A DNA stretch of 64,000 bases from Burkholderiales bacterium 67-32 (lineage in GTDB: Bacteria; Pseudomonadota; Gammaproteobacteria; Burkholderiales; Burkholderiaceae_B). How positions within the stretch are numbered: the stretch's first letter is position 1; each line of letters opens with the position of its first letter. Below are positions 1-64,000 of the stretch, one piece after another. The stretch covers positions 1-64,000 of the forward strand of contig MKUP01000012.1 of NCBI GenBank assembly GCA_001898625.1, in the 5' to 3' direction. The notes beneath the pieces are model-generated. The model saw nothing but the letters and a program-made list of their open reading frames with translations. It searched no databases and was not told the DNA's origin. Position numbers and translations under genes: made by a program.

Positions 1-27
1 ACAACCGCACGATGGCAGGATAAAAGG

Positions 28-159
28 GCGCACGGTGCGCCTTGGTCGGTCGGTTGTTTTTGCAGCATTTTTAGACGCGTCGCGCACCGTGCCGGGTTTG
101 CGCGCACCGTGCGCAACACCCTCAATCTCTTATGTCCCCGCGATTTTTCGCACTGTGCG
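28..159. promoter_or_regulatory. array of four GCGCACnGTGCGC palindromes upstream of the relaxase gene
   Basis: Four copies of one odd-length palindrome are centred on bases 34, 88, 108 and 154. Copies 1 and 3 are perfect 13-mers, copy 4 is a perfect 11-mer and copy 2 matches in one arm and most of the other. The second and third centres are 20 bp apart, about two helical turns. The array ends 10 bp before the preferred relaxase start. It is most simply an operator array for an element-encoded repressor, or part of oriT; no nic site could be identified by eye. Confidence 0.6.
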
Positions 160-169
160 GTGCTGCGCC

Positions 170-1909
170 ATGGCCGATGAGAACGAATTCCGTATCCGGC
201 CGGGTCGCATTCGCTCGACCCGCGCGCAGTCGGCGCGACCCTTCATCGCCCAGGCGCTCGCGGCCGCGAAGAAGGCCGGCGGCGGCGTGTCGCGTTCAGG
301 CCGCGTGGTCGCCGACAACCGCTCGCGCTTCGGGCGTGGTCAGCGCGCCTCCATCCAAGCCAACCGTCTCATCACCGCCCGCACGCGCGGCGCGGTCATC
401 AAGGCCCGCGTCGTACGGCACTCGGGGCGTTCCGCACCGCTCGGCACCCACCTCGATTATCTACGCCGCGACGGCGTGACCCGTGACGGGGACAAGGCGC
501 GGCTGTTCGGGCCAGGTGATGGGGAAGCGGACGGCCGCGCCTTCGCCGAGCGCTGCGAGGATGACCGGCATCATTTCCGCTTCATCGTCTCGCCGGACGA
601 TGCGTTGGAAATGTCGGATCTCCGATCCTTCACCAACGATCTGGTCGGCCAGATGGAAAAGGATTTCGGCACGCGGCTCGACTGGGTCGCCGTCGATCAT
701 TGGAATACCGAACATCCCCACGTCCACCTCATCGTGCGCGGCGTCCGTGACGACGGCCAGGACCTCGTCATCTCCCGCGACTACATCAAGGAGGGCATGC
801 GCGACCGGGCGCGCGAACTCATCACCCAGGAGCTGGGGCCGCGCACCGTTCTGGACATTCGCCGCACGCTCGAACGCCAGATCGAGGCCGAGCGCTGGAC
901 GCAGCTCGACCGGCAGCTTGTCCGCGACGCGGGCAAGTCCGGCATCATCGATCTCGCGCCACGCGCTGACCAGACGCCGGACGAATTCCACGCGCTGAAG
1001 GTCGGTCGGTTGCGCACGCTCGAAGTCCTCGGTGTCGCAGGCCAGGTCGGCCATTCGCAATGGTTCATCAAGCCTGAGGCCGAGTCGGTCCTGCGCGAAC
1101 TCGGCGAACGCGGAGACATCATCAAACGCATGCATCGCGCCTTGACCGAGCGCGGCATCGAGCGTGGCTCGGCCGACTATGTCATCGCCGGAGAAAACCT
1201 CGACGTGCCTATTATCGGTCGCCTGGTTGAGCGCGGGCTCGACGATGAGCTGAAGGGCACGGCCTATGCCGTGGTCGACGGGGTGGACGGGCGGACCCAC
1301 CACATCAAGCTGCCCCATCTCGACGCCGCGGGCGACAGCGCTCCGGGTTCGATCGTCGAGTTGCGCAAGTTCGAGGATGCGCAGGGCGAACGCCGCGTCG
1401 CGATCGCCGTGCGTTCCGATCTCGAGCTCACCAGCCAGATCATGGCGTCCGGCAGCACCTGGCTGGACCGGCAGGCCATCGCTCGCGAGCCGGCCTCGCT
1501 CTCCGATGGCGGCTTCGGCGCCGAGGTTCGCGACGCGCTCGACCGGCGCGCCGATCATCTGGTCGGGCAAGGGCTGGCCGAACGCCAGGGCAGGCGGATC
1601 GTCTTCGCTCGCAACCTGATCGAAACCCTGCGGCGGCGCGAACTGGACACCATCGCCACCAAGCTCGCGGCCGAAACGGGCCTGTCGCACAAGCCTGCCG
1701 CCAATGGCGAGTATATTGCCGGTGCCTACCGCCAGCGCCTGACGCTCGCCTCCGGCCGCTTCGCCATGATCGACGACGGCCTCGGCTTCCAGCTCGTGCC
1801 TTGGAGCCCCTCGCTCGAGAAGCAGCTTGGACGTCATGTCTCAGGCGTCGCCCGCAATGATGGCGGCGTCGATTGGAGCTTCGGCCGCAAGCGGGGGCTG
1901 GGTTTCTAG
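170..1909 (+). CDS. conjugative relaxase, RlxS/VirD2-like with DUF3363-type C-terminus
   Basis: This is the probable DNA-nicking relaxase (579 aa) that starts transfer at oriT. The metal-binding signature HPHVH is visible with His182, His184 and His186, preceded by His177. A basic N-terminal region (about residues 1-90) precedes the catalytic domain, and the long C-terminal half fits the DUF3363 part of the RlxS family of Tn4371-like ICEs. ATG at 170 is preferred over the upstream ATG at 35 because the decayed copy at 30229-30620 begins at the same place (MSAADDF versus MADENEF), and because the upstream reading would run through the palindrome array. traG follows after 148 bp. Confidence 0.88.
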   Translation: MADENEFRIRPGRIRSTRAQSARPFIAQALAAAKKAGGGVSRSGRVVADNRSRFGRGQRASIQANRLITARTRGAVIKARVVRHSGRSAPLGTHLDYLRRDGVTRDGDKARLFGPGDGEADGRAFAERCEDDRHHFRFIVSPDDALEMSDLRSFTNDLVGQMEKDFGTRLDWVAVDHWNTEHPHVHLIVRGVRDDGQDLVISRDYIKEGMRDRARELITQELGPRTVLDIRRTLERQIEAERWTQLDRQLVRDAGKSGIIDLAPRADQTPDEFHALKVGRLRTLEVLGVAGQVGHSQWFIKPEAESVLRELGERGDIIKRMHRALTERGIERGSADYVIAGENLDVPIIGRLVERGLDDELKGTAYAVVDGVDGRTHHIKLPHLDAAGDSAPGSIVELRKFEDAQGERRVAIAVRSDLELTSQIMASGSTWLDRQAIAREPASLSDGGFGAEVRDALDRRADHLVGQGLAERQGRRIVFARNLIETLRRRELDTIATKLAAETGLSHKPAANGEYIAGAYRQRLTLASGRFAMIDDGLGFQLVPWSPSLEKQLGRHVSGVARNDGGVDWSFGRKRGLGF

Positions 1910-2057
1910 CCGGGTCGAGGGGGAAGGCCGCCAGGCGAAACCGTCCTATGTGCGCGCCACAGTTTTCGGCTGTACTTCGCCTACATTTTTCCTCTTGCTT
2001 GTCCCGTGTCCGGCTACTTTCTGAACGGCTCCATCTCATTCGTCGATTGGAGCCAGC

Positions 2058-4043
2058 GTGCGCGGAGGCCAGGTCCTATGGGGTCAGATCGTAGTCGTCT
2101 TCACCATTATCTTGGTGACGACCTGGACGGCGACACAATGGACGGCGTGGCGTCTGGGCTTTCAAGGGCAGCTCGGCGAACCCTGGTTCGAACTTGCGGG
2201 CTGGCCGATCTACTACCCGCCAGCGCTCTTTTGGTGGTGGTACTTCTACGACGCCTATGCGCCGGACGTGTTCGCTACGGGCGGGAGCATCGCCGCATCT
2301 GGCGGTTTCATCGCCATCGCCGTCGCCATCGCCATGTCCATCCGCCGGGCCCGCGAGGCGAAGAATGTCGCGACCTACGGTTCGGCTCGGTGGGCCGAGA
2401 AAGCCGAGGTCAAGGCGGCTGGATTGCTCGGACCGGACGGCGTCGTGCTCGGCCGCTACGACCACGAATATCTGCGGCACGATGGACCCGAGCATGTCCT
2501 GTGCTTTGCTCCGACGCGATCCGGTAAGGGCGTCGGTCTCGTCGTTCCCTCGCTCCTGACTTGGCCGGGCTCAGCCATCGTCCACGACATCAAGGGAGAA
2601 AATTGGCAGCTCACCGCCGGTTTCCGCGCCCGGCACGGCCGCGTGTTGCTGTTCGATCCGACCAATCCGAAATCGTCTGCCTACAATCCGCTGCTCGAGG
2701 TGCGCCGCGGCGAATGGGAGGTCCGCGACGTGCAAAACATCGCCGACATCCTGGTCGATCCCGAAGGCTCGCTGGAGAAGCGGAACCACTGGGAGAAGAC
2801 CAGCCACGCCCTGCTGGTCGGCGCCATCCTGCATGTCCTCTACGCCGAGGACGACAAGACGCTGGCCGGCGTCGCCGCCTTCCTGTCCGATCCGCGGCGG
2901 CCGATCGAGTCAACGTTGGCGGCTATGATGAAGACCGCGCATCTCGGAGAGGCGGGACCCCATCCGGTGATCGCCAGCGCTGCACGCGAGTTGCTCAACA
3001 AATCCGACAATGAGCGATCGGGCGTGCTGTCCACCGCCATGTCCTTCCTTGGCCTCTATCGCGATCCGGTCGTGGCCGAGGTCACACGGCGCTGCGACTG
3101 GCGCATTACCGACATGGTGGAAGGCAAGCGGCCGACCACCCTTTACCTCGTCGTGCCGCCCTCCGACATCAACCGCACCAAGCCGCTGATCCGCCTGATT
3201 CTCAATCAGGTCGGGCGGCGCCTGACCGAGGACCTGCAGGCGAAGGCTGGCCGCCACCGGCTGTTGCTTATGCTCGACGAGTTCCCGGCCTTGGGCCGCC
3301 TCGACTTCTTCGAATCCGCCCTGGCCTTCATGGCGGGGTACGGGCTCAAGAGCTTTCTCATCGCCCAGTCGCTCAACCAGATCGAAAAAGCCTACGGCCC
3401 GAACAATTCGATCCTCGACAATTGCCATGTGCGGGTCAGCTTCGCGACGAACGACGAGCGCACCGCCAAGCGTGTTTCCGACGCGCTGGGAACCGCCACC
3501 GAGATGAAGGCGATGAAGAACTATGCCGGCCACCGTCTGTCGCCTTGGCTCGGCCATTTGATGGTGTCGCGTTCGGAAACGGCCCGCCAGTTGATGACCC
3601 CCGGCGAAATCATGCAGCTCCCGCCCAGCGACGAAATCGTCATGGTGGCTGGGACGCCCCCGATCCGGGCGAAGAAGGCCCGCTATTATGAGGACGGCCG
3701 CTTCAAGGAGCGCATCCTTTCGCCGCCCGCGTTGGTCAAGCCCGCGCAGGGACGTAAGGACGACTGGAGCAGCCTTCCTGTTCCGACGCGTCCCGAGGGG
3801 ATCGATGCGACCGCCACATCCATGTCGTCCGATGAAGATCCGACCGAATCCGAGCGCCGCCATCAACCCGAGCTTAATCGCACGGCGCCGCAAGAGAAGA
3901 AGGCTCCGATCGAAAATGAATTCGAGTTCGATCTTCCCGAGGAGCCTGATGAAGAAGCCGCGCAGAACCGGCGCATGACCCGCTTGATGCACGGGGTAGC
4001 CCGTCAGGTGTCGCTCGACCCCAATGACGGCATGGAGTTGTAG
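2058..4043 (+). CDS. traG: type IV secretion coupling ATPase TraG/VirD4
   Basis: This inner-membrane ATPase links the relaxosome to the mating pore. The 661-aa protein has hydrophobic N-terminal segments (about residues 8-28, 50-66 and 76-96), a Walker A at about 151-160 (APTRSGKGVG) and a Walker B near 400-408 (LLLMLDEFPALG). The C-terminal tail is acidic and polar. Translation starts at GTG 2058, which gives the usual TraG N-terminus with its membrane segments. The gene lies between the relaxase and a ribbon-helix-helix gene that starts 3 bp after its stop, which suggests a tra operon. Confidence 0.95.
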   Translation: MRGGQVLWGQIVVVFTIILVTTWTATQWTAWRLGFQGQLGEPWFELAGWPIYYPPALFWWWYFYDAYAPDVFATGGSIAASGGFIAIAVAIAMSIRRAREAKNVATYGSARWAEKAEVKAAGLLGPDGVVLGRYDHEYLRHDGPEHVLCFAPTRSGKGVGLVVPSLLTWPGSAIVHDIKGENWQLTAGFRARHGRVLLFDPTNPKSSAYNPLLEVRRGEWEVRDVQNIADILVDPEGSLEKRNHWEKTSHALLVGAILHVLYAEDDKTLAGVAAFLSDPRRPIESTLAAMMKTAHLGEAGPHPVIASAARELLNKSDNERSGVLSTAMSFLGLYRDPVVAEVTRRCDWRITDMVEGKRPTTLYLVVPPSDINRTKPLIRLILNQVGRRLTEDLQAKAGRHRLLLMLDEFPALGRLDFFESALAFMAGYGLKSFLIAQSLNQIEKAYGPNNSILDNCHVRVSFATNDERTAKRVSDALGTATEMKAMKNYAGHRLSPWLGHLMVSRSETARQLMTPGEIMQLPPSDEIVMVAGTPPIRAKKARYYEDGRFKERILSPPALVKPAQGRKDDWSSLPVPTRPEGIDATATSMSSDEDPTESERRHQPELNRTAPQEKKAPIENEFEFDLPEEPDEEAAQNRRMTRLMHGVARQVSLDPNDGMEL

Positions 4044-4046
4044 GCC

Positions 4047-4496
4047 ATGGCGGGACAAAGGAAGAAGATAAAGATCTCAGTCTACCTCGACCCGGACGTC
4101 ATGACGATGCTCGGCGACTATGCCGCGCGGCGGGAGCAGTCGCAGTCGATGATTGCTGAGGCCGCGATCGCGTCCTTTTTGTCTCCAGATGATGCCGAAA
4201 GGCGTGAGGCGATTGTCGCCAAGCGTCTGGATCAGCTCGACCGCCGACTGACCCGCATGGAGCGGGACGTCGGCATCTCGGTCGAAAGCCTGGCGGTGTT
4301 CATCAAGTTCTGGCTGGCCACCACGCCGGCCCTCCCTGAGCCAGCAGCCCATGCCGCTCGCGCCAAAGCGGCGGAACGCTATGAGGGCTTTGTGACGGCG
4401 CTCGGTCGCCGTTTGGCCCAGGGCCCGAAGCTCCGACAAGAAATCTCCGAAGATATCGGAGCCGACTCGGAGAGCATTGGAAGCGGCAACCAATAG
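4047..4496 (+). CDS. CopG-like ribbon-helix-helix protein
   Basis: A 149-aa protein whose first 45 residues fit a ribbon-helix-helix DNA-binding fold: a basic start, a strand (KISVYLDPDV) and two short helices. The rest is helical, with a coiled-coil-like stretch around 55-75. Its ATG lies 3 bp after the traG stop. In related elements a CopG-like protein sits at this place between traG and trbB. It is likely a relaxosome accessory protein or a tra/trb repressor; which one cannot be told from sequence. After it, 4497-4660 holds short inverted repeats (GCCTGATTTCAGGC, CCCCGATCCGGGG) ahead of trbB. Confidence 0.8.
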   Translation: MAGQRKKIKISVYLDPDVMTMLGDYAARREQSQSMIAEAAIASFLSPDDAERREAIVAKRLDQLDRRLTRMERDVGISVESLAVFIKFWLATTPALPEPAAHAARAKAAERYEGFVTALGRRLAQGPKLRQEISEDIGADSESIGSGNQ

Positions 4497-4660
4497 GACT
4501 ATGTTTGGTGGCGTCAGAAGTGGCCGCCGCCGTTCTCCTGTATTTGCACGCCACACTACTACTACGCCCGATACTTGTTGAAGCGGCCTGATTTCAGGCT
4601 CTTTTAATCAACCCCGATCCGGGGATCGACTTTCGCGCCCCGTCAAGAAGCGGGGCCGAG

Positions 4661-5644
4661 ATGACGACCACAAGTCATAAACCTGAAGCGTTTGTTCGCG
4701 GCGCGCGCATGCTGCGTACCGCGCTCGGCCCGTCCATCACGCGATTTCTCGAAGATCCCTCCGTCGTCGAGGTAATGCTCAACCCCGACGGTCGCCTGTG
4801 GGTGGATCGCCTGTCAGAGGGCCTCGCCGATACAGGGGAGCGTCTTTCGCCCGCCGATGGCGAACGCATCGTGCGGCTGGTCGCCCACCATGTCGGCGCC
4901 GAAGTGCATCCGCGAAGCCCGCGGGTGTCGGCGGAACTGCCGGAAAGCGGCGAACGCTTCGAAGGGCTACTGCCGCCCGTCGTCTCGGCGCCCGCTTTCG
5001 CAATCCGCAAGCCGGCCGTCGCCGTCTTCAGCCTCGCCGACTACGTCGCCGCGAACATCATGACCGCCGACCAGGCGGCCATTCTTCGCCAGGCTGTAGC
5101 CTCACGCGCCAACATCCTGGTCGCCGGCGGAACCTCTACCGGCAAAACCACACTGACGAACGCCCTCCTGGCGGAAGTCGCCAAGGGCGCCGACCGCGTC
5201 GTCATCATCGAGGATACGCGCGAGCTGCAATGCGCAGCGCCCAACCTCGTCGCGATGCGCACGAAGGACGGGGTCGCGACACTCTCCGAGTTGGTCCGTT
5301 CGTCCCTGCGCCTGCGGCCAGATCGTATTCCGATCGGCGAGGTTCGCGGCTCGGAGGCGCTGGACTTGCTCAAGGCCTGGGGCACGGGTCATCCCGGCGG
5401 GATCGGAACGATCCACGCCGGCTCCGGCATCGGCGCGCTGCGTCGCCTCGAGCAGCTCATCCAGGAAGCGGTCATCACTGTTCCGCGCGCCCTGATCGCC
5501 GAGACGATCAATCTCGTCGCGGTTCTGTCGGGCCGCGGCTCCGCGCGCCGGCTCGCCGAACTCGCGAGCGTCGAGGGGCTTGGCCCGGACGGCGACTACC
5601 GCATCACGCCAGCCACCACCCCCAGCACAGGAGAACTCTCATGA
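4661..5644 (+). CDS. trbB: conjugal transfer ATPase TrbB (VirB11-like)
   Basis: A 327-aa hexameric secretion ATPase of the VirB11/GspE superfamily that powers pore assembly at the cytoplasmic face. Walker A is visible near residues 155-164 ([10 protein letters not shown]), with the Asp box VIIEDTREL and the His box [13 protein letters not shown] further on. It opens the trb operon, and its TGA overlaps the trbC ATG by 4 bp, which implies translational coupling. Length is normal for the family. Confidence 0.96.
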
Positions 5645-5973
5645 TCCGCACGCTCGCGCGCGGTTGCCGAGTCTTTGCGACCTCGGCCGCTGCGATTTCC
5701 ATCAGCATCCTGTTTTCCCAAGCGGCCCACGCGTCCGGCTCGTCCATGCCCTGGGAGGCGCCGCTGCAGTCCATCCTGCAGTCGATCGAAGGCCCCGTCG
5801 CCAAGATCATCGCCGTCATCATCATCATCGTCACCGGCCTGACGCTGGCCTTCGGCGATACTTCCGGCGGCTTCCGGCGGCTTATCCAGATCGTCTTCGG
5901 CCTGTCGATCGCCTTCGCCGCCAGCTCCTTCTTCCTGTCTTTCTTCTCGTTCGGCGGCGGAGCGCTCGTCTGA
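5641..5973 (+). CDS. trbC: pilin subunit precursor TrbC (VirB2-like)
   Basis: A 110-aa small membrane protein with a signal sequence (about residues 1-33, ending in HAS) and two hydrophobic helices (about 55-75 and 82-105), the layout of VirB2/TrbC propilins. The mature product would form the conjugative pilus. The ATG overlaps the trbB stop (ATGA) and its own TGA overlaps the trbD ATG by one base. Confidence 0.93.
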   Translation: MIRTLARGCRVFATSAAAISISILFSQAAHASGSSMPWEAPLQSILQSIEGPVAKIIAVIIIIVTGLTLAFGDTSGGFRRLIQIVFGLSIAFAASSFFLSFFSFGGGALV

Positions 5974-6254
5974 TGGCGGCTGTTCTCGAACAGCTCGCCG
6001 AAGTGCCCGGCTTCACCGTCCCGGTCCACAGGGCGCTGACCGAGCACATCCTGCTCGGCGGCGCGCCGCGCTCGATCGCGATCATGAACGGCACGCTCGC
6101 CGGCGCGATCGGTCTGGGCCTGCGTCTCTGGCTCATCGGTCTCGCGATCTGGGCGATCGGTCATTTCGCGGCGGTTTGGGCGGCCAAGCGCGACCCGCTT
6201 TTCGTCGAGGTCGGCCGCCGACACCTGCGCATCCCCGGCCACCTGTCTGTCTGA
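5973..6254 (+). CDS. trbD: mating-pore membrane protein TrbD (VirB3-like)
   Basis: A 93-aa protein with a short amphipathic start (VPGFTVPVHRAL), one or two hydrophobic helices (about residues 37-67) and the basic segment AAKRDPLF that is typical of TrbD/VirB3. It is an inner-membrane part of the type IV channel that works with the TrbE ATPase. The start overlaps the trbC stop as TGATG. trbE follows after 12 bp. Confidence 0.92.
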   Translation: MAAVLEQLAEVPGFTVPVHRALTEHILLGGAPRSIAIMNGTLAGAIGLGLRLWLIGLAIWAIGHFAAVWAAKRDPLFVEVGRRHLRIPGHLSV

Positions 6255-6266
6255 GGAGCGCGACCG

Positions 6267-8720
6267 ATGATGAACCTCGCCGAATATCGCGGAACCGCCA
6301 CACGCATGGCCGACTATCTTCCCTGGGCCGCGCTCGTTGCGGAAGGCGTCGTCCTCAACAAGGACGGATCGTTCCAACGCACGGCCCGATTCCGCGGGCC
6401 TGATCTCGATTCCGCAGTAGCTGCCGAACTGGTCGCTGTCGCCGGTCGCCTCAACAACGCCTTCCGGCGTCTCGGATCAGGCTGGGCCATCTTCGTGGAG
6501 GCCCAGCGCCATGAGGCGTCGACCTATCCGGCGAGCGTCTTCCCCGATGCCGCATCAGGTCTGCTCGACGCCGAGCGCAAGGCCGATTTCGAGGAGGCCG
6601 GCGCGCATTTCGTTTCCGGCTACTTCCTCACGATCACCTATCTGCCGCCGGCCGAGGAGGCGGCCCGCACCGAGGCCTGGTTGTATGAGGGTCGGGAACG
6701 CGGCGGCCTCGATCCGCACGAACTTCTGAACACCTTCGTTGATCGGACCGATCGCGTGGTGGCGCTTCTGGACGGTTTCATGCCGGAATGCGCCTGGCTC
6801 GACAGTGCGGAAACCCTGACCTACCTGCATTCAGCGGTTTCGACGAAACGCCATCGCGTACGCGTTCCCGAAACCCCGATCTATCTGGACGCACTGCTGG
6901 CCGACCAGCCGCTGACCGGAGGCCTCGAACCGCGTCTCGGGACAGCGCATCTGCGCATCCTCACCGTCGTCGGTTTCCCGACCGCCACGACGCCCGGAAT
7001 CCTCGACGACCTCAATCGCCTCGCGTTTCCTTATCGCTGGTCGACCCGCGCCATCCTGCTCGACAAGACCGACGCGACCAAGCTGCTGACCAAGATCCGC
7101 CGCCAGTGGTTCGCCAAGCGCAAGTCGATCGCCGCGATCCTCAAAGAGGTCATGACCAACGAGGCGTCCGCCCTCGTGGACACGGACGCTGCGAACAAGG
7201 CGGCTGATGCAGACCTTGCCCTGCAGGAACTCGGCGCCGACTACGCCGGCCAAGCTTACGTCACCGCCACGGTCACCGTTTGGGACGACGACCCGCGCAC
7301 GGCGGACGAGAAACTGCGCCTCGTCGAGAAGATCATCCAGGGCCGTGACTTCACTTGCATGGCTGAAACCATCAATGCCGTCGATGCATGGCTGGGCTCT
7401 TTGCCAGGGCACGTTTACGCCAATGTGCGCCAGCCTCCGATTTCGACGCTCAATCTTGCCCACATCATCCCGCTTTCAGCGGTGTGGGCGGGGCCGGAAC
7501 GGGACGAGCATTTCGGAGCACCCCCCTTGCTGTTCGGCAAGACCGAAGGCTCGACCCCGTTCCGGTTTTCCCTTCACGTCGGCGACGTCGGTCACACGCT
7601 GGTTGTCGGCCCGACCGGCGCCGGCAAGTCGGTCCTGCTCGGCGTCATGGCCTTGCAATTCCGGCGCTATGCCAAATCCCAGGTCTTCGCCTTCGACTTC
7701 GGCGGCTCGATCCGGGCGGCGGCGTTGGCGATGGCCGGCGATTGGCACGACCTGGGCGGCGACCTCACCGAGGGGGTCGATTCATCCGTCTCGCTGCAAC
7801 CTCTGGCCCGAATTCACGACACGCCTGAGCGCGCTTGGGCGGCTGACTGGCTGATCTCCATCCTGACCCGCGAAGGTGTGACGATCACGCCAGAGGTGAA
7901 AGAGCACCTGTGGTCCGCGCTCACCTCGCTCGCTTCCGCGCCCATCGAGGAGCGCACAATCACCGGCCTGACCGTTCTGCTGCAATCGAATGATCTGAAG
8001 CAGGCGCTTCGTCCCTACTGCGTTGGCGGCCCATACGGCCGGTTGCTGGACGCCGAAATCGAGCATCTGGGATCGGCGTCGGTACAGGCGTTCGAAATCG
8101 AAGGCCTTGTCGGGACAGGCGCGGCTCCAGCCGTCCTGTCCTATCTCTTCCATCGCATCGGCGACCGCCTTAATGGCTCGCCGACACTGCTCATCATCGA
8201 CGAGGGCTGGCTGGCCCTCGACGACGACGCTTTCGCCGGCCAGCTTCGCGAATGGCTGAAGACGCTGCGTAAGAAGAACGCCAGCGTCGTCTTCGCCACC
8301 CAATCGCTCTCCGACATCGACAACAGCGGCATCGCGCCTGCGATTATCGAAAGCTGCCCGACCCGGCTTCTTCTTCCCAATGAACGTGCGATCGAGCCGC
8401 AGATCACGGCGATCTACCGACGCTTCGGCCTGAATGACAGACAGATTGAGATACTGGCGAGGGCCACGCCCAAGCGCGACTACTATTGCCAGAGCCGCAG
8501 CGGCAATCGCCTCTTCGAGCTCGGGCTGTCCGAGGTCGGACTGGCGCTAGCGGCCGCCACTTCCAAGACCGATCAATCCTCGATTGCGCGCATTGTGGCG
8601 GAACACGGTCGCGAGGGATTTCTCGCAGCCTGGCTGCGTCTGCGCGGCGTCGATTGGGCGGCCGACCTCATCCCCGACCTCTCCAACATCATTCCCCCGC
8701 AGCCCGAAAAGGAGGCTTGA
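6267..8720 (+). CDS. trbE: mating-pore ATPase TrbE (VirB4-like)
   Basis: The 817-aa VirB4-family ATPase of the conjugation channel. The N-terminal half is the VirB4 docking region. Walker A lies near residues 446-455 (VGPTGAGKSV) and Walker B near 639-645 (LLIIDEGWLAL), followed by the FATQSLSDI motif. Two consecutive ATGs (6267 and 6270) follow GAGGAGCG, so either may start translation. It lies between trbD and trbJ without real gaps, and its length is full. Confidence 0.96.
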   Translation: MMNLAEYRGTATRMADYLPWAALVAEGVVLNKDGSFQRTARFRGPDLDSAVAAELVAVAGRLNNAFRRLGSGWAIFVEAQRHEASTYPASVFPDAASGLLDAERKADFEEAGAHFVSGYFLTITYLPPAEEAARTEAWLYEGRERGGLDPHELLNTFVDRTDRVVALLDGFMPECAWLDSAETLTYLHSAVSTKRHRVRVPETPIYLDALLADQPLTGGLEPRLGTAHLRILTVVGFPTATTPGILDDLNRLAFPYRWSTRAILLDKTDATKLLTKIRRQWFAKRKSIAAILKEVMTNEASALVDTDAANKAADADLALQELGADYAGQAYVTATVTVWDDDPRTADEKLRLVEKIIQGRDFTCMAETINAVDAWLGSLPGHVYANVRQPPISTLNLAHIIPLSAVWAGPERDEHFGAPPLLFGKTEGSTPFRFSLHVGDVGHTLVVGPTGAGKSVLLGVMALQFRRYAKSQVFAFDFGGSIRAAALAMAGDWHDLGGDLTEGVDSSVSLQPLARIHDTPERAWAADWLISILTREGVTITPEVKEHLWSALTSLASAPIEERTITGLTVLLQSNDLKQALRPYCVGGPYGRLLDAEIEHLGSASVQAFEIEGLVGTGAAPAVLSYLFHRIGDRLNGSPTLLIIDEGWLALDDDAFAGQLREWLKTLRKKNASVVFATQSLSDIDNSGIAPAIIESCPTRLLLPNERAIEPQITAIYRRFGLNDRQIEILARATPKRDYYCQSRSGNRLFELGLSEVGLALAAATSKTDQSSIARIVAEHGREGFLAAWLRLRGVDWAADLIPDLSNIIPPQPEKEA

Positions 8721-8722
8721 AT

Positions 8723-9490
8723 ATGAAGACCCATCGTTCCTGCCGGCGCGCACTTATGCTCGCCACAGCCATGCTGGCGATGCCGCTTGCGATCTCGCCG
8801 ATGCCGGCCCATGCCCAGTTCTTCGGTCGCATCGTTTATGATCCGTCGAATTATGCGCAGAACGTGCTGACGGCGGCGCGCACCCTCGAGCAGATCAATA
8901 ACCAAATCAAAAGCCTTCAGAATGAAGCCCAATCGCTCATCAATCAGGCCCGCAACCTCGCCAGTCTGCCCTACTCGTCGCTTCAGCAGCTCCAGCAAAA
9001 CGTGCAGCGCACGCATCAGCTTTTGCAGCAGGCGCAGAATATTGCCTTCAATGTCCAAAGCATCGACCGAGCCTTCCAGCAGCAATATGGCAGGGCGTCT
9101 CTGTCCGCTACAGATGCCGAGCTTGTCGCCGGCGCACGCAGCCGTTGGCAGAATACGGTCGGGGGACTTCAGGACGCGATGCGCGTCCAGGCGGGTGTTG
9201 TCGGCAATATCGACACGAACCGGTCCGAGATGTCTGCCCTTGTTAGTCAGAGCCAGGGGGCGACCGGCGCCTTGCAGGCCACGCAAGCCGGCAATCAGCT
9301 TCTCGCGCTCCAGTCGCAGCAACTCTCGGATCTGATCGCCTTGATCTCGGCCAACGGCCGGTCGGGCGCGCTCACCGAGGCTGAGCGCGCCGCTGCTGCC
9401 GAACAGGGTCGCGAACAGCGCCGCCGCTTTCTCACACCGAGCGCCGGCTATCAGCCCGGCAATGCGCGGATGTTCGGCAACGGCAACTGA
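8723..9490 (+). CDS. trbJ: conjugal transfer protein TrbJ (VirB5-like)
   Basis: A 255-aa periplasmic protein with a cleavable signal (about residues 1-31, ending AHA) and long helical, Gln/Asn-rich segments with coiled-coil character (about 45-115). This matches TrbJ, the VirB5-like minor pilus component. ATG 8723 is chosen because GGAGG (8711-8715) stands 7 bases ahead and the signal peptide then begins correctly; upstream in-frame codons lie inside trbE. Confidence 0.93.
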   Translation: MKTHRSCRRALMLATAMLAMPLAISPMPAHAQFFGRIVYDPSNYAQNVLTAARTLEQINNQIKSLQNEAQSLINQARNLASLPYSSLQQLQQNVQRTHQLLQQAQNIAFNVQSIDRAFQQQYGRASLSATDAELVAGARSRWQNTVGGLQDAMRVQAGVVGNIDTNRSEMSALVSQSQGATGALQATQAGNQLLALQSQQLSDLIALISANGRSGALTEAERAAAAEQGREQRRRFLTPSAGYQPGNARMFGNGN

Positions 9491-9500
9491 GGGCAACGCC

Positions 9501-9785
9501 ATGGATGGCAAGATGCTGGCCCGGTTGGCCGCCGTCGTCTTCGTCGCCATCGCCGTTACGGCGACGGCGATCGAGATGACCCGAAAGGAAGCGCCTCCGT
9601 CGTGGCAACCGGCAAGTCCGGAGCTGTCGACGCGAGATCCGCTTCGGGATGCGCAACGCCGGTGCCAGCAGCTTGGTGAAGCGGCGGCCAGCGACACAGA
9701 CTGCATGCAGGTATGGGCTGAAACGCGCGATCGATTCCTAGGCCGTTCACCGCGGCCCTCGGCTCAGCCGCAGAAAGGGCGCTGA
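9501..9785 (+). CDS. trbK: putative entry-exclusion protein TrbK (alternative type)
   Basis: A 94-aa protein with an N-terminal hydrophobic segment (about residues 6-24) and a small polar domain with two Cys, in the pattern DPLRDAQRRCQQLGEAAASD...C...W that is seen in TrbK-alt proteins between trbJ and trbL. It would sit in the inner membrane and limit redundant mating between cells that carry the element. The second ATG (9501) is preferred because it gives the membrane segment at the N-terminus and lies 10 bp after trbJ. Confidence 0.8.
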   Translation: MDGKMLARLAAVVFVAIAVTATAIEMTRKEAPPSWQPASPELSTRDPLRDAQRRCQQLGEAAASDTDCMQVWAETRDRFLGRSPRPSAQPQKGR

Positions 9786-9788
9786 ACG

Positions 9789-11144
9789 ATGGGCGGCGCC
9801 GGCGTCATCGACAACTTCCTCGGGGTCTTCACCTCCTATATCGACAGCGGCTTTGGCCTGCTCGGTGGCGAGGTGGCCTTCATCGCGACAACTTTGATCG
9901 TCATCGACGTGACGCTGGCCGCACTCTTCTGGTCCTGGGGCGCCGACGACGACATCATCGCTCGACTCGTCAAGAAAACCCTCTTCGTCGGCGCGTTCGC
10001 CTACCTCATCGGCAACTGGAACAACCTCGCCAAGATCATCTTCGAGTCCTTTGCCGGGCTTGGGTTGAAGGGATCGGGCACCAGCTTCACAGCCGAGGAT
10101 CTGATGCGACCCGGGAAAGTCGCTCAGACGGGTCTCGATGCCGCGCGACCGTTGCTCGAATCCATCTCCGATCTGATGGGTTGGATCAGTTTTTTCGAGA
10201 ACTTCATCCAAATCGCCTGCCTACTCTTCGCGTGGGCGCTCGTCATCCTGGCCTTCTTCATCCTCGCCATTCAGCTCTTCGTCACACTCATCGAATTCAA
10301 GCTGACGACGCTCGCCGGCTTCGTACTGATTCCTTTCGGCCTATTCGGAAAAACAGCATTCATGGCCGAGCGCGTGCTGGGCAACGTCGTCTCGTCTGGC
10401 ATCAAAGTACTGGTCCTCGCCGTCATCATCGGGATCGGCTCGACACTCTTTTCGCAGTTCACCACCGGCTTTGGCGGCCAAACGCCCACGATCGACGACG
10501 CCATGGCAGTCGTGCTGGCCGCATTGTCTCTGCTCGGCCTGGGCATCTTTGGTCCGGGTATCGCCGCCGGTCTGGTTCAGGGTGGACCACAGCTCAGCGC
10601 TGGAGCCGCCGTCGGCACCGGCCTCGCAGTCGGAGGAGCCGCGCTTGCCGCCGGCGGAGCAGCCGGGCTTGCCGCGAAGGGAGGAGCGGCGGCGCTATCT
10701 GGCGGCGCTGCGGTTGCGCGTGGAGGTGCAGCAGCCGCTGGCGGCGCAAGCGCCGCCTACAGCCTCGGCTCCTTAGGCAAGTCTGGCGCATCGGGCGTAG
10801 CCTCCGGTCTCGGCAGCGTCGCCCGCGCGGCCGGTGCGGCCACGGTTTCCCCTCTGAAACGCGCGACGTCGCGGGCCGCGGAAAGCATGAAGTCCAGCTT
10901 CTCCGGCGGGGCGAGAGCAGGCTTCGGCGCCACTGGCGGCTCCTCGACCATGGGGACCATTGATGGCGAGATCGCCGCCGACACGTCCGCAGCCTCCCGC
11001 GACAGTCCCCCCGCCTGGGCCAAGCGCATGCAACGCAGCCGCTCCATTGGCCACGGCGCAACTCTCGCGGCCCACGCCGTTCGCGCTGGCGACAGCCACG
11101 GCGGCGGCTCGTCCGTCAACCTTTCCGAAAGTGACCGCACATGA
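9789..11144 (+). CDS. trbL: mating-pore membrane protein TrbL (VirB6-like)
   Basis: A 451-aa polytopic inner-membrane protein. Several hydrophobic helices lie within residues 30-260 (for example 38-58, 135-165, 175-195, 205-235 and 238-262). A long Ala/Gly-rich stretch (about 262-350) and a polar tail follow. This is the TrbL/VirB6 pattern, the central channel component. It begins 3 bp after trbK, and its stop overlaps the trbF ATG by 4 bp. Confidence 0.94.
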   Translation: MGGAGVIDNFLGVFTSYIDSGFGLLGGEVAFIATTLIVIDVTLAALFWSWGADDDIIARLVKKTLFVGAFAYLIGNWNNLAKIIFESFAGLGLKGSGTSFTAEDLMRPGKVAQTGLDAARPLLESISDLMGWISFFENFIQIACLLFAWALVILAFFILAIQLFVTLIEFKLTTLAGFVLIPFGLFGKTAFMAERVLGNVVSSGIKVLVLAVIIGIGSTLFSQFTTGFGGQTPTIDDAMAVVLAALSLLGLGIFGPGIAAGLVQGGPQLSAGAAVGTGLAVGGAALAAGGAAGLAAKGGAAALSGGAAVARGGAAAAGGASAAYSLGSLGKSGASGVASGLGSVARAAGAATVSPLKRATSRAAESMKSSFSGGARAGFGATGGSSTMGTIDGEIAADTSAASRDSPPAWAKRMQRSRSIGHGATLAAHAVRAGDSHGGGSSVNLSESDRT

Positions 11145-11830
11145 GCTTCTTCAAAAGACCCGCAGCCCATTACGGCAAGTCGCCCGAGCCCGTGACGCCC
11201 TATCAGAAGGCTGCGCAAATCTGGGACGACCGCATCGGTTCGGCCCGCGTTCAGGCGAGGAACTGGCGCGCGATGGCCTTCGGCTCCCTGATCCTGTCCG
11301 CCGGTTTCGCTGCGGCGCTCGTCTGGCAATCGGCGCGCGGGACCGTCGTGCCTTGGGTCGTGCAAGTCGATCGCCTCGGTCAGGCGCAGACTGTCGCGGC
11401 CGCTACGGCTGATTATCGGCCCACCGATCCGCAGATTGCGTTCCATCTCGGCCGCTTCATCGAGCAGGTCCGCTCCATCCCGGCCGACCCCATTATCGTC
11501 CGCCAGAACTGGCTCCGGGCCTACGAATGGACAACGGACCGAGGCGCGGCCGCGCTTAACGACTATGCCCGCGCCAATGATCCGTTCACCCGCGTCGGGC
11601 GTCAGCAGATCGCGGTGGAAGTCTCCAGCGTCATCCGCGCGTCACCGGATTCCTTCCGCGTCGCTTGGACAGAGAGGCGCTACGAGAACGGCCAGCTCGC
11701 CACCACTGAGCGCTGGACCGCGATCCTCACCATCGTGATTCAGACCCCGCGCGATGCCGAACGGCTGCGTGCCAATCCGCTCGGGATCTACGTCAACGCC
11801 ATCTCATGGTCGCGGGAGATGTCCCAATGA
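11141..11830 (+). CDS. trbF: mating-pore protein TrbF (VirB8-like)
   Basis: A 229-aa bitopic inner-membrane protein with a short cytoplasmic start, one TM helix (about residues 44-62) and a periplasmic VirB8-type domain that ends in the pattern NPLGIYVNAISWSREM. It bridges inner-membrane and periplasmic parts of the pore. It is coupled at both ends by 4-bp ATGA overlaps with trbL and trbG. Confidence 0.95.
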   Translation: MSFFKRPAAHYGKSPEPVTPYQKAAQIWDDRIGSARVQARNWRAMAFGSLILSAGFAAALVWQSARGTVVPWVVQVDRLGQAQTVAAATADYRPTDPQIAFHLGRFIEQVRSIPADPIIVRQNWLRAYEWTTDRGAAALNDYARANDPFTRVGRQQIAVEVSSVIRASPDSFRVAWTERRYENGQLATTERWTAILTIVIQTPRDAERLRANPLGIYVNAISWSREMSQ

Positions 11831-12807
11831 GCACGTCTTTGGGAAGATCAGGCAATCCGGCTTTCCGTAAACACGCTTTGGCGTTTGTGCTGCTCTCCGC
11901 CACTGCGCTGGCGGGATGTGCGACGACCAAACCCCCGCAGATCAGCTACGACGACAACGTGCCGTCCCTGCCGGCCGTGCCGGCGCCTGTCACCGAGGAG
12001 CGACCGCGGCCCCCGCACACCCCACCGGCCTGGACGCCGGCGCGTGGTGGAACCGCTGCGAACACGCCGACCGGGCGCGTTCAGAACGCCAACGCCGCCG
12101 CACGCGTCGAGCCCCGGCGCGAGGGCTACTACAATTCCATCCAGATCTATCCGTGGAGCGAGGGGGCGCTCTATCAGGTCTATGCCTCGCCGGGTCAGAT
12201 CACGAACATCGCGCTCGAACCCGGAGAGCGCCTCACCGGTGCCGGCCCGATCGCAGCCGGGGACACCGCCCGCTGGATCATCGGCGACACCGAAAGCGGA
12301 TCGGGAATATCCCGCCGCGTCCATGTCCTGGTGAAGCCGACGCGCACGGGCATCACCACCAATCTCGTGATTACGACCGACCGGCGCATTTACATGATCG
12401 AATTGCGCGCCGCCGAGACGCCCTACATGCCGGCGATCGCCTGGGCTTATCCCGAGCCTCCCACCGCACAGCGCGCGAATGTTCCGGCGACGCCAGTCAT
12501 TCCCGCAGCCTCCGCGCGCCGATATCGATACGGACTGACCGGCGACACGCCGCCGTGGCGGCCGATCTCCGTCTATGACGACGGTCGACGAGTCTATGTC
12601 GAATTCCCCCGCGGAATCATCCAGGGCGAAATGCCGCCCGTCTTCGTCCTCGGCTCGGACGGCGAACCCCAGATCGTCAACAGCCGCATCTATCAGAACA
12701 TCCTGATCGTCGACCGAATCTTCGGCGCCGCCGAGCTGCGCCTCGGCAGCGGTGATCGCCAGCAAACTGTCAGGATCGTGCGTACCGACGGGAGGCCCGC
12801 GTCATGA
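11827..12807 (+). CDS. trbG: mating-pore lipoprotein TrbG (VirB9-like)
   Basis: A 326-aa outer-membrane-associated component. The signal peptide ends in a lipobox LAGC with Cys31 as the lipidation site. A Pro-rich linker (about residues 45-80) and a VirB9/CagX domain follow. ATG 11827 overlaps the trbF stop and places the basic residues ahead of the hydrophobic core correctly. It would form the outer core ring with TrbI. Confidence 0.95.
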   Translation: MSTSLGRSGNPAFRKHALAFVLLSATALAGCATTKPPQISYDDNVPSLPAVPAPVTEERPRPPHTPPAWTPARGGTAANTPTGRVQNANAAARVEPRREGYYNSIQIYPWSEGALYQVYASPGQITNIALEPGERLTGAGPIAAGDTARWIIGDTESGSGISRRVHVLVKPTRTGITTNLVITTDRRIYMIELRAAETPYMPAIAWAYPEPPTAQRANVPATPVIPAASARRYRYGLTGDTPPWRPISVYDDGRRVYVEFPRGIIQGEMPPVFVLGSDGEPQIVNSRIYQNILIVDRIFGAAELRLGSGDRQQTVRIVRTDGRPAS

Positions 12808-13976
12808 GCGACAACGAAACGACCAACGACGAGGCCCCGACGACGGCGGCTGCGGAATCTGCGGCGCCCATGCGCCTACGTGCCGAACCGCCCCGCGTGA
12901 CGCGTCTTTCTCGCAAGGTTCTCGCGAGCGCGGGCCTCGTCGTCAGCATCGGCATCGGCGGGGCCCTCATATACGCGCTGCAGACGCGCGACGCCGGAAC
13001 GAGCAATGAGGAACTCTATTCGACGGAGAACCGCCCAACCGCCGATGGCCTTGCTGGCCTGCCGCGTGATTACACGGGTCCTGTCCTCGGCCCGGCTCTG
13101 CCCGGCGACCTCGGAAGGCCCATCCTTGATGCCCAGAATCGCGGCCAGCCAGTCGTTCCGCCATCGATGGCGACGCAGCAACCCGGTCCCGAAGAACAGC
13201 GCCGTCTCGCCGAACTGGAAGCGGCGCGGACCAGCCGCGTCTTCTTCCAGACCGGACCGGGAGCAGCCGCATCGCCTGCTGGCACGACTGCGCCCGGACT
13301 GCCGAACCTGGGGATGCAAGCCGGCGCCCAGACGGCCCACGATCGACAGCTTGCTTTCCTGAATGGCACGGTGGACCGTCGAACCGTGTCGGCCGATCGC
13401 GTGATGGCCCCAGCTTCGCCCTATGTGCTTCAAGCCGGCGCCGTTATTCCAGCCGCGCTAATCACCGGCATCCGCTCCGATCTTCCCGGGCAGATCACCG
13501 CCCAGGTCACGGAGAACATCTACGATAGCCCGACGGGCCGCATCCTCATCGTGCCGCAGGGAACGCGCATCATCGGCGAATACAGCAACGATGTCGGCTT
13601 CGGACAACGCCGGGTCCTCCTCGTTTGGAATAGGCTGATCCTTCCAAATGGCCGGTCCATCGTTCTGGAAAGACAGCCTGGAGCCGATCCGCAGGGTTAT
13701 GCGGGCCTGCAGGACGGGGTTGACTATCATTGGTGGGACCTTGCCAAGGCTGCCGGGCTTTCAACCCTGCTTGCCGTTGGTACGGAGCTGGCCGTCAGCG
13801 ACGAAGATCGTCTCGTTCGGGCGATCCGCAACGGGGCGCAGGACACCATCAACGACGCTGGTCAGCAGATTATCCGGCGCCAGTCGCAGATCGCGCCCAC
13901 GCTGACCATACGTCCTGGTTTCCCGGTCCGCGTTATCGTCACCCGCGATCTCGTCCTCGAACCGTATGGAGGTTGA
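12804..13976 (+). CDS. trbI: mating-pore protein TrbI (VirB10-like)
   Basis: A 390-aa VirB10-family protein that spans the envelope: a cytoplasmic N-terminus, one TM helix (about residues 37-56), a Pro/Gln-rich periplasmic linker and the conserved C-terminal barrel domain (about 205-390), with ALITGIRSDLPGQI and VPQGTRIIGEY visible. It overlaps trbG by 4 bp. No trbH lies between trbG and trbI, unlike in Ti plasmids. Confidence 0.95.
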   Translation: MSDNETTNDEAPTTAAAESAAPMRLRAEPPRVTRLSRKVLASAGLVVSIGIGGALIYALQTRDAGTSNEELYSTENRPTADGLAGLPRDYTGPVLGPALPGDLGRPILDAQNRGQPVVPPSMATQQPGPEEQRRLAELEAARTSRVFFQTGPGAAASPAGTTAPGLPNLGMQAGAQTAHDRQLAFLNGTVDRRTVSADRVMAPASPYVLQAGAVIPAALITGIRSDLPGQITAQVTENIYDSPTGRILIVPQGTRIIGEYSNDVGFGQRRVLLVWNRLILPNGRSIVLERQPGADPQGYAGLQDGVDYHWWDLAKAAGLSTLLAVGTELAVSDEDRLVRAIRNGAQDTINDAGQQIIRRQSQIAPTLTIRPGFPVRVIVTRDLVLEPYGG

Positions 13977-13977
13977 T

Positions 13978-14217
13978 ATGGCAAAACTCAAGCTCGGGCC
14001 GATCGTCGACGAGAAGCCCGTGAAGGCGACGGTGGAATTACCGGCCGCGCTTCACCGAGATCTCTCGGCATATGCGGAGGTATTGGCTCGCGAGTCGAGC
14101 CAGCCCGTTGCTGACCCCATGAAGCTGATCGTGCCGATGCTAGAGCGGTTCATTGCAACTGATCGGGCATTTTCAAGGGCTCGGCGCTCACTTCAATCGT
14201 CGAGAACGCCGCTGTGA
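13978..14217 (+). CDS. DUF2274 protein
   Basis: A 79-aa protein with the DUF2274 pattern: MAKLKLGPI, KVTVELPAALHRDL-type core and a helix ending IATDRAFSRARR. Such genes usually close trb operons of this type; the family has a ribbon-helix-helix look and no proven role. ATG 13978 has GGAGG nearby (13968-13972) and lies directly after trbI. The last residues may have been altered by the junction to the next segment, and the gene overlaps the convergent LysR gene by 68 bp. Confidence 0.82.
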   Translation: MAKLKLGPIVDEKPVKATVELPAALHRDLSAYAEVLARESSQPVADPMKLIVPMLERFIATDRAFSRARRSLQSSRTPL

Positions 14218-15139
14218 CAGCATCTCTATCGTTCGACCTGCCCATTGAGCGGGCAAGCTCGAGGAACTGCAGAAGGGCCGGGTTGTCGTTCTTGGAGGAC
14301 CATAGCGCGCTAAAGGGTAAAACCTCGCCAGTGATCGGTCGGTACGAGATTCCGGGGAACTGTGCCGCCGTCATCGCCTCGCTCACAGCGGTCAGTCCCC
14401 GGTTCAGCGCCACAAGCGGCAGAAGATTCTCCCTGCCCACATGCTGGACTCGTATCTCTGGGTGATGTCCCAAGGCTGCAAGACGCTGCACCAGATAGTC
14501 GTGAATTTCCTGACCTGGTGGCGCTTCATTGACGATGAAGTTTTCCTTCGCGAGTTGGTCCCATCCGACTTCGTCACGCTCCACTAGGCGATGGTCCTCG
14601 GGCAGCACGACAAACACGCGCTCAGACCAGAGAGACACTCTCTCACAGTCCGGCCATTCCCGCTCGCCTGTCACGAAAGCCGCATCAAGCTTGAGCTGCC
14701 GAATGCTCGTCACGTGCTCGGCAGGATTGTCATCGATCAGATCAATCTGAACTTTCGGGTATTGATTGCCATAGCGCCTTAGCAGCTCCGGGAGAAAACC
14801 TGATGCGATCGAGGAATAGATGCCGATCCTGATCAGCCCATGTTCTGAACGGCCGATGGCGGCGACGTCCAGCATGCCGTCGCCGACGCTTCTCAGTATC
14901 TGTCGGGCGCGCCGCAGAAAGCGTTGACCGGCGAAAGTTAGACTAACGCCCGCACTATGCCGATGGAACAACGCAGCGCCGAGATGATGTTCGAGATCGC
15001 GGATGCGTCGGCTGAGTGCGGACTGTTGAACACCAATGGCGGATCCGGCCTTACGGAAGCTGCCATGCTCAGCCGCGGCCACGAAGTAGCGGAGATGACG
15101 AAGCTCCACGGCATGGGTCAACAGTTTCACCATGGCCAT
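14150..15139 (-). CDS. LysR-family transcriptional regulator
   Basis: About 329 aa. The N-terminal winged helix begins ELRHLRYFVAAAEHGSF, with the recognition region SALSRRIRDLE. A substrate-binding domain from about residue 100 to 300 follows. ATGs at 15139 and 15133 are possible; a GTG at 15109 would give the canonical LysR start and is a real alternative. The gene runs toward the trb operon, its 3' end overlapping DUF2274. LysR genes occur after trb operons in related elements, so it may control transfer, or the broken dehydrogenase behind it. The effector is unknown. Confidence 0.85.
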   Translation of the reverse strand: MAMVKLLTHAVELRHLRYFVAAAEHGSFRKAGSAIGVQQSALSRRIRDLEHHLGAALFHRHSAGVSLTFAGQRFLRRARQILRSVGDGMLDVAAIGRSEHGLIRIGIYSSIASGFLPELLRRYGNQYPKVQIDLIDDNPAEHVTSIRQLKLDAAFVTGEREWPDCERVSLWSERVFVVLPEDHRLVERDEVGWDQLAKENFIVNEAPPGQEIHDYLVQRLAALGHHPEIRVQHVGRENLLPLVALNRGLTAVSEAMTAAQFPGISYRPITGEVLPFSALWSSKNDNPALLQFLELARSMGRSNDRDAVTAAFSTIEVSAEPLKMPDQLQ

Positions 15140-15386
15140 CGTCACGCACGCGCCCAAGCTTGGCTCGCCACGAGGAGCATGTGCTCGCCCTTGGTCGGCC
15201 GTATCGCGCGGCCTCGCGTCAATTGCGTCGACGGCGCTTGTCGACAAGCCGGTCGTCGGGACAGGCGCCACCGCATAGCCGCTTACTTCGAGCAACGGAG
15301 CTTGGCGCTTTCGCACCGTAAAGCCAATCGGTTCGGAGGAAAACCGCTGACCAAGAACACACGCTGAAAACTGGGGCGCATCGCGA

Positions 15387-15660
15387 TCAGGCCGCCAGCG
15401 TCGCATTGTCGATGACGAAGCGATACTTGACGTCTCCCCCTGGGCATGCGCTCATAGGCGCCGTTGATCTCGTCGGCTCGGATCATCTCGATGTCGGCGA
15501 CGATGCCGCGCTCGGCACAGAAATCGAGCATTTCCTGGGTTTCCGGAATGCCGCCGATCATCGAGCGGGCGATAGACCGACCCTTGGAGATCAGGTTCAT
15601 CACGTTGGGCGACGGACGCTGCGAGGCCGGGGCCCCCACCGGCGTGAGGATGCAGCTGAC
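15387..15660 (-). pseudogene. remnant of a zinc alcohol dehydrogenase (3' end only)
   Basis: The reverse strand encodes about 90 residues of the C-terminus of an MDR/CAD-type NAD(P)-dependent alcohol dehydrogenase, recognisable from PSPNVMNLISKGRSIA, MIGGIPETQEMLDFCAE and EINGAYERM. A one-base frameshift after ERM must be crossed to reach the family's end (DVKYRFVIDNATLAA and stop at 15387). The nucleotide-binding and zinc domains are missing. It is a dead fragment, probably left by an insertion or deletion between LysR and the exporter. Confidence 0.75.
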
Positions 15661-15839
15661 TAGAAAGAGGCCTACTCTGAGATTGAGAGCCACCTGTGAA
15701 ATCGTGTATAGTGGAAGATGTAGCGGCTCCCAGAGTGTGTGGCCACCTGCCGAAACCAGGAGGTAGCGTCGGAAGAAGATCGGCCAACACCGAGGCCCTA
15801 ACTGGTGGGGCCACGCATCAGATCGCTTCGCCTCTATGC

Positions 15840-17135
15840 TCATTCTTGGCGCCTTCGTTTAGGGCTTCTCGGCTGGATCGTGTCTTCCTGCTCCTTTGGC
15901 GCAGTAAGAAAGTGTCGGGCGTAGATGAACCACGAGAGATACCCCGCGAGCGCCAAGGAAAACAGACCGAACGCAAGGTGTATGCCGGAAGCGCCGAGCA
16001 GCGGTGCGAGGACAGCCGAGGTAAAGGTCATCACCATCGTTTGAATGAAGCCCTGCATTGAGGCCGCCATACCTCGCAGTCCCGGAAACATGTCTAACGT
16101 TAGCAGCGTGATGCTGGGCATAGCGAGTGACATGCCGGTGGTGTACATCGCCACCGGAAGGACCGCCCACGGAATATCGGGAGGAAAGAAGCCGTTGTAG
16201 GCCAAATTCAGTGCTATGGCGGAAAACATGATGGCGTAGCCGCAGCGTACCGTCGCCCGGCGTGGAAGCCGCTTCGCGAGCCTGCCGGATAGGTAAGATC
16301 CGAAGATCACGCCCGACATGGCGGGGATGAACAGCCAGCCGAACTGGTCCTGGTCCAGGCTCAGATAATCGATGATGAACCAAGGAGCTGAGGACACATA
16401 AAGAAAGAAGCCGGCGAAGTTTCCGCTCAAGGCAAGCGACAGAAGCCAGAAGGGTTTGGATCCGAGCACGGACTTGTAACTGCGGACCAACTCGGCCGGT
16501 CGCATCGATGTCCGCTTGTCGGGAGGCAGTGTCTCCGGCAGGTAGGCGAAGCTGGCGACGAGCTGCACAAAGCTGAACAGCGCCAGGAAGATGAACACCG
16601 ACGGCCACGAAAACCACTTTTGCAGCCATCCGCCGAACACGGGGGCGATGGCGGGAGCGAGACCGAAAATCATCGTGACCTGCGACAGCAGCCTTTGCGC
16701 TTCGGCACCCTCCAAGCGATCGCGGATCACTGCGCGTCCGACCACGCTTCCCGCCCCCACCGAGAGGCCCTGGAGCGTTCGGAACAACATCAAAAGCGCA
16801 AGTGAGGTTGATAAGGCCCCGGCTATCGAGGCAGCGAGATAGACTGATAATCCGACGAGAACGACGGTTCGGCGGCCGAAGGCATCCGAAAGCGGTCCGT
16901 GCAGCAGCATCATAAAGCCGAACGCGGCCATATAGATGCTGAGGGTCTGCTGAAGTTGAGCTTGTGTGGCCCCCAGGCTGACCATCAGCGCCGGAAAAAA
17001 GGGCATGTAGGTCGAAATCGAGAACGGTCCTAGCATCGTATAGCTGCCGAGGAGCAGCGTCAGGCGACTCTTTTCCGATTTATGGTTCTCGACCGGAGGA
17101 GACAGGTCGCCTTCAAGAGGGTGGTTCACGATCAA
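15840..17135 (-). CDS. MFS drug-resistance transporter, Bcr/CflA type
   Basis: A 431-aa protein with about 12 hydrophobic helices and the MFS motif A region GPLSDAFGRRTVVLVG in the loop between helices 2 and 3. The motif C-like RTLQGLSVGAGSVVGRAVIRD fits the Bcr/CflA drug:H+ antiporter branch. The start is a TTG at 17135 (GTG 17129 is an alternative); no strong ribosome site is visible. Substrate unknown. It is read toward the dehydrogenase remnant. None of the four MerR-type promoters lies immediately upstream; the nearest (17.68 kb) reads toward it through the DUF326 remnant. Confidence 0.85.
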   Translation of the reverse strand: MIVNHPLEGDLSPPVENHKSEKSRLTLLLGSYTMLGPFSISTYMPFFPALMVSLGATQAQLQQTLSIYMAAFGFMMLLHGPLSDAFGRRTVVLVGLSVYLAASIAGALSTSLALLMLFRTLQGLSVGAGSVVGRAVIRDRLEGAEAQRLLSQVTMIFGLAPAIAPVFGGWLQKWFSWPSVFIFLALFSFVQLVASFAYLPETLPPDKRTSMRPAELVRSYKSVLGSKPFWLLSLALSGNFAGFFLYVSSAPWFIIDYLSLDQDQFGWLFIPAMSGVIFGSYLSGRLAKRLPRRATVRCGYAIMFSAIALNLAYNGFFPPDIPWAVLPVAMYTTGMSLAMPSITLLTLDMFPGLRGMAASMQGFIQTMVMTFTSAVLAPLLGASGIHLAFGLFSLALAGYLSWFIYARHFLTAPKEQEDTIQPRSPKRRRQE

Positions 17136-17348
17136 TCCATTGTGAGGTCTATGGGGTCGCTCGTTCTGACGGTGCGGCCATCCTCAGGGCGGCCCTTACT
17201 GCCTTGTTCCTGCAACTTACGTTCATGTGGAAGCGCGGCGTTGCGTCACCGATCCCCAACAAAAACGCGGAAATGCCTTGGATCCGAGCGGAAATGCGCA
17301 ACAGTCTGACCAATAGAGCAACCCGTCACGCGGCTGTCGCGGATAGCG

Positions 17349-17580
17349 TCAGGCGGCCTGAGCGACCCGCCGGCACTCCTCGGCACAGCGGCGGCATTCT
17401 TCCATGTCGTGCTTGTCCCATTCAGCCGCGCAAGCTTCGCAGATGACAGCACAGAGCTCGGCCCAGCGCTGAGTATTCGCCGAGCCGCGCGCCAATGCAG
17501 AAGCTGACGCAGGTTTCGCAAGCGATTGTGCAGTCGAGACAGGCTTGGATGCAGTCATGGCGGACTTGTTGTTGTGCCAC
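17349..17580 (-). pseudogene. broken four-helix-bundle copper-binding protein (DUF326)
   Basis: GTG at 17580, with AGAGGAGA ahead of it, starts a reading frame with the Cys pattern DCIQACLDCTIACETC. This then leaves the family, while the typical C-terminal half (ELCAVICEACAAEW, MEECRRCAEECRR) continues in another frame to the stop at 17349. Compared with the usual DUF326 layout about 30 middle residues are missing, so a deletion plus frameshift broke the gene. Intact members bind Cu(I) or other soft metals through many Cys. The gene stands directly behind a MerR-type promoter (17663-17694), so it belonged to the metal regulon. Confidence 0.75.
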
Positions 17581-17662
17581 GTTTCAATCTCCTCTCAGCG
17601 GTTGCTTCCTCATTGAAGCGGCTGTGGCCAAATCCTGGGGGGCCCGAGTTCCAGCCGCGCGC

Positions 17663-17694
17663 ACTGTAGCCGCCGTAGTATGGTACGGTGTCAA
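17663..17694 (-). promoter_or_regulatory. MerR-type promoter 1 (leftward, toward DUF326)
   Basis: On the minus strand -35 TTGACA (17689-17694) and -10 TACAGT (17663-17668) are separated by a 20-bp spacer that contains the dyad CCGTA-N6-TACGG. The over-long spacer with a centred dyad is the hallmark of MerR-family promoters, where the regulator untwists DNA to activate. It is one of four promoters of identical layout in the island. Confidence 0.8.
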
Positions 17695-18133
17695 ACAGAA
17701 TCTGCAATGCGCAGATTCGGAGGAACCGGGCTAAGAAAGCGCGTGCCTGTCGGATGGAGTCAGGTGTGCTGGAATTGAGCGCGGTGATGCGGCGCTTCGT
17801 CTTTGCTGGCCATCACGGACTCACAAGGGCGACCTCGAGTCAACCGGATTGTGTACGGCTTACGGCTTCATGGATTATCTCCTTGGGTTGCTACGGATCC
17901 GAGGTTGAGCCTGTCTTCCAATTCGAGCATTTCTGGCTCGGTTGAAACTCACATACGGTCGCCGCCCCGGGGCGGCTGCACCCTTATCCCGCATACGGCG
18001 GCTAGGCTCAGGAGGACGTGACCATTCTTTGGAGCGGTTGTTGAGACCATGTGCCAGGCCGGTTCGTCCGCCTGGATCCGCCGGGGCTGATCAGGCCCCG
18101 TCAGATGGCGAAAGAGGTTTGGGCGGCTTCAGA
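17695..18133. other. gene-poor stretch between promoter 1 and the IS110 remnant
   Basis: No convincing gene is seen; open frames here have no recognisable features. A GC palindrome CCGCCCCGGGGCGG lies near 17960. One end of the IS110 element probably falls inside this stretch, but the terminus could not be fixed without a second copy to compare. Confidence 0.4.
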
Positions 18134-19300
18134 TCAGGCCGGCTTTATGGTGGCACCCTCCATCACTACGCCGGCGGTCGCATACTGCCACAGTGCGACC
18201 AGCAGTTTACGTGCCAAGGCGACGATCAGCGGCTTACGCAGCCGCCCGCCGTTGCGCTCGACCCGCTGTTTGAACCACTGGCTGAGGGCCGAGTCTGGTT
18301 GGTGTCGCAGCCACAGCCAGGCCATCTGTACCATCGTTCCTCTTAGCCGCGGATTGCCCGCTTTTGAGACGCCTTGCTCGTGATCGACAGAACCGCTCTG
18401 CCAGGGCGTTGGCGCAAGTCCGGCATAGGCCGCAAGCTGCCTTCGATTGTCGAAGTGACGATAGAGACCTTCAGACCAGAGTACGTTGGCGAACTCAGCG
18501 CCCACCCCCTTCAGCTGCAGCAGTCTCACCACCGGCGCCGGGTCGTTCTCCTTGGCCCGATCCAGCAGCAGATCATCGCGCGCCGCCTCGACCTTTTGCA
18601 ACTGCTCCAGGATTAGCTCAAGCCGGTCGAGCTCACGCACAACCTGTGCCTTCAGGTGGAAAGGTAAGGCGCGACCATCACCCGTTTGCAGGTCCTCGAG
18701 CCTGGTGCGTCAGTTGCGGCGCAGCGGCTCATAGTCACCGACGCCCTGGGTGAACAGCAACCCCTTGATCCGGTTGACGTGCTCCACCCGCTCGGCGATC
18801 AGCGTCTTTCGCTCCCGGCAGATTCGACGGTGATCCTCTTCCTCGGGGGTCGGCGGCCTGACCATGGAGCAGACCCGCGGCTCGCCGCGCTTATAGGCCA
18901 GCAAGGTCCGTACCAGGGTCTCGGCGTCGATCTTATCGGTCTTCGCCCGCCGGCGCCGCCGCGACACCAGGATCGAGGCGGCGTCGACCACGTGACTCTC
19001 GATCGCTTCGCCCTGAAGCACCCGATGGATCCAGAAGCCGTCTAGTCCAGCCTCCTGGATGACAATAATCCGGAAGCGCTCACCGGTTCGGGTCTGAGCC
19101 TTTTCCTGGAGCGTCGCAAACAGCTCCAGGAGTCCCGCAACGTCCCCGCCCCGCAGAGAATGCTTGGACATCTTCTCCCCGCCACCCGGCGACAGTGAAG
19201 TGATCAGCCAACTTGATCGAGACAGTTCCATCGAAACAAAGATCGCGCCAAGATCGATGCGGATAGCGGCCTGTTCCGGCCGATTTGCAACCTGTTGCAT
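18134..19300 (-). pseudogene. IS110-family transposase with in-frame stop
   Basis: The reverse strand carries a complete IS110-type transposase: the DEDD domain (visible in RRAKTDKIDAETLVRTLLAY) followed by the Transposase_20 domain (LLQLKGVGAEFANVLW, YAGLAPTPWQSG). One in-frame TGA (18710-18712) interrupts the region between the domains, with the same frame continuing on both sides. So a single nonsense change separates an N-terminal piece from a 168-aa-plus C-terminal piece. IS110 elements usually lack clear terminal inverted repeats, and the ends were not found. The element sits between two divergent MerR-type promoters. Confidence 0.85.
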
Positions 19301-19463
19301 TGTCGTCTCCAGAATGGGTGGGTTTAGCAACGCCATTCTGCCTGACGGCAGGTCGCTATCCACCAGCCCATAGGATCTCGATGCTTTCGCCAGATTCTGA
19401 TTGCCGTAGAGCGCTCTGTTCCAGCTTCAACCTGTGCCCACCCGCATACTGGTGAGAAACGAC

Positions 19464-19495
19464 TTGACCCCGTACCTAGGTACGGATGCTAACGT
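19464..19495 (+). promoter_or_regulatory. MerR-type promoter 2 (ABC exporter - regulator operon)
   Basis: -35 TTGACC (19464-19469), 20-bp spacer with the dyad CCGTA-CCTAGG-TACGG (19470-19485), -10 TAACGT (19490-19495). It reads into the ABC exporter genes that start at 19552 and on to the MerR-family regulator, so the regulator gene lies under its own control. The dyad is fully palindromic including its centre. Confidence 0.85.
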
Positions 19496-19551
19496 TGGAA
19501 ACCGATCCGACAGTGCAGCCTTTTGCTTGCGCGCCCGATCTGGAGTGAAGA

Positions 19552-20748
19552 ATGAGTGCAGTTACAAGAGGGCTGCGAAACCCCTTCCGCACCCGGGTTC
19601 GCACAGGGGTCGTGGTTCTTCTCCTTGCGATCATCATCGGTCTCTTCGCCGTGATGGTTCAAGGCGCCTTCCAGACGCGCGGCAAGCTCGAGAGCCTCCA
19701 AGCGAATGTCCGAACGATGGTGGAGCTGCGCGAGGCCGGCGCCTTCGGTACGGGCGGTTTCGGCGGCGACAGGCCGGTCGGCGCCGACGCGTTCTCGGTC
19801 GGCACCCTCGAGCAGATACGGCGCATTTCCAATGCCGAGCATATCGTAAAGGTGGAGGAGTATATCCATACGCCTCAGGTCGATCCGTCGAGGCCAAACG
19901 CATATGCGATGATCATCGGCTTGCAGCCTTACGCGCCGATGCGCGCGATCGGGGAGGTGGACTACGAGAATGCCGAGATCATCGCGGGACGGGGTCTCGG
20001 CGAGCAGGACGTGGCCCAGGATGTCGCCGTCGTCGGCCGGGTCTATGCCCAGGAGCGTCTCGGGCTCAATGCGGCGAGCGGCGAGACCTCACTCCAGGGC
20101 AGGATGATCACCCTCCAAAGTCAGCCGCTGCGAGTGGTTGGCATCTACGCCACCGGCAACGATTTCGGTGACAACCACGTCTTCGTTCCGCTGGAAACGT
20201 TCCGGCGCATCTACAATCCCGGCGACAAGCTCTCCAAGATCCGCGTCAGGGTCGACTCGATCGCCAATGTCGCGGCCGTCGCGAACGACCTGCAGCAACT
20301 GCCGGGCGTAGATGCCGTGACCGCCGCCGAGCAGGTCTCGACGGCAAAAACGACCCTCGGGAGCATGGCGGCTGCCACGCTCTACGGATCGTTGCTCCTC
20401 TTTGCGATCGGCGGCGTTCTGGTCGTTTTCATCATGATCCTGGCGACGCGTGAGCGGATCAACGAGATCGGCACACTTAAGGCGATCGGCGCCTCCAATT
20501 GGGAGATCGTGAAGCAGTTCCTCGCCGAGGTCCTCGCGGTGACGGCACTTGCAGCCGCGGGCGCGGTGGGTACGGCCGCTCTCTTCGGAACAGTTCTTCG
20601 GGCGGCGTTGGACCTCGAGCTCAGCATTGATCAAAACACGTTGCTCCTGATCCTGCTGGGCGGGTTCGTTTTCGCTGCCCTTGGCAGTCTGTATCCGATC
20701 TTCAAGGGCATTCGGCTGAGCCCGATACAAGCCATGAAGAACACTTGA
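19552..20748 (+). CDS. FtsX/MacB-type ABC transporter permease 1
   Basis: A 398-aa permease with the MacB/FtsX layout: one N-terminal TM (about residues 19-38), a periplasmic domain of about 220 residues and three C-terminal TMs (about 270-295, 320-350 and 360-385). The coupling segment RERINEIGTLKAIGAS precedes the third helix, and the protein ends LSPIQAMKN. Such permeases export substrates from the periplasm or inner membrane mechanically. It stands first after MerR-type promoter 2 and 9 bp before a second, related permease. Placement in a metal regulon is unusual; the substrate is unknown. Confidence 0.88.
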   Translation: MSAVTRGLRNPFRTRVRTGVVVLLLAIIIGLFAVMVQGAFQTRGKLESLQANVRTMVELREAGAFGTGGFGGDRPVGADAFSVGTLEQIRRISNAEHIVKVEEYIHTPQVDPSRPNAYAMIIGLQPYAPMRAIGEVDYENAEIIAGRGLGEQDVAQDVAVVGRVYAQERLGLNAASGETSLQGRMITLQSQPLRVVGIYATGNDFGDNHVFVPLETFRRIYNPGDKLSKIRVRVDSIANVAAVANDLQQLPGVDAVTAAEQVSTAKTTLGSMAAATLYGSLLLFAIGGVLVVFIMILATRERINEIGTLKAIGASNWEIVKQFLAEVLAVTALAAAGAVGTAALFGTVLRAALDLELSIDQNTLLLILLGGFVFAALGSLYPIFKGIRLSPIQAMKNT

Positions 20749-20757
20749 GGAGGCCGC

Positions 20758-22020
20758 ATGGGCATGATCATCCTGGGTCTGCGCAATCTCCTGCGGAACA
20801 AGGTCCGCCTTGTCCTTGTCGCAATCCTGATCGGCGTTCCCTTTTTCCTACTCCTCGCGATGTATTCGATCGGCGACGCGATGCAGCGGCAAACGACCGT
20901 GCTGAACGAGAACGTCAACACAGTCCTACAACTTCGCGGTCGTGGCTCAATGGGCCACGTGAACATGGTTGGCCAGGATCGTCTCCTGCCGCAGGACACG
21001 CTGGAGAAGGTGCGCGGGATCGAACACGTCAGACAGGCCGAGCCGTATCTCCTCGCGATGGCGCCGATTACGCCGCCCAACTTCGTCATGCATGTCGGCT
21101 TGGCACCGGGCGCAGTAAAGCGGCTCGAGTCGCACGGTGAGGCCGGTAACCCGCGGATCATCGCTGGGCGGGATTTCATGCCTGAGGATGCCGGACAGGA
21201 CGTCGCTATCATTGGCCAGGGCTATGCCGAATGGGCCGGGATTAGGCCCGAAGATGTCGGCAAGGCGACGCTCACGATCGACCCAACCCGCACCCATCCG
21301 GCGATCTTCGGAATGGATCGGCCGACGCGGGAATTACGGATCATTGGCATGTACGCCAGCGGCTATATCTTCGGCGACCTCCAGCTCTTCATGCCTGTGG
21401 AGACGTTCCGCTCGATTTACGGCATCGATCAGGGAATCTCCTGGCTATTTGTCAACGTCGACAATGTCGAGAACGTGCCTGTTGTGGCGCAGCGGCTGCA
21501 AGAGGCGGTCGGCGATGTCGCGGATATCCTTGTTCCCGAAAGCGCCGCCGTATTCACGGCGACGACCAGTCAGAGGGTTACGCAGCTCACCAGCGTCGGC
21601 GGCATCCTAGCTGTAGCCCTGATGGTCATCGTCGTCTTCTTCGTGCTCCTGATGATAGTGCGCGAGCGCGCTCGCGAGATCGGCACGCTAAAGGCAATCG
21701 GTGCGAGCAACGGCGGCGTCACCACCCAATTTCTAACGGAGGCCGTGGCGTTGACGCTGCTTGGCGGTGCTCTTGGGCTGCTGCTCTTCCGCGGCATCGG
21801 CGAGATCGTCACCGGACGCTTGTTCGCACTGAGCATCGGGCCGTTTCTGCCGAGCCACTATAAGCCGCTCTTTGAGAGTCTCGCGATCAACAGCAATCTT
21901 TCTGCTTCGACTCTCGCCCTCGTCATTGCCGTCGCTGTGCTGGCGGCGGTGATCGGCAGCGCCTACGGAGTCTGGCAAGCCGTCAAACTCTCTCCCCTTG
22001 AGGCCATGAAGCATGAATAA
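20758..22020 (+). CDS. FtsX/MacB-type ABC transporter permease 2
   Basis: A 420-aa protein related to the preceding permease: N-terminal TM (about residues 15-36), periplasmic MacB-like domain and three C-terminal TMs, with RERAREIGTLKAIGAS and the ending [10 protein letters not shown]. The two permeases probably form a heterodimer. GAGGAGGCCGC (20749 on) provides the ribosome site. Its 3' end overlaps the ATPase gene by 8 bp, so expression of the complex is coupled. Confidence 0.88.
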   Translation: MGMIILGLRNLLRNKVRLVLVAILIGVPFFLLLAMYSIGDAMQRQTTVLNENVNTVLQLRGRGSMGHVNMVGQDRLLPQDTLEKVRGIEHVRQAEPYLLAMAPITPPNFVMHVGLAPGAVKRLESHGEAGNPRIIAGRDFMPEDAGQDVAIIGQGYAEWAGIRPEDVGKATLTIDPTRTHPAIFGMDRPTRELRIIGMYASGYIFGDLQLFMPVETFRSIYGIDQGISWLFVNVDNVENVPVVAQRLQEAVGDVADILVPESAAVFTATTSQRVTQLTSVGGILAVALMVIVVFFVLLMIVRERAREIGTLKAIGASNGGVTTQFLTEAVALTLLGGALGLLLFRGIGEIVTGRLFALSIGPFLPSHYKPLFESLAINSNLSASTLALVIAVAVLAAVIGSAYGVWQAVKLSPLEAMKHE

Positions 22021-22738
22021 ACTGCTGATCGACAACTTGGTCGTTGAGCTGCGCAGCGTCTCCAAGTCCTATCGTAAAGGCAGCGAGACGGTCGATGCGG
22101 TCGCCGGGATCGAACTCACGATACAGGAAAGGGGCATGGTGGCCATCGTCGGCCCAAGCGGAAGCGGGAAGTCGACGCTCTTGCACATGATTGGGGCAAT
22201 GGACCGGCCAACACGGGGCGAGGTCCTCGTCGCTGGGCAGGCCGTGAACAGGCTATCATCAGGCGAGCTGACGCGCTTTCGCAGGCAAACGGTCGGGTTC
22301 GTCTTTCAGACGTTCAATCTGATCCCGAATCTGACGGCGTTGGAGAATGTCGCTTTGCCGATGGAGTTCAACGGCGTCAGCGCCTCGGAGAGGAGCGTGA
22401 GGGCGAAAACATTGCTTGAGCGCTTCCAGCTCGGGCACCGCTTGAAACATCGTCCTCGCGAGCTGAGTGGCGGCGAGATGCAGCGCGTTGCGATCGCGCG
22501 CGCCGTGGCTAACCAACCGCGCCTAGTGCTCGCCGACGAGCCCACCGGCAATCTCGACTCGCGCTCGGGACAGATCATCTACGAACTCCTTCAAGAGGTA
22601 TCGCGGGAACGAACGGTCATTGTCGTTACACATTCAGAAGAACTGGCCAGACTCGCGGATCGGGTCATCCATATTCGGGATGGACATCTCGTGGATGGGC
22701 CGAATTCAGGACATAAGGTGGTTTCTGTTACGCCCTGA
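22013..22738 (+). CDS. ABC transporter ATPase, LolD/MacB type
   Basis: A 241-aa ATPase that completes the FtsX-type exporter. Visible are Walker [10 protein letters not shown] (about residues 47-55), signature LSGGEMQR, Walker [14 protein letters not shown] and the H-loop VTHSEEL. The start overlaps the end of permease 2. The MerR-family gene follows after 55 bp, probably in the same transcript. Confidence 0.93.
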
Positions 22739-22793
22739 CGCCTTTCATGAGAGCCGTTCTCCGCACGAGACTCAAAGCCATCGGGAGATGAGT

Positions 22794-23246
22794 ATGCAAG
22801 CATTCACGATCAGCAAAGCCGCTCACGAGGCGGGAGTGGGCGTCGAAACTGTCCGATTTTACGAACGGCGCGGCTTGATCGAGCAGCCAGAGAAGCCGGG
22901 ACACACCGGATACCGACACTATTCTGCTGAGACGGTGAGACGAATCCGTTTCATCCGCAAAGCGCAACAGATTGGCTTCTCGCTCCGCGAGATCCAGGAA
23001 CTGCTGTGGCTGCGCGCCGATCCCTCGGCGGATTGTAGCGACGTGCGCCAGAAGGCGGCGTCAAAGATCAACGAGGTCGATGAGAAGATCATTGAGCTCA
23101 AGAAGATCCGCAAAGCGCTAGAGAAAGTGATCGCGGACTGTCCTGGCCGGGGGGCACTGAAGGGGTGCACTATTCTAGAGGCGCTTCAGGAGGGGGACCG
23201 GCTTGAAAATCAAACGTCCTCTACTACACGAAGGAAGATCAGATGA
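22794..23246 (+). CDS. MerR-family metal-responsive regulator, Hg/Pb-type Cys set
   Basis: A 150-aa regulator: N-terminal winged helix (FTISKAAHEAGVGVETVRFY), a dimerisation helix and a C-terminal metal loop. Cys81, Cys116 and Cys125 have spacings of 35 and 9, the same as the Hg(II) ligands Cys82/117/126 of Tn501 MerR and also as in PbrR; CueR-like and CadR-like spacings differ. ATG 22794 is preferred to 22788 because GGGAG (22783-22787) is then 6 bases ahead. Its probable targets are the four long-spacer promoters of the island, which carry mer-like half-sites. Hg or another thiophilic divalent ion is the likely inducer; Pb cannot be excluded. Confidence 0.9.
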   Translation: MQAFTISKAAHEAGVGVETVRFYERRGLIEQPEKPGHTGYRHYSAETVRRIRFIRKAQQIGFSLREIQELLWLRADPSADCSDVRQKAASKINEVDEKIIELKKIRKALEKVIADCPGRGALKGCTILEALQEGDRLENQTSSTTRRKIR

Positions 23247-23461
23247 AATCCGTCACGCTCAAGATCGAAGGTATGCACTGCAGCGGCTGTGCACAGAATA
23301 TTAAGGCCCTCGTAAGTTCTGAGGCGGGCGTACGTGGTGCCGATGTTTCCTTCAAAGACGGCCAGGCGCGCATTCTCTTCGATCCGCAGACCGTCAAGGA
23401 AGATCAGCTTGTCGAGGTGATCAAGAAGGCAGGCTACCAAGTTCCGGCTCAGGATCAGTGA
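23243..23461 (+). CDS. small heavy-metal-associated (HMA) chaperone
   Basis: A 72-aa HMA-domain protein with the metal site GMHCSGC (Cys13 and Cys16) and the ferredoxin-like fold of CopZ/MerP. No signal peptide is present, so it acts in the cytoplasm, presumably passing metal to the P1B ATPase or buffering it for the regulator. It is coupled by 4-bp overlaps to the regulator before it (ATGA) and to the CcdA-like gene after it (GTGA). Confidence 0.92.
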   Translation: MKSVTLKIEGMHCSGCAQNIKALVSSEAGVRGADVSFKDGQARILFDPQTVKEDQLVEVIKKAGYQVPAQDQ

Positions 23462-24133
23462 CCGAGCTGGGAGCTTTTCAACTCGTGGTCCTTCCAATCG
23501 GGCTCGGCCTTCTCGGCTTTGTAGAAACCATGCTCGATAGGATCGACCCTGGTTTTTGTAAAATACATCGAAGGCAAGACCTTCGCAGATAAACTTGTCC
23601 AAATCGGTGTCTTTGCGGTCACTCGTGCAGTGCTCATCGGAGCATTGGGCATGGCAGCCGTTGTCATCGGTATCGCCTTCATAGGCTTCCAAAAGGCTGC
23701 CTGGATCGTGCTTGGCGCGATTTATGTGGCGATCGGCCTGTTGTACATTTTACGCCGTGCTGGATCGCTGAAGATTTCACTTGGACCCGCCCTCGGCGGC
23801 CTGTCTGGGTCACGTGGTTCCATCGCCTTGGGTCTGTTGTTTGGCCTCAATATTCCAGCGTGCGCTGCGCCGCTGATGTTTGCCTTGTTGGGCATGGCTG
23901 CAGCAGGCGGCGTGAGCGGTGGAACCCTTTCGGCTGGGTTTATTTCATTGAGTCTCTTCGGGTTCGCGTTGTCGCTCCCGATCGTCGCAGCGGTGCTGGT
24001 CCCGTCGGCGCGGCGGGCGCTGGATTGGCTGTCCTCCTTATCGCGACGACTACCGCTCTGGACTGGTTTGCTGCTCGTCGCCCTTGGTCTTTGGTCGATC
24101 GGCTTCGGTTTATTTGCCGAGATCAAGGCTTAG
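23458..24133 (+). pseudogene. CcdA-like membrane protein, frameshifted
   Basis: From GTG 23458 the frame reads VTELGAFQLVVLPIGLGLLG and then, at GTAGAAACC (about 23521-23529), needs one A removed to continue as GFVEPCSIGSTLVFVKY and on through six hydrophobic helices to the stop at 24133. The intact protein would have about 224 aa, of the CcdA/DsbD transmembrane family, with the Cys of VEPC in the position where CcdA has its first thiol. An ATG at 23630 could still make the last 167 aa. The change lies in a short A run, so a sequencing error or a recent mutation is equally possible. It is coupled to the preceding HMA gene. Confidence 0.8.
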
Positions 24134-24169
24134 CTCATGAGCCGGGCAGAATGACGCGCCGATCCCCGC

Positions 24170-24201
24170 TTGACTCCGTAGGTTGGTACGGAGCGTAGAC
24201 T
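24170..24201 (+). promoter_or_regulatory. MerR-type promoter 3 (P1B ATPase operon)
   Basis: -35 TTGACT (24170-24175), 20-bp spacer with CCGTA-GGTTGG-TACGG (24176-24191), -10 TAGACT (24196-24201). The P-type ATPase starts 59 bp downstream. The first 11 bases, TTGACTCCGTA, equal the start of the classical mer operator-promoter. Confidence 0.85.
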
Positions 24202-24259
24202 CGGCTCAACTGGACGCCGTCGGAAGCTCGACGGCTACTGTTGGACCGGAGGTCACGTT

Positions 24260-26716
24260 ATGAACACGGCTACAGCGATTGCACCCCGTACCCAGCCTTG
24301 GAGCGAGGAGCCGGCGAGCCGACCCGATCGGGCCAGGATACGCGCTCGGATTGGCGGTCTGCATTGCTCGCTTTGCACTGGAACGATCGAAAAGGCGCTT
24401 GGCAGCCAAGCAGGCGTCGATAAAGTTGCGGTAAGCCTCACGCATGAGCAGGCGCTGGTCGAATACGACCCGAGCGTCGCCCGCCCCGAGGTGTTGCTGA
24501 AAATCCTGCGCGATATCGGCTATACAATTTCAGATCCACGCAAGGTTCGGCCCTTCGAAGAGGAGGAGCGCGAGCTCGTCCGCGAAGGTCGCCGTTTTCT
24601 CGTTGCGACCGCGTTCAGCCTCCTCGCCATAGCCCTAATTACCAACCCGATGGGTATCGCGGCCCTCGCCATCCATGGCGTGGTATTTTTCAGCCTCATC
24701 GGGTTGATGTTCCTCGTGCTGCGAGCACGAGGCCTCGCTCCAGCGATTCTCGGAGCCGGCGGATTGGGCATCGCCGCACTCGCGCTGATGCTCGTGAAGG
24801 AGCAGGCTTGGTTCGCTGCAGCCGTTCCGTGGCTTGTCGCCGCCATGGCCGTCATCCTCGTCTTTGGCATTGGACGCCATATTCTGGTGATGGCAGCGCA
24901 GGCACTGCGCCGGGGCATTCTCAATCAACATGTCTTGCTTGAGACGGGTGCCTTCGCCGGCATCATTGGCGGCATGATCGGGTTCATTTTCTCCCCCGCA
25001 GCCTACCCGACGGCAGCCTTTTTCGCAGTTTCAGTGATGGTCACGACCTACCACATCTTCTCGGAATGGCTCTCGCTGATCGTCAAGACCCGCAGTTCGC
25101 AGGCGGTGAAACAGCTCCTCGATCTTCAGCCGGAAACCGCGCGCGTCGAGCGCAATGGCCAGGAGTTGGAACTGCCGATCGCGGAGGTGGCGATCGGCGA
25201 TCTCGTCCGTATTCGTCCTGGTGAGCGCGTGCCAGTCGATGGTGAGGTGGCTAGCGGGCATTCGGCGGTCGATCAGTCCTTCGTGACCGGCGAGCCGATT
25301 CCGGTCGAGCGGAAAAAAGGCGACGCGGTGATCGGCGGTTCAATCAATGGCAATGGCACGTTGCTCGTTCTGGTGCGAGCGGTCGGCGAGGGGAGCTTCC
25401 TGCACAAGGTAATTCGCGAGGTTGAGGACGCTCGGGCACTCAAGCCAGGCCTCTTGCATCTCGTTGACCGAGTTCTTCAGGTATATACGCCGGCAGTCCT
25501 CATTATTGCGATGCTCGCTCTTGTCGGTTGGCTGGTCGGATCCTGGCTCGTATCCGGCGAAGTCGACTTGGAACGGGCAATCTTCGCCGGCTTGAGTGTG
25601 CTTGTAATGGGATATCCTTGCGCGGTGGGTATCTCCGCGCCGCTGTCAATAGTGCGCGGTGCTGGTGAGGCGGCCGAACGGGGCGTTCTAATGCGCACGG
25701 GCGAAGCCTTCCAAGGCTTCCGTCTGGTAAAGACCATTGTTCTCGACAAGACCGGCACGCTTACTCAGGGCAAGCCTGCGGTTCGTGAGATTGAGGCCAT
25801 TAATGGCGAAGAGGATGAGCTGTTAGCGTTGGCGGCAGCGGCAGAAGCTTCCTCTGAACACCCGCTCGCGCAGGCAGTGGTCACGGCGGCTTTCGAGCGA
25901 GGCGCCGTCCCGCCAGACGTCGAGTCCTTTGAGGCTGTACCCGGCAAAGGCATCGCTGCGAAGATCGATGGCGGGGAGATCCTGGTCGGCAGTCCACGCT
26001 TTCTCTCGGAGCGAGGCGTGGACCTTTCGACGCTTACTGATCGAATTGCGGCGCTGGAGGAAGTCGGCCGGACAGTGATCGCCGTCGGCAGACACGGACA
26101 GTCGCTCGGCATCATTGCCCTAGGTGACACGCTGAAAAGCGACGCCAAGGAAGCAGTTGCGGGAATGAGGTCCGACGGGCTTCGCCTGATTCTGCTGACC
26201 GGTGACAATGAGCGCGCCGCGCAAAAGGTCGCGCGAGACGTCGGCATAGAAACTGTGCACGCCGGCATTTTGCCCGATGGCAAGGCGGAGATCATCCGAA
26301 AGCTCCAAGCGGGCGGAACGAGGGTCGCGATGGTGGGCGACGGTATCAATGATGCCCCCGCATTGATGCAGGCGGATGTCGGCGTCGCTATGGGTGGTGG
26401 CACCGACATCGCGATCGAATCCGCTGACATCATCATCCTGTCCAATCGCTTGGACGCCGTTCTGGTCGCGCGCCAGATCAGCCGAAGGAGCTACCGTAAG
26501 ATGCTCCAGAACGTGACTCTTGCGTTCCTATTCAACGGCGTCGGAATCCCGATCGCCGCGACAGGTCTCATTTACCCGGTGTGGGCCATGGTGGCGATGG
26601 CGGTCAGCGTCACGGCCATCTTCTTCAATTCGCTATGGGGACGGCCGCAGCTCTTTTTTGATGCGGTCCTCAGTGTAGGAAAGAAGGTCGAGTCGCCTTT
26701 GGCTCAGACGGCGTGA
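24260..26716 (+). CDS. P1B-type heavy-metal ATPase with YPC membrane motif
   Basis: An 818-aa metal-exporting ATPase. It has an N-terminal HMA domain with GLHCSLC (Cys36, Cys39), about eight TM helices, an actuator loop with FVTGEPIPV, the transmembrane metal site MGYPCAVG (Tyr452-Pro-Cys454), phosphorylation motif DKTGTLT (Asp496), P1B marker SEHPLA and GDGINDAP. Most P1B ATPases have CPC, SPC, TPC or CPH at the membrane site; Tyr in front of Pro-Cys is uncommon and prevents assignment to the Cu, Zn/Cd/Pb or Co groups. The start has GGAGGT at 24247-24252. It probably removes the inducing metal from the cytoplasm. The next gene overlaps by 4 bp. Confidence 0.93.
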   Translation: MNTATAIAPRTQPWSEEPASRPDRARIRARIGGLHCSLCTGTIEKALGSQAGVDKVAVSLTHEQALVEYDPSVARPEVLLKILRDIGYTISDPRKVRPFEEEERELVREGRRFLVATAFSLLAIALITNPMGIAALAIHGVVFFSLIGLMFLVLRARGLAPAILGAGGLGIAALALMLVKEQAWFAAAVPWLVAAMAVILVFGIGRHILVMAAQALRRGILNQHVLLETGAFAGIIGGMIGFIFSPAAYPTAAFFAVSVMVTTYHIFSEWLSLIVKTRSSQAVKQLLDLQPETARVERNGQELELPIAEVAIGDLVRIRPGERVPVDGEVASGHSAVDQSFVTGEPIPVERKKGDAVIGGSINGNGTLLVLVRAVGEGSFLHKVIREVEDARALKPGLLHLVDRVLQVYTPAVLIIAMLALVGWLVGSWLVSGEVDLERAIFAGLSVLVMGYPCAVGISAPLSIVRGAGEAAERGVLMRTGEAFQGFRLVKTIVLDKTGTLTQGKPAVREIEAINGEEDELLALAAAAEASSEHPLAQAVVTAAFERGAVPPDVESFEAVPGKGIAAKIDGGEILVGSPRFLSERGVDLSTLTDRIAALEEVGRTVIAVGRHGQSLGIIALGDTLKSDAKEAVAGMRSDGLRLILLTGDNERAAQKVARDVGIETVHAGILPDGKAEIIRKLQAGGTRVAMVGDGINDAPALMQADVGVAMGGGTDIAIESADIIILSNRLDAVLVARQISRRSYRKMLQNVTLAFLFNGVGIPIAATGLIYPVWAMVAMAVSVTAIFFNSLWGRPQLFFDAVLSVGKKVESPLAQTA

Positions 26717-27093
26717 AGGAGCACGGCAGTGGGACGATGAAATTCCGCGCGCCGGCGGAGGTGCTCGACGATCATTTGCGTGAAAGTCAGCACGGCACCG
26801 TCGAAGACGATCTGGCGCGGAATTATGCTGAGGATCTCGTCGTGCTGACGGCGAGCGGCGTCTTCAGAGGCCACGACGGCTTACGCCAGCTCGCCCAACG
26901 GCTCAGAGAAGAGCTGCCCGAGGCTGTGTTCGAATACAAGAACATGTTGGTTGAAGGCGAACTCGGCTTTCTCGAGTGGAGTGCACGCGGTAGCGGTGCC
27001 GAAGTCGAGGATGGCGCGGACAGCTATCTGATCAGGGACGGACGGATTGTCGCACAGACGATCCACTACACCGTCATCCCGTCGAACGGCTGA
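26713..27093 (+). CDS. NTF2-like (SnoaL) protein
   Basis: A 126-aa protein with the NTF2-like cone pattern: an N-terminal helix (EVLDDHLRESQHGTVEDDLARN), then strands with DLVVLTASGVFRGHDGL, FLEWSARG and IRDGRIVAQTIHYTV. The family includes ligand binders and small isomerases; no catalytic role can be assigned. GTG 26713 overlaps the ATPase stop (GTGA); ATG 26737 is the alternative start and would drop eight residues. Its place between the ATPase and MFS genes makes it part of the metal operon. Confidence 0.75.
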   Translation: MKEHGSGTMKFRAPAEVLDDHLRESQHGTVEDDLARNYAEDLVVLTASGVFRGHDGLRQLAQRLREELPEAVFEYKNMLVEGELGFLEWSARGSGAEVEDGADSYLIRDGRIVAQTIHYTVIPSNG

Positions 27094-27203
27094 GAGGTTT
27101 CCAAAGGAACCCAGAAAATCGGTAAGCAGCCAGATACCGGCCCGGCTGCGAAACCCGTCTCAGCTCGTGTCAGAGCGAGTCGATAAGAAGGACTTTGAGC
27201 CCA

Positions 27204-28433
27204 ATGACTACTGCAACGCCCCTTAGCGCGGCGAATGGCCGACGCGAGCGTCTACTTTGGATGCTCTCGCTAGCGACATTTATGATTTTCTTTCAGGCCT
27301 ATATGGTCGCGCCGATTCTCCCAACTCTTGCTGACGACTTTGGGACCTCGATCCAACGCATCAGCCTTATAGTGCCGGCGTACCTGATCCCCTACGGCGT
27401 TGCGACGCTTGTCTACGGACTGTTGGCCGATCGGCTTGGCATCCACCGCGTCATGTTCGCTTCGCTGGCCCTCTTCGCGGTGCTCACCGGATTGACAGCG
27501 ACCGCAACCTCGATTGAGCAGATCACAGCTTGGCGGGTGCTAACAGGGCTGGGCGCCAGCGGCGTTGTTCCTCTCGGCCTAACGCTTATCGGTCGGCTTT
27601 ATCCCTATGAACAACGTGGACGCCCTCTCGGATGGCTATTCGGCGCGATGGCCGGGGGGATGGCTTTTGGGTCGCCATTGGGCGCAATGATGGTTCCTCA
27701 TATCGGCTGGCAGGGGTTATTCGTCGTCGTAGGAGCAGCAGGATTGGGATCCCTGCTTCTTTTCTTGCCTTACCGACGCATCATCGCTGCTGCGGCGCAG
27801 CCGGTAATGAGCACGTCCCGAGACGTATTCCGCGCCTACAAGAGCCTTCTGCAGACGCCAAGAGGGCGGCGCACCTACAGCTATGTCCTCATCAACTCCA
27901 TGTTTCATTCCGGGGTCTTCACGTGGCTTGGGGTTTATCTTGAGCGTCGCTACGACATCGGTCCGGCCGGCATCGGTCTCGCGTTGCTTGGATATGGCGT
28001 TCCAGGGTTGTTGCTCGGGCCGGTTATCGGCCGAATGGCCGACCGATGGGGGCGTGCGAGGTTGCTGCCAATTGGGCTCATGCTTGGCAGCATCGCAGCC
28101 GTGTTCTTGCTGCTTGGCTTTCCGTTGATCCTTGCTCCACTGGTCGCGATGTTGCTTTCCTTGGGCTACGACATGACCCAACCCCTATTCGGCGGGATTG
28201 TGACCTCCCTTGGGGGCGAGCGGCCTGGGCAAGCCATGGGGCTGAACGTCTTTATGCTCTTTGTCGGCTTTGGGCTTGGGAGCCTCATCTTCGGCGAGAT
28301 GCTTCGGTTTGGCTTCGGAACCGCCTTGGCGTCATTTGCCCTTATCGAACTGGCGTTGGCTTTGATGTCGCTCCGTTTGTTCAGGTCGGAGATCCCTTCA
28401 TCTCCTGCGCCTGGTACCCGCAGTGCCCCTTGA
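27204..28433 (+). CDS. MFS exporter (DHA1-like)
   Basis: A 409-aa protein with about 12 TM helices. The motif A-like YGLLADRLGIHRVMF lies between helices 2 and 3, and VLTGLGASGVVPLGLTLIGRLYP fits a DHA1-type drug exporter. ATG 27204 is taken as start with AAGGA upstream (27188-27192); TTG 27195 is possible. There is no MerR-type dyad in the 110 bp before it, so it is probably read through from promoter 3. Its TGA lies inside the -35 box of MerR-type promoter 4. Confidence 0.88.
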   Translation: MTTATPLSAANGRRERLLWMLSLATFMIFFQAYMVAPILPTLADDFGTSIQRISLIVPAYLIPYGVATLVYGLLADRLGIHRVMFASLALFAVLTGLTATATSIEQITAWRVLTGLGASGVVPLGLTLIGRLYPYEQRGRPLGWLFGAMAGGMAFGSPLGAMMVPHIGWQGLFVVVGAAGLGSLLLFLPYRRIIAAAAQPVMSTSRDVFRAYKSLLQTPRGRRTYSYVLINSMFHSGVFTWLGVYLERRYDIGPAGIGLALLGYGVPGLLLGPVIGRMADRWGRARLLPIGLMLGSIAAVFLLLGFPLILAPLVAMLLSLGYDMTQPLFGGIVTSLGGERPGQAMGLNVFMLFVGFGLGSLIFGEMLRFGFGTALASFALIELALALMSLRLFRSEIPSSPAPGTRSAP

Positions 28434-28461
28434 CTCCGGACTGTGGTACGGAACGCATAAT
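28430..28461 (+). promoter_or_regulatory. MerR-type promoter 4 (HMA-CcdA-HMA operon)
   Basis: -35 TTGACT (28430-28435) overlaps the MFS stop codon. A 20-bp spacer carries CCGGA-CTGTGG-TACGG (28436-28451), one mismatch from the other three dyads. The -10 CATAAT (28456-28461) is the closest of the four to consensus. The HMA gene starts 54 bp downstream. Confidence 0.8.
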
Positions 28462-28515
28462 CCCTTGGTCAAAGGTGCATGTGCTAGGCGCGCGCAACCG
28501 TATGGAGAAACCGCT

Positions 28516-28872
28516 ATGACGATCAGGAGTGCAAAGACGAGATTGCCTAGCGCTCGTTTGGTCGCACTGCTTTCGCTCGTCGCGCTGCTTCTCGCTGTCA
28601 TTTTCGCAGTTGGGATGGCGACAAGCTCAGCTTCCGATAAGGCTGTAGGAACGACGGTCATCGTGCCGGTGACCGGTATGTCGTGTGTGAGCTGTGCCGC
28701 GACGATCAAGCGAACTGTGAAGAACATCGACGGCGTATCTAATGTCGAGGTGAGCTTGGCGGCCAGGACGATGCGCGTGACCTATGCCCCTGCACGTGTT
28801 TCACCTGACCGAATCGTAGCCGCTGTGAACGCCCTCGGGTATCAAGCTGGAACACCAGTGGAGGCGAAATGA
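28516..28872 (+). CDS. membrane-anchored or exported HMA protein
   Basis: A 118-aa protein with a basic start, one hydrophobic segment (about residues 14-37) and a C-terminal HMA domain with TGMSCVSCAATI. The N-terminal helix would place the metal domain in the periplasm, as in MerP, but the segment has no obvious cleavage site and may stay as an anchor. GGAG at 28504-28507 precedes the ATG. It overlaps the CcdA-like gene by 4 bp, so the two are likely partners. Confidence 0.88.
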   Translation: MTIRSAKTRLPSARLVALLSLVALLLAVIFAVGMATSSASDKAVGTTVIVPVTGMSCVSCAATIKRTVKNIDGVSNVEVSLAARTMRVTYAPARVSPDRIVAAVNALGYQAGTPVEAK

Positions 28873-29558
28873 CGTTGGAGTCTGCGTTGCAGTCGATCCA
28901 ACTTGGGCTCGCTGGAGGGGCACTCCTGCCAGCAATCGGAACCACGTTCCTCGCAGGTATTTTAGCGAGCGCGGTTTGCCCGTGCACATTGCCTGTCGGG
29001 CTCAGCGTCGCGGGTATGGCTGGTGCATCTGATGCTGCAGGTCGTCACGACGGGCTTGCAATCGCAGGGGCTTTCTTCGTTGGCATCGTCGGAAGCCTCA
29101 CAGCGCTTGGTCTCTTTGCGGGTCAACTCGGCGCATTGGCCACGGAGTCATTCGGCCGCAATTGGGCGCTCGCGATGGCGATTATCTCGTTCTCGGCTGC
29201 GGGACTCGCTTTTTGGCGACCACGGGTGTCATTTGATCGACTCCGTGCTTTGCGCAGGCCGGGAGTGGCGGGAGCTTTTGCCTATGGGCTGGTGTTCAGC
29301 CTTGGCACGTCCGTGGCCCCGCTCCTCCTCTTGTTCACGGTCGTTGCCGCGACTGGCGCGCCAAAACTCGGCGTACTTCTGGCGTTCTTTTTCGGCGTTG
29401 GGCGCGGTCTTCCCTTCCTGCTCGCCGGCGTTGCCGCAAGCACTGCCACGCGTTTTACGCGCCTCGGCTTGTTGGGCCGCCCGATTCAGCTCGTGAGCGG
29501 CGCCGCTCTCGTGTTTGTCGGGTGGTACTACGCCCAAGTTTACGCCGCATTGCTCTAA
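28869..29558 (+). CDS. CcdA/DsbD-like transmembrane protein with CPC
   Basis: A 229-aa protein with six or more hydrophobic helices of the CcdA family, which normally moves reducing equivalents across the inner membrane through a Cys pair. The motif SAVCPCTLPVGL sits at the start of the first core helix. The second thiol expected in CcdA (helix 4 region) is not evident; that region reads GLVFSLGTSVAPLL. A role in keeping HMA cysteines reduced, or in metal movement as for MerT, would fit its place between two HMA genes. Confidence 0.85.
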   Translation: MTLESALQSIQLGLAGGALLPAIGTTFLAGILASAVCPCTLPVGLSVAGMAGASDAAGRHDGLAIAGAFFVGIVGSLTALGLFAGQLGALATESFGRNWALAMAIISFSAAGLAFWRPRVSFDRLRALRRPGVAGAFAYGLVFSLGTSVAPLLLLFTVVAATGAPKLGVLLAFFFGVGRGLPFLLAGVAASTATRFTRLGLLGRPIQLVSGAALVFVGWYYAQVYAALL

Positions 29559-29568
29559 TGGAGGACAA

Positions 29569-29802
29569 ATGACCACCCAGCTCAATCCGGATATGACAGT
29601 GATGCTGGAGGTTCCGGGAATGGTCTGCGACGGCTGCGCGGAGAAGATCCGCAGCGCCCTTACGCAGATACCTGGCGTGCACAAAGTCAAAACAAAACTC
29701 TGGCAGAAACAGGTGCAGGTTACCTTCAAAAAGGAAACTGTGAGTGAGAAGGCGATTGTACACGCGCTGTCCCAGCAGGGTTTTGACGCTGCCGCAGCCT
29801 AG
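29569..29802 (+). CDS. small HMA protein
   Basis: A 77-aa HMA-domain protein without signal sequence; metal motif PGMVCDGCAEKI. GGAGG stands 5 bases ahead of ATG 29569. It is the third separate small HMA protein of the island and the last intact cargo gene before the damaged right end. Confidence 0.9.
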   Translation: MTTQLNPDMTVMLEVPGMVCDGCAEKIRSALTQIPGVHKVKTKLWQKQVQVTFKKETVSEKAIVHALSQQGFDAAAA

Positions 29803-30099
29803 AAAACTCGAGGATCTGGTGCTCGATGCGTTCAGGCGCGCCTCTGACGAGGATCGGCTTGATGTCGCTGAGCATCTGTTGTGCGCTCTTGAAACCCTCG
29901 CTGGCCGCGATGGAGGAGAACTTCGATGTTCAGCGTCGCAAGCTCGCTTGAGGCAGGCATATCGGGTGATAGCGCACCGGGCTGATCACCGGCGATAATC
30001 TGGCCGGGCGTCGATGAACCGTTCGGCACAATGCGAAGCGATCTTGATTCAATGCTCGATCGGTGAACTTCCTGCGGATGATTGTGGCGGGTGCAGCTG
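29803..30099. other. no recognisable gene between cargo and right-end remnants
   Basis: One frame reads KLEDLVLDAFRRASDEDRLD from about 29807 to about 29925 and looks protein-like, but it has no start codon in a good position and no known family. It may be a truncated small gene. Otherwise nothing is seen. Confidence 0.35.
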
Positions 30100-30228
30100 A
30101 TGGAGCTGCGCCATCTCCGTTATGTTGTTGCGGCTGCCGATTGCGGCAGCTTCCGGCGTGCAGCCAAGACGCTGGAGATCCAGGAAACCGCGATAAGCTG
30201 CCGCATTCGAGACTTGGAAGATGAGATC
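30100..30228 (+). pseudogene. N-terminal fragment of a LysR regulator
   Basis: From ATG 30100 about 43 residues match the LysR winged helix (MELRHLRYVVAAADCGSF, AISCRIRDLED). They resemble but do not copy the LysR gene at 14150-15139. At about 30228 the LysR sequence stops and, on the opposite strand, relaxase sequence begins. The fragment cannot make a functional regulator. Confidence 0.75.
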
Positions 30229-30620
30229 GATCGTCCTCGCACTTCTCCGCGAACGCCTTTGGATCGGCGTCGTCCCTGCCGGGGCCCGAACAGCCGAGCC
30301 TTCTCCGTCGGGGGTGACGCCTTCGCGGCGCAAATAGTTGAGGTGGGTTGCGAGTGGCGCGTCGCGTCCGCCATGGTGGACCACGCGCGCTTTGACGACG
30401 GCGCCGCGTGAGCGGGAGGTGATAAGCTGATTGGCCTGCATCGATGCGCGCTGCCCACGGTCGAAACGGGAGCGATGGTTCGGCCCAATCATACCCTTGC
30501 GGGCGACCGATCCGCCGACGCGCTGGGCCGCAGCCAGCGCCTACGCGATGAAGGGCTTCGCGCGCTGCTCATCGAGCGGATCCGCCCTGGGCGGATGCGG
30601 AAATCGTCCGCTGCGCTCAT
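30229..30620 (-). pseudogene. inverted, decayed 5' fragment of a second relaxase gene
   Basis: Read leftward from ATG 30620, MSAADDFRIRPGRIRS matches the start of the relaxase at 170. Later parts (RSRFDRGQRASMQANQLIT, ATHLNYLRREGV, AFAEKCEDD) match its residues up to about 130, but only across several frameshifts and a TAG in the KPFIA region. The fragment ends within the CEDDR motif, where the LysR piece begins. It is diverged from, not identical to, the left relaxase, so it derives from a related element or an old duplication. Confidence 0.8.
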
Positions 30621-30843
30621 GGCGGCGAGCCCGCACATCGCACTATGGCCGAAGACGCAGGCTGCGCCGATTAGAGCATCTCGCGGTGCTCCCTCACAAA
30701 ATGCCGCCGATGATAAGGGAGCAGCGCGTAGCTGCACCCCGCCAGGGTGCTTACGTGTTATCCGTCGAACTCGATCGACGCCATACGTTGGGCGCTGAAA
30801 ATCCCGCTGTAATTCAGTGAGAAGAGTCAGTCTCATAAGAGAG

Positions 30844-30920
30844 TGGCGCGCCCGACACGATTCGAACGTGTGGCCTCCACCTTCGGAGGGTGGCGCTCTA
30901 TCCAGCTGAGCTACGGGCGC
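30844..30920 (-). tRNA. tRNA-Arg (anticodon CCG), intact
   Basis: The reverse strand folds as a complete 77-nt tRNA that includes an encoded CCA end: acceptor GCGCCCG pairs with CGGGCGC, anticodon stem CCACC/GGTGG with loop CTCCGAA (anticodon CCG), T-arm with GTTCGAATC. It lies 248 bp inside the broken host tRNA-Arg and differs from it in D-loop and anticodon stem, so it arrived with the element or replaced the lost host gene. Confidence 0.95.
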
Positions 30921-31168
30921 ATCGATATTCAGATAGTGTCCGAGATCGACCAAGGTCAATCCCGAATTCAAAAAGCGAATTGGCTCAAACGACGCAGCTT
31001 CAGGCCCCACCGATTGTCGCCGTTCGTACTCTACAAGCTCCTTCCAGTTTGCTTCCGCAGTGCTTCCGCGACCACAGCAGCGATTTTCTTGCTTCCTTTG
31101 AGCTCCGCCAATCGCTTGGCTTTACTCAGCTATTTCGACCCTCACCCAAATCGCACTTGACTTAGCGT
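30921..31168. other. element end between intact and broken tRNA-Arg genes
   Basis: No gene of normal size is seen. A short leftward frame (about 31127 to 31031) reads KAKRLAELKGSKKIAAVVAE and then stops; it resembles the C-terminus of a small helical protein but has no clear start. This segment would lie beside the attachment site. Confidence 0.4.
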
Positions 31169-31210
31169 TGCCTTCGGAGAGCAGTACTCTATCCATTGAG
31201 CTACGGGCGC
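31169..31210 (-). pseudogene. 5' half of the host tRNA-Arg(CCG), cut by the element
   Basis: Read leftward from 31210 the first 42 bases form a tRNA 5' half: acceptor strand GCGCCCG, a D-arm, and anticodon arm CTGCT-CTCCGAA-GGCA, again anticodon CCG. After GGCA the sequence no longer matches any tRNA. The break therefore falls in the 3' strand of the anticodon stem, at or just past the anticodon loop, a known crossover position for tyrosine integrases. The matching 3' half should lie at the other element end, left of this window. Confidence 0.8.
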
Positions 31211-31464
31211 GTAGCCGCTAATTGTACCCTGCCTGGAAAATTTCGTCTTTTGCCCCGCACGCGCGAACCCCAAAAACACCGATTGAGCCGAGCGACGGCC
31301 CTGCCGCTATAATCAGTCGTTTATGTGCGGGAAAGCAGCCGACCGGGAGGAGAAAGGCGGCAGCCCATCCGGCGCAGTACAAGTATCAAAGCAAGCAGTC
31401 AGCAAAATCCCATAAACCGTCACGTGTCGGGCGTGCCCGGCCCATAGACTTGCAGGACTTGGCA

Positions 31465-32367
31465 ATGAGCAACGCGCAGCATAACCACGAAGAAGAACAT
31501 GGATCGGCGATCAGGACACCCCGTCAGCTGATCACGGTGATCGTACTGGCTTTCCTCGTCCCCATCATCACCATCCTGCTGCTCGTAAGCTTCGTCACCA
31601 GCGGCAACAAGTCCAACCCAGGTTCCGACGCGCAGACGCCCGAGGCCATCGAGGCCCGCATCAAGCCGGTGGCCGGCTTCGAACTGCGCGACGCCAACGC
31701 CCCGCGCGTGTTCCAGAGCGGCGAAGCGGTCTACAAGGCGGTCTGCGCCACCTGTCACGCCGCCGGCGTGGCCGGCGCGCCCAAGTTCGGCGACAGCGGC
31801 TCGTGGGCCAAGTACGTTTCCACCGGCTTCGACGCCATGCTGCAGGTCGCCCTGCACGGCAAGGGCGCCATGCCGGCCAAGGGCGGCAACCCCGACCTGG
31901 ACGACTTCGAAGTCGCGCGCGCGGTGGTCTACATGGCCAACAACAGCGGCGCCAGCTTCAAGGAACCGGCCGAACCCGCGCCGGCTGCTCCGGCCGCTAC
32001 CGCGGAAGCCCCGGCTGCCGCCCCCGCCGCGCCTGCTGCGGCTCCCGCCGCTGCCGCGCCGGCCGAACCCGCTCCTCAGGCCGCCGCGCCGGCTCCGCAA
32101 GCCGCGGCGCCCGCCGCCGCCTCCACCGCCGACGGCAAGAAGCTGTACGACGCCACCTGTTTCGCCTGCCACGGCGCCGGCATCGCCGGCGCGCCCAAGT
32201 TCGGCGACAAGGCTTCCTGGGCGAAGTACGTCGCCACCGGCGTGGACGCCATGGTGTCGGTCGCCATGCAAGGCAAGGGCGCGATGCCCCCGAAGGGCGG
32301 CGCCGCGAATGCGACCGAGGCCGACATCCGCGCGGCGGTGCAGTACATGGTCGACGCGGCCAAGTAA
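31465..32367 (+). CDS. two-domain cytochrome c (c5 family), membrane-anchored
   Basis: A 300-aa protein with one N-terminal TM (about residues 24-46), then two class I cytochrome c domains with haem motifs CATCH (about residues 93-97) and CFACH (about 230-234). The domains are joined by a linker of about 60 residues rich in Ala and Pro. Both contain GAPKFGD and a KGAMP methionine-ligand loop, so they arose by duplication. It would carry electrons at the periplasmic face of the inner membrane. It is the first host gene beyond the element and is followed by a strong terminator. Confidence 0.92.
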   Translation: MSNAQHNHEEEHGSAIRTPRQLITVIVLAFLVPIITILLLVSFVTSGNKSNPGSDAQTPEAIEARIKPVAGFELRDANAPRVFQSGEAVYKAVCATCHAAGVAGAPKFGDSGSWAKYVSTGFDAMLQVALHGKGAMPAKGGNPDLDDFEVARAVVYMANNSGASFKEPAEPAPAAPAATAEAPAAAPAAPAAAPAAAAPAEPAPQAAAPAPQAAAPAAASTADGKKLYDATCFACHGAGIAGAPKFGDKASWAKYVATGVDAMVSVAMQGKGAMPPKGGAANATEADIRAAVQYMVDAAK

Positions 32368-32397
32368 GCCACCTCGCCCGCTTCGATCCAGGAAAAA

Positions 32398-32431
32398 CCC
32401 GGCCCCCCGAAAAAGGGGGCCGGTTTTTTTT
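32398..32431 (+). terminator. Rho-independent terminator of the cytochrome gene
   Basis: Stem CCGGCCCCC/GGGGGCCGG with a short loop, followed by eight T (32424-32431). It lies about 30 bp after the cytochrome stop. Confidence 0.92.
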
Positions 32432-32611
32432 GTCGCCGGGGGCCGCCCCAAGGCGAAAAGCCCCCCCCTCGGCGGGCAGCGCCGCCGCATAACGGCGCAT
32501 TTTTGTCCTACATCCCTCCTCCCCAGCCTGATACCTTGCTGGCCTGCGCCCGGGTCTACATCAAGCCGGGTTGTTTTTCCACGCGGGCGCCGCACTAGCG
32601 GTATGGAGAAA

Positions 32612-32630
32612 TATACCCGTTACGGGTATA
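32612..32630. promoter_or_regulatory. operator palindrome of the toxin-antitoxin pair
   Basis: A perfect inverted repeat TATACCCG-TTA-CGGGTATA ends 14 bp before the toxin ATG. Its position over the likely promoter fits autorepression by the XRE-type antitoxin. Confidence 0.8.
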
Positions 32631-32644
32631 CTTTTAGGGTCGAC

Positions 32645-33028
32645 ATGGCATTCATTCTGAAGCGGAAGGACTTTGCACGATGGCAAGCAAGCGAGAAGCT
32701 GCCCGACGCTAGCCTCTGCGGAGCAGTCAAGGAAATGGAAAGCGGCTTGATCGACGCGGACTTAGGTGGCTTTCTCTACAAGAAACGGGTGGCCCGCCTT
32801 GGCAGCGGCAAGAGCGGCGGCTACCGCACACTATTGTCAGCTCGCATGGGTAGACGCTATGTGTTCCTGCACGGCTTTCCCAAGAGCGACAAGGCGGACA
32901 TCACGCAGGACGAAAAAAAGGCGCTGCAATTCGCCGGCAAGGTGTTCCTGGAACTGTCCGACGAAGCCCTGGCAAAGGCGTTGCGGTCGAGAGTGTTAAC
33001 GGAGGTGCGCTGTGAGCAAGATCATTGA
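32645..33028 (+). CDS. RelE/HigB-like toxin
   Basis: A 127-aa protein with the family pattern ARW...L.DA.LC.AV.EME.GL.DADLGG...KKRVAR.G.GKSGGYRTL, followed by VFLHGFPKSDKADI. Such toxins are ribosome-dependent mRNA interferases. It precedes its antitoxin (the HigBA order), and the two overlap by 17 bp. A perfect palindrome stands in the promoter. Located 1.4 kb from the ICE end, on the chromosomal side. Confidence 0.88.
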   Translation: MAFILKRKDFARWQASEKLPDASLCGAVKEMESGLIDADLGGFLYKKRVARLGSGKSGGYRTLLSARMGRRYVFLHGFPKSDKADITQDEKKALQFAGKVFLELSDEALAKALRSRVLTEVRCEQDH

Positions 33029-33314
33029 ATCACTGCGTGGAGACCTGGCCGCGCTCCACGAGGCGGGAGCAATCGGCAAGGTGACCATGCGCGAATTCGA
33101 CGCGATCTGCCCCCCTCCCGTGCGCGAGTTCGAAGCCGCCGACATCAAACACCTGCGGGAAGCCCTGAAGTTCAGCCAGCCAGTGTTCGCGCTCCACCTG
33201 CACACTACTGCCTCGACGGTGCGCAAGTGGGAGCAGGGCGAAACCCGACCTGCCGGTCCGGCGCTCAAGCTGCTCAACATCATCGCCGACAAGGGCTTGC
33301 AGGCGATCCTCTGA
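33012..33314 (+). CDS. XRE-type antitoxin (HigA/NadS-like)
   Basis: A 100-aa protein with a C-terminal helix-turn-helix (LREALKFSQPVFALHLHTTASTVRKWEQG pattern, about residues 47-75) and an N-terminal part that would wrap the toxin. GTG 33012 has GGAGGTG in front. The TRPAGPALKLL ending is typical of HigA/NadS antitoxins. It likely represses the pair through the palindrome at 32612-32630. Confidence 0.9.
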   Translation: MSKIIESLRGDLAALHEAGAIGKVTMREFDAICPPPVREFEAADIKHLREALKFSQPVFALHLHTTASTVRKWEQGETRPAGPALKLLNIIADKGLQAIL

Positions 33315-33323
33315 TTCACGCCG

Positions 33324-34553
33324 CTACGCGGCGGGCGGCACGAGGCGCTGGATGGCTTCGTCGCTCAGGCCCAGGTAGTCGCGCAGCACGGCTTCCGTGT
33401 CCTGCCCCAGCAGCGGTGGCGCGTGGCGGTATTGCACCGGCGTGTCGGACAGGCGCAGCGGGCTGGCGACGGAAGGCGCCGTGCCCGCCAGCGGGTGCGG
33501 CAGGTCCAGGCGCAGGCCGCGGGCCTGAACCTGAGGGTCGTCAAAGGCCTGTTCGATGGTGTTGATGGGGCCGCAGGGCACGCCCACGGCTTCGAGCCGT
33601 TCCAGCCAGTAGTCGCGCGGCTTCTTTTCCATGATCTCGGCCAGGATGGGCACGAGCCGGTCGCGGTTGATGACGCGGTTGCTGTTGATGCGGTAGTCGG
33701 GGTGGTCGGCCAGGTGCGGCGCTTCCAACACGCCGCAATAGGCGCGGAATTGGCCGTCGTTGCCCACGGCGACGATCAGGTGGCCGTCGGATGCCGCGAA
33801 CACCTGGTAGGGCACGATGTTCTGGTGGGCGTTGCCGGCCCGCTGCGGCGCGACGCCCGAGGTCAGGTAGTTCAGCGCCTGGTTGCCCAGCATGGCCACC
33901 ACGGTATCCAGCAGCGCGACGTCCAGGTGCTGGCCCTGGCCGCTGCGCTGGCGTTCCTGCAGCGCGGCCAGGATGCCCACGGTGGCGTACATGCCGGTCA
34001 GGATGTCGGCCACGGCCACGCCGGCCTTTTGCGGACCGGCGCCCGGCAGGCCGTCGCGCTCGCCGGTGATGCTCATGAAGCCGCCCAGCCCCTGGATCAT
34101 GAAGTCGTAGCCGGGGCGGGTCGCGTAGGGGCCGGTCTGGCCGAACCCGGTGACCGAGCAATAGATCAGGCGCGGATTCACCTCCTTGATCGAGGCGTAG
34201 TCCAGCCCGTACTTCGCCAGTCCGCCGACCTTGAAGTTCTCGATCAGGATGTCGCTTTGCGCGGCCAGCTCGCGCACCAGCCGCGCGCCTTCGGGCGTGG
34301 CGATGTCCAGCGCGACCGAACGCTTGTTGCGGTTGACGCTGAGGTAGTAGGCGGCCTCGGCCGTGTCCTGCCCCTGGCTGTCCTTCAGGAACGGCGGCCC
34401 CCAGCTGCGCGTGTCGTCGCCCGCTCCCGGCCGCTCGATCTTGATCACCTCGGCGCCCAGATCGGCCAGGTTCTGGGTACACCAGGGTCCGGCCAGGACG
34501 CGAGTCAGGTCGAGAACACGGATGCCGGCCAGGGGAGAAGTGCGTGCTGTCAT
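33324..34553 (-). CDS. CaiB/BaiF family III CoA transferase
   Basis: A 409-aa family III CoA transferase, with the N-terminal LAGIRVLDLTRVLAGPWCTQ, EIIKIERPGAGDDTR-like segment and the catalytic Asp in VADILTGMYAT (about residue 180). It moves CoA between carboxylic acids. It is divergent from a Bug-type receptor gene, so it likely activates the acid that the receptor helps to import; the substrate is unknown. It is convergent with the antitoxin gene (9-bp gap). Confidence 0.92.
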   Translation of the reverse strand: MTARTSPLAGIRVLDLTRVLAGPWCTQNLADLGAEVIKIERPGAGDDTRSWGPPFLKDSQGQDTAEAAYYLSVNRNKRSVALDIATPEGARLVRELAAQSDILIENFKVGGLAKYGLDYASIKEVNPRLIYCSVTGFGQTGPYATRPGYDFMIQGLGGFMSITGERDGLPGAGPQKAGVAVADILTGMYATVGILAALQERQRSGQGQHLDVALLDTVVAMLGNQALNYLTSGVAPQRAGNAHQNIVPYQVFAASDGHLIVAVGNDGQFRAYCGVLEAPHLADHPDYRINSNRVINRDRLVPILAEIMEKKPRDYWLERLEAVGVPCGPINTIEQAFDDPQVQARGLRLDLPHPLAGTAPSVASPLRLSDTPVQYRHAPPLLGQDTEAVLRDYLGLSDEAIQRLVPPAA

Positions 34554-34783
34554 GCTTTGCTCGAATTCGCGTGAAGGAGGGACAAAACCGCGGGCCGGCG
34601 GATGCCGGGCAGTCCGTAAGCTTACCGCAGGGGCGCGTCAACCTCCCTGGGGAATCACGTGCCCCGTCACAAGTCGTGATGCCCCCATTCATGCCAGGTG
34701 ATTACGCCGCCGGAAGGGGGCTCGTATGCTGGCCCGACGACAGGGGCCGCCCCGGCTTCCCGGTCAACCAGAACGGAGGAGCC

Positions 34784-35761
34784 ATGCATCACCACCCGCT
34801 CATGCCGGCCGCGTGGATCGCGGCCGCGCTCGCCTGTGCCCTGCCGCCGCTGGCCGCGGCCCAGGATATTCCGCGCAAGTCGATCACCATGGTCGTCGGC
34901 TTCGCGCCCGGCGGCGGCGCCGACACCGCGGCCCGCCTGATCGCCAGGAAGCTGTCGGAAAACCTTGGCCGGCCGGTGGTGGTCGAGAACAAGGCCGGCG
35001 CCGGCGGCAACATCGCCCACGATCTGGTCGCCCGCGCCGAGCCCGACGGCTCGACCATCCTGCTCGGCTCGATCGGCCCGCTGGCCATCGCGCCCCATTT
35101 GATGAAGCTGCCCTACGATCCGGCCAAGGACCTCGCGCCCATCACCATGGGCGTCAACTTCCCCAATGTGCTGGTGGCCTATGCCGGCCTGGGCATCAAG
35201 ACGCTGGACGACTACATCGAGATGGCCAGGAAGCATCCCGAGAAGATGAGCTACGCTTCGACCGGGGCCGGCTCGGCCTCGCACCTGGCGGGCGAACTGC
35301 TCAACCAGCGCGCCGGCGTGAACATCGTCCACGTACCCTACAAGGGCGGTGCGCCGGCCATGGTGGACCTGCTGTCGGGACGGGTCGCCTCGTATTACTC
35401 CACGCCCTCGTCGGCCCAGCCCCACATCGAGACCGGCAAGGTGGTGGCCATCGCCACGACCGGCCTGAAGCGCCCGGCCTTCATGCCCGACGTACCGACC
35501 ATCGCGGAGTCCGGCATCCCCGGCTTCAACGCCACCAACTGGTACGCCTTCGTCGCGCCGGGCAAAACGCCCGCCGGAATACTCGACCGCTGGAACGAGG
35601 CAATCGTGAAAGTGCTGAAGGATCCCGACGTATCGGCACAACTGATCAAGCACGGACTGACGCCGGATCCGATGAGCCGCGAAGAACTCGCCAGGTTCAT
35701 CGCCGACGAATCGGCAACCTGGGGCGCGATCATCAAGGAGCGCCACATCACCGCGCAGTAG
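34784..35761 (+). CDS. Bug-family periplasmic solute receptor (TctC-like) 1
   Basis: A 325-aa receptor of the tripartite tricarboxylate family: signal peptide to about residue 25 (PPLAAAQD), then the family motifs VVGFAPGGGADTAARLI, VVENKAGAGGNIA and IVHVPYKGGAPAMVDL. Bordetella genomes carry many such orphan receptors. No TctAB permease genes are near, so the import partner is elsewhere. ATG 34784 follows GGAGG (34776-34780). Confidence 0.92.
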   Translation: MHHHPLMPAAWIAAALACALPPLAAAQDIPRKSITMVVGFAPGGGADTAARLIARKLSENLGRPVVVENKAGAGGNIAHDLVARAEPDGSTILLGSIGPLAIAPHLMKLPYDPAKDLAPITMGVNFPNVLVAYAGLGIKTLDDYIEMARKHPEKMSYASTGAGSASHLAGELLNQRAGVNIVHVPYKGGAPAMVDLLSGRVASYYSTPSSAQPHIETGKVVAIATTGLKRPAFMPDVPTIAESGIPGFNATNWYAFVAPGKTPAGILDRWNEAIVKVLKDPDVSAQLIKHGLTPDPMSREELARFIADESATWGAIIKERHITAQ

Positions 35762-35832
35762 TCCTCCCCGCTTTTCTCCTCGACATCCCGCACTTGCCGT
35801 CGATTCTCGCTCGGCTCATAATAGCTAGTAGT

Positions 35833-35844
35833 ATAGTTTACTAT
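35833..35844. promoter_or_regulatory. AT-rich palindrome upstream of Bug receptor 2
   Basis: ATAGT-TT-ACTAT, a perfect 12-bp palindrome in the only AT-rich patch of the 152-bp intergenic region. Two GntR/UTRA regulators are encoded nearby, which makes it a candidate operator. Confidence 0.5.
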
Positions 35845-35913
35845 CACATTAAACCGAGCGACCGGGCAGGCACCCGGCGCCCTCGCGTCGAGCGACGCAT
35901 CGAGGAGACAAGC

Positions 35914-36888
35914 TTGAAACCCAGTCTATCGTGTGGCCTGGTCGCGGCGAGCCTGGCGCTTGCCGGCATCCAGGCCGCCCATGCCGACGACTTTCCCACG
36001 CGCCCCATCCGCCTCGTCACCCCCTACCCGGCCGGCCTGACGCCGGATGTCGCCACGCGCATCATGGCCGAGAAGCTGGGCAAGCTGTGGGGCAAGCCCA
36101 TCGTCATCGAAGCCAAGCCGGGCGCCAACGGCTTCCTGGCGCTGGGCGCCGCCAAGCAGGCCGCGCCCGACGGCTACACCCTGCTGGTCGTGGGCGACGC
36201 GCACATGACCACCAATCCCAAGCTGCTGGCCTCGGTCCCGTACGATCCGCAAAAGGACTACACGCCGGTCTCGCTGTTCTTCCGCGCGCCCTTCCTGTTC
36301 TACACGTCCGCCGCGGCGCCCTACGCCTCGATGCGCGACCTGATCGAGGCGGCCCGCAAGGATCCGAAGAAGATCACCTACGGCACGCCCTACGTCGGCA
36401 GCCCTGCCCACTTCGGCGGCGCCATCCTGGCCCAGGCCACGCGCACCGAGATGATGCCGGTGCACTACAAGGAAGGCGCGCAGATCTACACGGCGGTCGC
36501 CAACGGCGACATCAGCTTCAGCGTGGCCACCATCGGCTCGGGCCTGCCGCTGGTCAAGGCCGGCAAGCTGAAGATGCTGGCCACCGCGTCGCCGCAGCGG
36601 CTGGCGGATTATCCGCAGGTGCCCACCGTCAAGGAGTCCGGCGGACCGGACCTGGCGATCGAGACCTGGGTGGGCCTGGTGGCGCCGGCCGGCACACCCC
36701 CGGCCGTGGTGCAGAAGCTCAACGCCGGCATCTCGCAGGTGCTGAAGGATCCGGATCTGATCGAGAAGTTCGCGGCGCTGGGCATCGAGCCTCAGAGCAG
36801 CACGCCGGCCGAGCTGTCCACGCGCGTGCGCGATGAACTGGCCGAAGTGGAAACGCGCATCAAGCGGCTGGGCATCAGCATCGAGTAG
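35914..36888 (+). CDS. Bug-family periplasmic solute receptor 2
   Basis: A 324-aa receptor with signal peptide ending HADD near residue 25 and the motifs IRLVTPYPAGLTPDVATRI, EAKPGANGFLALG and YKEGAQIYTAVANGDI. It differs clearly from receptor 1, so it probably binds another acid. Translation starts at TTG 35914, supported by GAGGAGA 9 bases ahead and by the signal peptide. It is convergent with a GntR gene. Confidence 0.9.
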   Translation: MKPSLSCGLVAASLALAGIQAAHADDFPTRPIRLVTPYPAGLTPDVATRIMAEKLGKLWGKPIVIEAKPGANGFLALGAAKQAAPDGYTLLVVGDAHMTTNPKLLASVPYDPQKDYTPVSLFFRAPFLFYTSAAAPYASMRDLIEAARKDPKKITYGTPYVGSPAHFGGAILAQATRTEMMPVHYKEGAQIYTAVANGDISFSVATIGSGLPLVKAGKLKMLATASPQRLADYPQVPTVKESGGPDLAIETWVGLVAPAGTPPAVVQKLNAGISQVLKDPDLIEKFAALGIEPQSSTPAELSTRVRDELAEVETRIKRLGISIE

Positions 36889-36923
36889 CCCGCAGCGAGC
36901 GGCCGGCGCGCCAGGCGCCGCCG

Positions 36924-37697
36924 CTATTTCAGCCGCATGTGCACCCGCACGAAGTCGCTGCGGAACAAGCCCTGGGATTCGTACACCAGGACCTCGTCCT
37001 TGTCGAACACCGAGCGGGTGACCACCATGATGGCGGTGTTCACCGGCACGTCCAGCAGCTGCGCCACCTCGAAGTCGGCATTGCTGGCCTGGATGGTCTG
37101 CTCGGCCCGGCCGATGCGCTCGCGCGCGTGGTTCTGTATCAGCTGCATGGGCACGGGCGAGTTGAACGCCTTCTTGCCGATGGCGCGGAAAATCGTGCGC
37201 TCCACGTACGAGTCGCCCACGAAATACGGAATCTGGTTGTGCTTCTGCAGCCGGCGCAGGTGCTGGTAGCCGTCGGGCGACAGCGAGCCGCCGTGGTGGT
37301 TGATCGACTGCGGCCGCATGACGGTGCTGCTTTCCAGCCATTCGATCTGGATGTCGGGCACGTGGTTGACCAGCGTGTCCCAGCTGGTCGGTATGTCATA
37401 GAAGACCCCGCTTTGCGGGCGGCGCAGGACGAAGGTGCCACGGCCGCGATAGCGGCCGATCAGCCCCTCGGACTCCAGGAAGCCGATGGCATGGCGGATG
37501 GTGGCGCGCGCCACGCCTTCGTCGCGGGCCAGTTCGTCCAACGAGGGGATCTGCTGGTCCACCGCCCACTCACCCGTCTCGATGCGCTTCCTGAAGGACA
37601 TCACCAGCTTCACGTAGATGGGCGTCCCCACTTGCGCCAGGTTCGCGATGGCGGTCGACGGTGTCGTGCGGGTGGCGCGGGGCGGAGGCAAAGTCAT
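36924..37697 (-). CDS. GntR-family regulator, HutC/UTRA subfamily (copy 1)
   Basis: A 257-aa protein with a GntR winged helix (about residues 28-95, with IPSLDELARDEGVARATIRHAIGFLE split over helices) and a UTRA effector domain that ends VLVYESQGLFRSDFVRVHMRL. It is a close paralogue of the regulator at 38289-39062. It lies between a Bug receptor gene and YbaK. Its likely ligand is an acid used by the neighbouring catabolic genes. Confidence 0.9.
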   Translation of the reverse strand: MTLPPPRATRTTPSTAIANLAQVGTPIYVKLVMSFRKRIETGEWAVDQQIPSLDELARDEGVARATIRHAIGFLESEGLIGRYRGRGTFVLRRPQSGVFYDIPTSWDTLVNHVPDIQIEWLESSTVMRPQSINHHGGSLSPDGYQHLRRLQKHNQIPYFVGDSYVERTIFRAIGKKAFNSPVPMQLIQNHARERIGRAEQTIQASNADFEVAQLLDVPVNTAIMVVTRSVFDKDEVLVYESQGLFRSDFVRVHMRLK

Positions 37698-37813
37698 GAG
37701 GCGGGATGTGCTGGTTGACTAGCCTTTCATTCTATCAGTGGCCTGTCCTGCAATAAGCGGTGCAAACGGTGGGCTATAGTCGGTGCTCTTCCGGCAACAC
37801 GCATCGTCCCCGC

Positions 37814-38281
37814 ATGAGTCTCGAATCCGTCCGCCATTTCCTGGCCGCCCACGCGCCCGACATCGCCATCATCGAACTCGAACACAGCACCGCCACCGTC
37901 GAACTGGCCGCGCAGCACCACGGCGTCGCGCCCGACCAGATCGCCAAGACGCTGTCGCTGCGGGCGGGCGACCGCGAAGTACTGGTCGTGACACGCGGCG
38001 ACGCCAGGCTGGACAACAAGAAAGCCAAGGCCGTGTTCGGCGGACGCGTGAAGATGCTGCCGGCCGACGAAGTGGTGGCCGTGACCGGGCACCCGGTGGG
38101 CGGCGTCTGCCCGTTCGGCCTCGCCACGCCGCTGCCGGTGTATTGCGACGTGTCGCTGCGGGCGTACGACGAAGTGCTGCCCGCGGCCGGCTCCACGCAC
38201 AGCGCCGTGCGCATCGCGCCGCAGCGCCTGGCCGAGCTGGTCGGGGCGCAATGGGTGGACGTCAGCCAGGAAGCGGCCTGA
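37814..38281 (+). CDS. YbaK/EbsC-type aminoacyl-tRNA deacylase
   Basis: A 155-aa single-domain protein of the YbaK/ProX editing family, with QIAKTLSLRAGDREVLVVTRGDARLDNKK and GHPVGGVCPFGL visible. Such enzymes hydrolyse mischarged tRNAs. It lies alone between two convergent or divergent GntR genes, so its place says little about function. ATG 37814 is the start that matches the family. Confidence 0.88.
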   Translation: MSLESVRHFLAAHAPDIAIIELEHSTATVELAAQHHGVAPDQIAKTLSLRAGDREVLVVTRGDARLDNKKAKAVFGGRVKMLPADEVVAVTGHPVGGVCPFGLATPLPVYCDVSLRAYDEVLPAAGSTHSAVRIAPQRLAELVGAQWVDVSQEAA

Positions 38282-38288
38282 GGTGCGC

Positions 38289-39062
38289 CTACTTCAGGTC
38301 GGTGTGGATCTCGACGAAATCGCCGCGGAACACGCCCAGCGATTCGTAGACCAGCACGCCCTTGTGGTCCAGCACGGAACGCGTCACCTGGATGACGGGC
38401 GCGCCCGAGGTCAGATCCAGCAGACGGGCGGTGTCGAGGTCGGCCACGCTGGCGCGCACCGTCTGCTCGGCATGGCCGACGCCGCCCGGCAGGCGGGCGT
38501 CCAGGATCTTCAGCGGGATGGGCTTGGCCAGCACGTCGGCGCCGAAGGCCGCATAGACGTTTTTCTCGATATAGGTATGGCCGATACCATAGGGAATGTG
38601 ATGGCGCAGCAGGCGGCGCTTGAGCGCCTGGTAGGATTCGCCCAGCGCGGCGCCGGCATGCACCGAGGCGGGCGGCTGCGCGCACTCGTGGCTTTCCAGC
38701 CATTCGACCTCGATGTCGGGCTGGGCCCCGGTCAGTTCGTCCCAGTTCATCGGGATGCGATACCAGATGTTGGACTGAGGGCGCGCCATCACGAAAGTGC
38801 CGCGGCCGCGGAATCGCCCCACCAGCCCCTCGGCCTCGAGCATGCCCAGCGCGTGCCGCACCGTGACCCGGCCCACGTCGAACTCTTCCATCAACTCGTC
38901 CAGCGACGGAATGCATTCGTTCAGCGGCCAGACGCCGTTCTCGATACGCTGTCGAAACAACGCGAAAAGCTGCGCGTACATGGGCAGCCCGCCGCGCGGG
39001 CCGGTGTTGGCGGCACGCGCGGAAGTGTCGGAAGCGTCGGTAGTGCGTCGTGCGGATGCCAT
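38289..39062 (-). CDS. GntR-family regulator, HutC/UTRA subfamily (copy 2)
   Basis: A 257-aa paralogue of the regulator at 36924-37697, colinear over the whole length: winged helix with ECIPSLDELMEEFDVGRVTV and UTRA end VYESLGVFRGDFVEIHTDL. Start ATG 39062; the open frame continues upstream but homology with copy 1 stops there. It precedes the RidA/dioxygenase operon 3' end and may control it, or the Bug receptor gene. Confidence 0.9.
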   Translation of the reverse strand: MASARRTTDASDTSARAANTGPRGGLPMYAQLFALFRQRIENGVWPLNECIPSLDELMEEFDVGRVTVRHALGMLEAEGLVGRFRGRGTFVMARPQSNIWYRIPMNWDELTGAQPDIEVEWLESHECAQPPASVHAGAALGESYQALKRRLLRHHIPYGIGHTYIEKNVYAAFGADVLAKPIPLKILDARLPGGVGHAEQTVRASVADLDTARLLDLTSGAPVIQVTRSVLDHKGVLVYESLGVFRGDFVEIHTDLK

Positions 39063-39160
39063 GGAGCGAATCACCTGCGGCGGATGGCCAGTCTCGCGCC
39101 CCGGGGCGCAAACGCATATTGTGCCGGGGCGCGGCGGGCGCTGGCAATCGAGCCTTCCGG

Positions 39161-39556
39161 TCACGGCGCCAGCGCGATCACATCCAGCGCATAGTGGGCG
39201 TTGCCGCCGGGCGCCCCATTGGCATCGGCGACGCCCACGGCGATGCGGGCGGGAGGATCCTTCGGAAAGAACTCCATCCACGCTTGGTGGAAGCCCTTGC
39301 GCTGGTCCAGGTCATGGAGATAAAGCGTGACCTTCACCACGTGCTGGAGCGTCGCCCCGGACGCGGCCAGCACCGCCTGGACGTTGCGCAGCGCCTGGCA
39401 GGCCTGTTCGTAGGGATCGTCGGGCATGCGGTTGGTGGCCGGGTCGCGGCCGCGGATGGCCGACAGGAACAGGAAGCCTCCGGCCCGCACGCCGGGCACC
39501 ATGCCGGCCATGCGTTCGGGCGCGTCCGGCGACTGCGGCATGCTCTGCCTATCCAT
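39161..39556 (-). CDS. RidA/YjgF-family protein
   Basis: A 131-aa member of the RidA family, with AGGFLFLSAIRG, QALRNVQAVLAASGATLQHV and VVKVTLYLHDL. RidA hydrolyses reactive enamines and imines; catabolic RidA members occur in aminophenol-type pathways. The canonical Arg near residue 105 appears as PPARIAVGV. It overlaps the preceding hydrolase gene by 8 bp and ends the leftward operon, which suggests that the pathway passes through an enamine or imine. Confidence 0.88.
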   Translation of the reverse strand: MDRQSMPQSPDAPERMAGMVPGVRAGGFLFLSAIRGRDPATNRMPDDPYEQACQALRNVQAVLAASGATLQHVVKVTLYLHDLDQRKGFHQAWMEFFPKDPPARIAVGVADANGAPGGNAHYALDVIALAP

Positions 39557-40412
39557 TCAGGAACTCCCGGATGATGGCGGCGGCGCGGTCCGGCGCGTCG
39601 GTCTGCACCTGGTGACCGGCCCCGGGCACCCATTCGATGCGCGCGTCGGGCAGCATCTCGGCCAGCGCGCGGCCGGTGGCGGGCACGGCGAACGTGTCTT
39701 CCTCGCCCCACAGGATCAGCGTGGGGATGCGGCGCGTCAGCGCGGGCAGCGCTTCCTGCCATTGGGTCTGGAGCTTGAGCACGGGGTCGTTGCGCACGAA
39801 GTCGATGCCCTGCGCCATGCGCTGGAAGGCCTCGAACGCACCGGGACGTGTCGCGGCGCGCTGGCGCTCGTCGATCAGCGCGTCGGTGATGCGTGCCTTG
39901 TCGATGATCAGGGCTTCCAGCAGGCGCTTCATGCCGGCGCGCGAACCGTCATAGCCCATCAGCGCGTGCATGGCCTCGTTCGGCGCCTGTTTCAGGCCCA
40001 GGGAGCCGGCGATGGTGAGCGAGGACACGATGACCAGCTTCTCGACGCGGTCCGGATGCAGCATGGCGTAGTACACCCCCGACCACGCGCCCTGCGAGTT
40101 GCCCAGCACCGAGAACTTGTCCAGGCACAGCGCATCGACGAAATCCGCGGTGTGCGCCGCGCGGCTGATCAGCCCGTAGGGCGTGGGCGCCTGGGTGTCC
40201 GTCAGCCCGAAGCCGCCGATGGAATCGGGCGCGACCACCCGGAAATCCCTGCCCAGCAGCGGCAGCACGGGGCCCATGCCCGATGCGCCGGACGAGCCCG
40301 CGCCGCCGCCGTGCAGCGCCACCAGCGTGCGGCCCTGGTCGCCCGCTTCCGCATAGTGCGTACGCACGCCGTTGGCCAGTACCCAGCGCGAACGAATTGC
40401 CGTGTCATTCAT
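39549..40412 (-). CDS. alpha/beta hydrolase (ring-cleavage product type)
   Basis: A 287-aa hydrolase with oxyanion region LVALHGGGAGSSG, nucleophile elbow GNSQGAW, acid EEDTFAVP and His in GAGHQVQTD. The layout is that of meta-cleavage product C-C hydrolases (BphD/MhpC group). Neighbouring an extradiol dioxygenase gene, it would cut the ring-opened product. It lies fifth in the leftward operon. Confidence 0.88.
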   Translation of the reverse strand: MNDTAIRSRWVLANGVRTHYAEAGDQGRTLVALHGGGAGSSGASGMGPVLPLLGRDFRVVAPDSIGGFGLTDTQAPTPYGLISRAAHTADFVDALCLDKFSVLGNSQGAWSGVYYAMLHPDRVEKLVIVSSLTIAGSLGLKQAPNEAMHALMGYDGSRAGMKRLLEALIIDKARITDALIDERQRAATRPGAFEAFQRMAQGIDFVRNDPVLKLQTQWQEALPALTRRIPTLILWGEEDTFAVPATGRALAEMLPDARIEWVPGAGHQVQTDAPDRAAAIIREFLNG

Positions 40413-40466
40413 GGTCGATGTCTCCAGTCGAAGGATTGGACCCCGCCCGTCGCGGGGCCCGCTTGC

Positions 40467-41606
40467 TCAGGTGCCGTGCCGCGGCAGCAGGCCGCGGTCG
40501 TGGTAGGCCTGCACGTAGCGCAGTCCCAGGGTGCCGGCGAAGTTGCGGATCAGGAGCGGATGCACGCCCCACTCGTACAAGGTGGCCAGGTCGCGCTCGC
40601 GCAGGACACGCCGTTCCTCGTCGTCCAGCGCATGGCCGTCGAAGGCGTCGGCGGCATCGGCCTTCAGCGCCTCTTGCAGCGCCTGTTCCTTGTCGAAGCG
40701 GAACAGGTAGCGCTCCAGTGCGTGCCGGTCGCGTCCCGCCGCGCTGGCGTGCTCGAGCGCGGCCGCGCGCCCGTTCCCGGGCGGCAGCAACAGTTCGGTC
40801 ACGCCTATCCCGGTCACCCAGGCCTGCACCGGTTCGTAGGCCGCCACCCGCGCGCCGGTGGCCCGGGCCGCGCCCGCCGCCAGCAGCCAGTTGCGGATCT
40901 CGGCCGCGCCATTGCCGGCGCTGCGCACCACCTCCGCGGCATCCCAGCCGGCGATGTGGTCGAACCGACCGGCGGCGAAACCTTCCAGGAAACGGCGGTC
41001 GAAGTCGCGGTTGATGTGCCCGGTCTCGGGCATGCCGACCCAGTGGCTCAGGCCGCCGGTGCCGAGCACCGCCACGCGCGGTGCCAGTTCCTGCCCGCGC
41101 AGCACGTCGCCCAGCGCCCGGCCGAAGGCCAGGCAGCGGTCCAGGCGCGGCAGCGGCTCGATGGTGCAGTTCACGTACGCCGGCAGCACCGGCGCGTCCC
41201 AGCCGGCCAGCAGCAATTGCAGCGGGCACGAGAAACTGTGGTCCAGCGGCAGGCCGCGCGCGCCGGCGGCGTCGAAGCCGGCCGCCAGCATGCCCGCGTG
41301 CACCGCCTCGCCCAGGCCCGCCACGCCGGTGTAGTCCCGCTTGGGCACACCGAATTCCCCATGCCCCGGGAACGCCGCTCCGGTGCCGATGGCGAACACC
41401 GGCAGCGCGGCCTGGTCGAAGGTCAGGAAATGGTCGGTGGCGACCACCACGAGCACGTCTGGACGCGCCTCCCGCAGCGAGGCGGACAGGGCCGAGAAGG
41501 CCTGGAACACCCGGTCGGCGCGCGCCAGGTCGTCCGGATCCCCCTTGGGCGCGCGCATCATCGCGCCCGTATGGGCCGTGGCCGCGGCCCAGACGATTTC
41601 GCCCAT
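40467..41606 (-). CDS. class III extradiol dioxygenase, LigB-LigA fusion
   Basis: A 379-aa enzyme. The N-terminal 270 residues are a LigB-type catalytic domain with iron-ligand candidates His12 (TAHTG) and His59 (ATDHF) and SHSF/GGLSHW-like His further on. The last about 80 residues (YLFRFDKEQALQEAL, DERDLATLYEWGVHPLL type) resemble the LigA small subunit. Fused forms are known for gallate-type dioxygenases. The substrate is probably a hydroxylated benzoate or aminophenol-like acid. ATG 41606 shares one base with the preceding stop (TGATG); GTG 41609 is possible. Confidence 0.85.
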   Translation of the reverse strand: MGEIVWAAATAHTGAMMRAPKGDPDDLARADRVFQAFSALSASLREARPDVLVVVATDHFLTFDQAALPVFAIGTGAAFPGHGEFGVPKRDYTGVAGLGEAVHAGMLAAGFDAAGARGLPLDHSFSCPLQLLLAGWDAPVLPAYVNCTIEPLPRLDRCLAFGRALGDVLRGQELAPRVAVLGTGGLSHWVGMPETGHINRDFDRRFLEGFAAGRFDHIAGWDAAEVVRSAGNGAAEIRNWLLAAGAARATGARVAAYEPVQAWVTGIGVTELLLPPGNGRAAALEHASAAGRDRHALERYLFRFDKEQALQEALKADAADAFDGHALDDEERRVLRERDLATLYEWGVHPLLIRNFAGTLGLRYVQAYHDRGLLPRHGT

Positions 41607-42364
41607 CACCGCTCCGCGTCCAGATGACGATGCAGGAAGTCCACGAAGCGCTCATAGGTCAGCGTGGCGGCCTCGGGCGAATAGCGCTCCAGCGTGCTGT
41701 CCATGTAGGCGTGGCGTGCGCCGGGGTAGACGTGGAAGGAAATGGGCGCGGGCGCCTGCGACTCCAGCGCTTCCTTCAACGCCAGGGTCTGCGGCATGGG
41801 AATGGCTTCGTCGGCGTCGCCGAAGTGCAGTTGCATGGGCGCCTGGATGCGCGGCGCCAGCGCGATGCGCGAGCGGTCTCGGCCGTCGGGCGCATAGGCG
41901 GCGGGCACCACCGGCAGCGCGTACAGCACCACCGAGCACGCCAGGTCTTGCGTGCCGGCGGCCCAGGCCAGCACCGTGCCGCCGCCCAGGCAATAGCCCA
42001 GCGCGCCGACGCGGCCCACCCGGGGCTGCGTGCGCAGCCAGGCCAGCGCCGCCTGGCAGTCGGGCACCACGACCTCGTCGCGCGCGGCGATGAAGGCCTT
42101 GCTGCGTCGCTCCTCGGCGGTGGTGTAGTCCTGCGGCGGACGGCCGCCGATGCGACTGTACGGGTCCACGACCAGGACGATGAAACCCTCGGCCGCGAGG
42201 CGCCGCGTTTCCTCCTGGCGGTGCTCGGTCACCCCCAGGTTCTCGGGCGCGCAGACCACCGCGCCCAGCACGTCGTCGCCGTCGGGCTCCGCCAGGTAGG
42301 CCCGTACCTGGTCGGCGCCGCTGGGAAAGGTGACCCAGCGGCCATGGCTGGTTCGCTTGCTCAT
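41606..42364 (-). CDS. dienelactone hydrolase family protein
   Basis: A 252-aa alpha/beta hydrolase of the DLH family, with the nucleophile region ALGYCLGGGTV (Cys nucleophile), DADEAIP with the acid and GARHAYMD with the His. It hydrolyses lactones or related esters. GGAGG stands 6 bases ahead of ATG 42364. It lies between the hyuB-like and dioxygenase genes and is coupled to the latter. Confidence 0.9.
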   Translation of the reverse strand: MSKRTSHGRWVTFPSGADQVRAYLAEPDGDDVLGAVVCAPENLGVTEHRQEETRRLAAEGFIVLVVDPYSRIGGRPPQDYTTAEERRSKAFIAARDEVVVPDCQAALAWLRTQPRVGRVGALGYCLGGGTVLAWAAGTQDLACSVVLYALPVVPAAYAPDGRDRSRIALAPRIQAPMQLHFGDADEAIPMPQTLALKEALESQAPAPISFHVYPGARHAYMDSTLERYSPEAATLTYERFVDFLHRHLDAER

Positions 42365-42375
42365 GGATGCCTCCT

Positions 42376-44562
42376 TCAGGCCGCGACCTGGATGTCGAAC
42401 AGGGATGCCTCGCCCTTGCGGCGCACCTCGACGTCGAGCAGCGTGGCGCAGTGCGGGCAGGCGTGCTGGACGACCTCGAGGTCGTGGTGGATGCGCACGC
42501 GCGGTCCCAGGTCCTCGGGGGTGGCCAGGTTGTGGCGCGCGTAGTCCTTCCAGTTCTCCGCCGCCGGCGCGATGGCCGTGTCGCAGCTATTGCAGACCAG
42601 GTAGGGCGTGCCCGACGCGCGCACGATGCGCGCTACGTCGCCGACGATGGCCACGGGTTCGGTCCCGGCCGCTTCCGGCCGGGACGCCAGCGTCTTGTCG
42701 GCCGACCACGCCAGCCTGCGCTGGCGGATCGCGGCACGCGCCGCGCCGGTGGCAACTTCGTCCAGGCTGCCGTCCTTCATCACGACGCCGAAGATGCGTT
42801 CGGCCACCTGGGCCGAGAAGGCCCCGGCCGCGACATCGGCGGCCACGCTGCCGGCCGGCCGGCCCAGCGGATCGCCCCAGCCGCCGCCGGCCGTGGGGTT
42901 GCATTCGTAGACGTCGTCCTTGCCGAACTCGAACTCCGGCGGCTTGGCGTTGAACTCGACTTCCTCGCCCTCCAGCCCATCCATGCGATCAGGGAACACG
43001 CCGTCCGCCAGCAGTTGGCGGATGTTGCTGTGGCGCAGGAAGCGGCGATGATTGCAGCCGCTGGGATAGCCGCCGAACAGGCCGCGCGAGGTGGGCGACT
43101 GGTAGCCGTGGCAGGCGACCAGCGATTCGACCTCGTCCACGCCGTGCAGCACGAAGGCCGCGCCGGCGGCCTGGCCGCCGACGTTGCGGCCGGCGCCCGA
43201 GCTGTCGGTGATGATGCGGCGGTACATGTACAGCACCGGCAGCTTCAGCTCGGTGGTCTCGACGTTGGGCGCGCGGCCCGCGGTGATGTTGCGCTGGCCC
43301 GAGACGCTCACGCCGTCGCGATGAGCGTAGGCGCCGCCGCCCGACAGCATCACTTCCAGGATGGGCGCGGTGGCCGGTTCGCCGTACTGGTTGCGGCCGT
43401 GGATGTGGAACAGGTCCGGTCCGCTGGCCGGCGACGACTGCGCCTCGGCCAGGTAGTCCGGATGCGTGGCCATCAATTTGGAGATGACCTCGGTGGTGGT
43501 GACCTCGACCAGCCACATCGCGCCCAGCGGCCCCTGGCTGCACGGCGCGGGGAACTTGCACGAGACGATGGAGCCCTCGGTGGACAGCACTTCCAGCGGC
43601 CTCAGCAGGCCCTCGTTCCACGGCAGGTCGTAAGCGATGACCGGCAGGATGCCGGCGTAGACCCCGGCCAAGAGGCCCGTGCGCGTGGCGTTGACGAAGC
43701 CCGGCGCCTGCGGGTCGGATCCGGTGTAGTCGAACACGATGCGGTCGCCCTGCTTGCGCAGCTCGACGTGGATCTTGTAGATCTTGTTGTCGAAGCCGTC
43801 GTGGTCCAGGAAGGCCTGGGCGCGGAACACGCCGTCGGGCAGTTCCTTCAGGCGCTTGCGCATCTTGGTCTCGGACAGGCCCATCATGCCGTCCATCACC
43901 GTCAGCACGGTATCCACGCCGTACTTGGCGATGGTTTCCAGCAGGCTCTTCACGCCGATGTTGTTGGCCGCCATCAGCCCCTTCAGGTCCAGGCTGATGT
44001 TGGTGGGCAGGCGCGACATGCCGGTGATGAAATTCAGCACGTCGCTGCGCAGTTCGCCACGGTCGATGATCTTGACCGGCGGGATCAGCATGCCTTCCTG
44101 GCGGATGTCCTTGGCCATGGAGGCAAAGCTGCCCGGCACCATGCCGCCCACGTCCAGCTGGTGGGCGCAGGCGCCGGTCCAGCCGATGCGCTTGCCGTCG
44201 ACGAAGATGGGCGCCAGCACGCCCACGTCCGGGCAGTGCAGCGCGCCCTTGTGCGGGTGGTTGACGATGAACATGTCGCCCGGATTGATGCCGACCGTGT
44301 CCTCGCAATCCTCGATCACGTGCTTGACCATCAGCGACAGCGAGGCCGCGTGGAAGGTCACCGTCTTGCCCATGGTGACCACTTCGCCGAAGGCGCGGTA
44401 GAGGCCGGTGTTGAAGTCGGTCGCCTCGTTCACCAGCGCCGACCCCGACACCGAGGCCAGCGTGGCCGCCTGTTCGTCGGTGATCGACAGCAGCCGGTGG
44501 CGGATCACCTCGAAGGTGATCGGGTCGACCTCCTTGGCCGTGTATTCGTAGACCTGATGCAT
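42376..44562 (-). CDS. hydantoinase B/acetophenone-carboxylase-like subunit fused to a zinc-ribbon domain
   Basis: A 728-aa protein. About the first 560 residues form a HyuB domain (DPITFEVIRHRLLS, DMFIVNHPHKGALHCPD, FDYTGSDPQAPGFVNA). The C-terminal part carries two Cys pairs, CNSC (about residue 655) and CPHC (about 706), like the gamma subunit of acetone or acetophenone carboxylases. Plain hydantoinase B proteins lack this tail. The pair with the HyuA-like protein may therefore be an ATP-dependent carboxylase or a lactam/hydantoin hydrolase. Confidence 0.85.
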   Translation of the reverse strand: MHQVYEYTAKEVDPITFEVIRHRLLSITDEQAATLASVSGSALVNEATDFNTGLYRAFGEVVTMGKTVTFHAASLSLMVKHVIEDCEDTVGINPGDMFIVNHPHKGALHCPDVGVLAPIFVDGKRIGWTGACAHQLDVGGMVPGSFASMAKDIRQEGMLIPPVKIIDRGELRSDVLNFITGMSRLPTNISLDLKGLMAANNIGVKSLLETIAKYGVDTVLTVMDGMMGLSETKMRKRLKELPDGVFRAQAFLDHDGFDNKIYKIHVELRKQGDRIVFDYTGSDPQAPGFVNATRTGLLAGVYAGILPVIAYDLPWNEGLLRPLEVLSTEGSIVSCKFPAPCSQGPLGAMWLVEVTTTEVISKLMATHPDYLAEAQSSPASGPDLFHIHGRNQYGEPATAPILEVMLSGGGAYAHRDGVSVSGQRNITAGRAPNVETTELKLPVLYMYRRIITDSSGAGRNVGGQAAGAAFVLHGVDEVESLVACHGYQSPTSRGLFGGYPSGCNHRRFLRHSNIRQLLADGVFPDRMDGLEGEEVEFNAKPPEFEFGKDDVYECNPTAGGGWGDPLGRPAGSVAADVAAGAFSAQVAERIFGVVMKDGSLDEVATGAARAAIRQRRLAWSADKTLASRPEAAGTEPVAIVGDVARIVRASGTPYLVCNSCDTAIAPAAENWKDYARHNLATPEDLGPRVRIHHDLEVVQHACPHCATLLDVEVRRKGEASLFDIQVAA

Positions 44563-44578
44563 GCTCGTCTCGATAGCG

Positions 44579-46672
44579 TTATTGGTTGCGCGCGATGGAA
44601 ATCACGAAGTTGCCGTAGGGTTCCATTTCGACCGACTGGTCCGGCCCGACGACGATGGTGGTGTCGGGCCGCTCGATGATGCAGGGGCCCGCGATCGCAT
44701 GGCCGGGACCCACGTCCTCGCTGCGGTAGATGTCGGCGCGGATGAAGCCGTGGCCGTAGAAATAGACCTGGCGGTCGGACACCGGCCGGTTCGAGCGGCC
44801 GGCACCCTCGACCTGGCGCGCCGCCGGCTTGATGACCGGGGACGTGCCCTCGACCCGCACCACGGTGAACTCCACGCCCGAGCTGCGCAGCGCGGTGTTC
44901 TTGCCGTAGATGCGCTCGTACTGCGCCTCGAAGGCATCCACCAGCGCGTCCACGTCGGCGGCCTGGAGCTGCCCGGCCGGCACCTCGACGCCGATCTCGT
45001 GCACCTGCTGGCGGAAACGCATGCCGATGTAGCGGTGGATGGTGACGTCGTCGCCCAGCGCTTCGCGCGCGCGGGCCTCGATCTGGCCGAAGCCCTCGTT
45101 CAGGGCCGCGATGTCGATGTGCTCGGACGCCCGCTTGAAGCGCGCCGGCGCGTGCTGGCCCACCGCCAGCGAGAACGAGCGGTGGCGGTCGCCCGTGACC
45201 GTGCCGTAGGCCGAATGCGCCGGCCCGGTGTTGGGCACGACCACCTTGCCGATGCCGGCCACCTCGGCGTACTGGTGCGCGTGCGTGGCGCCCGCGCCGC
45301 CGTAGGCCATCAGCACGAAGTCGCGCGGATCGTAGCCGGCGCGCAGCGTGACCCGGCGCAGCAGGTCCGCCATCTGGTTGTTGGCGACCTCGCGGATGCC
45401 CGCGGCCGCCTCTTCCACGCTCATGCCCAGCGGTTCGGCCACATGCTTGCGCACGGCTTCGCGCGCGGCCTCGACGTCCAGCCCCATGCGCCCGCCCAGG
45501 AAGTAGCGCGGATCGATGATGCCCAGCACCACGTCGGCGTCGGTGATGGTCGGCTCGACCCCGCCGCGGCCGTAGCACGCCGGCCCCGGCGTGGAGCCCG
45601 CGCTTTCCGGGCCCACCGTCAGGTGGCCGTCGCGCACGCGGGCGATGGAGCCCCCGCCCGCGCCGATGGCCGTGACCTTGATCGACGGCAGCGCCACGTG
45701 GAAGCGGCCGACTTCGCGCACGGTTTCCAACAGCGGCTGGCCGTCCACGATCAGGCCCACGTCGAAGCTGGTGCCGCCCATGTCGGCCGTCAGCACGTTG
45801 CGGTAGCCCAGCAGGTCGCCCAGCTTCTGCGAGGCCAGCACGCCGCCCGCCGGACCCGAGGTCAGCAGGTTGGCGGCCTGGAACGCGGCCTCGGCCGCCG
45901 GCAGCACGCCGCCGCCCGATTCCATGATGGAGATCGGCCCCTGGAAGCCGAAGCGCCGGATCGTTCCTTCCAGCCCGTTGATGTAGCGATGGATGACCGG
46001 GCCCAGGTAGGCGTTGATCGACGTGGTCGAGGTGCGCTCGTATTCGCCGATGATGGGCACCAGCAGCGAGGACGTCGTCACGAACAGCCCCGGCGCCTCT
46101 TCTTCCACCAGCTCGGCCAGGCGCTGCTCGTGCGCCGGATTGCGGAACGACCACAGCAGGCTGATGGCGATGGCTTCGACCCCCGCGTCGCGCAGCTCGC
46201 GTATGGCCTGCCGCGCCGCCGCCTCGTCCAGCGGCACGATGACGTCGCCCTTGTAGTCCACGCGCTCGGCCACGCCCTTGATCAGCTCCAGCGGCACGAT
46301 GGGCTCGGGCACGCGGCGCTTCGAGAAATGCGAGATCTCGTGCGTGGGCATGCCGATCCAGCCACCCATGGCGCGCTGGATACGCAGCGTGTCTTCGAAG
46401 CCGCGCGTGGTCAGGAGCCCCGTCTTCGCGCCCTTGCGTTCGATGAACGCGTTGGTCGCGGCAGTGGTGCCGTGCGAGAAGTATTTCAGTTCGGCCACCA
46501 GCCGGTCGGCCGGAATGCCCAGTTCCTCGGCCGCCAGTTTCATGGCGTCCAGCACGCCGCGCGTGCGGTCGTCGGGCGTGGTCAGTGCCTTGAAGATGCG
46601 CACGTCGCCGTCGTCGGACAGAAGAACGAGGTCGGTGAACGTCCCTCCGATATCCGTACCTATGTAAGACAC
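44579..46672 (-). CDS. hydantoinase A/acetophenone-carboxylase-like subunit
   Basis: A 697-aa protein of the HyuA/N-methylhydantoinase A family. Its ATPase-like fold is visible in YIGTDIGGTFTDLVLL near the start and in ADMGGTSFDVGLI; GAGGGSIA and GGAGATHAHQYA follow. GTG 46672 is chosen over the upstream ATG 46699 because GGAGG sits 8 bases before it and the family begins there. It opens a leftward operon of six genes through RidA. An AT-rich palindrome lies about 100 bp upstream. Confidence 0.9.
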   Translation of the reverse strand: MSYIGTDIGGTFTDLVLLSDDGDVRIFKALTTPDDRTRGVLDAMKLAAEELGIPADRLVAELKYFSHGTTAATNAFIERKGAKTGLLTTRGFEDTLRIQRAMGGWIGMPTHEISHFSKRRVPEPIVPLELIKGVAERVDYKGDVIVPLDEAAARQAIRELRDAGVEAIAISLLWSFRNPAHEQRLAELVEEEAPGLFVTTSSLLVPIIGEYERTSTTSINAYLGPVIHRYINGLEGTIRRFGFQGPISIMESGGGVLPAAEAAFQAANLLTSGPAGGVLASQKLGDLLGYRNVLTADMGGTSFDVGLIVDGQPLLETVREVGRFHVALPSIKVTAIGAGGGSIARVRDGHLTVGPESAGSTPGPACYGRGGVEPTITDADVVLGIIDPRYFLGGRMGLDVEAAREAVRKHVAEPLGMSVEEAAAGIREVANNQMADLLRRVTLRAGYDPRDFVLMAYGGAGATHAHQYAEVAGIGKVVVPNTGPAHSAYGTVTGDRHRSFSLAVGQHAPARFKRASEHIDIAALNEGFGQIEARAREALGDDVTIHRYIGMRFRQQVHEIGVEVPAGQLQAADVDALVDAFEAQYERIYGKNTALRSSGVEFTVVRVEGTSPVIKPAARQVEGAGRSNRPVSDRQVYFYGHGFIRADIYRSEDVGPGHAIAGPCIIERPDTTIVVGPDQSVEMEPYGNFVISIARNQ

Positions 46673-46771
46673 GAGTCTTTCCTCCAGATGCCGCCCCACG
46701 GGCGATCGTTCCCCGGCACACGGCCGCCACGCGGCTGTGTCCGAATCTGGCGCTATTAAAACCCGAAAAAC

Positions 46772-46795
46772 ATTCTATGTATAGAACTATAGAAT
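46772..46795. promoter_or_regulatory. nested palindromes in the hyuA-like promoter region
   Basis: TTCTAT-GT-ATAGAA (46773-46786) is a perfect inverted repeat, and a second ATAGAA-like half-site follows, so that ATTCTA (46772) and TAGAAT (46795) also pair. The patch is strongly AT-rich against a GC-rich background and lies 100 bp upstream of the operon start, a likely operator-promoter. Confidence 0.6.
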
Positions 46796-46860
46796 TTTAA
46801 AAGACTAGGTAATTACCCTTTTATAGCCGCACGCGGGCGCCTGTCGACGCCCGCGCGGGC

Positions 46861-48996
46861 TCACTCCTTCTTCAGCAGGGACTTCAGCCGGTCCAGCCTT
46901 TCCTTGGCGCTGAGCCCCGGCGTGGCATCGGCCACCCGGTCGTCTTCCAGCCCCATTTCCTTGATGAAGCGCGAAGGCTCGCGCGCGATGTCCTCGCGGC
47001 CGCGCTTGCGCTTCTTGCACCAGGTGACGTTCAGCGTGCGCCGCGCGCGCGTGATGCCGACGTACATCAGGCGGCGTTCTTCCTGCACGCGGGCTTCCAG
47101 CGATTCGGCGGCCTTGGCGGGGTCGCCTTCCTCGTCGTCCTTGCCCAGGTGGGGCAGCAGCCCTTCCTCGGTGCCGATCAGGAACACGTGCGGATACTCC
47201 AGGCCCTTGGAGGCGTGCAGCGTGGACATGCGCACCAGGTCGGGATCCTCGTCGTCGCTTTTCTCGAGCATGGTGATGAGCGCGATGTGCTGGACCAGGT
47301 CCATCAGGCTCATCTTGTCTTCCTCGGCCTTGCGCTTGAGCCAGCCCAGGAGGTCCAGCACGGTCTGCCAGCGGTTCTGCGCGCCGCGCTCGTCGAAGTG
47401 GTCGTACAGGTAGCGCTCGTACTGGATGGCGCGCACCAGGTCGTCCAGGATCTCGGAAGCACTCTCGCCCGACGGGGCGGCGTCGCCCTTGGCCGCGCCG
47501 GCGCGCCACTGCATGCGGTTGATGAACTCGCAGAATTCGCGCAGCGGCCCGAGCTGGCGCGGTTGCAGGCGCTGCTCCAGGCCCGTCTCGAACACGGCGG
47601 CGAACAGCGGGATCTCACGTTCGCCCGCGTAGGTGCCCAGCACTTCCAGGGTCGACTGCCCCACGCCGCGCTTGGGCGTGGTGATGGCGCGGATGAAGGC
47701 CGGATCGTCCTCGTCGTTGGCGATCAGGCGCAGGTAGGCCATGATGTCGCGCACCTCGGCCTTGTCGAAGAAGCTCTGTCCGCCCGACACCATGTACGGG
47801 ATCTTCAGGTTGCGCAGCGCCTGTTCGAGTATGCGGGCCTGGTGGTTGCTGCGATAGAGGATGGCGAAGTCGCGCCAGTCGGCCTTCAGCTCGAAGCGCG
47901 CGGCGGAGATGCGCATGGCCACGGATTCGGCCTCGGCCTCTTCGTCGTCCATGGGGATGACGCCGATCGGATCGCCCACGCCCAGGTCGGACCACAGCTT
48001 CTTGTCGAACAGCTTGGGGTTGTGCCCGATGACGTTGTTGGCCGCCGCCAGGATGCGCTGCATGGAACGGTAGTTCTGTTCGAGCTTGATGACGCGCAGG
48101 TTGGGATAATCGGTGGTGAGCTTGGCCAGGTTCTCGATGGTCGCGCCGCGCCAGGCGTAGATGGCCTGGTCGTCGTCGCCCACCGCGGTCAGCATCGCAC
48201 GCGGCCCGGTCAGCAGTTGCACCAGCCGGTACTGGCAGGCGTTGGTGTCCTGGTATTCGTCCACCAGCAGGTAGCGGATGCGTGACTGCCAGCGCTCGCG
48301 CGCCTCGTGGTCGGACTCCAGCAGCCGGGCCGGCAGGCGGATCAGGTCGTCGAAATCGACGGACTGGTAGGAGCGCAGGGTCGCGTTGTAGCTGCGGTAG
48401 ACGCGCGCGGCATCGCGCTCGCTGTCGGTCGAGGCCAGGCGCTCGGCCTGGTCCGGTTCGACCAGGGCGTTCTTCCAGAGCGAGATGGCGTTCTGCACGC
48501 CGCGGATCAGGCCCTTGTCGGTCGTGGCGACCAGTTCCTGCACGATGCCCATGGCGTCGTCCGCCGCCAGGATGGAGAACTGCGGCTTGAGCCCGACCTG
48601 CTTGGCTTCCTCGCGCAACATCTTCACACCCAGCGAGTGGAAGGTGCTGATGGTCAGGCCCTTGATGGCATTGGGCGGGGCGACGGAGCCGACCCGCTCG
48701 GCCATTTCGCGCGCGGCCTTGTTGGTGAAGGTGAGCGCCGCCACGTTGCGCGCCGAATAGCCGCAGTCGCGCAGCAGATAGGCGATTTTCTGCGTGATGA
48801 CGCGGGTCTTGCCGCTGCCCGCCCCGGCCAGCACCAGGCAGGGGCCGTCCAGGTAACGCACGGCCTCGCGCTGCGCCGGGTTCATGCCGGCGTCGAGCGG
48901 CGGCAGCGCGGCCGATGCGCGCCCGTCGGGCTTGTTCAGCCGCGAGTCGGCGCGGTCCATGGCACGGGTCGCGGCGGAAGGGGAAGAGGCAGTCAT
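46861..48996 (-). CDS. rep: ATP-dependent DNA helicase Rep (UvrD family)
   Basis: A 711-aa SF1A helicase. It starts MTASSPSA with a short extra N-terminal tail before the family start LDAGMNPAQREAV. Visible are Walker A GAGSGKTRVIT, motif II VDEYQDTN, motif III GDDDQAIYAWRG and LEQNYRSM. The pattern with LVLAGAGSGKTRVITQKIAYL fits Rep better than UvrD. Rep helps forks pass bound proteins. It lies next to priA, also a replication-restart gene, and is read in the same direction. Confidence 0.9.
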   Translation of the reverse strand: MTASSPSAATRAMDRADSRLNKPDGRASAALPPLDAGMNPAQREAVRYLDGPCLVLAGAGSGKTRVITQKIAYLLRDCGYSARNVAALTFTNKAAREMAERVGSVAPPNAIKGLTISTFHSLGVKMLREEAKQVGLKPQFSILAADDAMGIVQELVATTDKGLIRGVQNAISLWKNALVEPDQAERLASTDSERDAARVYRSYNATLRSYQSVDFDDLIRLPARLLESDHEARERWQSRIRYLLVDEYQDTNACQYRLVQLLTGPRAMLTAVGDDDQAIYAWRGATIENLAKLTTDYPNLRVIKLEQNYRSMQRILAAANNVIGHNPKLFDKKLWSDLGVGDPIGVIPMDDEEAEAESVAMRISAARFELKADWRDFAILYRSNHQARILEQALRNLKIPYMVSGGQSFFDKAEVRDIMAYLRLIANDEDDPAFIRAITTPKRGVGQSTLEVLGTYAGEREIPLFAAVFETGLEQRLQPRQLGPLREFCEFINRMQWRAGAAKGDAAPSGESASEILDDLVRAIQYERYLYDHFDERGAQNRWQTVLDLLGWLKRKAEEDKMSLMDLVQHIALITMLEKSDDEDPDLVRMSTLHASKGLEYPHVFLIGTEEGLLPHLGKDDEEGDPAKAAESLEARVQEERRLMYVGITRARRTLNVTWCKKRKRGREDIAREPSRFIKEMGLEDDRVADATPGLSAKERLDRLKSLLKKE

Positions 48997-49084
48997 ACGG
49001 AAGCTTGGCAATCGATGGCGCGCGGCGGGCGGCCGCGCGGACGGTAATCGGAGGCAGGCGTGGACGGCGGCCGGCGATCGCGCA

Positions 49085-51346
49085 TCAGATCTCCAGCGGA
49101 TCGACCTCGAGGTGCCAGCGCACCCGGGCGGTCGCCGCCAGGCCGGGCAGCACGCCGGCCCAGGCCCGCAGGAACCCCTGCAGCGCGGGACGGCTGTCGC
49201 TTTCCACCAGCAACTGGGCGCGTTCGACATTGGCCACGCGAACCACGCGCAGCGGTACGGGATCATAGAGCGTAATGCGCGACATATCCGCGACCTGGGA
49301 CGAATCGGTCCCATCCGTCCAGGCCCGGGCCTGCGCCAGGAAGGCCTGGGCCTGGGCCAGTTCGCGCGCCTCGGCGGTCAGCAGGGCCTGGTAGGCGAAC
49401 GGCGGCAGGCCCGCCGACTCGCGCTCGCGCAGCGCATAGCGCGCGAAGCCCGCGTAGTCGTGGCGCACCAGAGCCTGGTACAGCGGCTGCTCGGGATAGC
49501 CGGTCTGGATGTAGACCTCGGCGGGCGTGCCGGCGCGTCCGGCGCGGCCCGCCACCTGCATCAATTGCGCGAACAGGCGCTCGGGCGCGCGGAAGTCGTG
49601 CGAGAACAGCATGGCGTCGGCATTGAGCACGCCGACGAAGCCCAGGTTCTGGAAGTCGTGCCCCTTGGCCACCATCTGCGTGCCGACCAGGATGTCGATG
49701 TCGCCGGCATGCATGCGGGCGAACAGTTCCTGGGCGCTGCCCTTGCGGCGCGTGCTGTCGGCATCGATGCGCGCGATGCGCGCGCCGGGGAAAAGCTCGC
49801 CCAGGTGTTCCTCCAGCCGCTGCGTGCCGCGGCCCATGGGCTGCAGGTCCTGGTTGCCGCAGTCCGGGCAGGCCGTCGGCACCCGCTGCTGCCAGCCGCA
49901 ATGGTGGCAGCGCAGTTCGTGGCGCCCCGGGCCGCCCGGCACGCGCGGCGGCTGGCGATGCAGCACCATGTAGGCCGAGCAGCGCGGGCAGCCGCTGACC
50001 CAGCCGCAGGCATCGCAATGCAGCACGGGCGCGTAGCCGCGCCGGTTCAGGAAGATCAACGATTGCTCGCCCTTTTCCAGCCGCTGCGCCACGGCTTGCA
50101 GCAAGGGCGGCGCCAGGCCCTGCTGGAGCTTCACGTTGCGGGTGTCGAGCAGCCGGATGCGCGGCGGTTCGGCGGCCAGGGCCCGCTGCGGCAGGGACAG
50201 CAGCAGGTAGCGGCCGGACTGGGCATGGTGCCAGGTCTCCAGCGATGGCGTGGCCGAGCCCAGGATCACCGGCACGCCGCGGTCGCGGGCACGCCAGATC
50301 GCCAGGTCGCGGGCGGAATAGCGCAGTCCTTCCTGCTGCTTGTAGGAAGGGTCGTGCTCTTCGTCGACCACGATCAGGCCCAGATCGGGCAGCGGCGTGA
50401 ACAGCGACAGCCGCGTCCCCAGCAGCACCCGGGCCTGTCCACGCACGGCCCGCAGCCAGGCCTCCAGCCGTTCGCCGTCGGCCAGCCCGCTATGCAGCAC
50501 GGCCACTCCGCCCGGTCCCGCGATGGCCTCCAACCGCCGGCGGAACACCTGTTCGAGCTGCGGCGTCAGGTTGATCTCGGGCACCAGCAGCATCACCTGC
50601 CGGCCCTCGCGCAAGACGCGCTCGGCGACGCGCAGGTAGACCTCGGTCTTGCCGCTGCCGGTCACGCCATGCAGCAGCACGGGCTTGAAGCCCGACAGGC
50701 CCGACAAGGCATTCACCGCCTCCTGCTGGGAGGCGTTCAGGGTGGGCAGAGAAATCGGCGGCGCCGAGGGCGTCGATTCTGGGTTTTCAGGGATGACAAC
50801 GTTTTCTTCGAAAGTAAGTGCCTGCTCCTCGCCTTCCGTCTGGCTCTTCTTGCGCCGTGTCCGTTTGGGCTTGGCCGCCCGCGCAGCCTTCGCATCCAGC
50901 CGGGCCACCGGCCCGCCCGCCGCGCGCAAGCCCTGGTAGGCCGCGGGCTTGCGCAGCGGCCCGGGCAGCGCGGGCAACATGACCTCGCCCATCGGGCGTT
51001 GATAGTAATCGGCGGCAAAAGCCGCCAACTTCAGCCAATCATCAGGGAATGGGGGCAGATCATCCAGCATCTGCACCACGTCCTTGACCTGCTCGACCGC
51101 TACCGCCGGCGTTGCCGGGGTCTCGATGACGATGCCCACCATCTCCCGCCGGCCGAAAGAAACGATCAGGCGCTGCCCCACCCGCGCACCGGCGGGGGCG
51201 CGATAGTCGAACACCCCCGCCAGCGGCACGTCCAATGCCACCCGTACCCAGGTCGCCCCCTCACCCGCGCTTGGCGGAATGACGGATAGAGGGACGGACA
51301 GGGATGTGGACAACTGGTGAACTCCAGTGAAAGACCACGGCATCAT
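49085..51346 (-). CDS. priA: primosomal helicase PriA
   Basis: A 753-aa replication-restart helicase: an N-terminal 3'-DNA-end binding domain (VRVALDVPLAGVFDYRAP), Walker A GVTGSGKTEVY, DEEH box VVDEEHDPSYKQ and the zinc-binding cysteines CDACGW, CPRC, CHHCGW and CPDCGN. A Lys/Arg-rich insert (KRTRRKKSQ) lies before the helicase core. Two tandem ATGs start at 51346. It is transcribed leftward from a DnaA-box-rich intergenic region. Confidence 0.95.
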   Translation of the reverse strand: MMPWSFTGVHQLSTSLSVPLSVIPPSAGEGATWVRVALDVPLAGVFDYRAPAGARVGQRLIVSFGRREMVGIVIETPATPAVAVEQVKDVVQMLDDLPPFPDDWLKLAAFAADYYQRPMGEVMLPALPGPLRKPAAYQGLRAAGGPVARLDAKAARAAKPKRTRRKKSQTEGEEQALTFEENVVIPENPESTPSAPPISLPTLNASQQEAVNALSGLSGFKPVLLHGVTGSGKTEVYLRVAERVLREGRQVMLLVPEINLTPQLEQVFRRRLEAIAGPGGVAVLHSGLADGERLEAWLRAVRGQARVLLGTRLSLFTPLPDLGLIVVDEEHDPSYKQQEGLRYSARDLAIWRARDRGVPVILGSATPSLETWHHAQSGRYLLLSLPQRALAAEPPRIRLLDTRNVKLQQGLAPPLLQAVAQRLEKGEQSLIFLNRRGYAPVLHCDACGWVSGCPRCSAYMVLHRQPPRVPGGPGRHELRCHHCGWQQRVPTACPDCGNQDLQPMGRGTQRLEEHLGELFPGARIARIDADSTRRKGSAQELFARMHAGDIDILVGTQMVAKGHDFQNLGFVGVLNADAMLFSHDFRAPERLFAQLMQVAGRAGRAGTPAEVYIQTGYPEQPLYQALVRHDYAGFARYALRERESAGLPPFAYQALLTAEARELAQAQAFLAQARAWTDGTDSSQVADMSRITLYDPVPLRVVRVANVERAQLLVESDSRPALQGFLRAWAGVLPGLAATARVRWHLEVDPLEI

Positions 51347-51688
51347 CGCCGCGGGAACTTAAAGTAAAACCTCTGAATCTTTGCTAACCCCAGCGCTTGA
51401 CAGGGAATTTTTTTGCGAACCGAAAGCTGTGGATAACTTTGGGGACAACCGGCGCACAAATAAGGTAATAGGACGTAGACGAAAAGTGCTTGCTTTGGGA
51501 TCTAATGATACAGATTCACTAAAACCTAAAAAAATCAACTACTTAAAGCCTACAGCCGTAGTCCCATCGAGCTTGCAAGATACGTTCCCGGCCCATGCCC
51601 GAATGTGCATAAGTCGAATCCGCATACCAGGCAATACGGGTTAGCACTGCCATCCCGCCCCCGCGTGACGGGGGCTTGTCCACAGGCC
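51347..51688. other. AT-rich gap with DnaA-box-like sites between priA and hemE
   Basis: No gene is seen. Sites fitting the DnaA box (TTWTNCACA) are TGTGGATAA at 51428-51436 and TGTGCATAA at 51604-51612, both reverse; TTGTCCACA at 51676-51684 and TGTGGACAA at 51305-51313 (inside the priA 5' end) each differ by one base. AT-rich runs lie at 51360-51420 and 51500-51550. This may be a DnaA-controlled promoter region or part of an origin. Confidence 0.5.
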
Positions 51689-52762
51689 CTAGGCGCCGGC
51701 GCGCTGGCCGCGGCGGTGCTGGTGGACGGCCTCGACCAGCACCTCGACCGCCTCGGGCGGCGTGAACTGCGAGATGCCATGGCCCAGGTTGAAGACGTGG
51801 CCCGGCCCCGCGCCGTAGCTGTCCAGCGTGCGCGCCACTTCGGCCCGGATTCGGTCGGCACCGCCGAACAAGGTCATCGGATCCAGGTTGCCCTGCAAGG
51901 CGACGCGGTCCCCCACGGCGGCCCGCGCCTTGCCCAGGTTGACGGTCCAGTCCAGGCCGACGGCATCGCAGCCGGAGGCGGCGATCTCTTCCAGCCACAG
52001 CCCGCCGCCCTTGGTGAACACGATGGCCGGCACCTGCCGGCCTTCACGCTGCCGCACCAGCCCGGCCAGGACCTGCCGGGTATAGGCCAGCGAGAACTCC
52101 TGGAACAGGCCGTCGGCCAGCACGCCCCCCCAGCTGTCGAAGATCATGACCGCCTGGGCGCCCGCCTCGATCTGGGCATTCAGGTAGACGGCGACCGCCT
52201 GCGCGTTCACGCTCAGGATCCGATGCATGAGATCGGGCCGGCTGTACATCATGGTCTTGACCGTGCGGTAGTCGCTGGACCCGGCGCCTTCCACCATGTA
52301 ACAGGCCAGCGTCCACGGGCTGCCGGAAAAGCCGATCAGCGGCACGCGGCCGTGCAGCTCGCGCCGGATCTGCTTGACGGCGGCGAACACGTAGTCCAGC
52401 TCGGCCATGTCGGGCACGGCCAGGTTGGCCACATCGGCCTCGGTGCGCAGCGGGCGCGCGAAGCGCGGCCCCTCGCCCGCGGCGAAGTCCAGGCCCAGGC
52501 CCATGGCGTCGGGCACGGTCAGGATGTCGGAAAACAGGATGGCCGCGTCCAGCGGAAAGCGCGCCAGCGGTTGCAGCGTGACCTCGGTCGCATAGTCGGG
52601 ATTCTTGGCCAGGCCCAGGAAGGAGCCGGCGCGCGCGCGGGTGGCGTTGTACTCGGGCAGATAGCGGCCGGCCTGCCGCATCAGCCAGACCGGGGTGTAT
52701 TCGGTTTCCTGGCGCGCGAGAGCCCGCAAAAAGACGTCATTCTGGAGTTTGGGCTCGGACAC
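51689..52762 (-). CDS. hemE: uroporphyrinogen decarboxylase HemE
   Basis: A 357-aa cytosolic enzyme that converts uroporphyrinogen III to coproporphyrinogen III in haem synthesis. Motifs: [16 protein letters not shown] near the start and [18 protein letters not shown] 52762 is preferred to TTG 52777 because GAGG is 6 bases ahead and the length then equals the family norm. Confidence 0.96.
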
Positions 52763-52808
52763 GGCGGACCTCGGCAAAGAGAAGCCTGGGATTTTACCTG
52801 GGTAGCAC

Positions 52809-53141
52809 TCAAGCGAACTTCATCAGCAACAGCCCGAGCACCAGGAGCCCCATTCCGGCCCAGCCGGCGGGCCGGATACGCTGGCCGAACAGGGCCCGGC
52901 CGGCCAGCGCGGTGGCCAGGATACCCAGCGCGCCCCAGGCGGCGTAGGCCACCGACAGCTCGATGCCCTGCACCGCCACGTACAGGCAGGCGAAGGCGCC
53001 GAACACCAGGGCGATGGACAGCGCCCCGTACAGCTTGCGGGTGAAGCCCCGCGACAGTTTCAGGAAAATGTTGGCCGCCACTTCCAGGCCCGCCGCGACC
53101 AGCAGCATGACCCCGTGGAACCAGGTGAAGGAATCCAGCAT
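52809..53141 (-). CDS. mdtI: SMR-family polyamine exporter subunit MdtI
   Basis: A 110-aa four-helix protein of the small multidrug resistance family. The sequence [22 protein letters not shown] and [13 protein letters not shown] fit MdtI, which works with MdtJ in spermidine export. The order mdtJ-mdtI with a 9-bp gap is the same as in enterobacteria. Confidence 0.88.
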
Positions 53142-53150
53142 GGCGCCCCC

Positions 53151-53516
53151 TTACCGCGGGGCGGCAAGCGCGGGAACGGTGTCTTCGTCCGCGGCCGGCG
53201 TCATGCCGCGCTTGATGAGCAGGATGCCGCCCAGCACGGCGGCGATGCCGGCCGCCTTGGCGGGGCCGATGCTTTCACCGAACCAGGCCAGGCTGACCAG
53301 CGTGATCGCCACCAGCCCCACGCCTTCCCAGACGGCGTAGGCCAGGCCCACCGGCACGCGGGTCACGGCCAGCGACAGCGCGTAGTACGACGCGCCCAAC
53401 AGGACGAACATCGCGGCGAGGCCGCCCAGGTGTCCGTGGATACTGCTCCATTTCATGAAGCTGGTGCCCGCCACCTCGGCAACGATGGCGATGGCAAGAA
53501 AAAACCAATGTCGCAT
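53151..53516 (-). CDS. mdtJ: SMR-family polyamine exporter subunit MdtJ
   Basis: A 121-aa four-helix protein, with MRHWFFLAIAIVAEVAGT, FMKWSS and LAYAVWEGVGL; length equals that of E. coli MdtJ. ATG 53516 has GAGGAG 6 bases ahead. It heads the mdtJI pair and is preceded after 38 bp by a small membrane ORF. Confidence 0.88.
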   Translation of the reverse strand: MRHWFFLAIAIVAEVAGTSFMKWSSIHGHLGGLAAMFVLLGASYYALSLAVTRVPVGLAYAVWEGVGLVAITLVSLAWFGESIGPAKAAGIAAVLGGILLIKRGMTPAADEDTVPALAAPR

Positions 53517-53554
53517 GATGCGCTCCTCGTTTTCATGGCTGCATTGCGGAATTG

Positions 53555-53710
53555 TTACCTTGCGAGCAACAATATTCCGGCCATGATCACGAAGGGCAGC
53601 AGCACCTTGGCGGCGGCCACGAGAACCTCGGCCGGGCGGAACGCGAACGCGGGGCTCGGCATCGCCGGCGGGGCCGCAGGGGTAAGTCGATGGGTAATGG
53701 GCGTATTCAT
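53555..53710 (-). CDS. small membrane protein directly upstream of mdtJI
   Basis: A 51-aa frame with a Pro/Ala-rich first half and one C-terminal TM helix (about residues 28-50, ending MAGILLLAR). The start has AAGGAAG with GCGCATC before the ATG, nearly the same initiation region as mdtJ (GAGGAGCGCATCATG). No family is recognised. It could be a small subunit or a translated leader for mdtJI; E. coli mdtJI has a reported leader ORF (mdtU), but no sequence similarity is claimed. Confidence 0.65.
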   Translation of the reverse strand: MNTPITHRLTPAAPPAMPSPAFAFRPAEVLVAAAKVLLPFVIMAGILLLAR

Positions 53711-53820
53711 GATGCGCTTCCTTGAGTTGACGAGCGCGAGCAGCCATGCGGCTGGCGCGGCGGTCGTGCGTGATGGCGAAGTCTGGTTGCGTGCACGGCG
53801 GCACGGGCGTCCGGACGACG

Positions 53821-53988
53821 CTAACGATCCGGTGCGGGGAGGATCGAGGAAGCGCGGAAGACACGGGCAGGATGGCTGCGGAGAACCGGCCGGGCACCAT
53901 GCGTGGCATGGACGGCGATTCGGGCATATCCTGCGGCGAACGTGGCAGGGCGCCTTGCGATCGGTCCGCGGAACAGCGGGCAGAACAT
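53821..53988 (-). CDS. possible 55-aa leader ORF, Arg/Pro-rich
   Basis: ATG 53988 with GGGAG 6 bases ahead opens a frame of 55 codons rich in Arg, Ala and Pro, in the otherwise empty leader of the mdtJI transcript. Composition is no better than chance for GC-rich DNA, so this stays a weak call. A possible -10 TATACT for leftward transcription lies at 54030-54035. Confidence 0.3.
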   Translation of the reverse strand: MFCPLFRGPIARRPATFAAGYARIAVHATHGARPVLRSHPARVFRASSILPAPDR

Positions 53989-54085
53989 GGGGTCGCTCCC
54001 TATGAAAAAGGATACTGATTGCGTATTCCAGTATAGGGCGTCATTGCTTCGATGCCTTGATCACATTGTTATCTATACTTGAACA

Positions 54086-54985
54086 ATGGACCGCCTGACC
54101 CCGATACGCGCCTTCCTGGCCGTGGCCGACACCGGCAGCTTCACCGGCGCCGCGCGCAAGCTCGGCGTTTCGCGCTCGGCCATCACCGGCCACATCCAGG
54201 AACTGGAACGGCACCTGGGCACCCAGTTGCTCAATCGCACCACCCGGCGCGTCTGGCTCACGCGCGAAGGCCGGCGCTACGCCGAGCGCGCCGGCATGCT
54301 GCTCGAGGGGCTGGCCGAGCTGGATGCGGAGATCCAGACCCGCAGCGGCCGCGCCGAAGGCCACCTGCATGTGGAAATGGCCGAATCGGTCGCCAACGCG
54401 CGCGTCATCCCGCGCCTGCCGGAGTTCGTCCAGGCGTATCCCGATATCTCGCTGCGCATCTCGCTGAACGAAGGCGTGGTCGATCCCACCGTCTCGGGCG
54501 CCGACATCGGCCTGCGCGTGGGTCCCCTGCGCGATTCGCCCTTGCGCTTCAAACTGCTGGGCCGAGGCAACTACATCATGGCGGCCAGCCCCGCCTATCT
54601 GAAGCTGTACCACGCGCCGCGCCACCCGGACGAACTGCGCCGGCACCGGCTGATCGAGTTCTGGGACCCGGACACCGGCCGCCCCTACGACTGGCAACTG
54701 GTCAAGGGCAAGCAGACCGTGAGCGTGGCCGCCGAGGGCCGCCTGATCGTGGACAACACCCGCGCGGGCCTGACCTGCGCGCTGGCGGGGTTGGGCATCT
54801 ACGAAGACCTGGACTTCCTGCTGGCGCAGTCGCTGGCGGAAAAACGCCTGGTGCAGGTGCTGCCCGACTGGAAGCGCCCCGGCCCGCCCATCGCGGTGCT
54901 GTACACGGCGCGCCGCCCGGTGCCGCCGCACATCAAGGCCTTCGTGGATTTCCTGGTGTCGGTGTTCGGGCCGGGGCGCGGCTGA
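54086..54985 (+). CDS. LysR-family regulator (CrgA/YafC-like)
   Basis: A 299-aa LysR protein: winged helix MDRLTPIRAFLAVADTGSFT with ITGHIQELERHLG, then the co-inducer domain. The N-terminal pattern and the LRVGPLRDSPL segment fit the branch with AaeR- and DsdC-unrelated CrgA/YafC-like regulators. It is divergent from the mdtJI transcript and may control it. A TATACT at 54074-54079 would put the start of transcription almost on the ATG, so a leaderless message is possible. Confidence 0.9.
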   Translation: MDRLTPIRAFLAVADTGSFTGAARKLGVSRSAITGHIQELERHLGTQLLNRTTRRVWLTREGRRYAERAGMLLEGLAELDAEIQTRSGRAEGHLHVEMAESVANARVIPRLPEFVQAYPDISLRISLNEGVVDPTVSGADIGLRVGPLRDSPLRFKLLGRGNYIMAASPAYLKLYHAPRHPDELRRHRLIEFWDPDTGRPYDWQLVKGKQTVSVAAEGRLIVDNTRAGLTCALAGLGIYEDLDFLLAQSLAEKRLVQVLPDWKRPGPPIAVLYTARRPVPPHIKAFVDFLVSVFGPGRG

Positions 54986-55004
54986 GGCGCGCCGGCGCCA
55001 CGGA

Positions 55005-55985
55005 TCATTCCGGCACCAGGCCGATCTTCCGGGCCACCGCCTGCCACTGGACGAGATCGCTGCGCACGGTGGCGCCGAACTCCGCCGGCCCTTCGGGCAG
55101 GATCTCGAAACCGGACGCCACCAGGCCCGGGCGCACGCCCGGCTTGTCCAGCGCGCGCCGGATCGAGGCCGCCAGCTTGTCGATCACGGCCGGCGGCGTG
55201 CCGGCGGTGGTCATCACCCCGCCCCAGATGGTGGCCGAATAGGTGGGAAAGCCCGACTCCTGAACGGTCGGCACGTCCTTGAGTAGGGACAGGCGGCGGC
55301 CTTCTGCCGTGGCGATGACACGCACCCGCCCGCTCTGGATGAACGGCAGCGCCGAGATGATGGACGCGAACATGACCTGCACCTGGCCCGCGATGAGGTC
55401 CGTGAGCGCCTGGCTCGCGCCCTTGTAGGGAACGTGGACCATCCGGATGCCGGAGACCTGCTTGAACAGCTCGGCCGCCATGTGGTGGGGTGTGCCGCTG
55501 CCCGGAGACGCATAGTTGAGGCGGTCGGGATGTTCGTCCGCGTAGGCCACGAGCTCGCGCATGTTCTTCACCGGCAAGGCATTGTTGACCACGATGACGA
55601 TGGGCTGGTTGGCGATGCGCATGACGGGGGCCAGGTCGCGGGCCACGTCGAAGGGGATGCTGCGCAGCACGAACGGGTTGATGGTCAGCGTGTTCGTGGC
55701 AAGCAGCAGCGTATGGCCGTCCGGCGCGGCCTTGGCCACGAGGTCGGCGCCGATGTTGCCGCCGGCCCCCGGCTTGTTGTCGACGATGATGGGCTGGCCG
55801 AGGATGTCCGCCAGCGGCTGCGCGATGTCGCGCGCCAGCACGTCGTTGCCCCCGCCCGCCGTGAACGGCACGACGAAGCGCATCTGCCGGGCGGGATACG
55901 CATTGCCCTGCGCCCGGGCACCGCTCGGCATTCCCCATGCCATCGCGGGCAGCGCGGCCAGGAGGGCACGCCTGTTGTGATCCAT
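55005..55985 (-). CDS. Bug-family periplasmic solute receptor 3
   Basis: A 326-aa TctC-like receptor with signal peptide (to SGARAQG, about residue 26) and motifs FVVPFTAGGGNDVLA, VDNKPGAGGNIGADL and MVHVPYKGASQALTDLI. ATG 55985 has GAGAGGAGA upstream. It follows the IclR gene in the same direction, with two copies of an operator-like motif in between, so it probably serves uptake for the aromatic module to its right. Confidence 0.92.
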   Translation of the reverse strand: MDHNRRALLAALPAMAWGMPSGARAQGNAYPARQMRFVVPFTAGGGNDVLARDIAQPLADILGQPIIVDNKPGAGGNIGADLVAKAAPDGHTLLLATNTLTINPFVLRSIPFDVARDLAPVMRIANQPIVIVVNNALPVKNMRELVAYADEHPDRLNYASPGSGTPHHMAAELFKQVSGIRMVHVPYKGASQALTDLIAGQVQVMFASIISALPFIQSGRVRVIATAEGRRLSLLKDVPTVQESGFPTYSATIWGGVMTTAGTPPAVIDKLAASIRRALDKPGVRPGLVASGFEILPEGPAEFGATVRSDLVQWQAVARKIGLVPE

Positions 55986-56018
55986 AGCTGTCTCCTCTCG
56001 GACGGGACGATCGTTTTT

Positions 56019-56098
56019 TAGTCCCAAAATATGGAATATAGTGACACTTAAATCCGATTTTTTCTATTTGTTTTTTCGTATTTTGGGATTTTTACGAA
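56019..56098. promoter_or_regulatory. two operator-like motifs upstream of Bug receptor 3
   Basis: 56075-56098 is a dyad with arms TTCGTA and TACGAA around CGTATTTTGGGATTTT. A second, inverted and weaker copy (TCCCAAAATAT) lies at about 56022-56032. The same core recurs at 57915-57937 in the dioxygenase-hydrolase promoter region. These are likely sites of the adjacent IclR regulator. Confidence 0.65.
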
Positions 56099-56152
56099 AC
56101 AAGGGACGAAAAACGCCGCCGCCCCGGATGCAGGCGGGTCCGGCCCGAGGGG

Positions 56153-56896
56153 TCAGTCCGCCCCGGTCCGGGGGTCCGCGATCTGGCGTATGCCGGCTTT
56201 CAGGGATTGCAGCAGGCCGTCCTTGTCCAGCACCTCGTACCGCTCGGTGCGAAACACCATGACGAGGCCGGCGGGCATGTTCAGGGGATCCTGCTCGATG
56301 GGCGCCGCCACGCCCACGTTGCCCTGGTCGAGCTCGCTGAAGGACACCGCGTGGCCCGCCCGCTTGACGGCGGCCAGCGAGGTCCGGAATGCTTCCCACG
56401 ATTCGCCCAGGCCGGCCTGGGCGATGGCCTGCGCGTGCGCGCCATAGAGCCGCTTCTGGCGGGCCGGCGGCAGGCAGGCCAGCAGCACTTTGGAGCCCGC
56501 GCCCCGGAACAGCGGCATCTCCCGGCCCCGGCCGTAGCTCATGACGAGCTCCTGGTCGCCGCTTTCGCGGTGCGTGACCACGACCCGGTCCTCGTAGAAG
56601 ACGGTCAGCAGCACGTCGCATTCGTACCGCTTGCGCAAGCCCTGCATGACCGGCAGGCTGGCCATCAGGATCGGATCGCGCTGGCGGATGCAGTAGTCGA
56701 GCTGGATGATGCGCGGCCCCAGCGCATACCCGCCCGCCGCGCGCGTCAGGAAGCCCGCGTCGCACAGTTCCTTCACGTAGCGGTACGCGGTGCCGCGGCT
56801 GTAGCCGAGGGTCGACATGATCTCCTCCGCGGTCAGGACGGCATGTTCCGACGAGAAGGCGTCGAAAACGGCGAGCATACGTTTGAGGCTGGACAT
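56153..56896 (-). CDS. IclR-family transcriptional regulator
   Basis: A 247-aa IclR protein: N-terminal winged helix (LKRMLAVFDAFSSEHAVLTAEEIMS pattern, with GYSRGTAYRYVKEL as recognition helix) and effector domain from about residue 75. It lies between the VOC dioxygenase and Bug receptor genes in one leftward run. The shared motif at 56019-56098 and 57915-57937 is its likely operator. The effector is probably an aromatic acid. Confidence 0.92.
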   Translation of the reverse strand: MSSLKRMLAVFDAFSSEHAVLTAEEIMSTLGYSRGTAYRYVKELCDAGFLTRAAGGYALGPRIIQLDYCIRQRDPILMASLPVMQGLRKRYECDVLLTVFYEDRVVVTHRESGDQELVMSYGRGREMPLFRGAGSKVLLACLPPARQKRLYGAHAQAIAQAGLGESWEAFRTSLAAVKRAGHAVSFSELDQGNVGVAAPIEQDPLNMPAGLVMVFRTERYEVLDKDGLLQSLKAGIRQIADPRTGAD

Positions 56897-56932
56897 GTCC
56901 GCGGATCCGGAGCGGTGGGGGATTGCGGAATG

Positions 56933-57898
56933 CTACCGCATGCCATCGGCGGCAAGCTGATGATGGCCCGGCAGCACCTGCACCGGCGCGCGCTGCCCCT
57001 GGGCTGCCGCGGCCAGGCGCTGGTCCAGCGCCAGCGCGCGCTTGTCGGCGGGCAGCCACTGGCGCTCGTGTCCCCACAGGCTGGCGCCGTGCATGAGTTC
57101 GCAGGGCTGCCAGTCGCCGCCCACGCTGCGCCCGCCCCAGCCGTATTCGATCATCAGCGGAGACGGCGTGCGGACGTAGAACGAAGTCATGAAGTCGTTG
57201 ATGTGCCGGCCGAGCGTCACCGCCACACGGTCCTGCTCGCACGAGGCGATGTCGTAGCCCTGCCCCACGTCGTCCAGCGAACACAGCTCCACCATCAGGT
57301 GATGGATGCCGTCGGTGTCGGCTTCGATCAGCGCCAGGCTGTGATGGCGCGAATTCAGATGGAAGAAGAAGGCCTTGAAGGGTTCCCGCATGTAGTCGCT
57401 CAGGCGGAATCCCAGCAGGTCGCGATAGAACGGCACCAGCGCATCCACGTTGCGCGCGTTCAACACCACGTGCCCCAGGCCCAGCGGGCCCGTGCGAAAG
57501 CCCGATATCGCCCTGCCCGGGCGAAACGGGCCGCTGCCCCGGGCGGCGCCGTGAAAGACCTCCAGCCGGTTGCCCGCGGGATCGGACAGGGACAGCAGCC
57601 CGGCCACTTCCCTGCGCCGCGCCAGCGCGTCCGGCTCGCGGACGAACGGCACCCGCGCGCGCTCCAGGCGGGCACCCAGCGCGTCCAGCGCCGCCCCGTC
57701 GGCGACTTCCCAGCCGAAGAAATGCGGCTGCGCGGCGTCCGCGTCGAGCAGCAGGCGCTGGCGCCGGTCGTCCATGCGCAGCGCCAGGGTGTGGCGGCTC
57801 TTGTCGCCGATCTGCATGCCCAGCAGCCGTTGGGCGAAATCTTCCCACTCCGACAGCCGGGAAGTGCCCAGGCCCACGTATCCCAGAGATTGCAGCAT
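56933..57898 (-). CDS. type I (VOC) extradiol dioxygenase, BphC-like
   Basis: A 321-aa two-domain vicinal-oxygen-chelate dioxygenase. The catalytic C-terminal domain shows the iron ligands in LGHVVLNA (His), RHHSLAL (His) and LMIEYGWG (Glu), in the usual order. It cleaves a catechol next to a hydroxyl, as BphC, HsaC and DHB dioxygenases do. ATG 57898 begins MLQSLGYVGLG, the family start. It is divergent from the hydrolase gene across the operator motif. Confidence 0.9.
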   Translation of the reverse strand: MLQSLGYVGLGTSRLSEWEDFAQRLLGMQIGDKSRHTLALRMDDRRQRLLLDADAAQPHFFGWEVADGAALDALGARLERARVPFVREPDALARRREVAGLLSLSDPAGNRLEVFHGAARGSGPFRPGRAISGFRTGPLGLGHVVLNARNVDALVPFYRDLLGFRLSDYMREPFKAFFFHLNSRHHSLALIEADTDGIHHLMVELCSLDDVGQGYDIASCEQDRVAVTLGRHINDFMTSFYVRTPSPLMIEYGWGGRSVGGDWQPCELMHGASLWGHERQWLPADKRALALDQRLAAAAQGQRAPVQVLPGHHQLAADGMR

Positions 57899-57914
57899 CG
57901 CGCCGCTCCGATTC

Positions 57915-57937
57915 TTCAAAATCCCATAATACGTGAA
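57915..57937. promoter_or_regulatory. operator-like dyad between the dioxygenase and hydrolase genes
   Basis: TTCA at 57915 and TGAA at 57934 flank a core which, on the minus strand, reads CGTATTATGGGATTTT, 15 of 16 bases equal to the core at 56077-56092. The position, between divergent genes of one pathway, supports a shared IclR operator. Confidence 0.65.
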
Positions 57938-58020
57938 AATCAAATCAATAAATTGGAAATTTTTTGCTCAACTCAACATCTGTACTGTATATTGAGAAAA
58001 AACGAAATCAGGAGCAGTCG

Positions 58021-58866
58021 ATGGAGACACCTTCCGCCGCGGACGCGCGCCCGCCTGAAGTCGGCAGCAGCCTGCCGACCTGCGGCTTCCGGACCAACTA
58101 CCATGACGCCGGCAACGGGCCGGGCGTCCTGCTGATACACGGATCGGGTCCCGGCGTGACGGCCTGGGCCAACTGGCGCCTGACCATCCCCGTCCTGGCG
58201 CGCCAGGCGCGCGTCGTCGCCCCCGACATGGTCGGCTTCGGCTACACGGAATCGCCGCCCGGGGTCCGGTACCACTGGTCTACCTGGGTGGACCAGCTCA
58301 CCGCGCTGCTGGACGCGCTCAAGCTGGAACGGGTTTCGGTGGTGGGCAACTCGTTCGGCGGCGCCCTGGCGCTCAAGCTGGCCGCCCGGCATCCCGGCCG
58401 CGTCGACCGCCTGGTGCTGATGGGACCCGTGGGCCTGCGGTTTCCCATCACCGACGGACTGGAGAAAGTGTGGGGATACCAGCCCTCGCCCGCCGCGATG
58501 CGGGAACTGCTGGACGTCTTCGTCCACGATCCGTCCTTCATCGACGACGACCTGGTGGCCATGCGCTACCGGGCCAGCATCCGCGACGACGTGCAGGCCC
58601 GGTTCGGCAGCATGTTCCCGCCTCCCCGGCAGCGGATCCTGGACGACATGGCCACGGACGAAGCCGTCCTGCGCGCCATCCCGCACGAGACGCTCATCAT
58701 CCACGGACGCGGCGACAAGGTCATCCCGGTCGAGGCCTCGCGCCGGCTGGCCCAGGCCATGCCGCGGGCGCGCCTGGCCGAGATCGACCGCTGCGGCCAC
58801 TGGGTGCAGATCGAACAGCCGGCGGCGTTCACCGCGCTGGTCGGGGAATTCCTGGCGCCACGCTGA
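58021..58866 (+). CDS. meta-cleavage product hydrolase (alpha/beta hydrolase)
   Basis: A 281-aa C-C hydrolase: LLIHGSGPGVTAWANW, nucleophile elbow VGNSFGGAL, acid GRGDKVIP and DRCGHWVQIEQ with the His. The HGSGPGxxAWxNW pattern is diagnostic of BphD/TodF/DmpD-type hydrolases, which cut ring-opened 2-hydroxy-6-oxo acids. With the divergent VOC dioxygenase it forms a meta-cleavage pair. ATG 58021 follows AGGAG (58010-58014). Confidence 0.92.
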   Translation: METPSAADARPPEVGSSLPTCGFRTNYHDAGNGPGVLLIHGSGPGVTAWANWRLTIPVLARQARVVAPDMVGFGYTESPPGVRYHWSTWVDQLTALLDALKLERVSVVGNSFGGALALKLAARHPGRVDRLVLMGPVGLRFPITDGLEKVWGYQPSPAAMRELLDVFVHDPSFIDDDLVAMRYRASIRDDVQARFGSMFPPPRQRILDDMATDEAVLRAIPHETLIIHGRGDKVIPVEASRRLAQAMPRARLAEIDRCGHWVQIEQPAAFTALVGEFLAPR

Positions 58867-58877
58867 AAGGAGACACC

Positions 58878-59318
58878 ATGCGCAAACAGGATCTGCTGGG
58901 CCGCTGGGCCCTCAGGCAATGGACGCAGGCCTATGACGACGGCCGCGTGACCCACCCCATGGGGCAGGCCCCCCGGGGCTTCATCCAATATGACGACGAC
59001 CGCATGTTCTGCATGATCGAGCGGACGGACCGCCTGTCTTTCGCCACCGGCGGCCAGTGGAACGCCAGCGCCGAGGAAAAGGCGCGCGCCTACGAGAGCT
59101 TCATGAGCTATGCCGGCACCTACGAACTGGCCGGGAACGAAGTCCGGCAGCACGTCGACATGAGCCTGTTCCCGAACTGGGAAGGCGGCGTGCAGCGCCG
59201 CAAGGCGGCGATCGTCGACGGCCTGCTGCACCTGTCCGCGCGGCTGGAGGACGGCACGCCCGAGGCCCGCACCGCCAGCCTGGTGTGGGAACGCGCCGGC
59301 CGCGCCATCACTTCCTGA
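58878..59318 (+). CDS. lipocalin-like domain protein
   Basis: A 146-aa protein of the lipocalin-like family found in catabolic clusters, with DLLGRWALRQW, PRGFIQYDDDRMFCMI and YAGTYEL...HVDMSLFPNW. It lacks a signal peptide, so it is cytosolic, and probably binds or isomerises a pathway intermediate; no catalytic evidence is visible. GGAG stands 6 bases ahead of the ATG, 12 bp after the hydrolase stop. Confidence 0.82.
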   Translation: MRKQDLLGRWALRQWTQAYDDGRVTHPMGQAPRGFIQYDDDRMFCMIERTDRLSFATGGQWNASAEEKARAYESFMSYAGTYELAGNEVRQHVDMSLFPNWEGGVQRRKAAIVDGLLHLSARLEDGTPEARTASLVWERAGRAITS

Positions 59319-59328
59319 AGGACCCTTC

Positions 59329-60576
59329 ATGAAAGACATTGCCAGCCTGATCCGCGACGCATCGGTCCACAGCAGCCTGTACGCCGACCCGGCCATCTTC
59401 GACCACGAGATGGAGACCATCTTCGGCCAGGGATGGGTCTATGTCGGCCACGTCTCCGAGATTCCGCGGCGGGGCGACTATGTACGGCGCACCATGGGAC
59501 TCGAACCCGTGCTGCTGATCCGGGGCGCCGACGGCATCCACGTCGTGGCCAACCGCTGCGCCCATCGCGGCAACCTGCTCTGCCAGCCCGAGCGCGGCAA
59601 CCGCCGCACGCTGGCCTGCCAGTACCACGGCTGGATCTTCTCGCCCGACGGCGCGCTGCTCGACATGCCGCTCTCCAGTATCGAGCCGGATGAATCGCTG
59701 CACCTGAAGCGCGCGCGCGTCGACAGCTACAACGGTTTCGTCTTCGCGACGTTCAACCCTTCACCCATCCCCCTGCTGGAGCATCTCGGCCATGCCGCGC
59801 GCGCGCTGGACCGGCAGGTGGACCTGTCGCCCGAAGGCGAGATCGAACTGCGCGGCCCGTGGATCAAGCACCTGTTCCGCGCCAACTGGAAGATGCTGTC
59901 CGAGAACGAGGCCGACGGCTATCACGTGGGCTTCGTGCACGACTCCTTCACGAAAAGCGTGGGCACCCCCGGCAAGTACGGCAACATCCTGTCCGGCGAA
60001 GAGGACCGCATCACGGCGGTGGTCCGCTACCTGGGCAACGGCCACACCGAACTCGACTATGGCCCGACCTACGACCGGCCCATGACCTGGCTGGGCGTGG
60101 ACGAGACGCGCTATCCGGACTACACGCGCGACATGGTCGGCCGGCACGGCGAATCGGCCGCGCGGGAAATCATGCGGGCCGGGCCGCCCCACACCTTCAT
60201 CTTCCCCAACCTGTTCCTGGCCGAGACCTGTCTGGTCATGATCCAGCCCCTGGGCGTGGACGAGACCGTCAACTGGCACACCCCGCTCTACCTGAAAGGC
60301 GCGCCCGAGGAACTGAACCGGCGCATCATGCGCCAGGGCGAGGTCGCCCTGGGGCCGTCGTCGTTCCTGACGGCCGACGACGCCATCATCGCGGAACGCC
60401 AGTGGCGCGCGCTGAAGGGTTCGCCGGCCTGGCTGGACCTGAGCCGGGGCCAGTCCCGCGAAACGACGACCGACGGCGGCGTGGTGGTGTCCCACTACAC
60501 CGACGAGACTCCCAACCGGGGCTTCTGGCGATGCTACCGGGACACCATGGCGCAAACCGCCCAGCCGACGCTCTAG
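59329..60576 (+). CDS. Rieske oxygenase large (alpha) subunit
   Basis: A 415-aa ring-hydroxylating oxygenase. The Rieske [2Fe-2S] site shows Cys-X-His in NRCAHRGNLLC and Cys-X2-His in CQYHGW. The mononuclear iron His pair lies in ENEADGYHVGFVHDSF. It is followed by its beta subunit; no ferredoxin or reductase gene is within the window. Substrate likely an aromatic acid or CoA-linked aromatic. Confidence 0.93.
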   Translation: MKDIASLIRDASVHSSLYADPAIFDHEMETIFGQGWVYVGHVSEIPRRGDYVRRTMGLEPVLLIRGADGIHVVANRCAHRGNLLCQPERGNRRTLACQYHGWIFSPDGALLDMPLSSIEPDESLHLKRARVDSYNGFVFATFNPSPIPLLEHLGHAARALDRQVDLSPEGEIELRGPWIKHLFRANWKMLSENEADGYHVGFVHDSFTKSVGTPGKYGNILSGEEDRITAVVRYLGNGHTELDYGPTYDRPMTWLGVDETRYPDYTRDMVGRHGESAAREIMRAGPPHTFIFPNLFLAETCLVMIQPLGVDETVNWHTPLYLKGAPEELNRRIMRQGEVALGPSSFLTADDAIIAERQWRALKGSPAWLDLSRGQSRETTTDGGVVVSHYTDETPNRGFWRCYRDTMAQTAQPTL

Positions 60577-60587
60577 AAGGACATGCC

Positions 60588-61094
60588 ATGCAGACCCCCT
60601 TGTTGCCGATCGACGAACACCGGATGCTGGAGCGCTTCGTCCACGAGGAAGCCCGGTTGGCGGACGAATCACGCTTCGACGAATGGGAGGCGCTGTGGGA
60701 CGAGAACGTCCGCTACTGGGTACCCGTCGTCATCGACGGCCAGGAGCCGGATCCGGACCGCGACGTCTCCATCATCAACGACAACCGCTCCCGGCTGGCG
60801 ACCCGCCTGCGGCAACTGCGCACCGGCACGCGGCACAGCCAGGCGCCGCGCTCCATCCTGCGCAGGATGCTGTCCAACCTGACGGCCGACAAGGACGGCA
60901 ACGGCGACTATCGCGTGGCGGCCAACTTCGCCATCTACGAGTACCAGGTGCAGTCGGTCAACCAGTTGAACGTCTGGCCGGGCCGGGTCGAATATGGCCT
61001 GCGGCAGGTGGACGGCCAGCTCAGGATGTTCCTGAAGAAGGTGTCACTGGTCCACGCGTCGGGCCCGCTGCCCAGCCTTTCCTTCCTGATCTGA
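60588..61094 (+). CDS. Rieske oxygenase small (beta) subunit
   Basis: A 168-aa NTF2-like beta subunit: HRMLERFVHEEARLADESRF with EWEALWDENVRYWVPV, then RHSQAPRSILRRMLSNL. It stabilises the alpha3beta3 oxygenase. ATG 60588 follows AAGGAC. The thiolase-like gene starts 2 bp after its stop. Confidence 0.92.
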   Translation: MQTPLLPIDEHRMLERFVHEEARLADESRFDEWEALWDENVRYWVPVVIDGQEPDPDRDVSIINDNRSRLATRLRQLRTGTRHSQAPRSILRRMLSNLTADKDGNGDYRVAANFAIYEYQVQSVNQLNVWPGRVEYGLRQVDGQLRMFLKKVSLVHASGPLPSLSFLI

Positions 61095-61096
61095 CC

Positions 61097-62272
61097 ATGG
61101 CCCGCGCTCCGCTCTCGGCCATCGTCGGCCTGGGCTTCAGCCCCCTTTCCCGCGAGCCCGCCGGCTCCGTGCGCGCGCTGGCGGCCGCCGCCGTACGGGC
61201 CGCCATGGCGGACGCCGGCGTCGGCCCGGACCAGGTGGACGGCCTGCTGCTGAATCCCAGCGCCCTGGCCGATCCCGGCGTCCTGCCGCCCAAGGTGCAG
61301 GACGACATGGGCCTGCGCACGCTGGGGATGCTTACCACGATCGAGGCGAAGGGCTCGTCGGTCCTCCAGATGGTGCAGTACGCCACGGCAGCCATCCACA
61401 GCGGCCTGGCGTCGGTGGTTGCCTGCGTGTTCGCCGACGCACCCATCGGCCCGGCGCGCGGCGGCGGGGTCTCCTTCAGCAACGAAGGCTCGCTGACCGG
61501 CATCGCCGGATGGGACGCCTCGTACGGCCTGTTCGGTCCGGTCGGCTCCTATGCGCTGGCCGCAAGTCGATACATGGCCCTGCATGGCGCCGGCCCCGAT
61601 CACCTGGGCGCTTACGTCCTGGCCTGCCGCCAGTGGGCCGCGGGCAATCCCCTCGCCTTCCAGCGCACGCCCCTCACGCTGGCCCAGTACCACGCCTCGC
61701 GCATGATCGTCGAACCCTTCCACGTGCTGGACTGCGCCTACCCGGTCAACGGCGCGGCGGCCGTCATCGTGGCCGGCATCGACCGCGCCGCCGACGCCGG
61801 CCGGCGGCCCGTGTACGTCCACGGCATGGGACAGGGCCACGCCAGCGCCGACACGCCGCAGGGGCCGCACGACCTGGCCACCGCCGGACAGCTTGCCGGG
61901 CGCAAAGCCTACGCGATGGCGGGCGTCGGGCCGAAGGACGTCTCGATGTGCCAGTTCTACGATGCGTTTTCCTACTGCGCCCTGGCCGCGCTCGAGGACT
62001 ACGGACTGTGCGGCCGCGGCGAGGCCGCCGGCATGGTGCTGGACGGCGCGACCGCGCCCGGCGGCACGCTGCCGGTCAACACCGGCGGCGGCCAGTTGTC
62101 CAGCTACTACCTGCAAGGCATGACCCCGCTGAGCGAGGCCGTCATCCAGTGCCGCGGCGACGGCGGCGAGCGGCAGTGCGCCGCCAACGACATCGTGCTG
62201 GTCAACGGCTCGGGCGGCCGGCTGGAGTATCACGCCGCGCTGATCCTGAGCCCCCATCGCTCGCTTGCCTAG
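61097..62272 (+). CDS. thiolase-like protein without an obvious nucleophilic Cys
   Basis: A 391-aa protein of the SCP-x/thiolase-like family. In the position of the acyl-accepting Cys the sequence reads EAKGSSVLQMVQYA, so thiolytic chemistry is doubtful. YDAFSYCALAALEDYG and NTGGGQLSSYYLQG correspond to the region that holds the catalytic Tyr and Gly-rich loop in the steroid aldolase Ltp2. Together with the following OB-fold protein it may be a retro-aldolase that shortens a CoA-linked side chain. Confidence 0.8.
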   Translation: MARAPLSAIVGLGFSPLSREPAGSVRALAAAAVRAAMADAGVGPDQVDGLLLNPSALADPGVLPPKVQDDMGLRTLGMLTTIEAKGSSVLQMVQYATAAIHSGLASVVACVFADAPIGPARGGGVSFSNEGSLTGIAGWDASYGLFGPVGSYALAASRYMALHGAGPDHLGAYVLACRQWAAGNPLAFQRTPLTLAQYHASRMIVEPFHVLDCAYPVNGAAAVIVAGIDRAADAGRRPVYVHGMGQGHASADTPQGPHDLATAGQLAGRKAYAMAGVGPKDVSMCQFYDAFSYCALAALEDYGLCGRGEAAGMVLDGATAPGGTLPVNTGGGQLSSYYLQGMTPLSEAVIQCRGDGGERQCAANDIVLVNGSGGRLEYHAALILSPHRSLA

Positions 62273-62280
62273 GACCCGCC

Positions 62281-62664
62281 ATGCTGCTTGCTTCCGATCA
62301 CTTCGAACGCTGCTTCCTGGACTTCATCGCCAGGCGCGAACTGCGCGTGCCGCGCCTGCGCGGCAGCGGCGAGATCCTGGGCTACGCGTCGCACGGCTAC
62401 GGCGCGAACCCGGACGACATCGAATGGATACCCGCCAGCGGCAGGGCGACGCTCCACTCCTATGCCGTCTACCGGCAGCAGTACCACCCGGACTTCCCGC
62501 CTCCCTACAACGTCGCGCACGTCGCACTGGCGGAAGGCCCGCGCCTGGTCAGCCGGATCGCCACCGACGACGGCACGCCCCTCGCGATCGGCATGCCGCT
62601 GCGCGCACGCTTCGATCCGGCCGGACGCCTGGAGTTCGTTCCCGACCCCACCCCGGCGGCATGA
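62281..62664 (+). CDS. OB-fold (DUF35-like) partner protein without zinc ribbon
   Basis: A 127-aa protein of the DUF35/OB-fold acyl-CoA-associated family: LRVPRLRGSGEI replaces the usual CxxC rubredoxin-like zinc ribbon, while the OB part is retained (GRATLHSYAVYRQQYHPDF, PYNVAHVALAEGPRLVSRI). Such proteins pair with thiolase-like enzymes and aldolases. It starts 8 bp after that gene. Confidence 0.8.
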   Translation: MLLASDHFERCFLDFIARRELRVPRLRGSGEILGYASHGYGANPDDIEWIPASGRATLHSYAVYRQQYHPDFPPPYNVAHVALAEGPRLVSRIATDDGTPLAIGMPLRARFDPAGRLEFVPDPTPAA

Positions 62665-62689
62665 CCGCCCCACTACGGAATCCCCGCGC

Positions 62690-63937
62690 ATGACCGAGCC
62701 TTCGCCTGACACCTGTCCGCCCCCTTCCCGCGCCGCCGGCGCGCTGGACGGCGTGCGCATCCTGGACCTGAGCCGCGTGCTGGGCGGCCCCTACTGCACG
62801 ATGATCCTGGGCGACCACGGCGCGGAGATCATCAAGGTGGAACCGCCGCAGGGCGACGACACGCGCGGCTGGGGCCCGCCCTTTGCCGGCACGGACGCCG
62901 AACGCGGAGACGCCAGCTATTTCATCGGCGTCAATCGCAACAAGCGGTCGATGGTGCTGGACCTGTCGCGCGAATCGGGGCGGGCCGTGCTGATGCGCCT
63001 GCTGGAAGATGCCGACGTCCTGGTCGAGAACTTCAAGCCCGGCACCATGGAAGCGTGGGGCCTGGGCTATGAACGCGATCTCGCCCCGCGCTTTCCGCGC
63101 CTGATCCATTGCCGGGTGTCCGGCTTCGGCGGCCATGGGCCCCTGGGCAATCTGCCCGGCTACGACGCGGTGCTGCAGGCCATGAGCGGATTGATGAGCG
63201 TGAACGGCACGCCCGAGACCGGCCCGCTGCGCATCGGCACGCCCATCGTCGACCTGTCCACCGGACTCTACGCCACGATAGGCATCCTGATGGCCTTGCA
63301 CGAACGCCGCCGCTCGGGCCTGGGCCAGTACGTGGACATGGCGCTGTACGACTGCGCGATGTCGCTGCTCCATCCCCACGCGGCCAACTATTTCCTGGAC
63401 GGCAGCCGCCCGCGCCTGACGGGCAACACGCATCCGAACGTCACGCCGTGCGACAAATTCGCCACCCGCAGCGGCGAGATCTTCGTGGTCATCGGCACCG
63501 ACCGGCAATTCCGCCGCCTGGTGGAATTGCTGGGCATACCGGACCTCGCGGCCGACCCGCGGTTCGCCACCAACAGCGACCGGTCGCGCAACCGCGCCGC
63601 GCTCTATCCCCTGCTTGCCGAGGCCCTGGCGCGGCACGACGGCGTGGCGCTGAGCCGGACCCTGCTGGCCGAAGGCCTGCCCATCGGCCCCGTCATGGGC
63701 ATGGACGAGGCCCTGGGCGCGGACCATACGCACGCCCGCTCCATGGTCTATGAACGCGACGGCTACAAGGGCCTGGGCACGCCCATCAAGCTGTCGCGCA
63801 CGCCCGGCGGCCTGCGCCGGACACCGCCCACGCTGGCCGAACATGCGCGGGAGATCCTGCGCGAAGCCGGCTTCACGGACGCCGACATGGACGAACTGGA
63901 ACGCATCGGCGCGACAGCGCCCCGGCGCGCGCGCTGA
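62690..63937 (+). CDS. CaiB/BaiF family III CoA transferase 2
   Basis: A 415-aa CoA transferase: LDGVRILDLSRVLGGPYCTM, KVEPPQGDDTRGWGPPF and catalytic Asp in IVDLSTGLYAT. It would activate the acid that enters this pathway to its CoA ester, which fits the CoA-linked thiolase-like and OB-fold genes before it. It is distinct from the CaiB gene at 33324-34553. Confidence 0.92.
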   Translation: MTEPSPDTCPPPSRAAGALDGVRILDLSRVLGGPYCTMILGDHGAEIIKVEPPQGDDTRGWGPPFAGTDAERGDASYFIGVNRNKRSMVLDLSRESGRAVLMRLLEDADVLVENFKPGTMEAWGLGYERDLAPRFPRLIHCRVSGFGGHGPLGNLPGYDAVLQAMSGLMSVNGTPETGPLRIGTPIVDLSTGLYATIGILMALHERRRSGLGQYVDMALYDCAMSLLHPHAANYFLDGSRPRLTGNTHPNVTPCDKFATRSGEIFVVIGTDRQFRRLVELLGIPDLAADPRFATNSDRSRNRAALYPLLAEALARHDGVALSRTLLAEGLPIGPVMGMDEALGADHTHARSMVYERDGYKGLGTPIKLSRTPGGLRRTPPTLAEHAREILREAGFTDADMDELERIGATAPRRAR

Positions 63938-63959
63938 GCCCTATTCCCTGGAGCATCGC

Positions 63960-64000
63960 ATGACCCCACCGGACGACTGGCGCGAGGCCTGTCTTTCCAA
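63960..64000 (+). CDS. start of a further gene, cut by the window end
   Basis: ATG 63960 after GGAG (63950-63953) opens MTPPDDWREACLS and runs off the end. Only 13 residues are visible, too few to name it. Direction and spacing (22 bp) place it in the same operon. Confidence 0.5.
   Translation, partial: MTPPDDWREACLS

Follow-up and report, generated by a model that had tools for sequence, protein, structure and literature searches.

A putative MerR-type regulon of metal pumps and HMA chaperones behind mer-like promoters, most likely answering mercury beside MerA

RESULTS

Genes and promoters of the cluster

The window, i.e. the whole 64-kb stretch of DNA that was analysed, carries a cluster of efflux and chaperone genes together with four promoters of one kind. 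The full promoter pattern, TTGAC-N-CCGNA-N6-TNCGG-N4-YANNNT, joins a TTGAC box, a mer-type dyad and a −10 box at a 20-bp spacer. It has exactly four exact matches in the window, at the positions given by the initial annotation and all with the 20-bp spacer: 17663..17694 (minus strand), before a DUF326 gene; 19464..19495 (plus), before an ABC exporter, the regulator, HMA1 and CcdA1; 24170..24201 (plus), before a P1B ATPase; and 28430..28461 (plus; one half-site is CCGGA), before HMA2-CcdA2-HMA3. No further match appeared at ≤1 mismatch; shuffled windows gave a mean of 0.01 matches, and four were reached in 0/100 shuffles. The looser dyad alone was uninformative (25 window matches at ≤2 mismatches versus 17.1 expected). 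The −35 box plus dyad occurs five times in the 6.66-Mb genome (reversed control, 0); the fifth occurrence, on contig C18, has a 19-bp spacer and serves a canonical mer operon. Genome-wide, multi-locus (see below) and shuffle controls rule out a chance origin of the four window sites.

The first promoter precedes a Cys-rich gene of the DUF326/Csp type (17349..17585, minus strand), whose C-terminal piece scored 25.9 bits with TIGR04401 (Csp1; cut-off 100). The gene is frameshifted, and an intact four-helix Cys-rich Csp/DUF326 protein was not found in the window; the intact relative at a related locus, L029, matches Pfam DUF326. A promoter of the same label is present in L026 and L029; in L029 this DUF326 promoter carries the operator, and the promoters matching those at 17694 and 19464 are divergent, 221 bp apart. 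In the window a broken IS110-type transposase gene (18134..19363, minus strand; two ORFs, with Pfam Transposase_20 on 18134–18640 only) is an insertion between these two promoters, outside the regulon membership.

The remaining genes lie on the plus strand. The second promoter is followed by FtsX1, a MacB_PCD/FtsX permease by Pfam (19552..20748), FtsX2, a LolC/E-like permease (20758..22020; NCBIfam, below cut-offs), and a LolD-like ABC ATPase (22013..22738; TIGR02211, 252 bits, below the cut-off of 307.75), then by the regulator (22794..23246), the cytosolic chaperone HMA1 (23243..23461; Pfam HMA) and the CcdA-like membrane protein gene CcdA1 (23462..24133), whose homologue in L022 is annotated as CcdA. 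CcdA1 is also frameshifted; thus both this gene and DUF326, named in the initial annotation, are disrupted in the window, and their reading frames are intact in L029. Behind the third promoter stand the P1B ATPase (24260..26716), a SnoaL/NTF2-like protein (26713..27093; Pfam SnoaL_2) and an MFS transporter (27204..28433; Pfam MFS_1). The fourth precedes HMA2 (28516..28872; Pfam HMA), in which a hydrophobic N-terminal stretch precedes the HMA domain and which, judging from its sequence, is probably exported or anchored, CcdA2 (28869..29558; Pfam DsbD_TM), a member of the DsbD_TM family that has a CPC pair, and the cytosolic HMA3 (29569..29802; Pfam HMA).

The regulator

The regulator has three Cys and ranked TIGR02051, the MerR equivalog, first, at 130.7 bits, below the cut-off of 150.85; ZntR-model scores were close behind. 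For 19 further relatives, compared with TIGR02051 by E-value only, the best value was 9.1e-41. The closest solved regulators were two MerR entries, ahead of CueR, ZntR and CadR; one of them, 4ua1, we take to be Bacillus MerR. Alignment to solved regulators put a Cys at the MerR first-Cys position, where CueR has none; a CPG stretch is present as in CueR. In the tree the regulators form one supported clade. In 151 genomes of the host family, none of the listed matches to the regulator exceeded 48% identity beyond the window itself. Sister-group relatives bear the annotation ‘heavy metal-responsive transcriptional regulator’, and their operons carry CTGGAG-type dyads at 15/21 loci.

Contrary to the initial assignment of genes to promoters, the regulator has no operator directly upstream; it lies downstream of FtsX1-FtsX2-ATPase and is presumably in the transcript from 19464.

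Conservation of operators and gene set

Related loci were retrieved through the ATPase, and the best 80 of 308 were considered; 50 of these were of type A: by tblastn their regulator is ≥53% identical to that of the window, a limit chosen after inspection of the list. The set includes near-identical Methylobacterium/Methylorubrum loci (e.g. L073, L075, L077, L078 and L079). All counts over 50 below refer to type A loci among these best 80 of 308.

An operator (≤2 mismatches) was found at 49/50 type A loci. The initial annotation had proposed a search for the regulator near two or more such dyads: this arrangement occurs at 19/50, or 18/50 without the L080 site that has no assigned gene. Across 91 loci, operator matches at 0, 1 and 2 mismatches numbered 65, 29 and 20 (reversed control: 0, 0 and 2), counts to which near-identical loci contribute, as do palindromes read on both strands. 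Merging gave 95 sites, 81 of which precede the regulator, ATPase, FtsX1, HMA2, DUF326 or CcdA1; in the loci compared, operators lie before the ATPase at 20 loci, before FtsX1 at 7 and before HMA2 at 5. Of 70 distinct non-mer sites, 65 have a 20-bp spacer; of 8 merT sites, 7 have one of 19 bp. In the alignment of site regions the sites are kept while flanks fall to chance identity; the apparent conservation of the sites is inflated by their selection (those with >2 mismatches, L019’s among them, were dropped), a bias of which the −10 box and flanks are free. In a hand-picked set of 18 genomes of relatives, 35 strict sites were found (control, 3), 31 being the cluster’s own by their letters. In two genera, operators outside the cluster mark glutaredoxin-MauE fusions and a further MerR-family gene.

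The ATPase is present in 50/50 type A loci because loci were found through it. The MFS gene was seen at 23/50 and HMA2, CcdA2 and HMA3 at 16, 15 and 14; the ABC exporter (10/50), NTF2-like protein (4/50) and DUF326 (3/50) are minority members, and RND pump genes lie near 8/50. Three Cys are present in the window regulator and in 48/50 type A regulators (the first is missing in L022 and L035), and at 23/50 loci the regulator ORF continues into the HMA domain of HMA1. Judged by sequence, the gene set with its operators is a conserved regulon.

ATPase and CcdA-like proteins

The ATPase, with an N-terminal HMA domain and YPC replacing CPC, scored 560.7 bits with TIGR01525 (cut-off 346.25). YPC was found in 87 of 93 ATPase hits, the six others being short ORFs, and CSLC, by pattern match, in the HMA domain of 80/93. 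A plasmid-borne haloarchaeal relative, L108, is without such a neighbourhood. The term ‘YPC motif’ gave no match in open-access full-text literature.

In CcdA1 the two Cys of the pair are 110 residues apart in 30/32 ORFs; its intact relative had no Pfam match. CcdA2 is without the CcdA-type partner Cys: it has only the CPC pair in 17/18 ORFs (CSC in L086), and a further C-terminal Cys occurs in L057 and L105; the CcdA/DsbD arrangement, with the two Cys of the pair on different membrane helices, is not seen.

Relation to mer operons

The initial annotation saw in the cluster a non-reductive response without mer genes. This is true of the window, where profile search found no MerA, MerT or MerP, and does not extend to the genome: contig C18 carries merR, merT, merP and merC, with MerA over cut-off in a stretch partly reading N. 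A cell without mer is thereby ruled out. Remnants of a deleted mer operon are ruled out as well, given the other genes, the other spacer and the conservation in other genomes.

MerA was over cut-off in 17 of the 18 hand-picked genomes, the exception being that of L029, which has the regulon. In two class samples the ATPase was confined to merA-positive genomes (4/4 and 6/6, centres included); besides the centres, 8/8 ATPase-bearing genomes were MerA-positive versus 72/462 overall, with up to 8 and 5 MerA candidates scored per genome. Type A status by test does not extend to all of these eight: the operator check covered the three from Alphaproteobacteria, and the YPC check none of the five from Gammaproteobacteria; sample genome G308 is apparently that of L102. 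No merA, merT or merP is among the cluster genes. Near type A loci (best 80 of 308), merA was found at 18/50 with a length rule and at 21/50 at 55% identity without it; at 25/50 the flanking DNA examined had neither merA nor merT. With a mer operon in the genome and MerA in 17/18 relatives’ genomes, the set appears to accompany the reductive pathway; the best reading of these sequences is a companion of mer, not the replacement that had been proposed.

Mobile context

A tRNA-Arg gene lies at 30844..30920 (minus strand), and identity with a Magnetospirillum contig ends within its 3′ end, at 30858. Relaxase, coupling protein and T4SS genes and the tRNA junction are all present, as in an ICE with trb-type transfer genes; the left end is beyond the window. 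By its gene content, then, the regulon is carried on a conjugative element. In relatives the cluster sits on plasmids, next to ars, cop or mer genes, with variable gene content.

DISCUSSION

Comparison with known systems

With the Tn501-type mer operon and its MerR the regulon shares the half-sites TCCGTAC/GTACGGA, a three-Cys sensor and the layout periplasmic HMA, membrane Cys pair, cytosolic HMA. As stated initially, the half-sites are those of the mer operator; the spacer is not: the mer consensus, in the part of PMC1526738 available, has 19 bp, whereas here mer half-sites are combined with 20 bp, so the 7-4-7 dyad in a 19-bp spacer of mer operons is not found. Further differences are several transcripts, a set without reductase, merT or merP, a regulator below the MerR cut-off, and its place: leading or inside an operon here, divergent in mer. 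Permina et al. (2006; PMC1526738) described a proteobacterial palindrome with a 20-bp spacer at some mer loci; in the available part of that paper such mixed-type sites are given for three loci, before mer genes, and none before an ATPase, ABC, HMA-CcdA-HMA or DUF326 gene.

GolS (golTSB) and CueR are likewise MerR-type regulators commanding a P1B ATPase, GolS also an HMA-type chaperone (PMC8264917). They differ in half-sites (CueR consensus, PMC1526738) and in sensing monovalent metals, and the accessible portion of PMC8264917 names no CcdA-like or FtsX-type members of their regulons. The ‘HMRTR’ subfamily, heavy-metal MerR regulators with 22-bp sites in the section of PMC5045206 at hand, resembles the sister-group relatives by annotation, a comparison by description only. 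Tables of actinomycete mercury genes (PMC12195606, in part) list a mercury transporter/CcdA and a cation P-type ATPase, as single entries without operator, regulator clade or gene set. No description of the same gene set with this regulator was found in open-access full-text literature, in agreement with the initial annotation.

Proposed function and alternatives

The sites, their spacing, conservation and specificity, the gene sets, the MerA association and the mobile context are observations; regulator binding, the metal and the direction of transport we infer. We consider it likely that this is a horizontally carried regulon, under a distinct clade of MerR-family regulators, answering a thiophilic metal, most likely Hg(II), beside MerA; the initial idea of one MerR-type regulator, several mer-like promoters, an efflux-and-chaperone set and a mercury link is supported. 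By analogy with MerR and CueR, the regulator is expected to occupy the CCGTA-N6-TACGG dyads of promoters that have an over-long 20-bp spacer; metal bound by the three Cys would lead to untwisting of the DNA and turn on the four transcripts together. HMA chaperones, one of them regulator-fused in many relatives, may pass the metal to the YPC-type ATPase, which would export it from the cytoplasm. CcdA1 may move reducing power to thiols, HMA2-CcdA2-HMA3 could form a membrane relay with a layout like MerP-MerT-NmerA, and the ABC exporter, MFS protein and DUF326 may serve the envelope and storage; all this would act beside MerA, not in its place. One could speculate further, though only tentatively, that the YPC ATPase is a dedicated Hg(II) exporter fed by HMA chaperones (one often sensor-fused), with HMA2-CcdA2-HMA3 a non-homologous counterpart of MerP-MerT-NmerA, in an overlooked efflux branch beside merA.

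The metal is probably Hg(II), the main rival being copper. In a CueR/GolS-like efflux regulon for Cu(I)/Ag(I)/Au(I) with mer-like half-sites, the HMA proteins and ATPase would move copper or gold and DUF326 would store it. The ATPase indeed scores high enough for the copper subfamily TIGR01511 (455.5 versus a cut-off of 397) and is closest to CopA structures, the copper ATPases; the set has a copper-storage-like DUF326/Csp gene, the regulator shares CPG with CueR, GolS has a P1B ATPase and the chaperone GolB among its targets (PMC8264917, available part), and the L029 genome, with the regulon and no MerA over cut-off, counts against mercury. We nevertheless find this unlikely, given the mer half-sites, the Cys at the MerR first-Cys position in 48/50 regulators (none there in CueR), YPC in place of CPC, the genome-level MerA association and, among the best 80 of 308, merA near 18/50 type A loci versus multicopper oxidase near 1/50 and CopB near 0/50. 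A Zn/Cd/Pb regulon is very improbable: ZntR-model scores do come close to MerR, the ATPase passes the cadmium-subfamily cut-off as well (391.2, lower than its copper score), and the sister-group dyads resemble the ZntR consensus (PMC1526738, in part), but the half-sites and merA association are those of mercury and CDF genes were near 0/50 type A loci (best 80 of 308).

The order exported HMA, Cys-pair membrane protein, cytosolic HMA could instead mean that the set feeds Hg(II) to MerA through an uptake relay parallel to MerP-MerT, the ATPase and exporters clearing overflow only. MerA in 17/18 genomes fits this, as do L017 and L018, where merT-merP lie in related Trx-CcdA operons. It appears quite improbable, with HMA2/CcdA2/HMA3 at just 16/15/14 of 50 loci (best 80 of 308; ATPase 50/50 by design), and uptake without an assured reductase, as in the L029 genome, would be harmful. 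A metal-resistance island without a coherent regulon, in which independent operons accumulated and the mer-like promoters were inherited by chance, might be read from the conjugative element, the plasmid relatives beside ars, cop or mer genes and the variable gene content. It is hardly credible where these sites repeatedly precede the same genes amid chance-level flanks, regulator and HMA share ORFs, and off-cluster operators mark glutaredoxin-MauE fusions and a MerR-family gene in two genera.

Implications

Mercury resistance is presented in part of the literature as import and reduction, contrasted with ATPase efflux. That the set accompanies MerA in the genomes sampled points to a possible second, overlooked branch of mercury defence in bacteria. 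In genome scans the regulon can be told apart from mer by its operators, which join mer half-sites to a 20-bp spacer; a further type of member, glutaredoxin-MauE, is already indicated in this way. YPC may mark a new P1B substrate class. A conserved pump-and-chaperone regulon, accompanied by merA in the samples studied here, suggests that in many proteobacteria reduction is only one part of the defence.

Promoter sites and genes of the cluster

The full promoter grammar (TTGAC, CCGNA-N6-TNCGG and YANNNT at a 20-bp spacer) matched the window at four places only, with up to one mismatch allowed: 17663-17694 (-), 19464-19495, 24170-24201 and 28430-28461 (+); shuffled sequence gave 0.01 matches on average. 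The initial annotation had placed four mer-like promoters at precisely these positions, and this claim was borne out. In the whole 6.66-Mb genome the -35-plus-dyad pattern occurred five times and its reversed version not once. The fifth site, with a 19-bp spacer, is located on another contig (C18) upstream of a canonical mer operon, where merR, merT, merP and merC exceed their NCBIfam cut-offs, as does MerA (part of that stretch is N); by its position, a short MerR-like ORF after MerA would be merD.

By Pfam and NCBIfam the cluster (17349-29802) encodes two FtsX-type permeases with a LolD-like ATPase, a MerR-family regulator (22794-23246), an HMA protein, a P1B ATPase, a SnoaL/NTF2-like protein, an MFS transporter, an HMA protein with an N-terminal hydrophobic stretch, a DsbD_TM protein and a third HMA protein. 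Frameshifts interrupt two genes of the window, DUF326 and the first CcdA-like gene (CcdA1); both reading frames are intact in L029, a related locus. The name CcdA1 is based on a homologue's annotation and on the spacing of a Cys pair (two Cys separated by 110 residues in 30 of 32 ORFs); no Pfam match was found for CcdA1, the intact member included. In CcdA2, CPC is the sole Cys pair in 17 of 18 ORFs. This gene is placed between HMA2, apparently exported, and cytosolic HMA3, an order similar to MerP-MerT-NmerA. A broken IS110-type transposase (18134-19363) splits a promoter pair that in L029 is divergent and 221 bp apart.

The P1B ATPase exceeds the cut-off of the general heavy-metal family as well as those of the copper subfamily (455.5 versus 397) and the cadmium subfamily (391.2 versus 313.5); its closest solved relatives are copper ATPases. 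YPC stands in place of CPC in 87 of 93 ATPase matches, and the motif was not found in the remaining six, which are short ORFs. The next relative in the same genome is 43% identical. Haloarchaeal plasmids carry ATPases ∼53% identical over the core; in the one inspected, a Halorussus limi plasmid (L108), the ATPase adjoins a winged-helix regulator in a neighbourhood unlike that of the window.

Operators among relatives

The query for relatives in genome contigs was the ATPase's N-terminal third (alignment A3), a part selected to keep clear of motifs common to P-type ATPases. The best 80 of 308 ATPase relatives, ten plasmid regions and the window made a set of 91 loci (1.66 Mb), in which the operator core occurred 65, 29 and 20 times at zero, one and two mismatches, versus 0, 0 and 2 times for the reversed control. 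A regulator at least 53% identical to that of the window (type A) was present in 50 loci, window counted; 49 of them had an operator and 19 had at least two.

After merging of strands there were 95 sites, assigned where possible to a gene within 450 bp: 45 preceded the regulator, 20 the ATPase, eight merT, seven FtsX1, five HMA2, three DUF326 and one CcdA1, while six had no assigned gene within that distance. Of 70 distinct non-mer sites, 65 had their -10 box at a spacer of 20 bp and one at 19 bp, while four had none; seven of eight merT sites had it at 19 bp. Among non-redundant copies, site flanks had a pairwise identity of 0.28-0.29; the three -10 positions retained 1.3 to 1.55 bits.

We also searched 18 whole genomes bearing type A loci, a chosen rather than random set. 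The strict pattern occurred 35 times, with 17 of 18 genomes positive; the control pattern occurred three times. Judged by letters, 31 of the 35 matches were the cluster's own sites; the remaining four were located in Sphingomonas turrisvirgatae and Methylobacterium variabile, upstream of three glutaredoxin-MauE fusion genes and one further MerR-family regulator. The glutaredoxin-MauE operators (L110:3410, L112:3009 and L113:2043; two in S. turrisvirgatae, one in M. variabile) lie away from the cluster.

The regulator clade

Type A regulators clustered together with support (98/93; recovered in all 200 bootstrap trees), separate from the regulators of mer operons and from a sister clade heading Trx-CcdA operons, in a tree with few columns relative to rows and with the type A label assigned by identity. 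Sister-group operons were read by eye, and 15 of the 21 examined had a site of CTGGAG type. Of 50 type A regulators, 48 conserve three Cys. The regulator ORF is longer than 190 aa, continuing into HMA, in 23 of the 50 loci; HMA1 overlaps the regulator by 4 bp in the window. The closest solved structures were two MerR entries, followed by CueR, ZntR, CadR and 5gpe. The MerR model ranked first for the window regulator with a score under its cut-off, therefore we did not class it as MerR.

Both regulator types occur in one cluster in two loci (L121 and L102), in the order merRTPA, type A regulator-HMA-ATPase-MFS, sister-type regulator-Trx-CcdA-merT-merP. ATPase/HMA/MFS cargo is also found under the sister group (L017:13735, L018, L065 and others), with the dyads of CTGGAG type in the same 15 of 21.

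A probable mobile element

Between positions 4375 and 30858 the window shares 99.5 to 99.95% identity with a Magnetospirillum sp. 64-120 contig, which itself begins at the left edge of the match; on the right, identity is lost within the 3′-terminal part of a tRNA-Arg gene (30844-30920). The left part (35-13976) encodes a relaxase and a coupling protein along with T2SSE/TrbB-like, TrbE-like, TrbL, VirB8, CagX and TrbI proteins, and GC content rises from 59-61% at 16-32 kb to 67-71% further on. The cluster thus looks like cargo carried by an integrative conjugative element common to different classes. Alternatively, the match may stem from misbinned sequence in either assembly, that of the window genome or of Magnetospirillum sp. 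64-120 (contamination 3.14%). Inspected by eye, two short ORFs near the right end (30049-30492 and 30082-30411) look like the first parts of the relaxase (35-1909) and of a LysR regulator (14150-15406); they are possibly duplicated remnants.

Association with mercury resistance

Of the 18 genomes with type A loci, 17 had MerA above its curated cut-off, versus 18 of 190 sampled Alphaproteobacteria, counting the centre genome of the sample (Fisher p 1e-14 with the centre left out; the 18 were chosen). The ATPase family was present in four of the 190 Alphaproteobacteria, all four merA-positive; in the three that were not centres, ATPase and merA are 1.7 to 2.4 kb apart and the operators have 20-bp spacers. 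Among 274 Gammaproteobacteria, 56 were merA-positive, including all six with the ATPase family. With centres removed, 8/8 ATPase-bearing genomes were merA-positive versus 72/462 overall (combined p 3e-6).

Within the DNA of the 50 type A loci, to which neighbour counts are confined, merA was near 18, RND pumps near eight, ArsC near two, ACR3 and a multicopper oxidase near one each, and CopB and CDF near none. Two results count against the link to mercury: the L029 genome has no MerA above cut-off, and 25 of the 50 loci have neither merA nor merT nearby.

Possible mechanism and relation to known systems

Sites, spacing, gene sets, conservation, mobility and the association with MerA are direct observations. 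By analogy with MerR and CueR, the regulator would bind these sites and activate transcription by DNA untwisting, with Hg(II) as the probable effector; the HMA proteins may pass metal to the ATPase, and the metal would then be exported.

In the portions available, PMC1526738 describes a 7-4-7 signal in 19 bp for proteobacterial MerR and names three mer loci as being of mixed type, PMC5045206 covers MerR subfamilies with their sites, and PMC12195606 has Actinomycetes mercury entries labelled CcdA and P-type-ATPase. The present gene set did not appear in the accessible parts of PMC11227200, PMC12195606, PMC3600143, PMC8261052, PMC10433974 and PMC8264917. We rate the cluster as belonging to the MerR-regulon kind, as a new variation on it.
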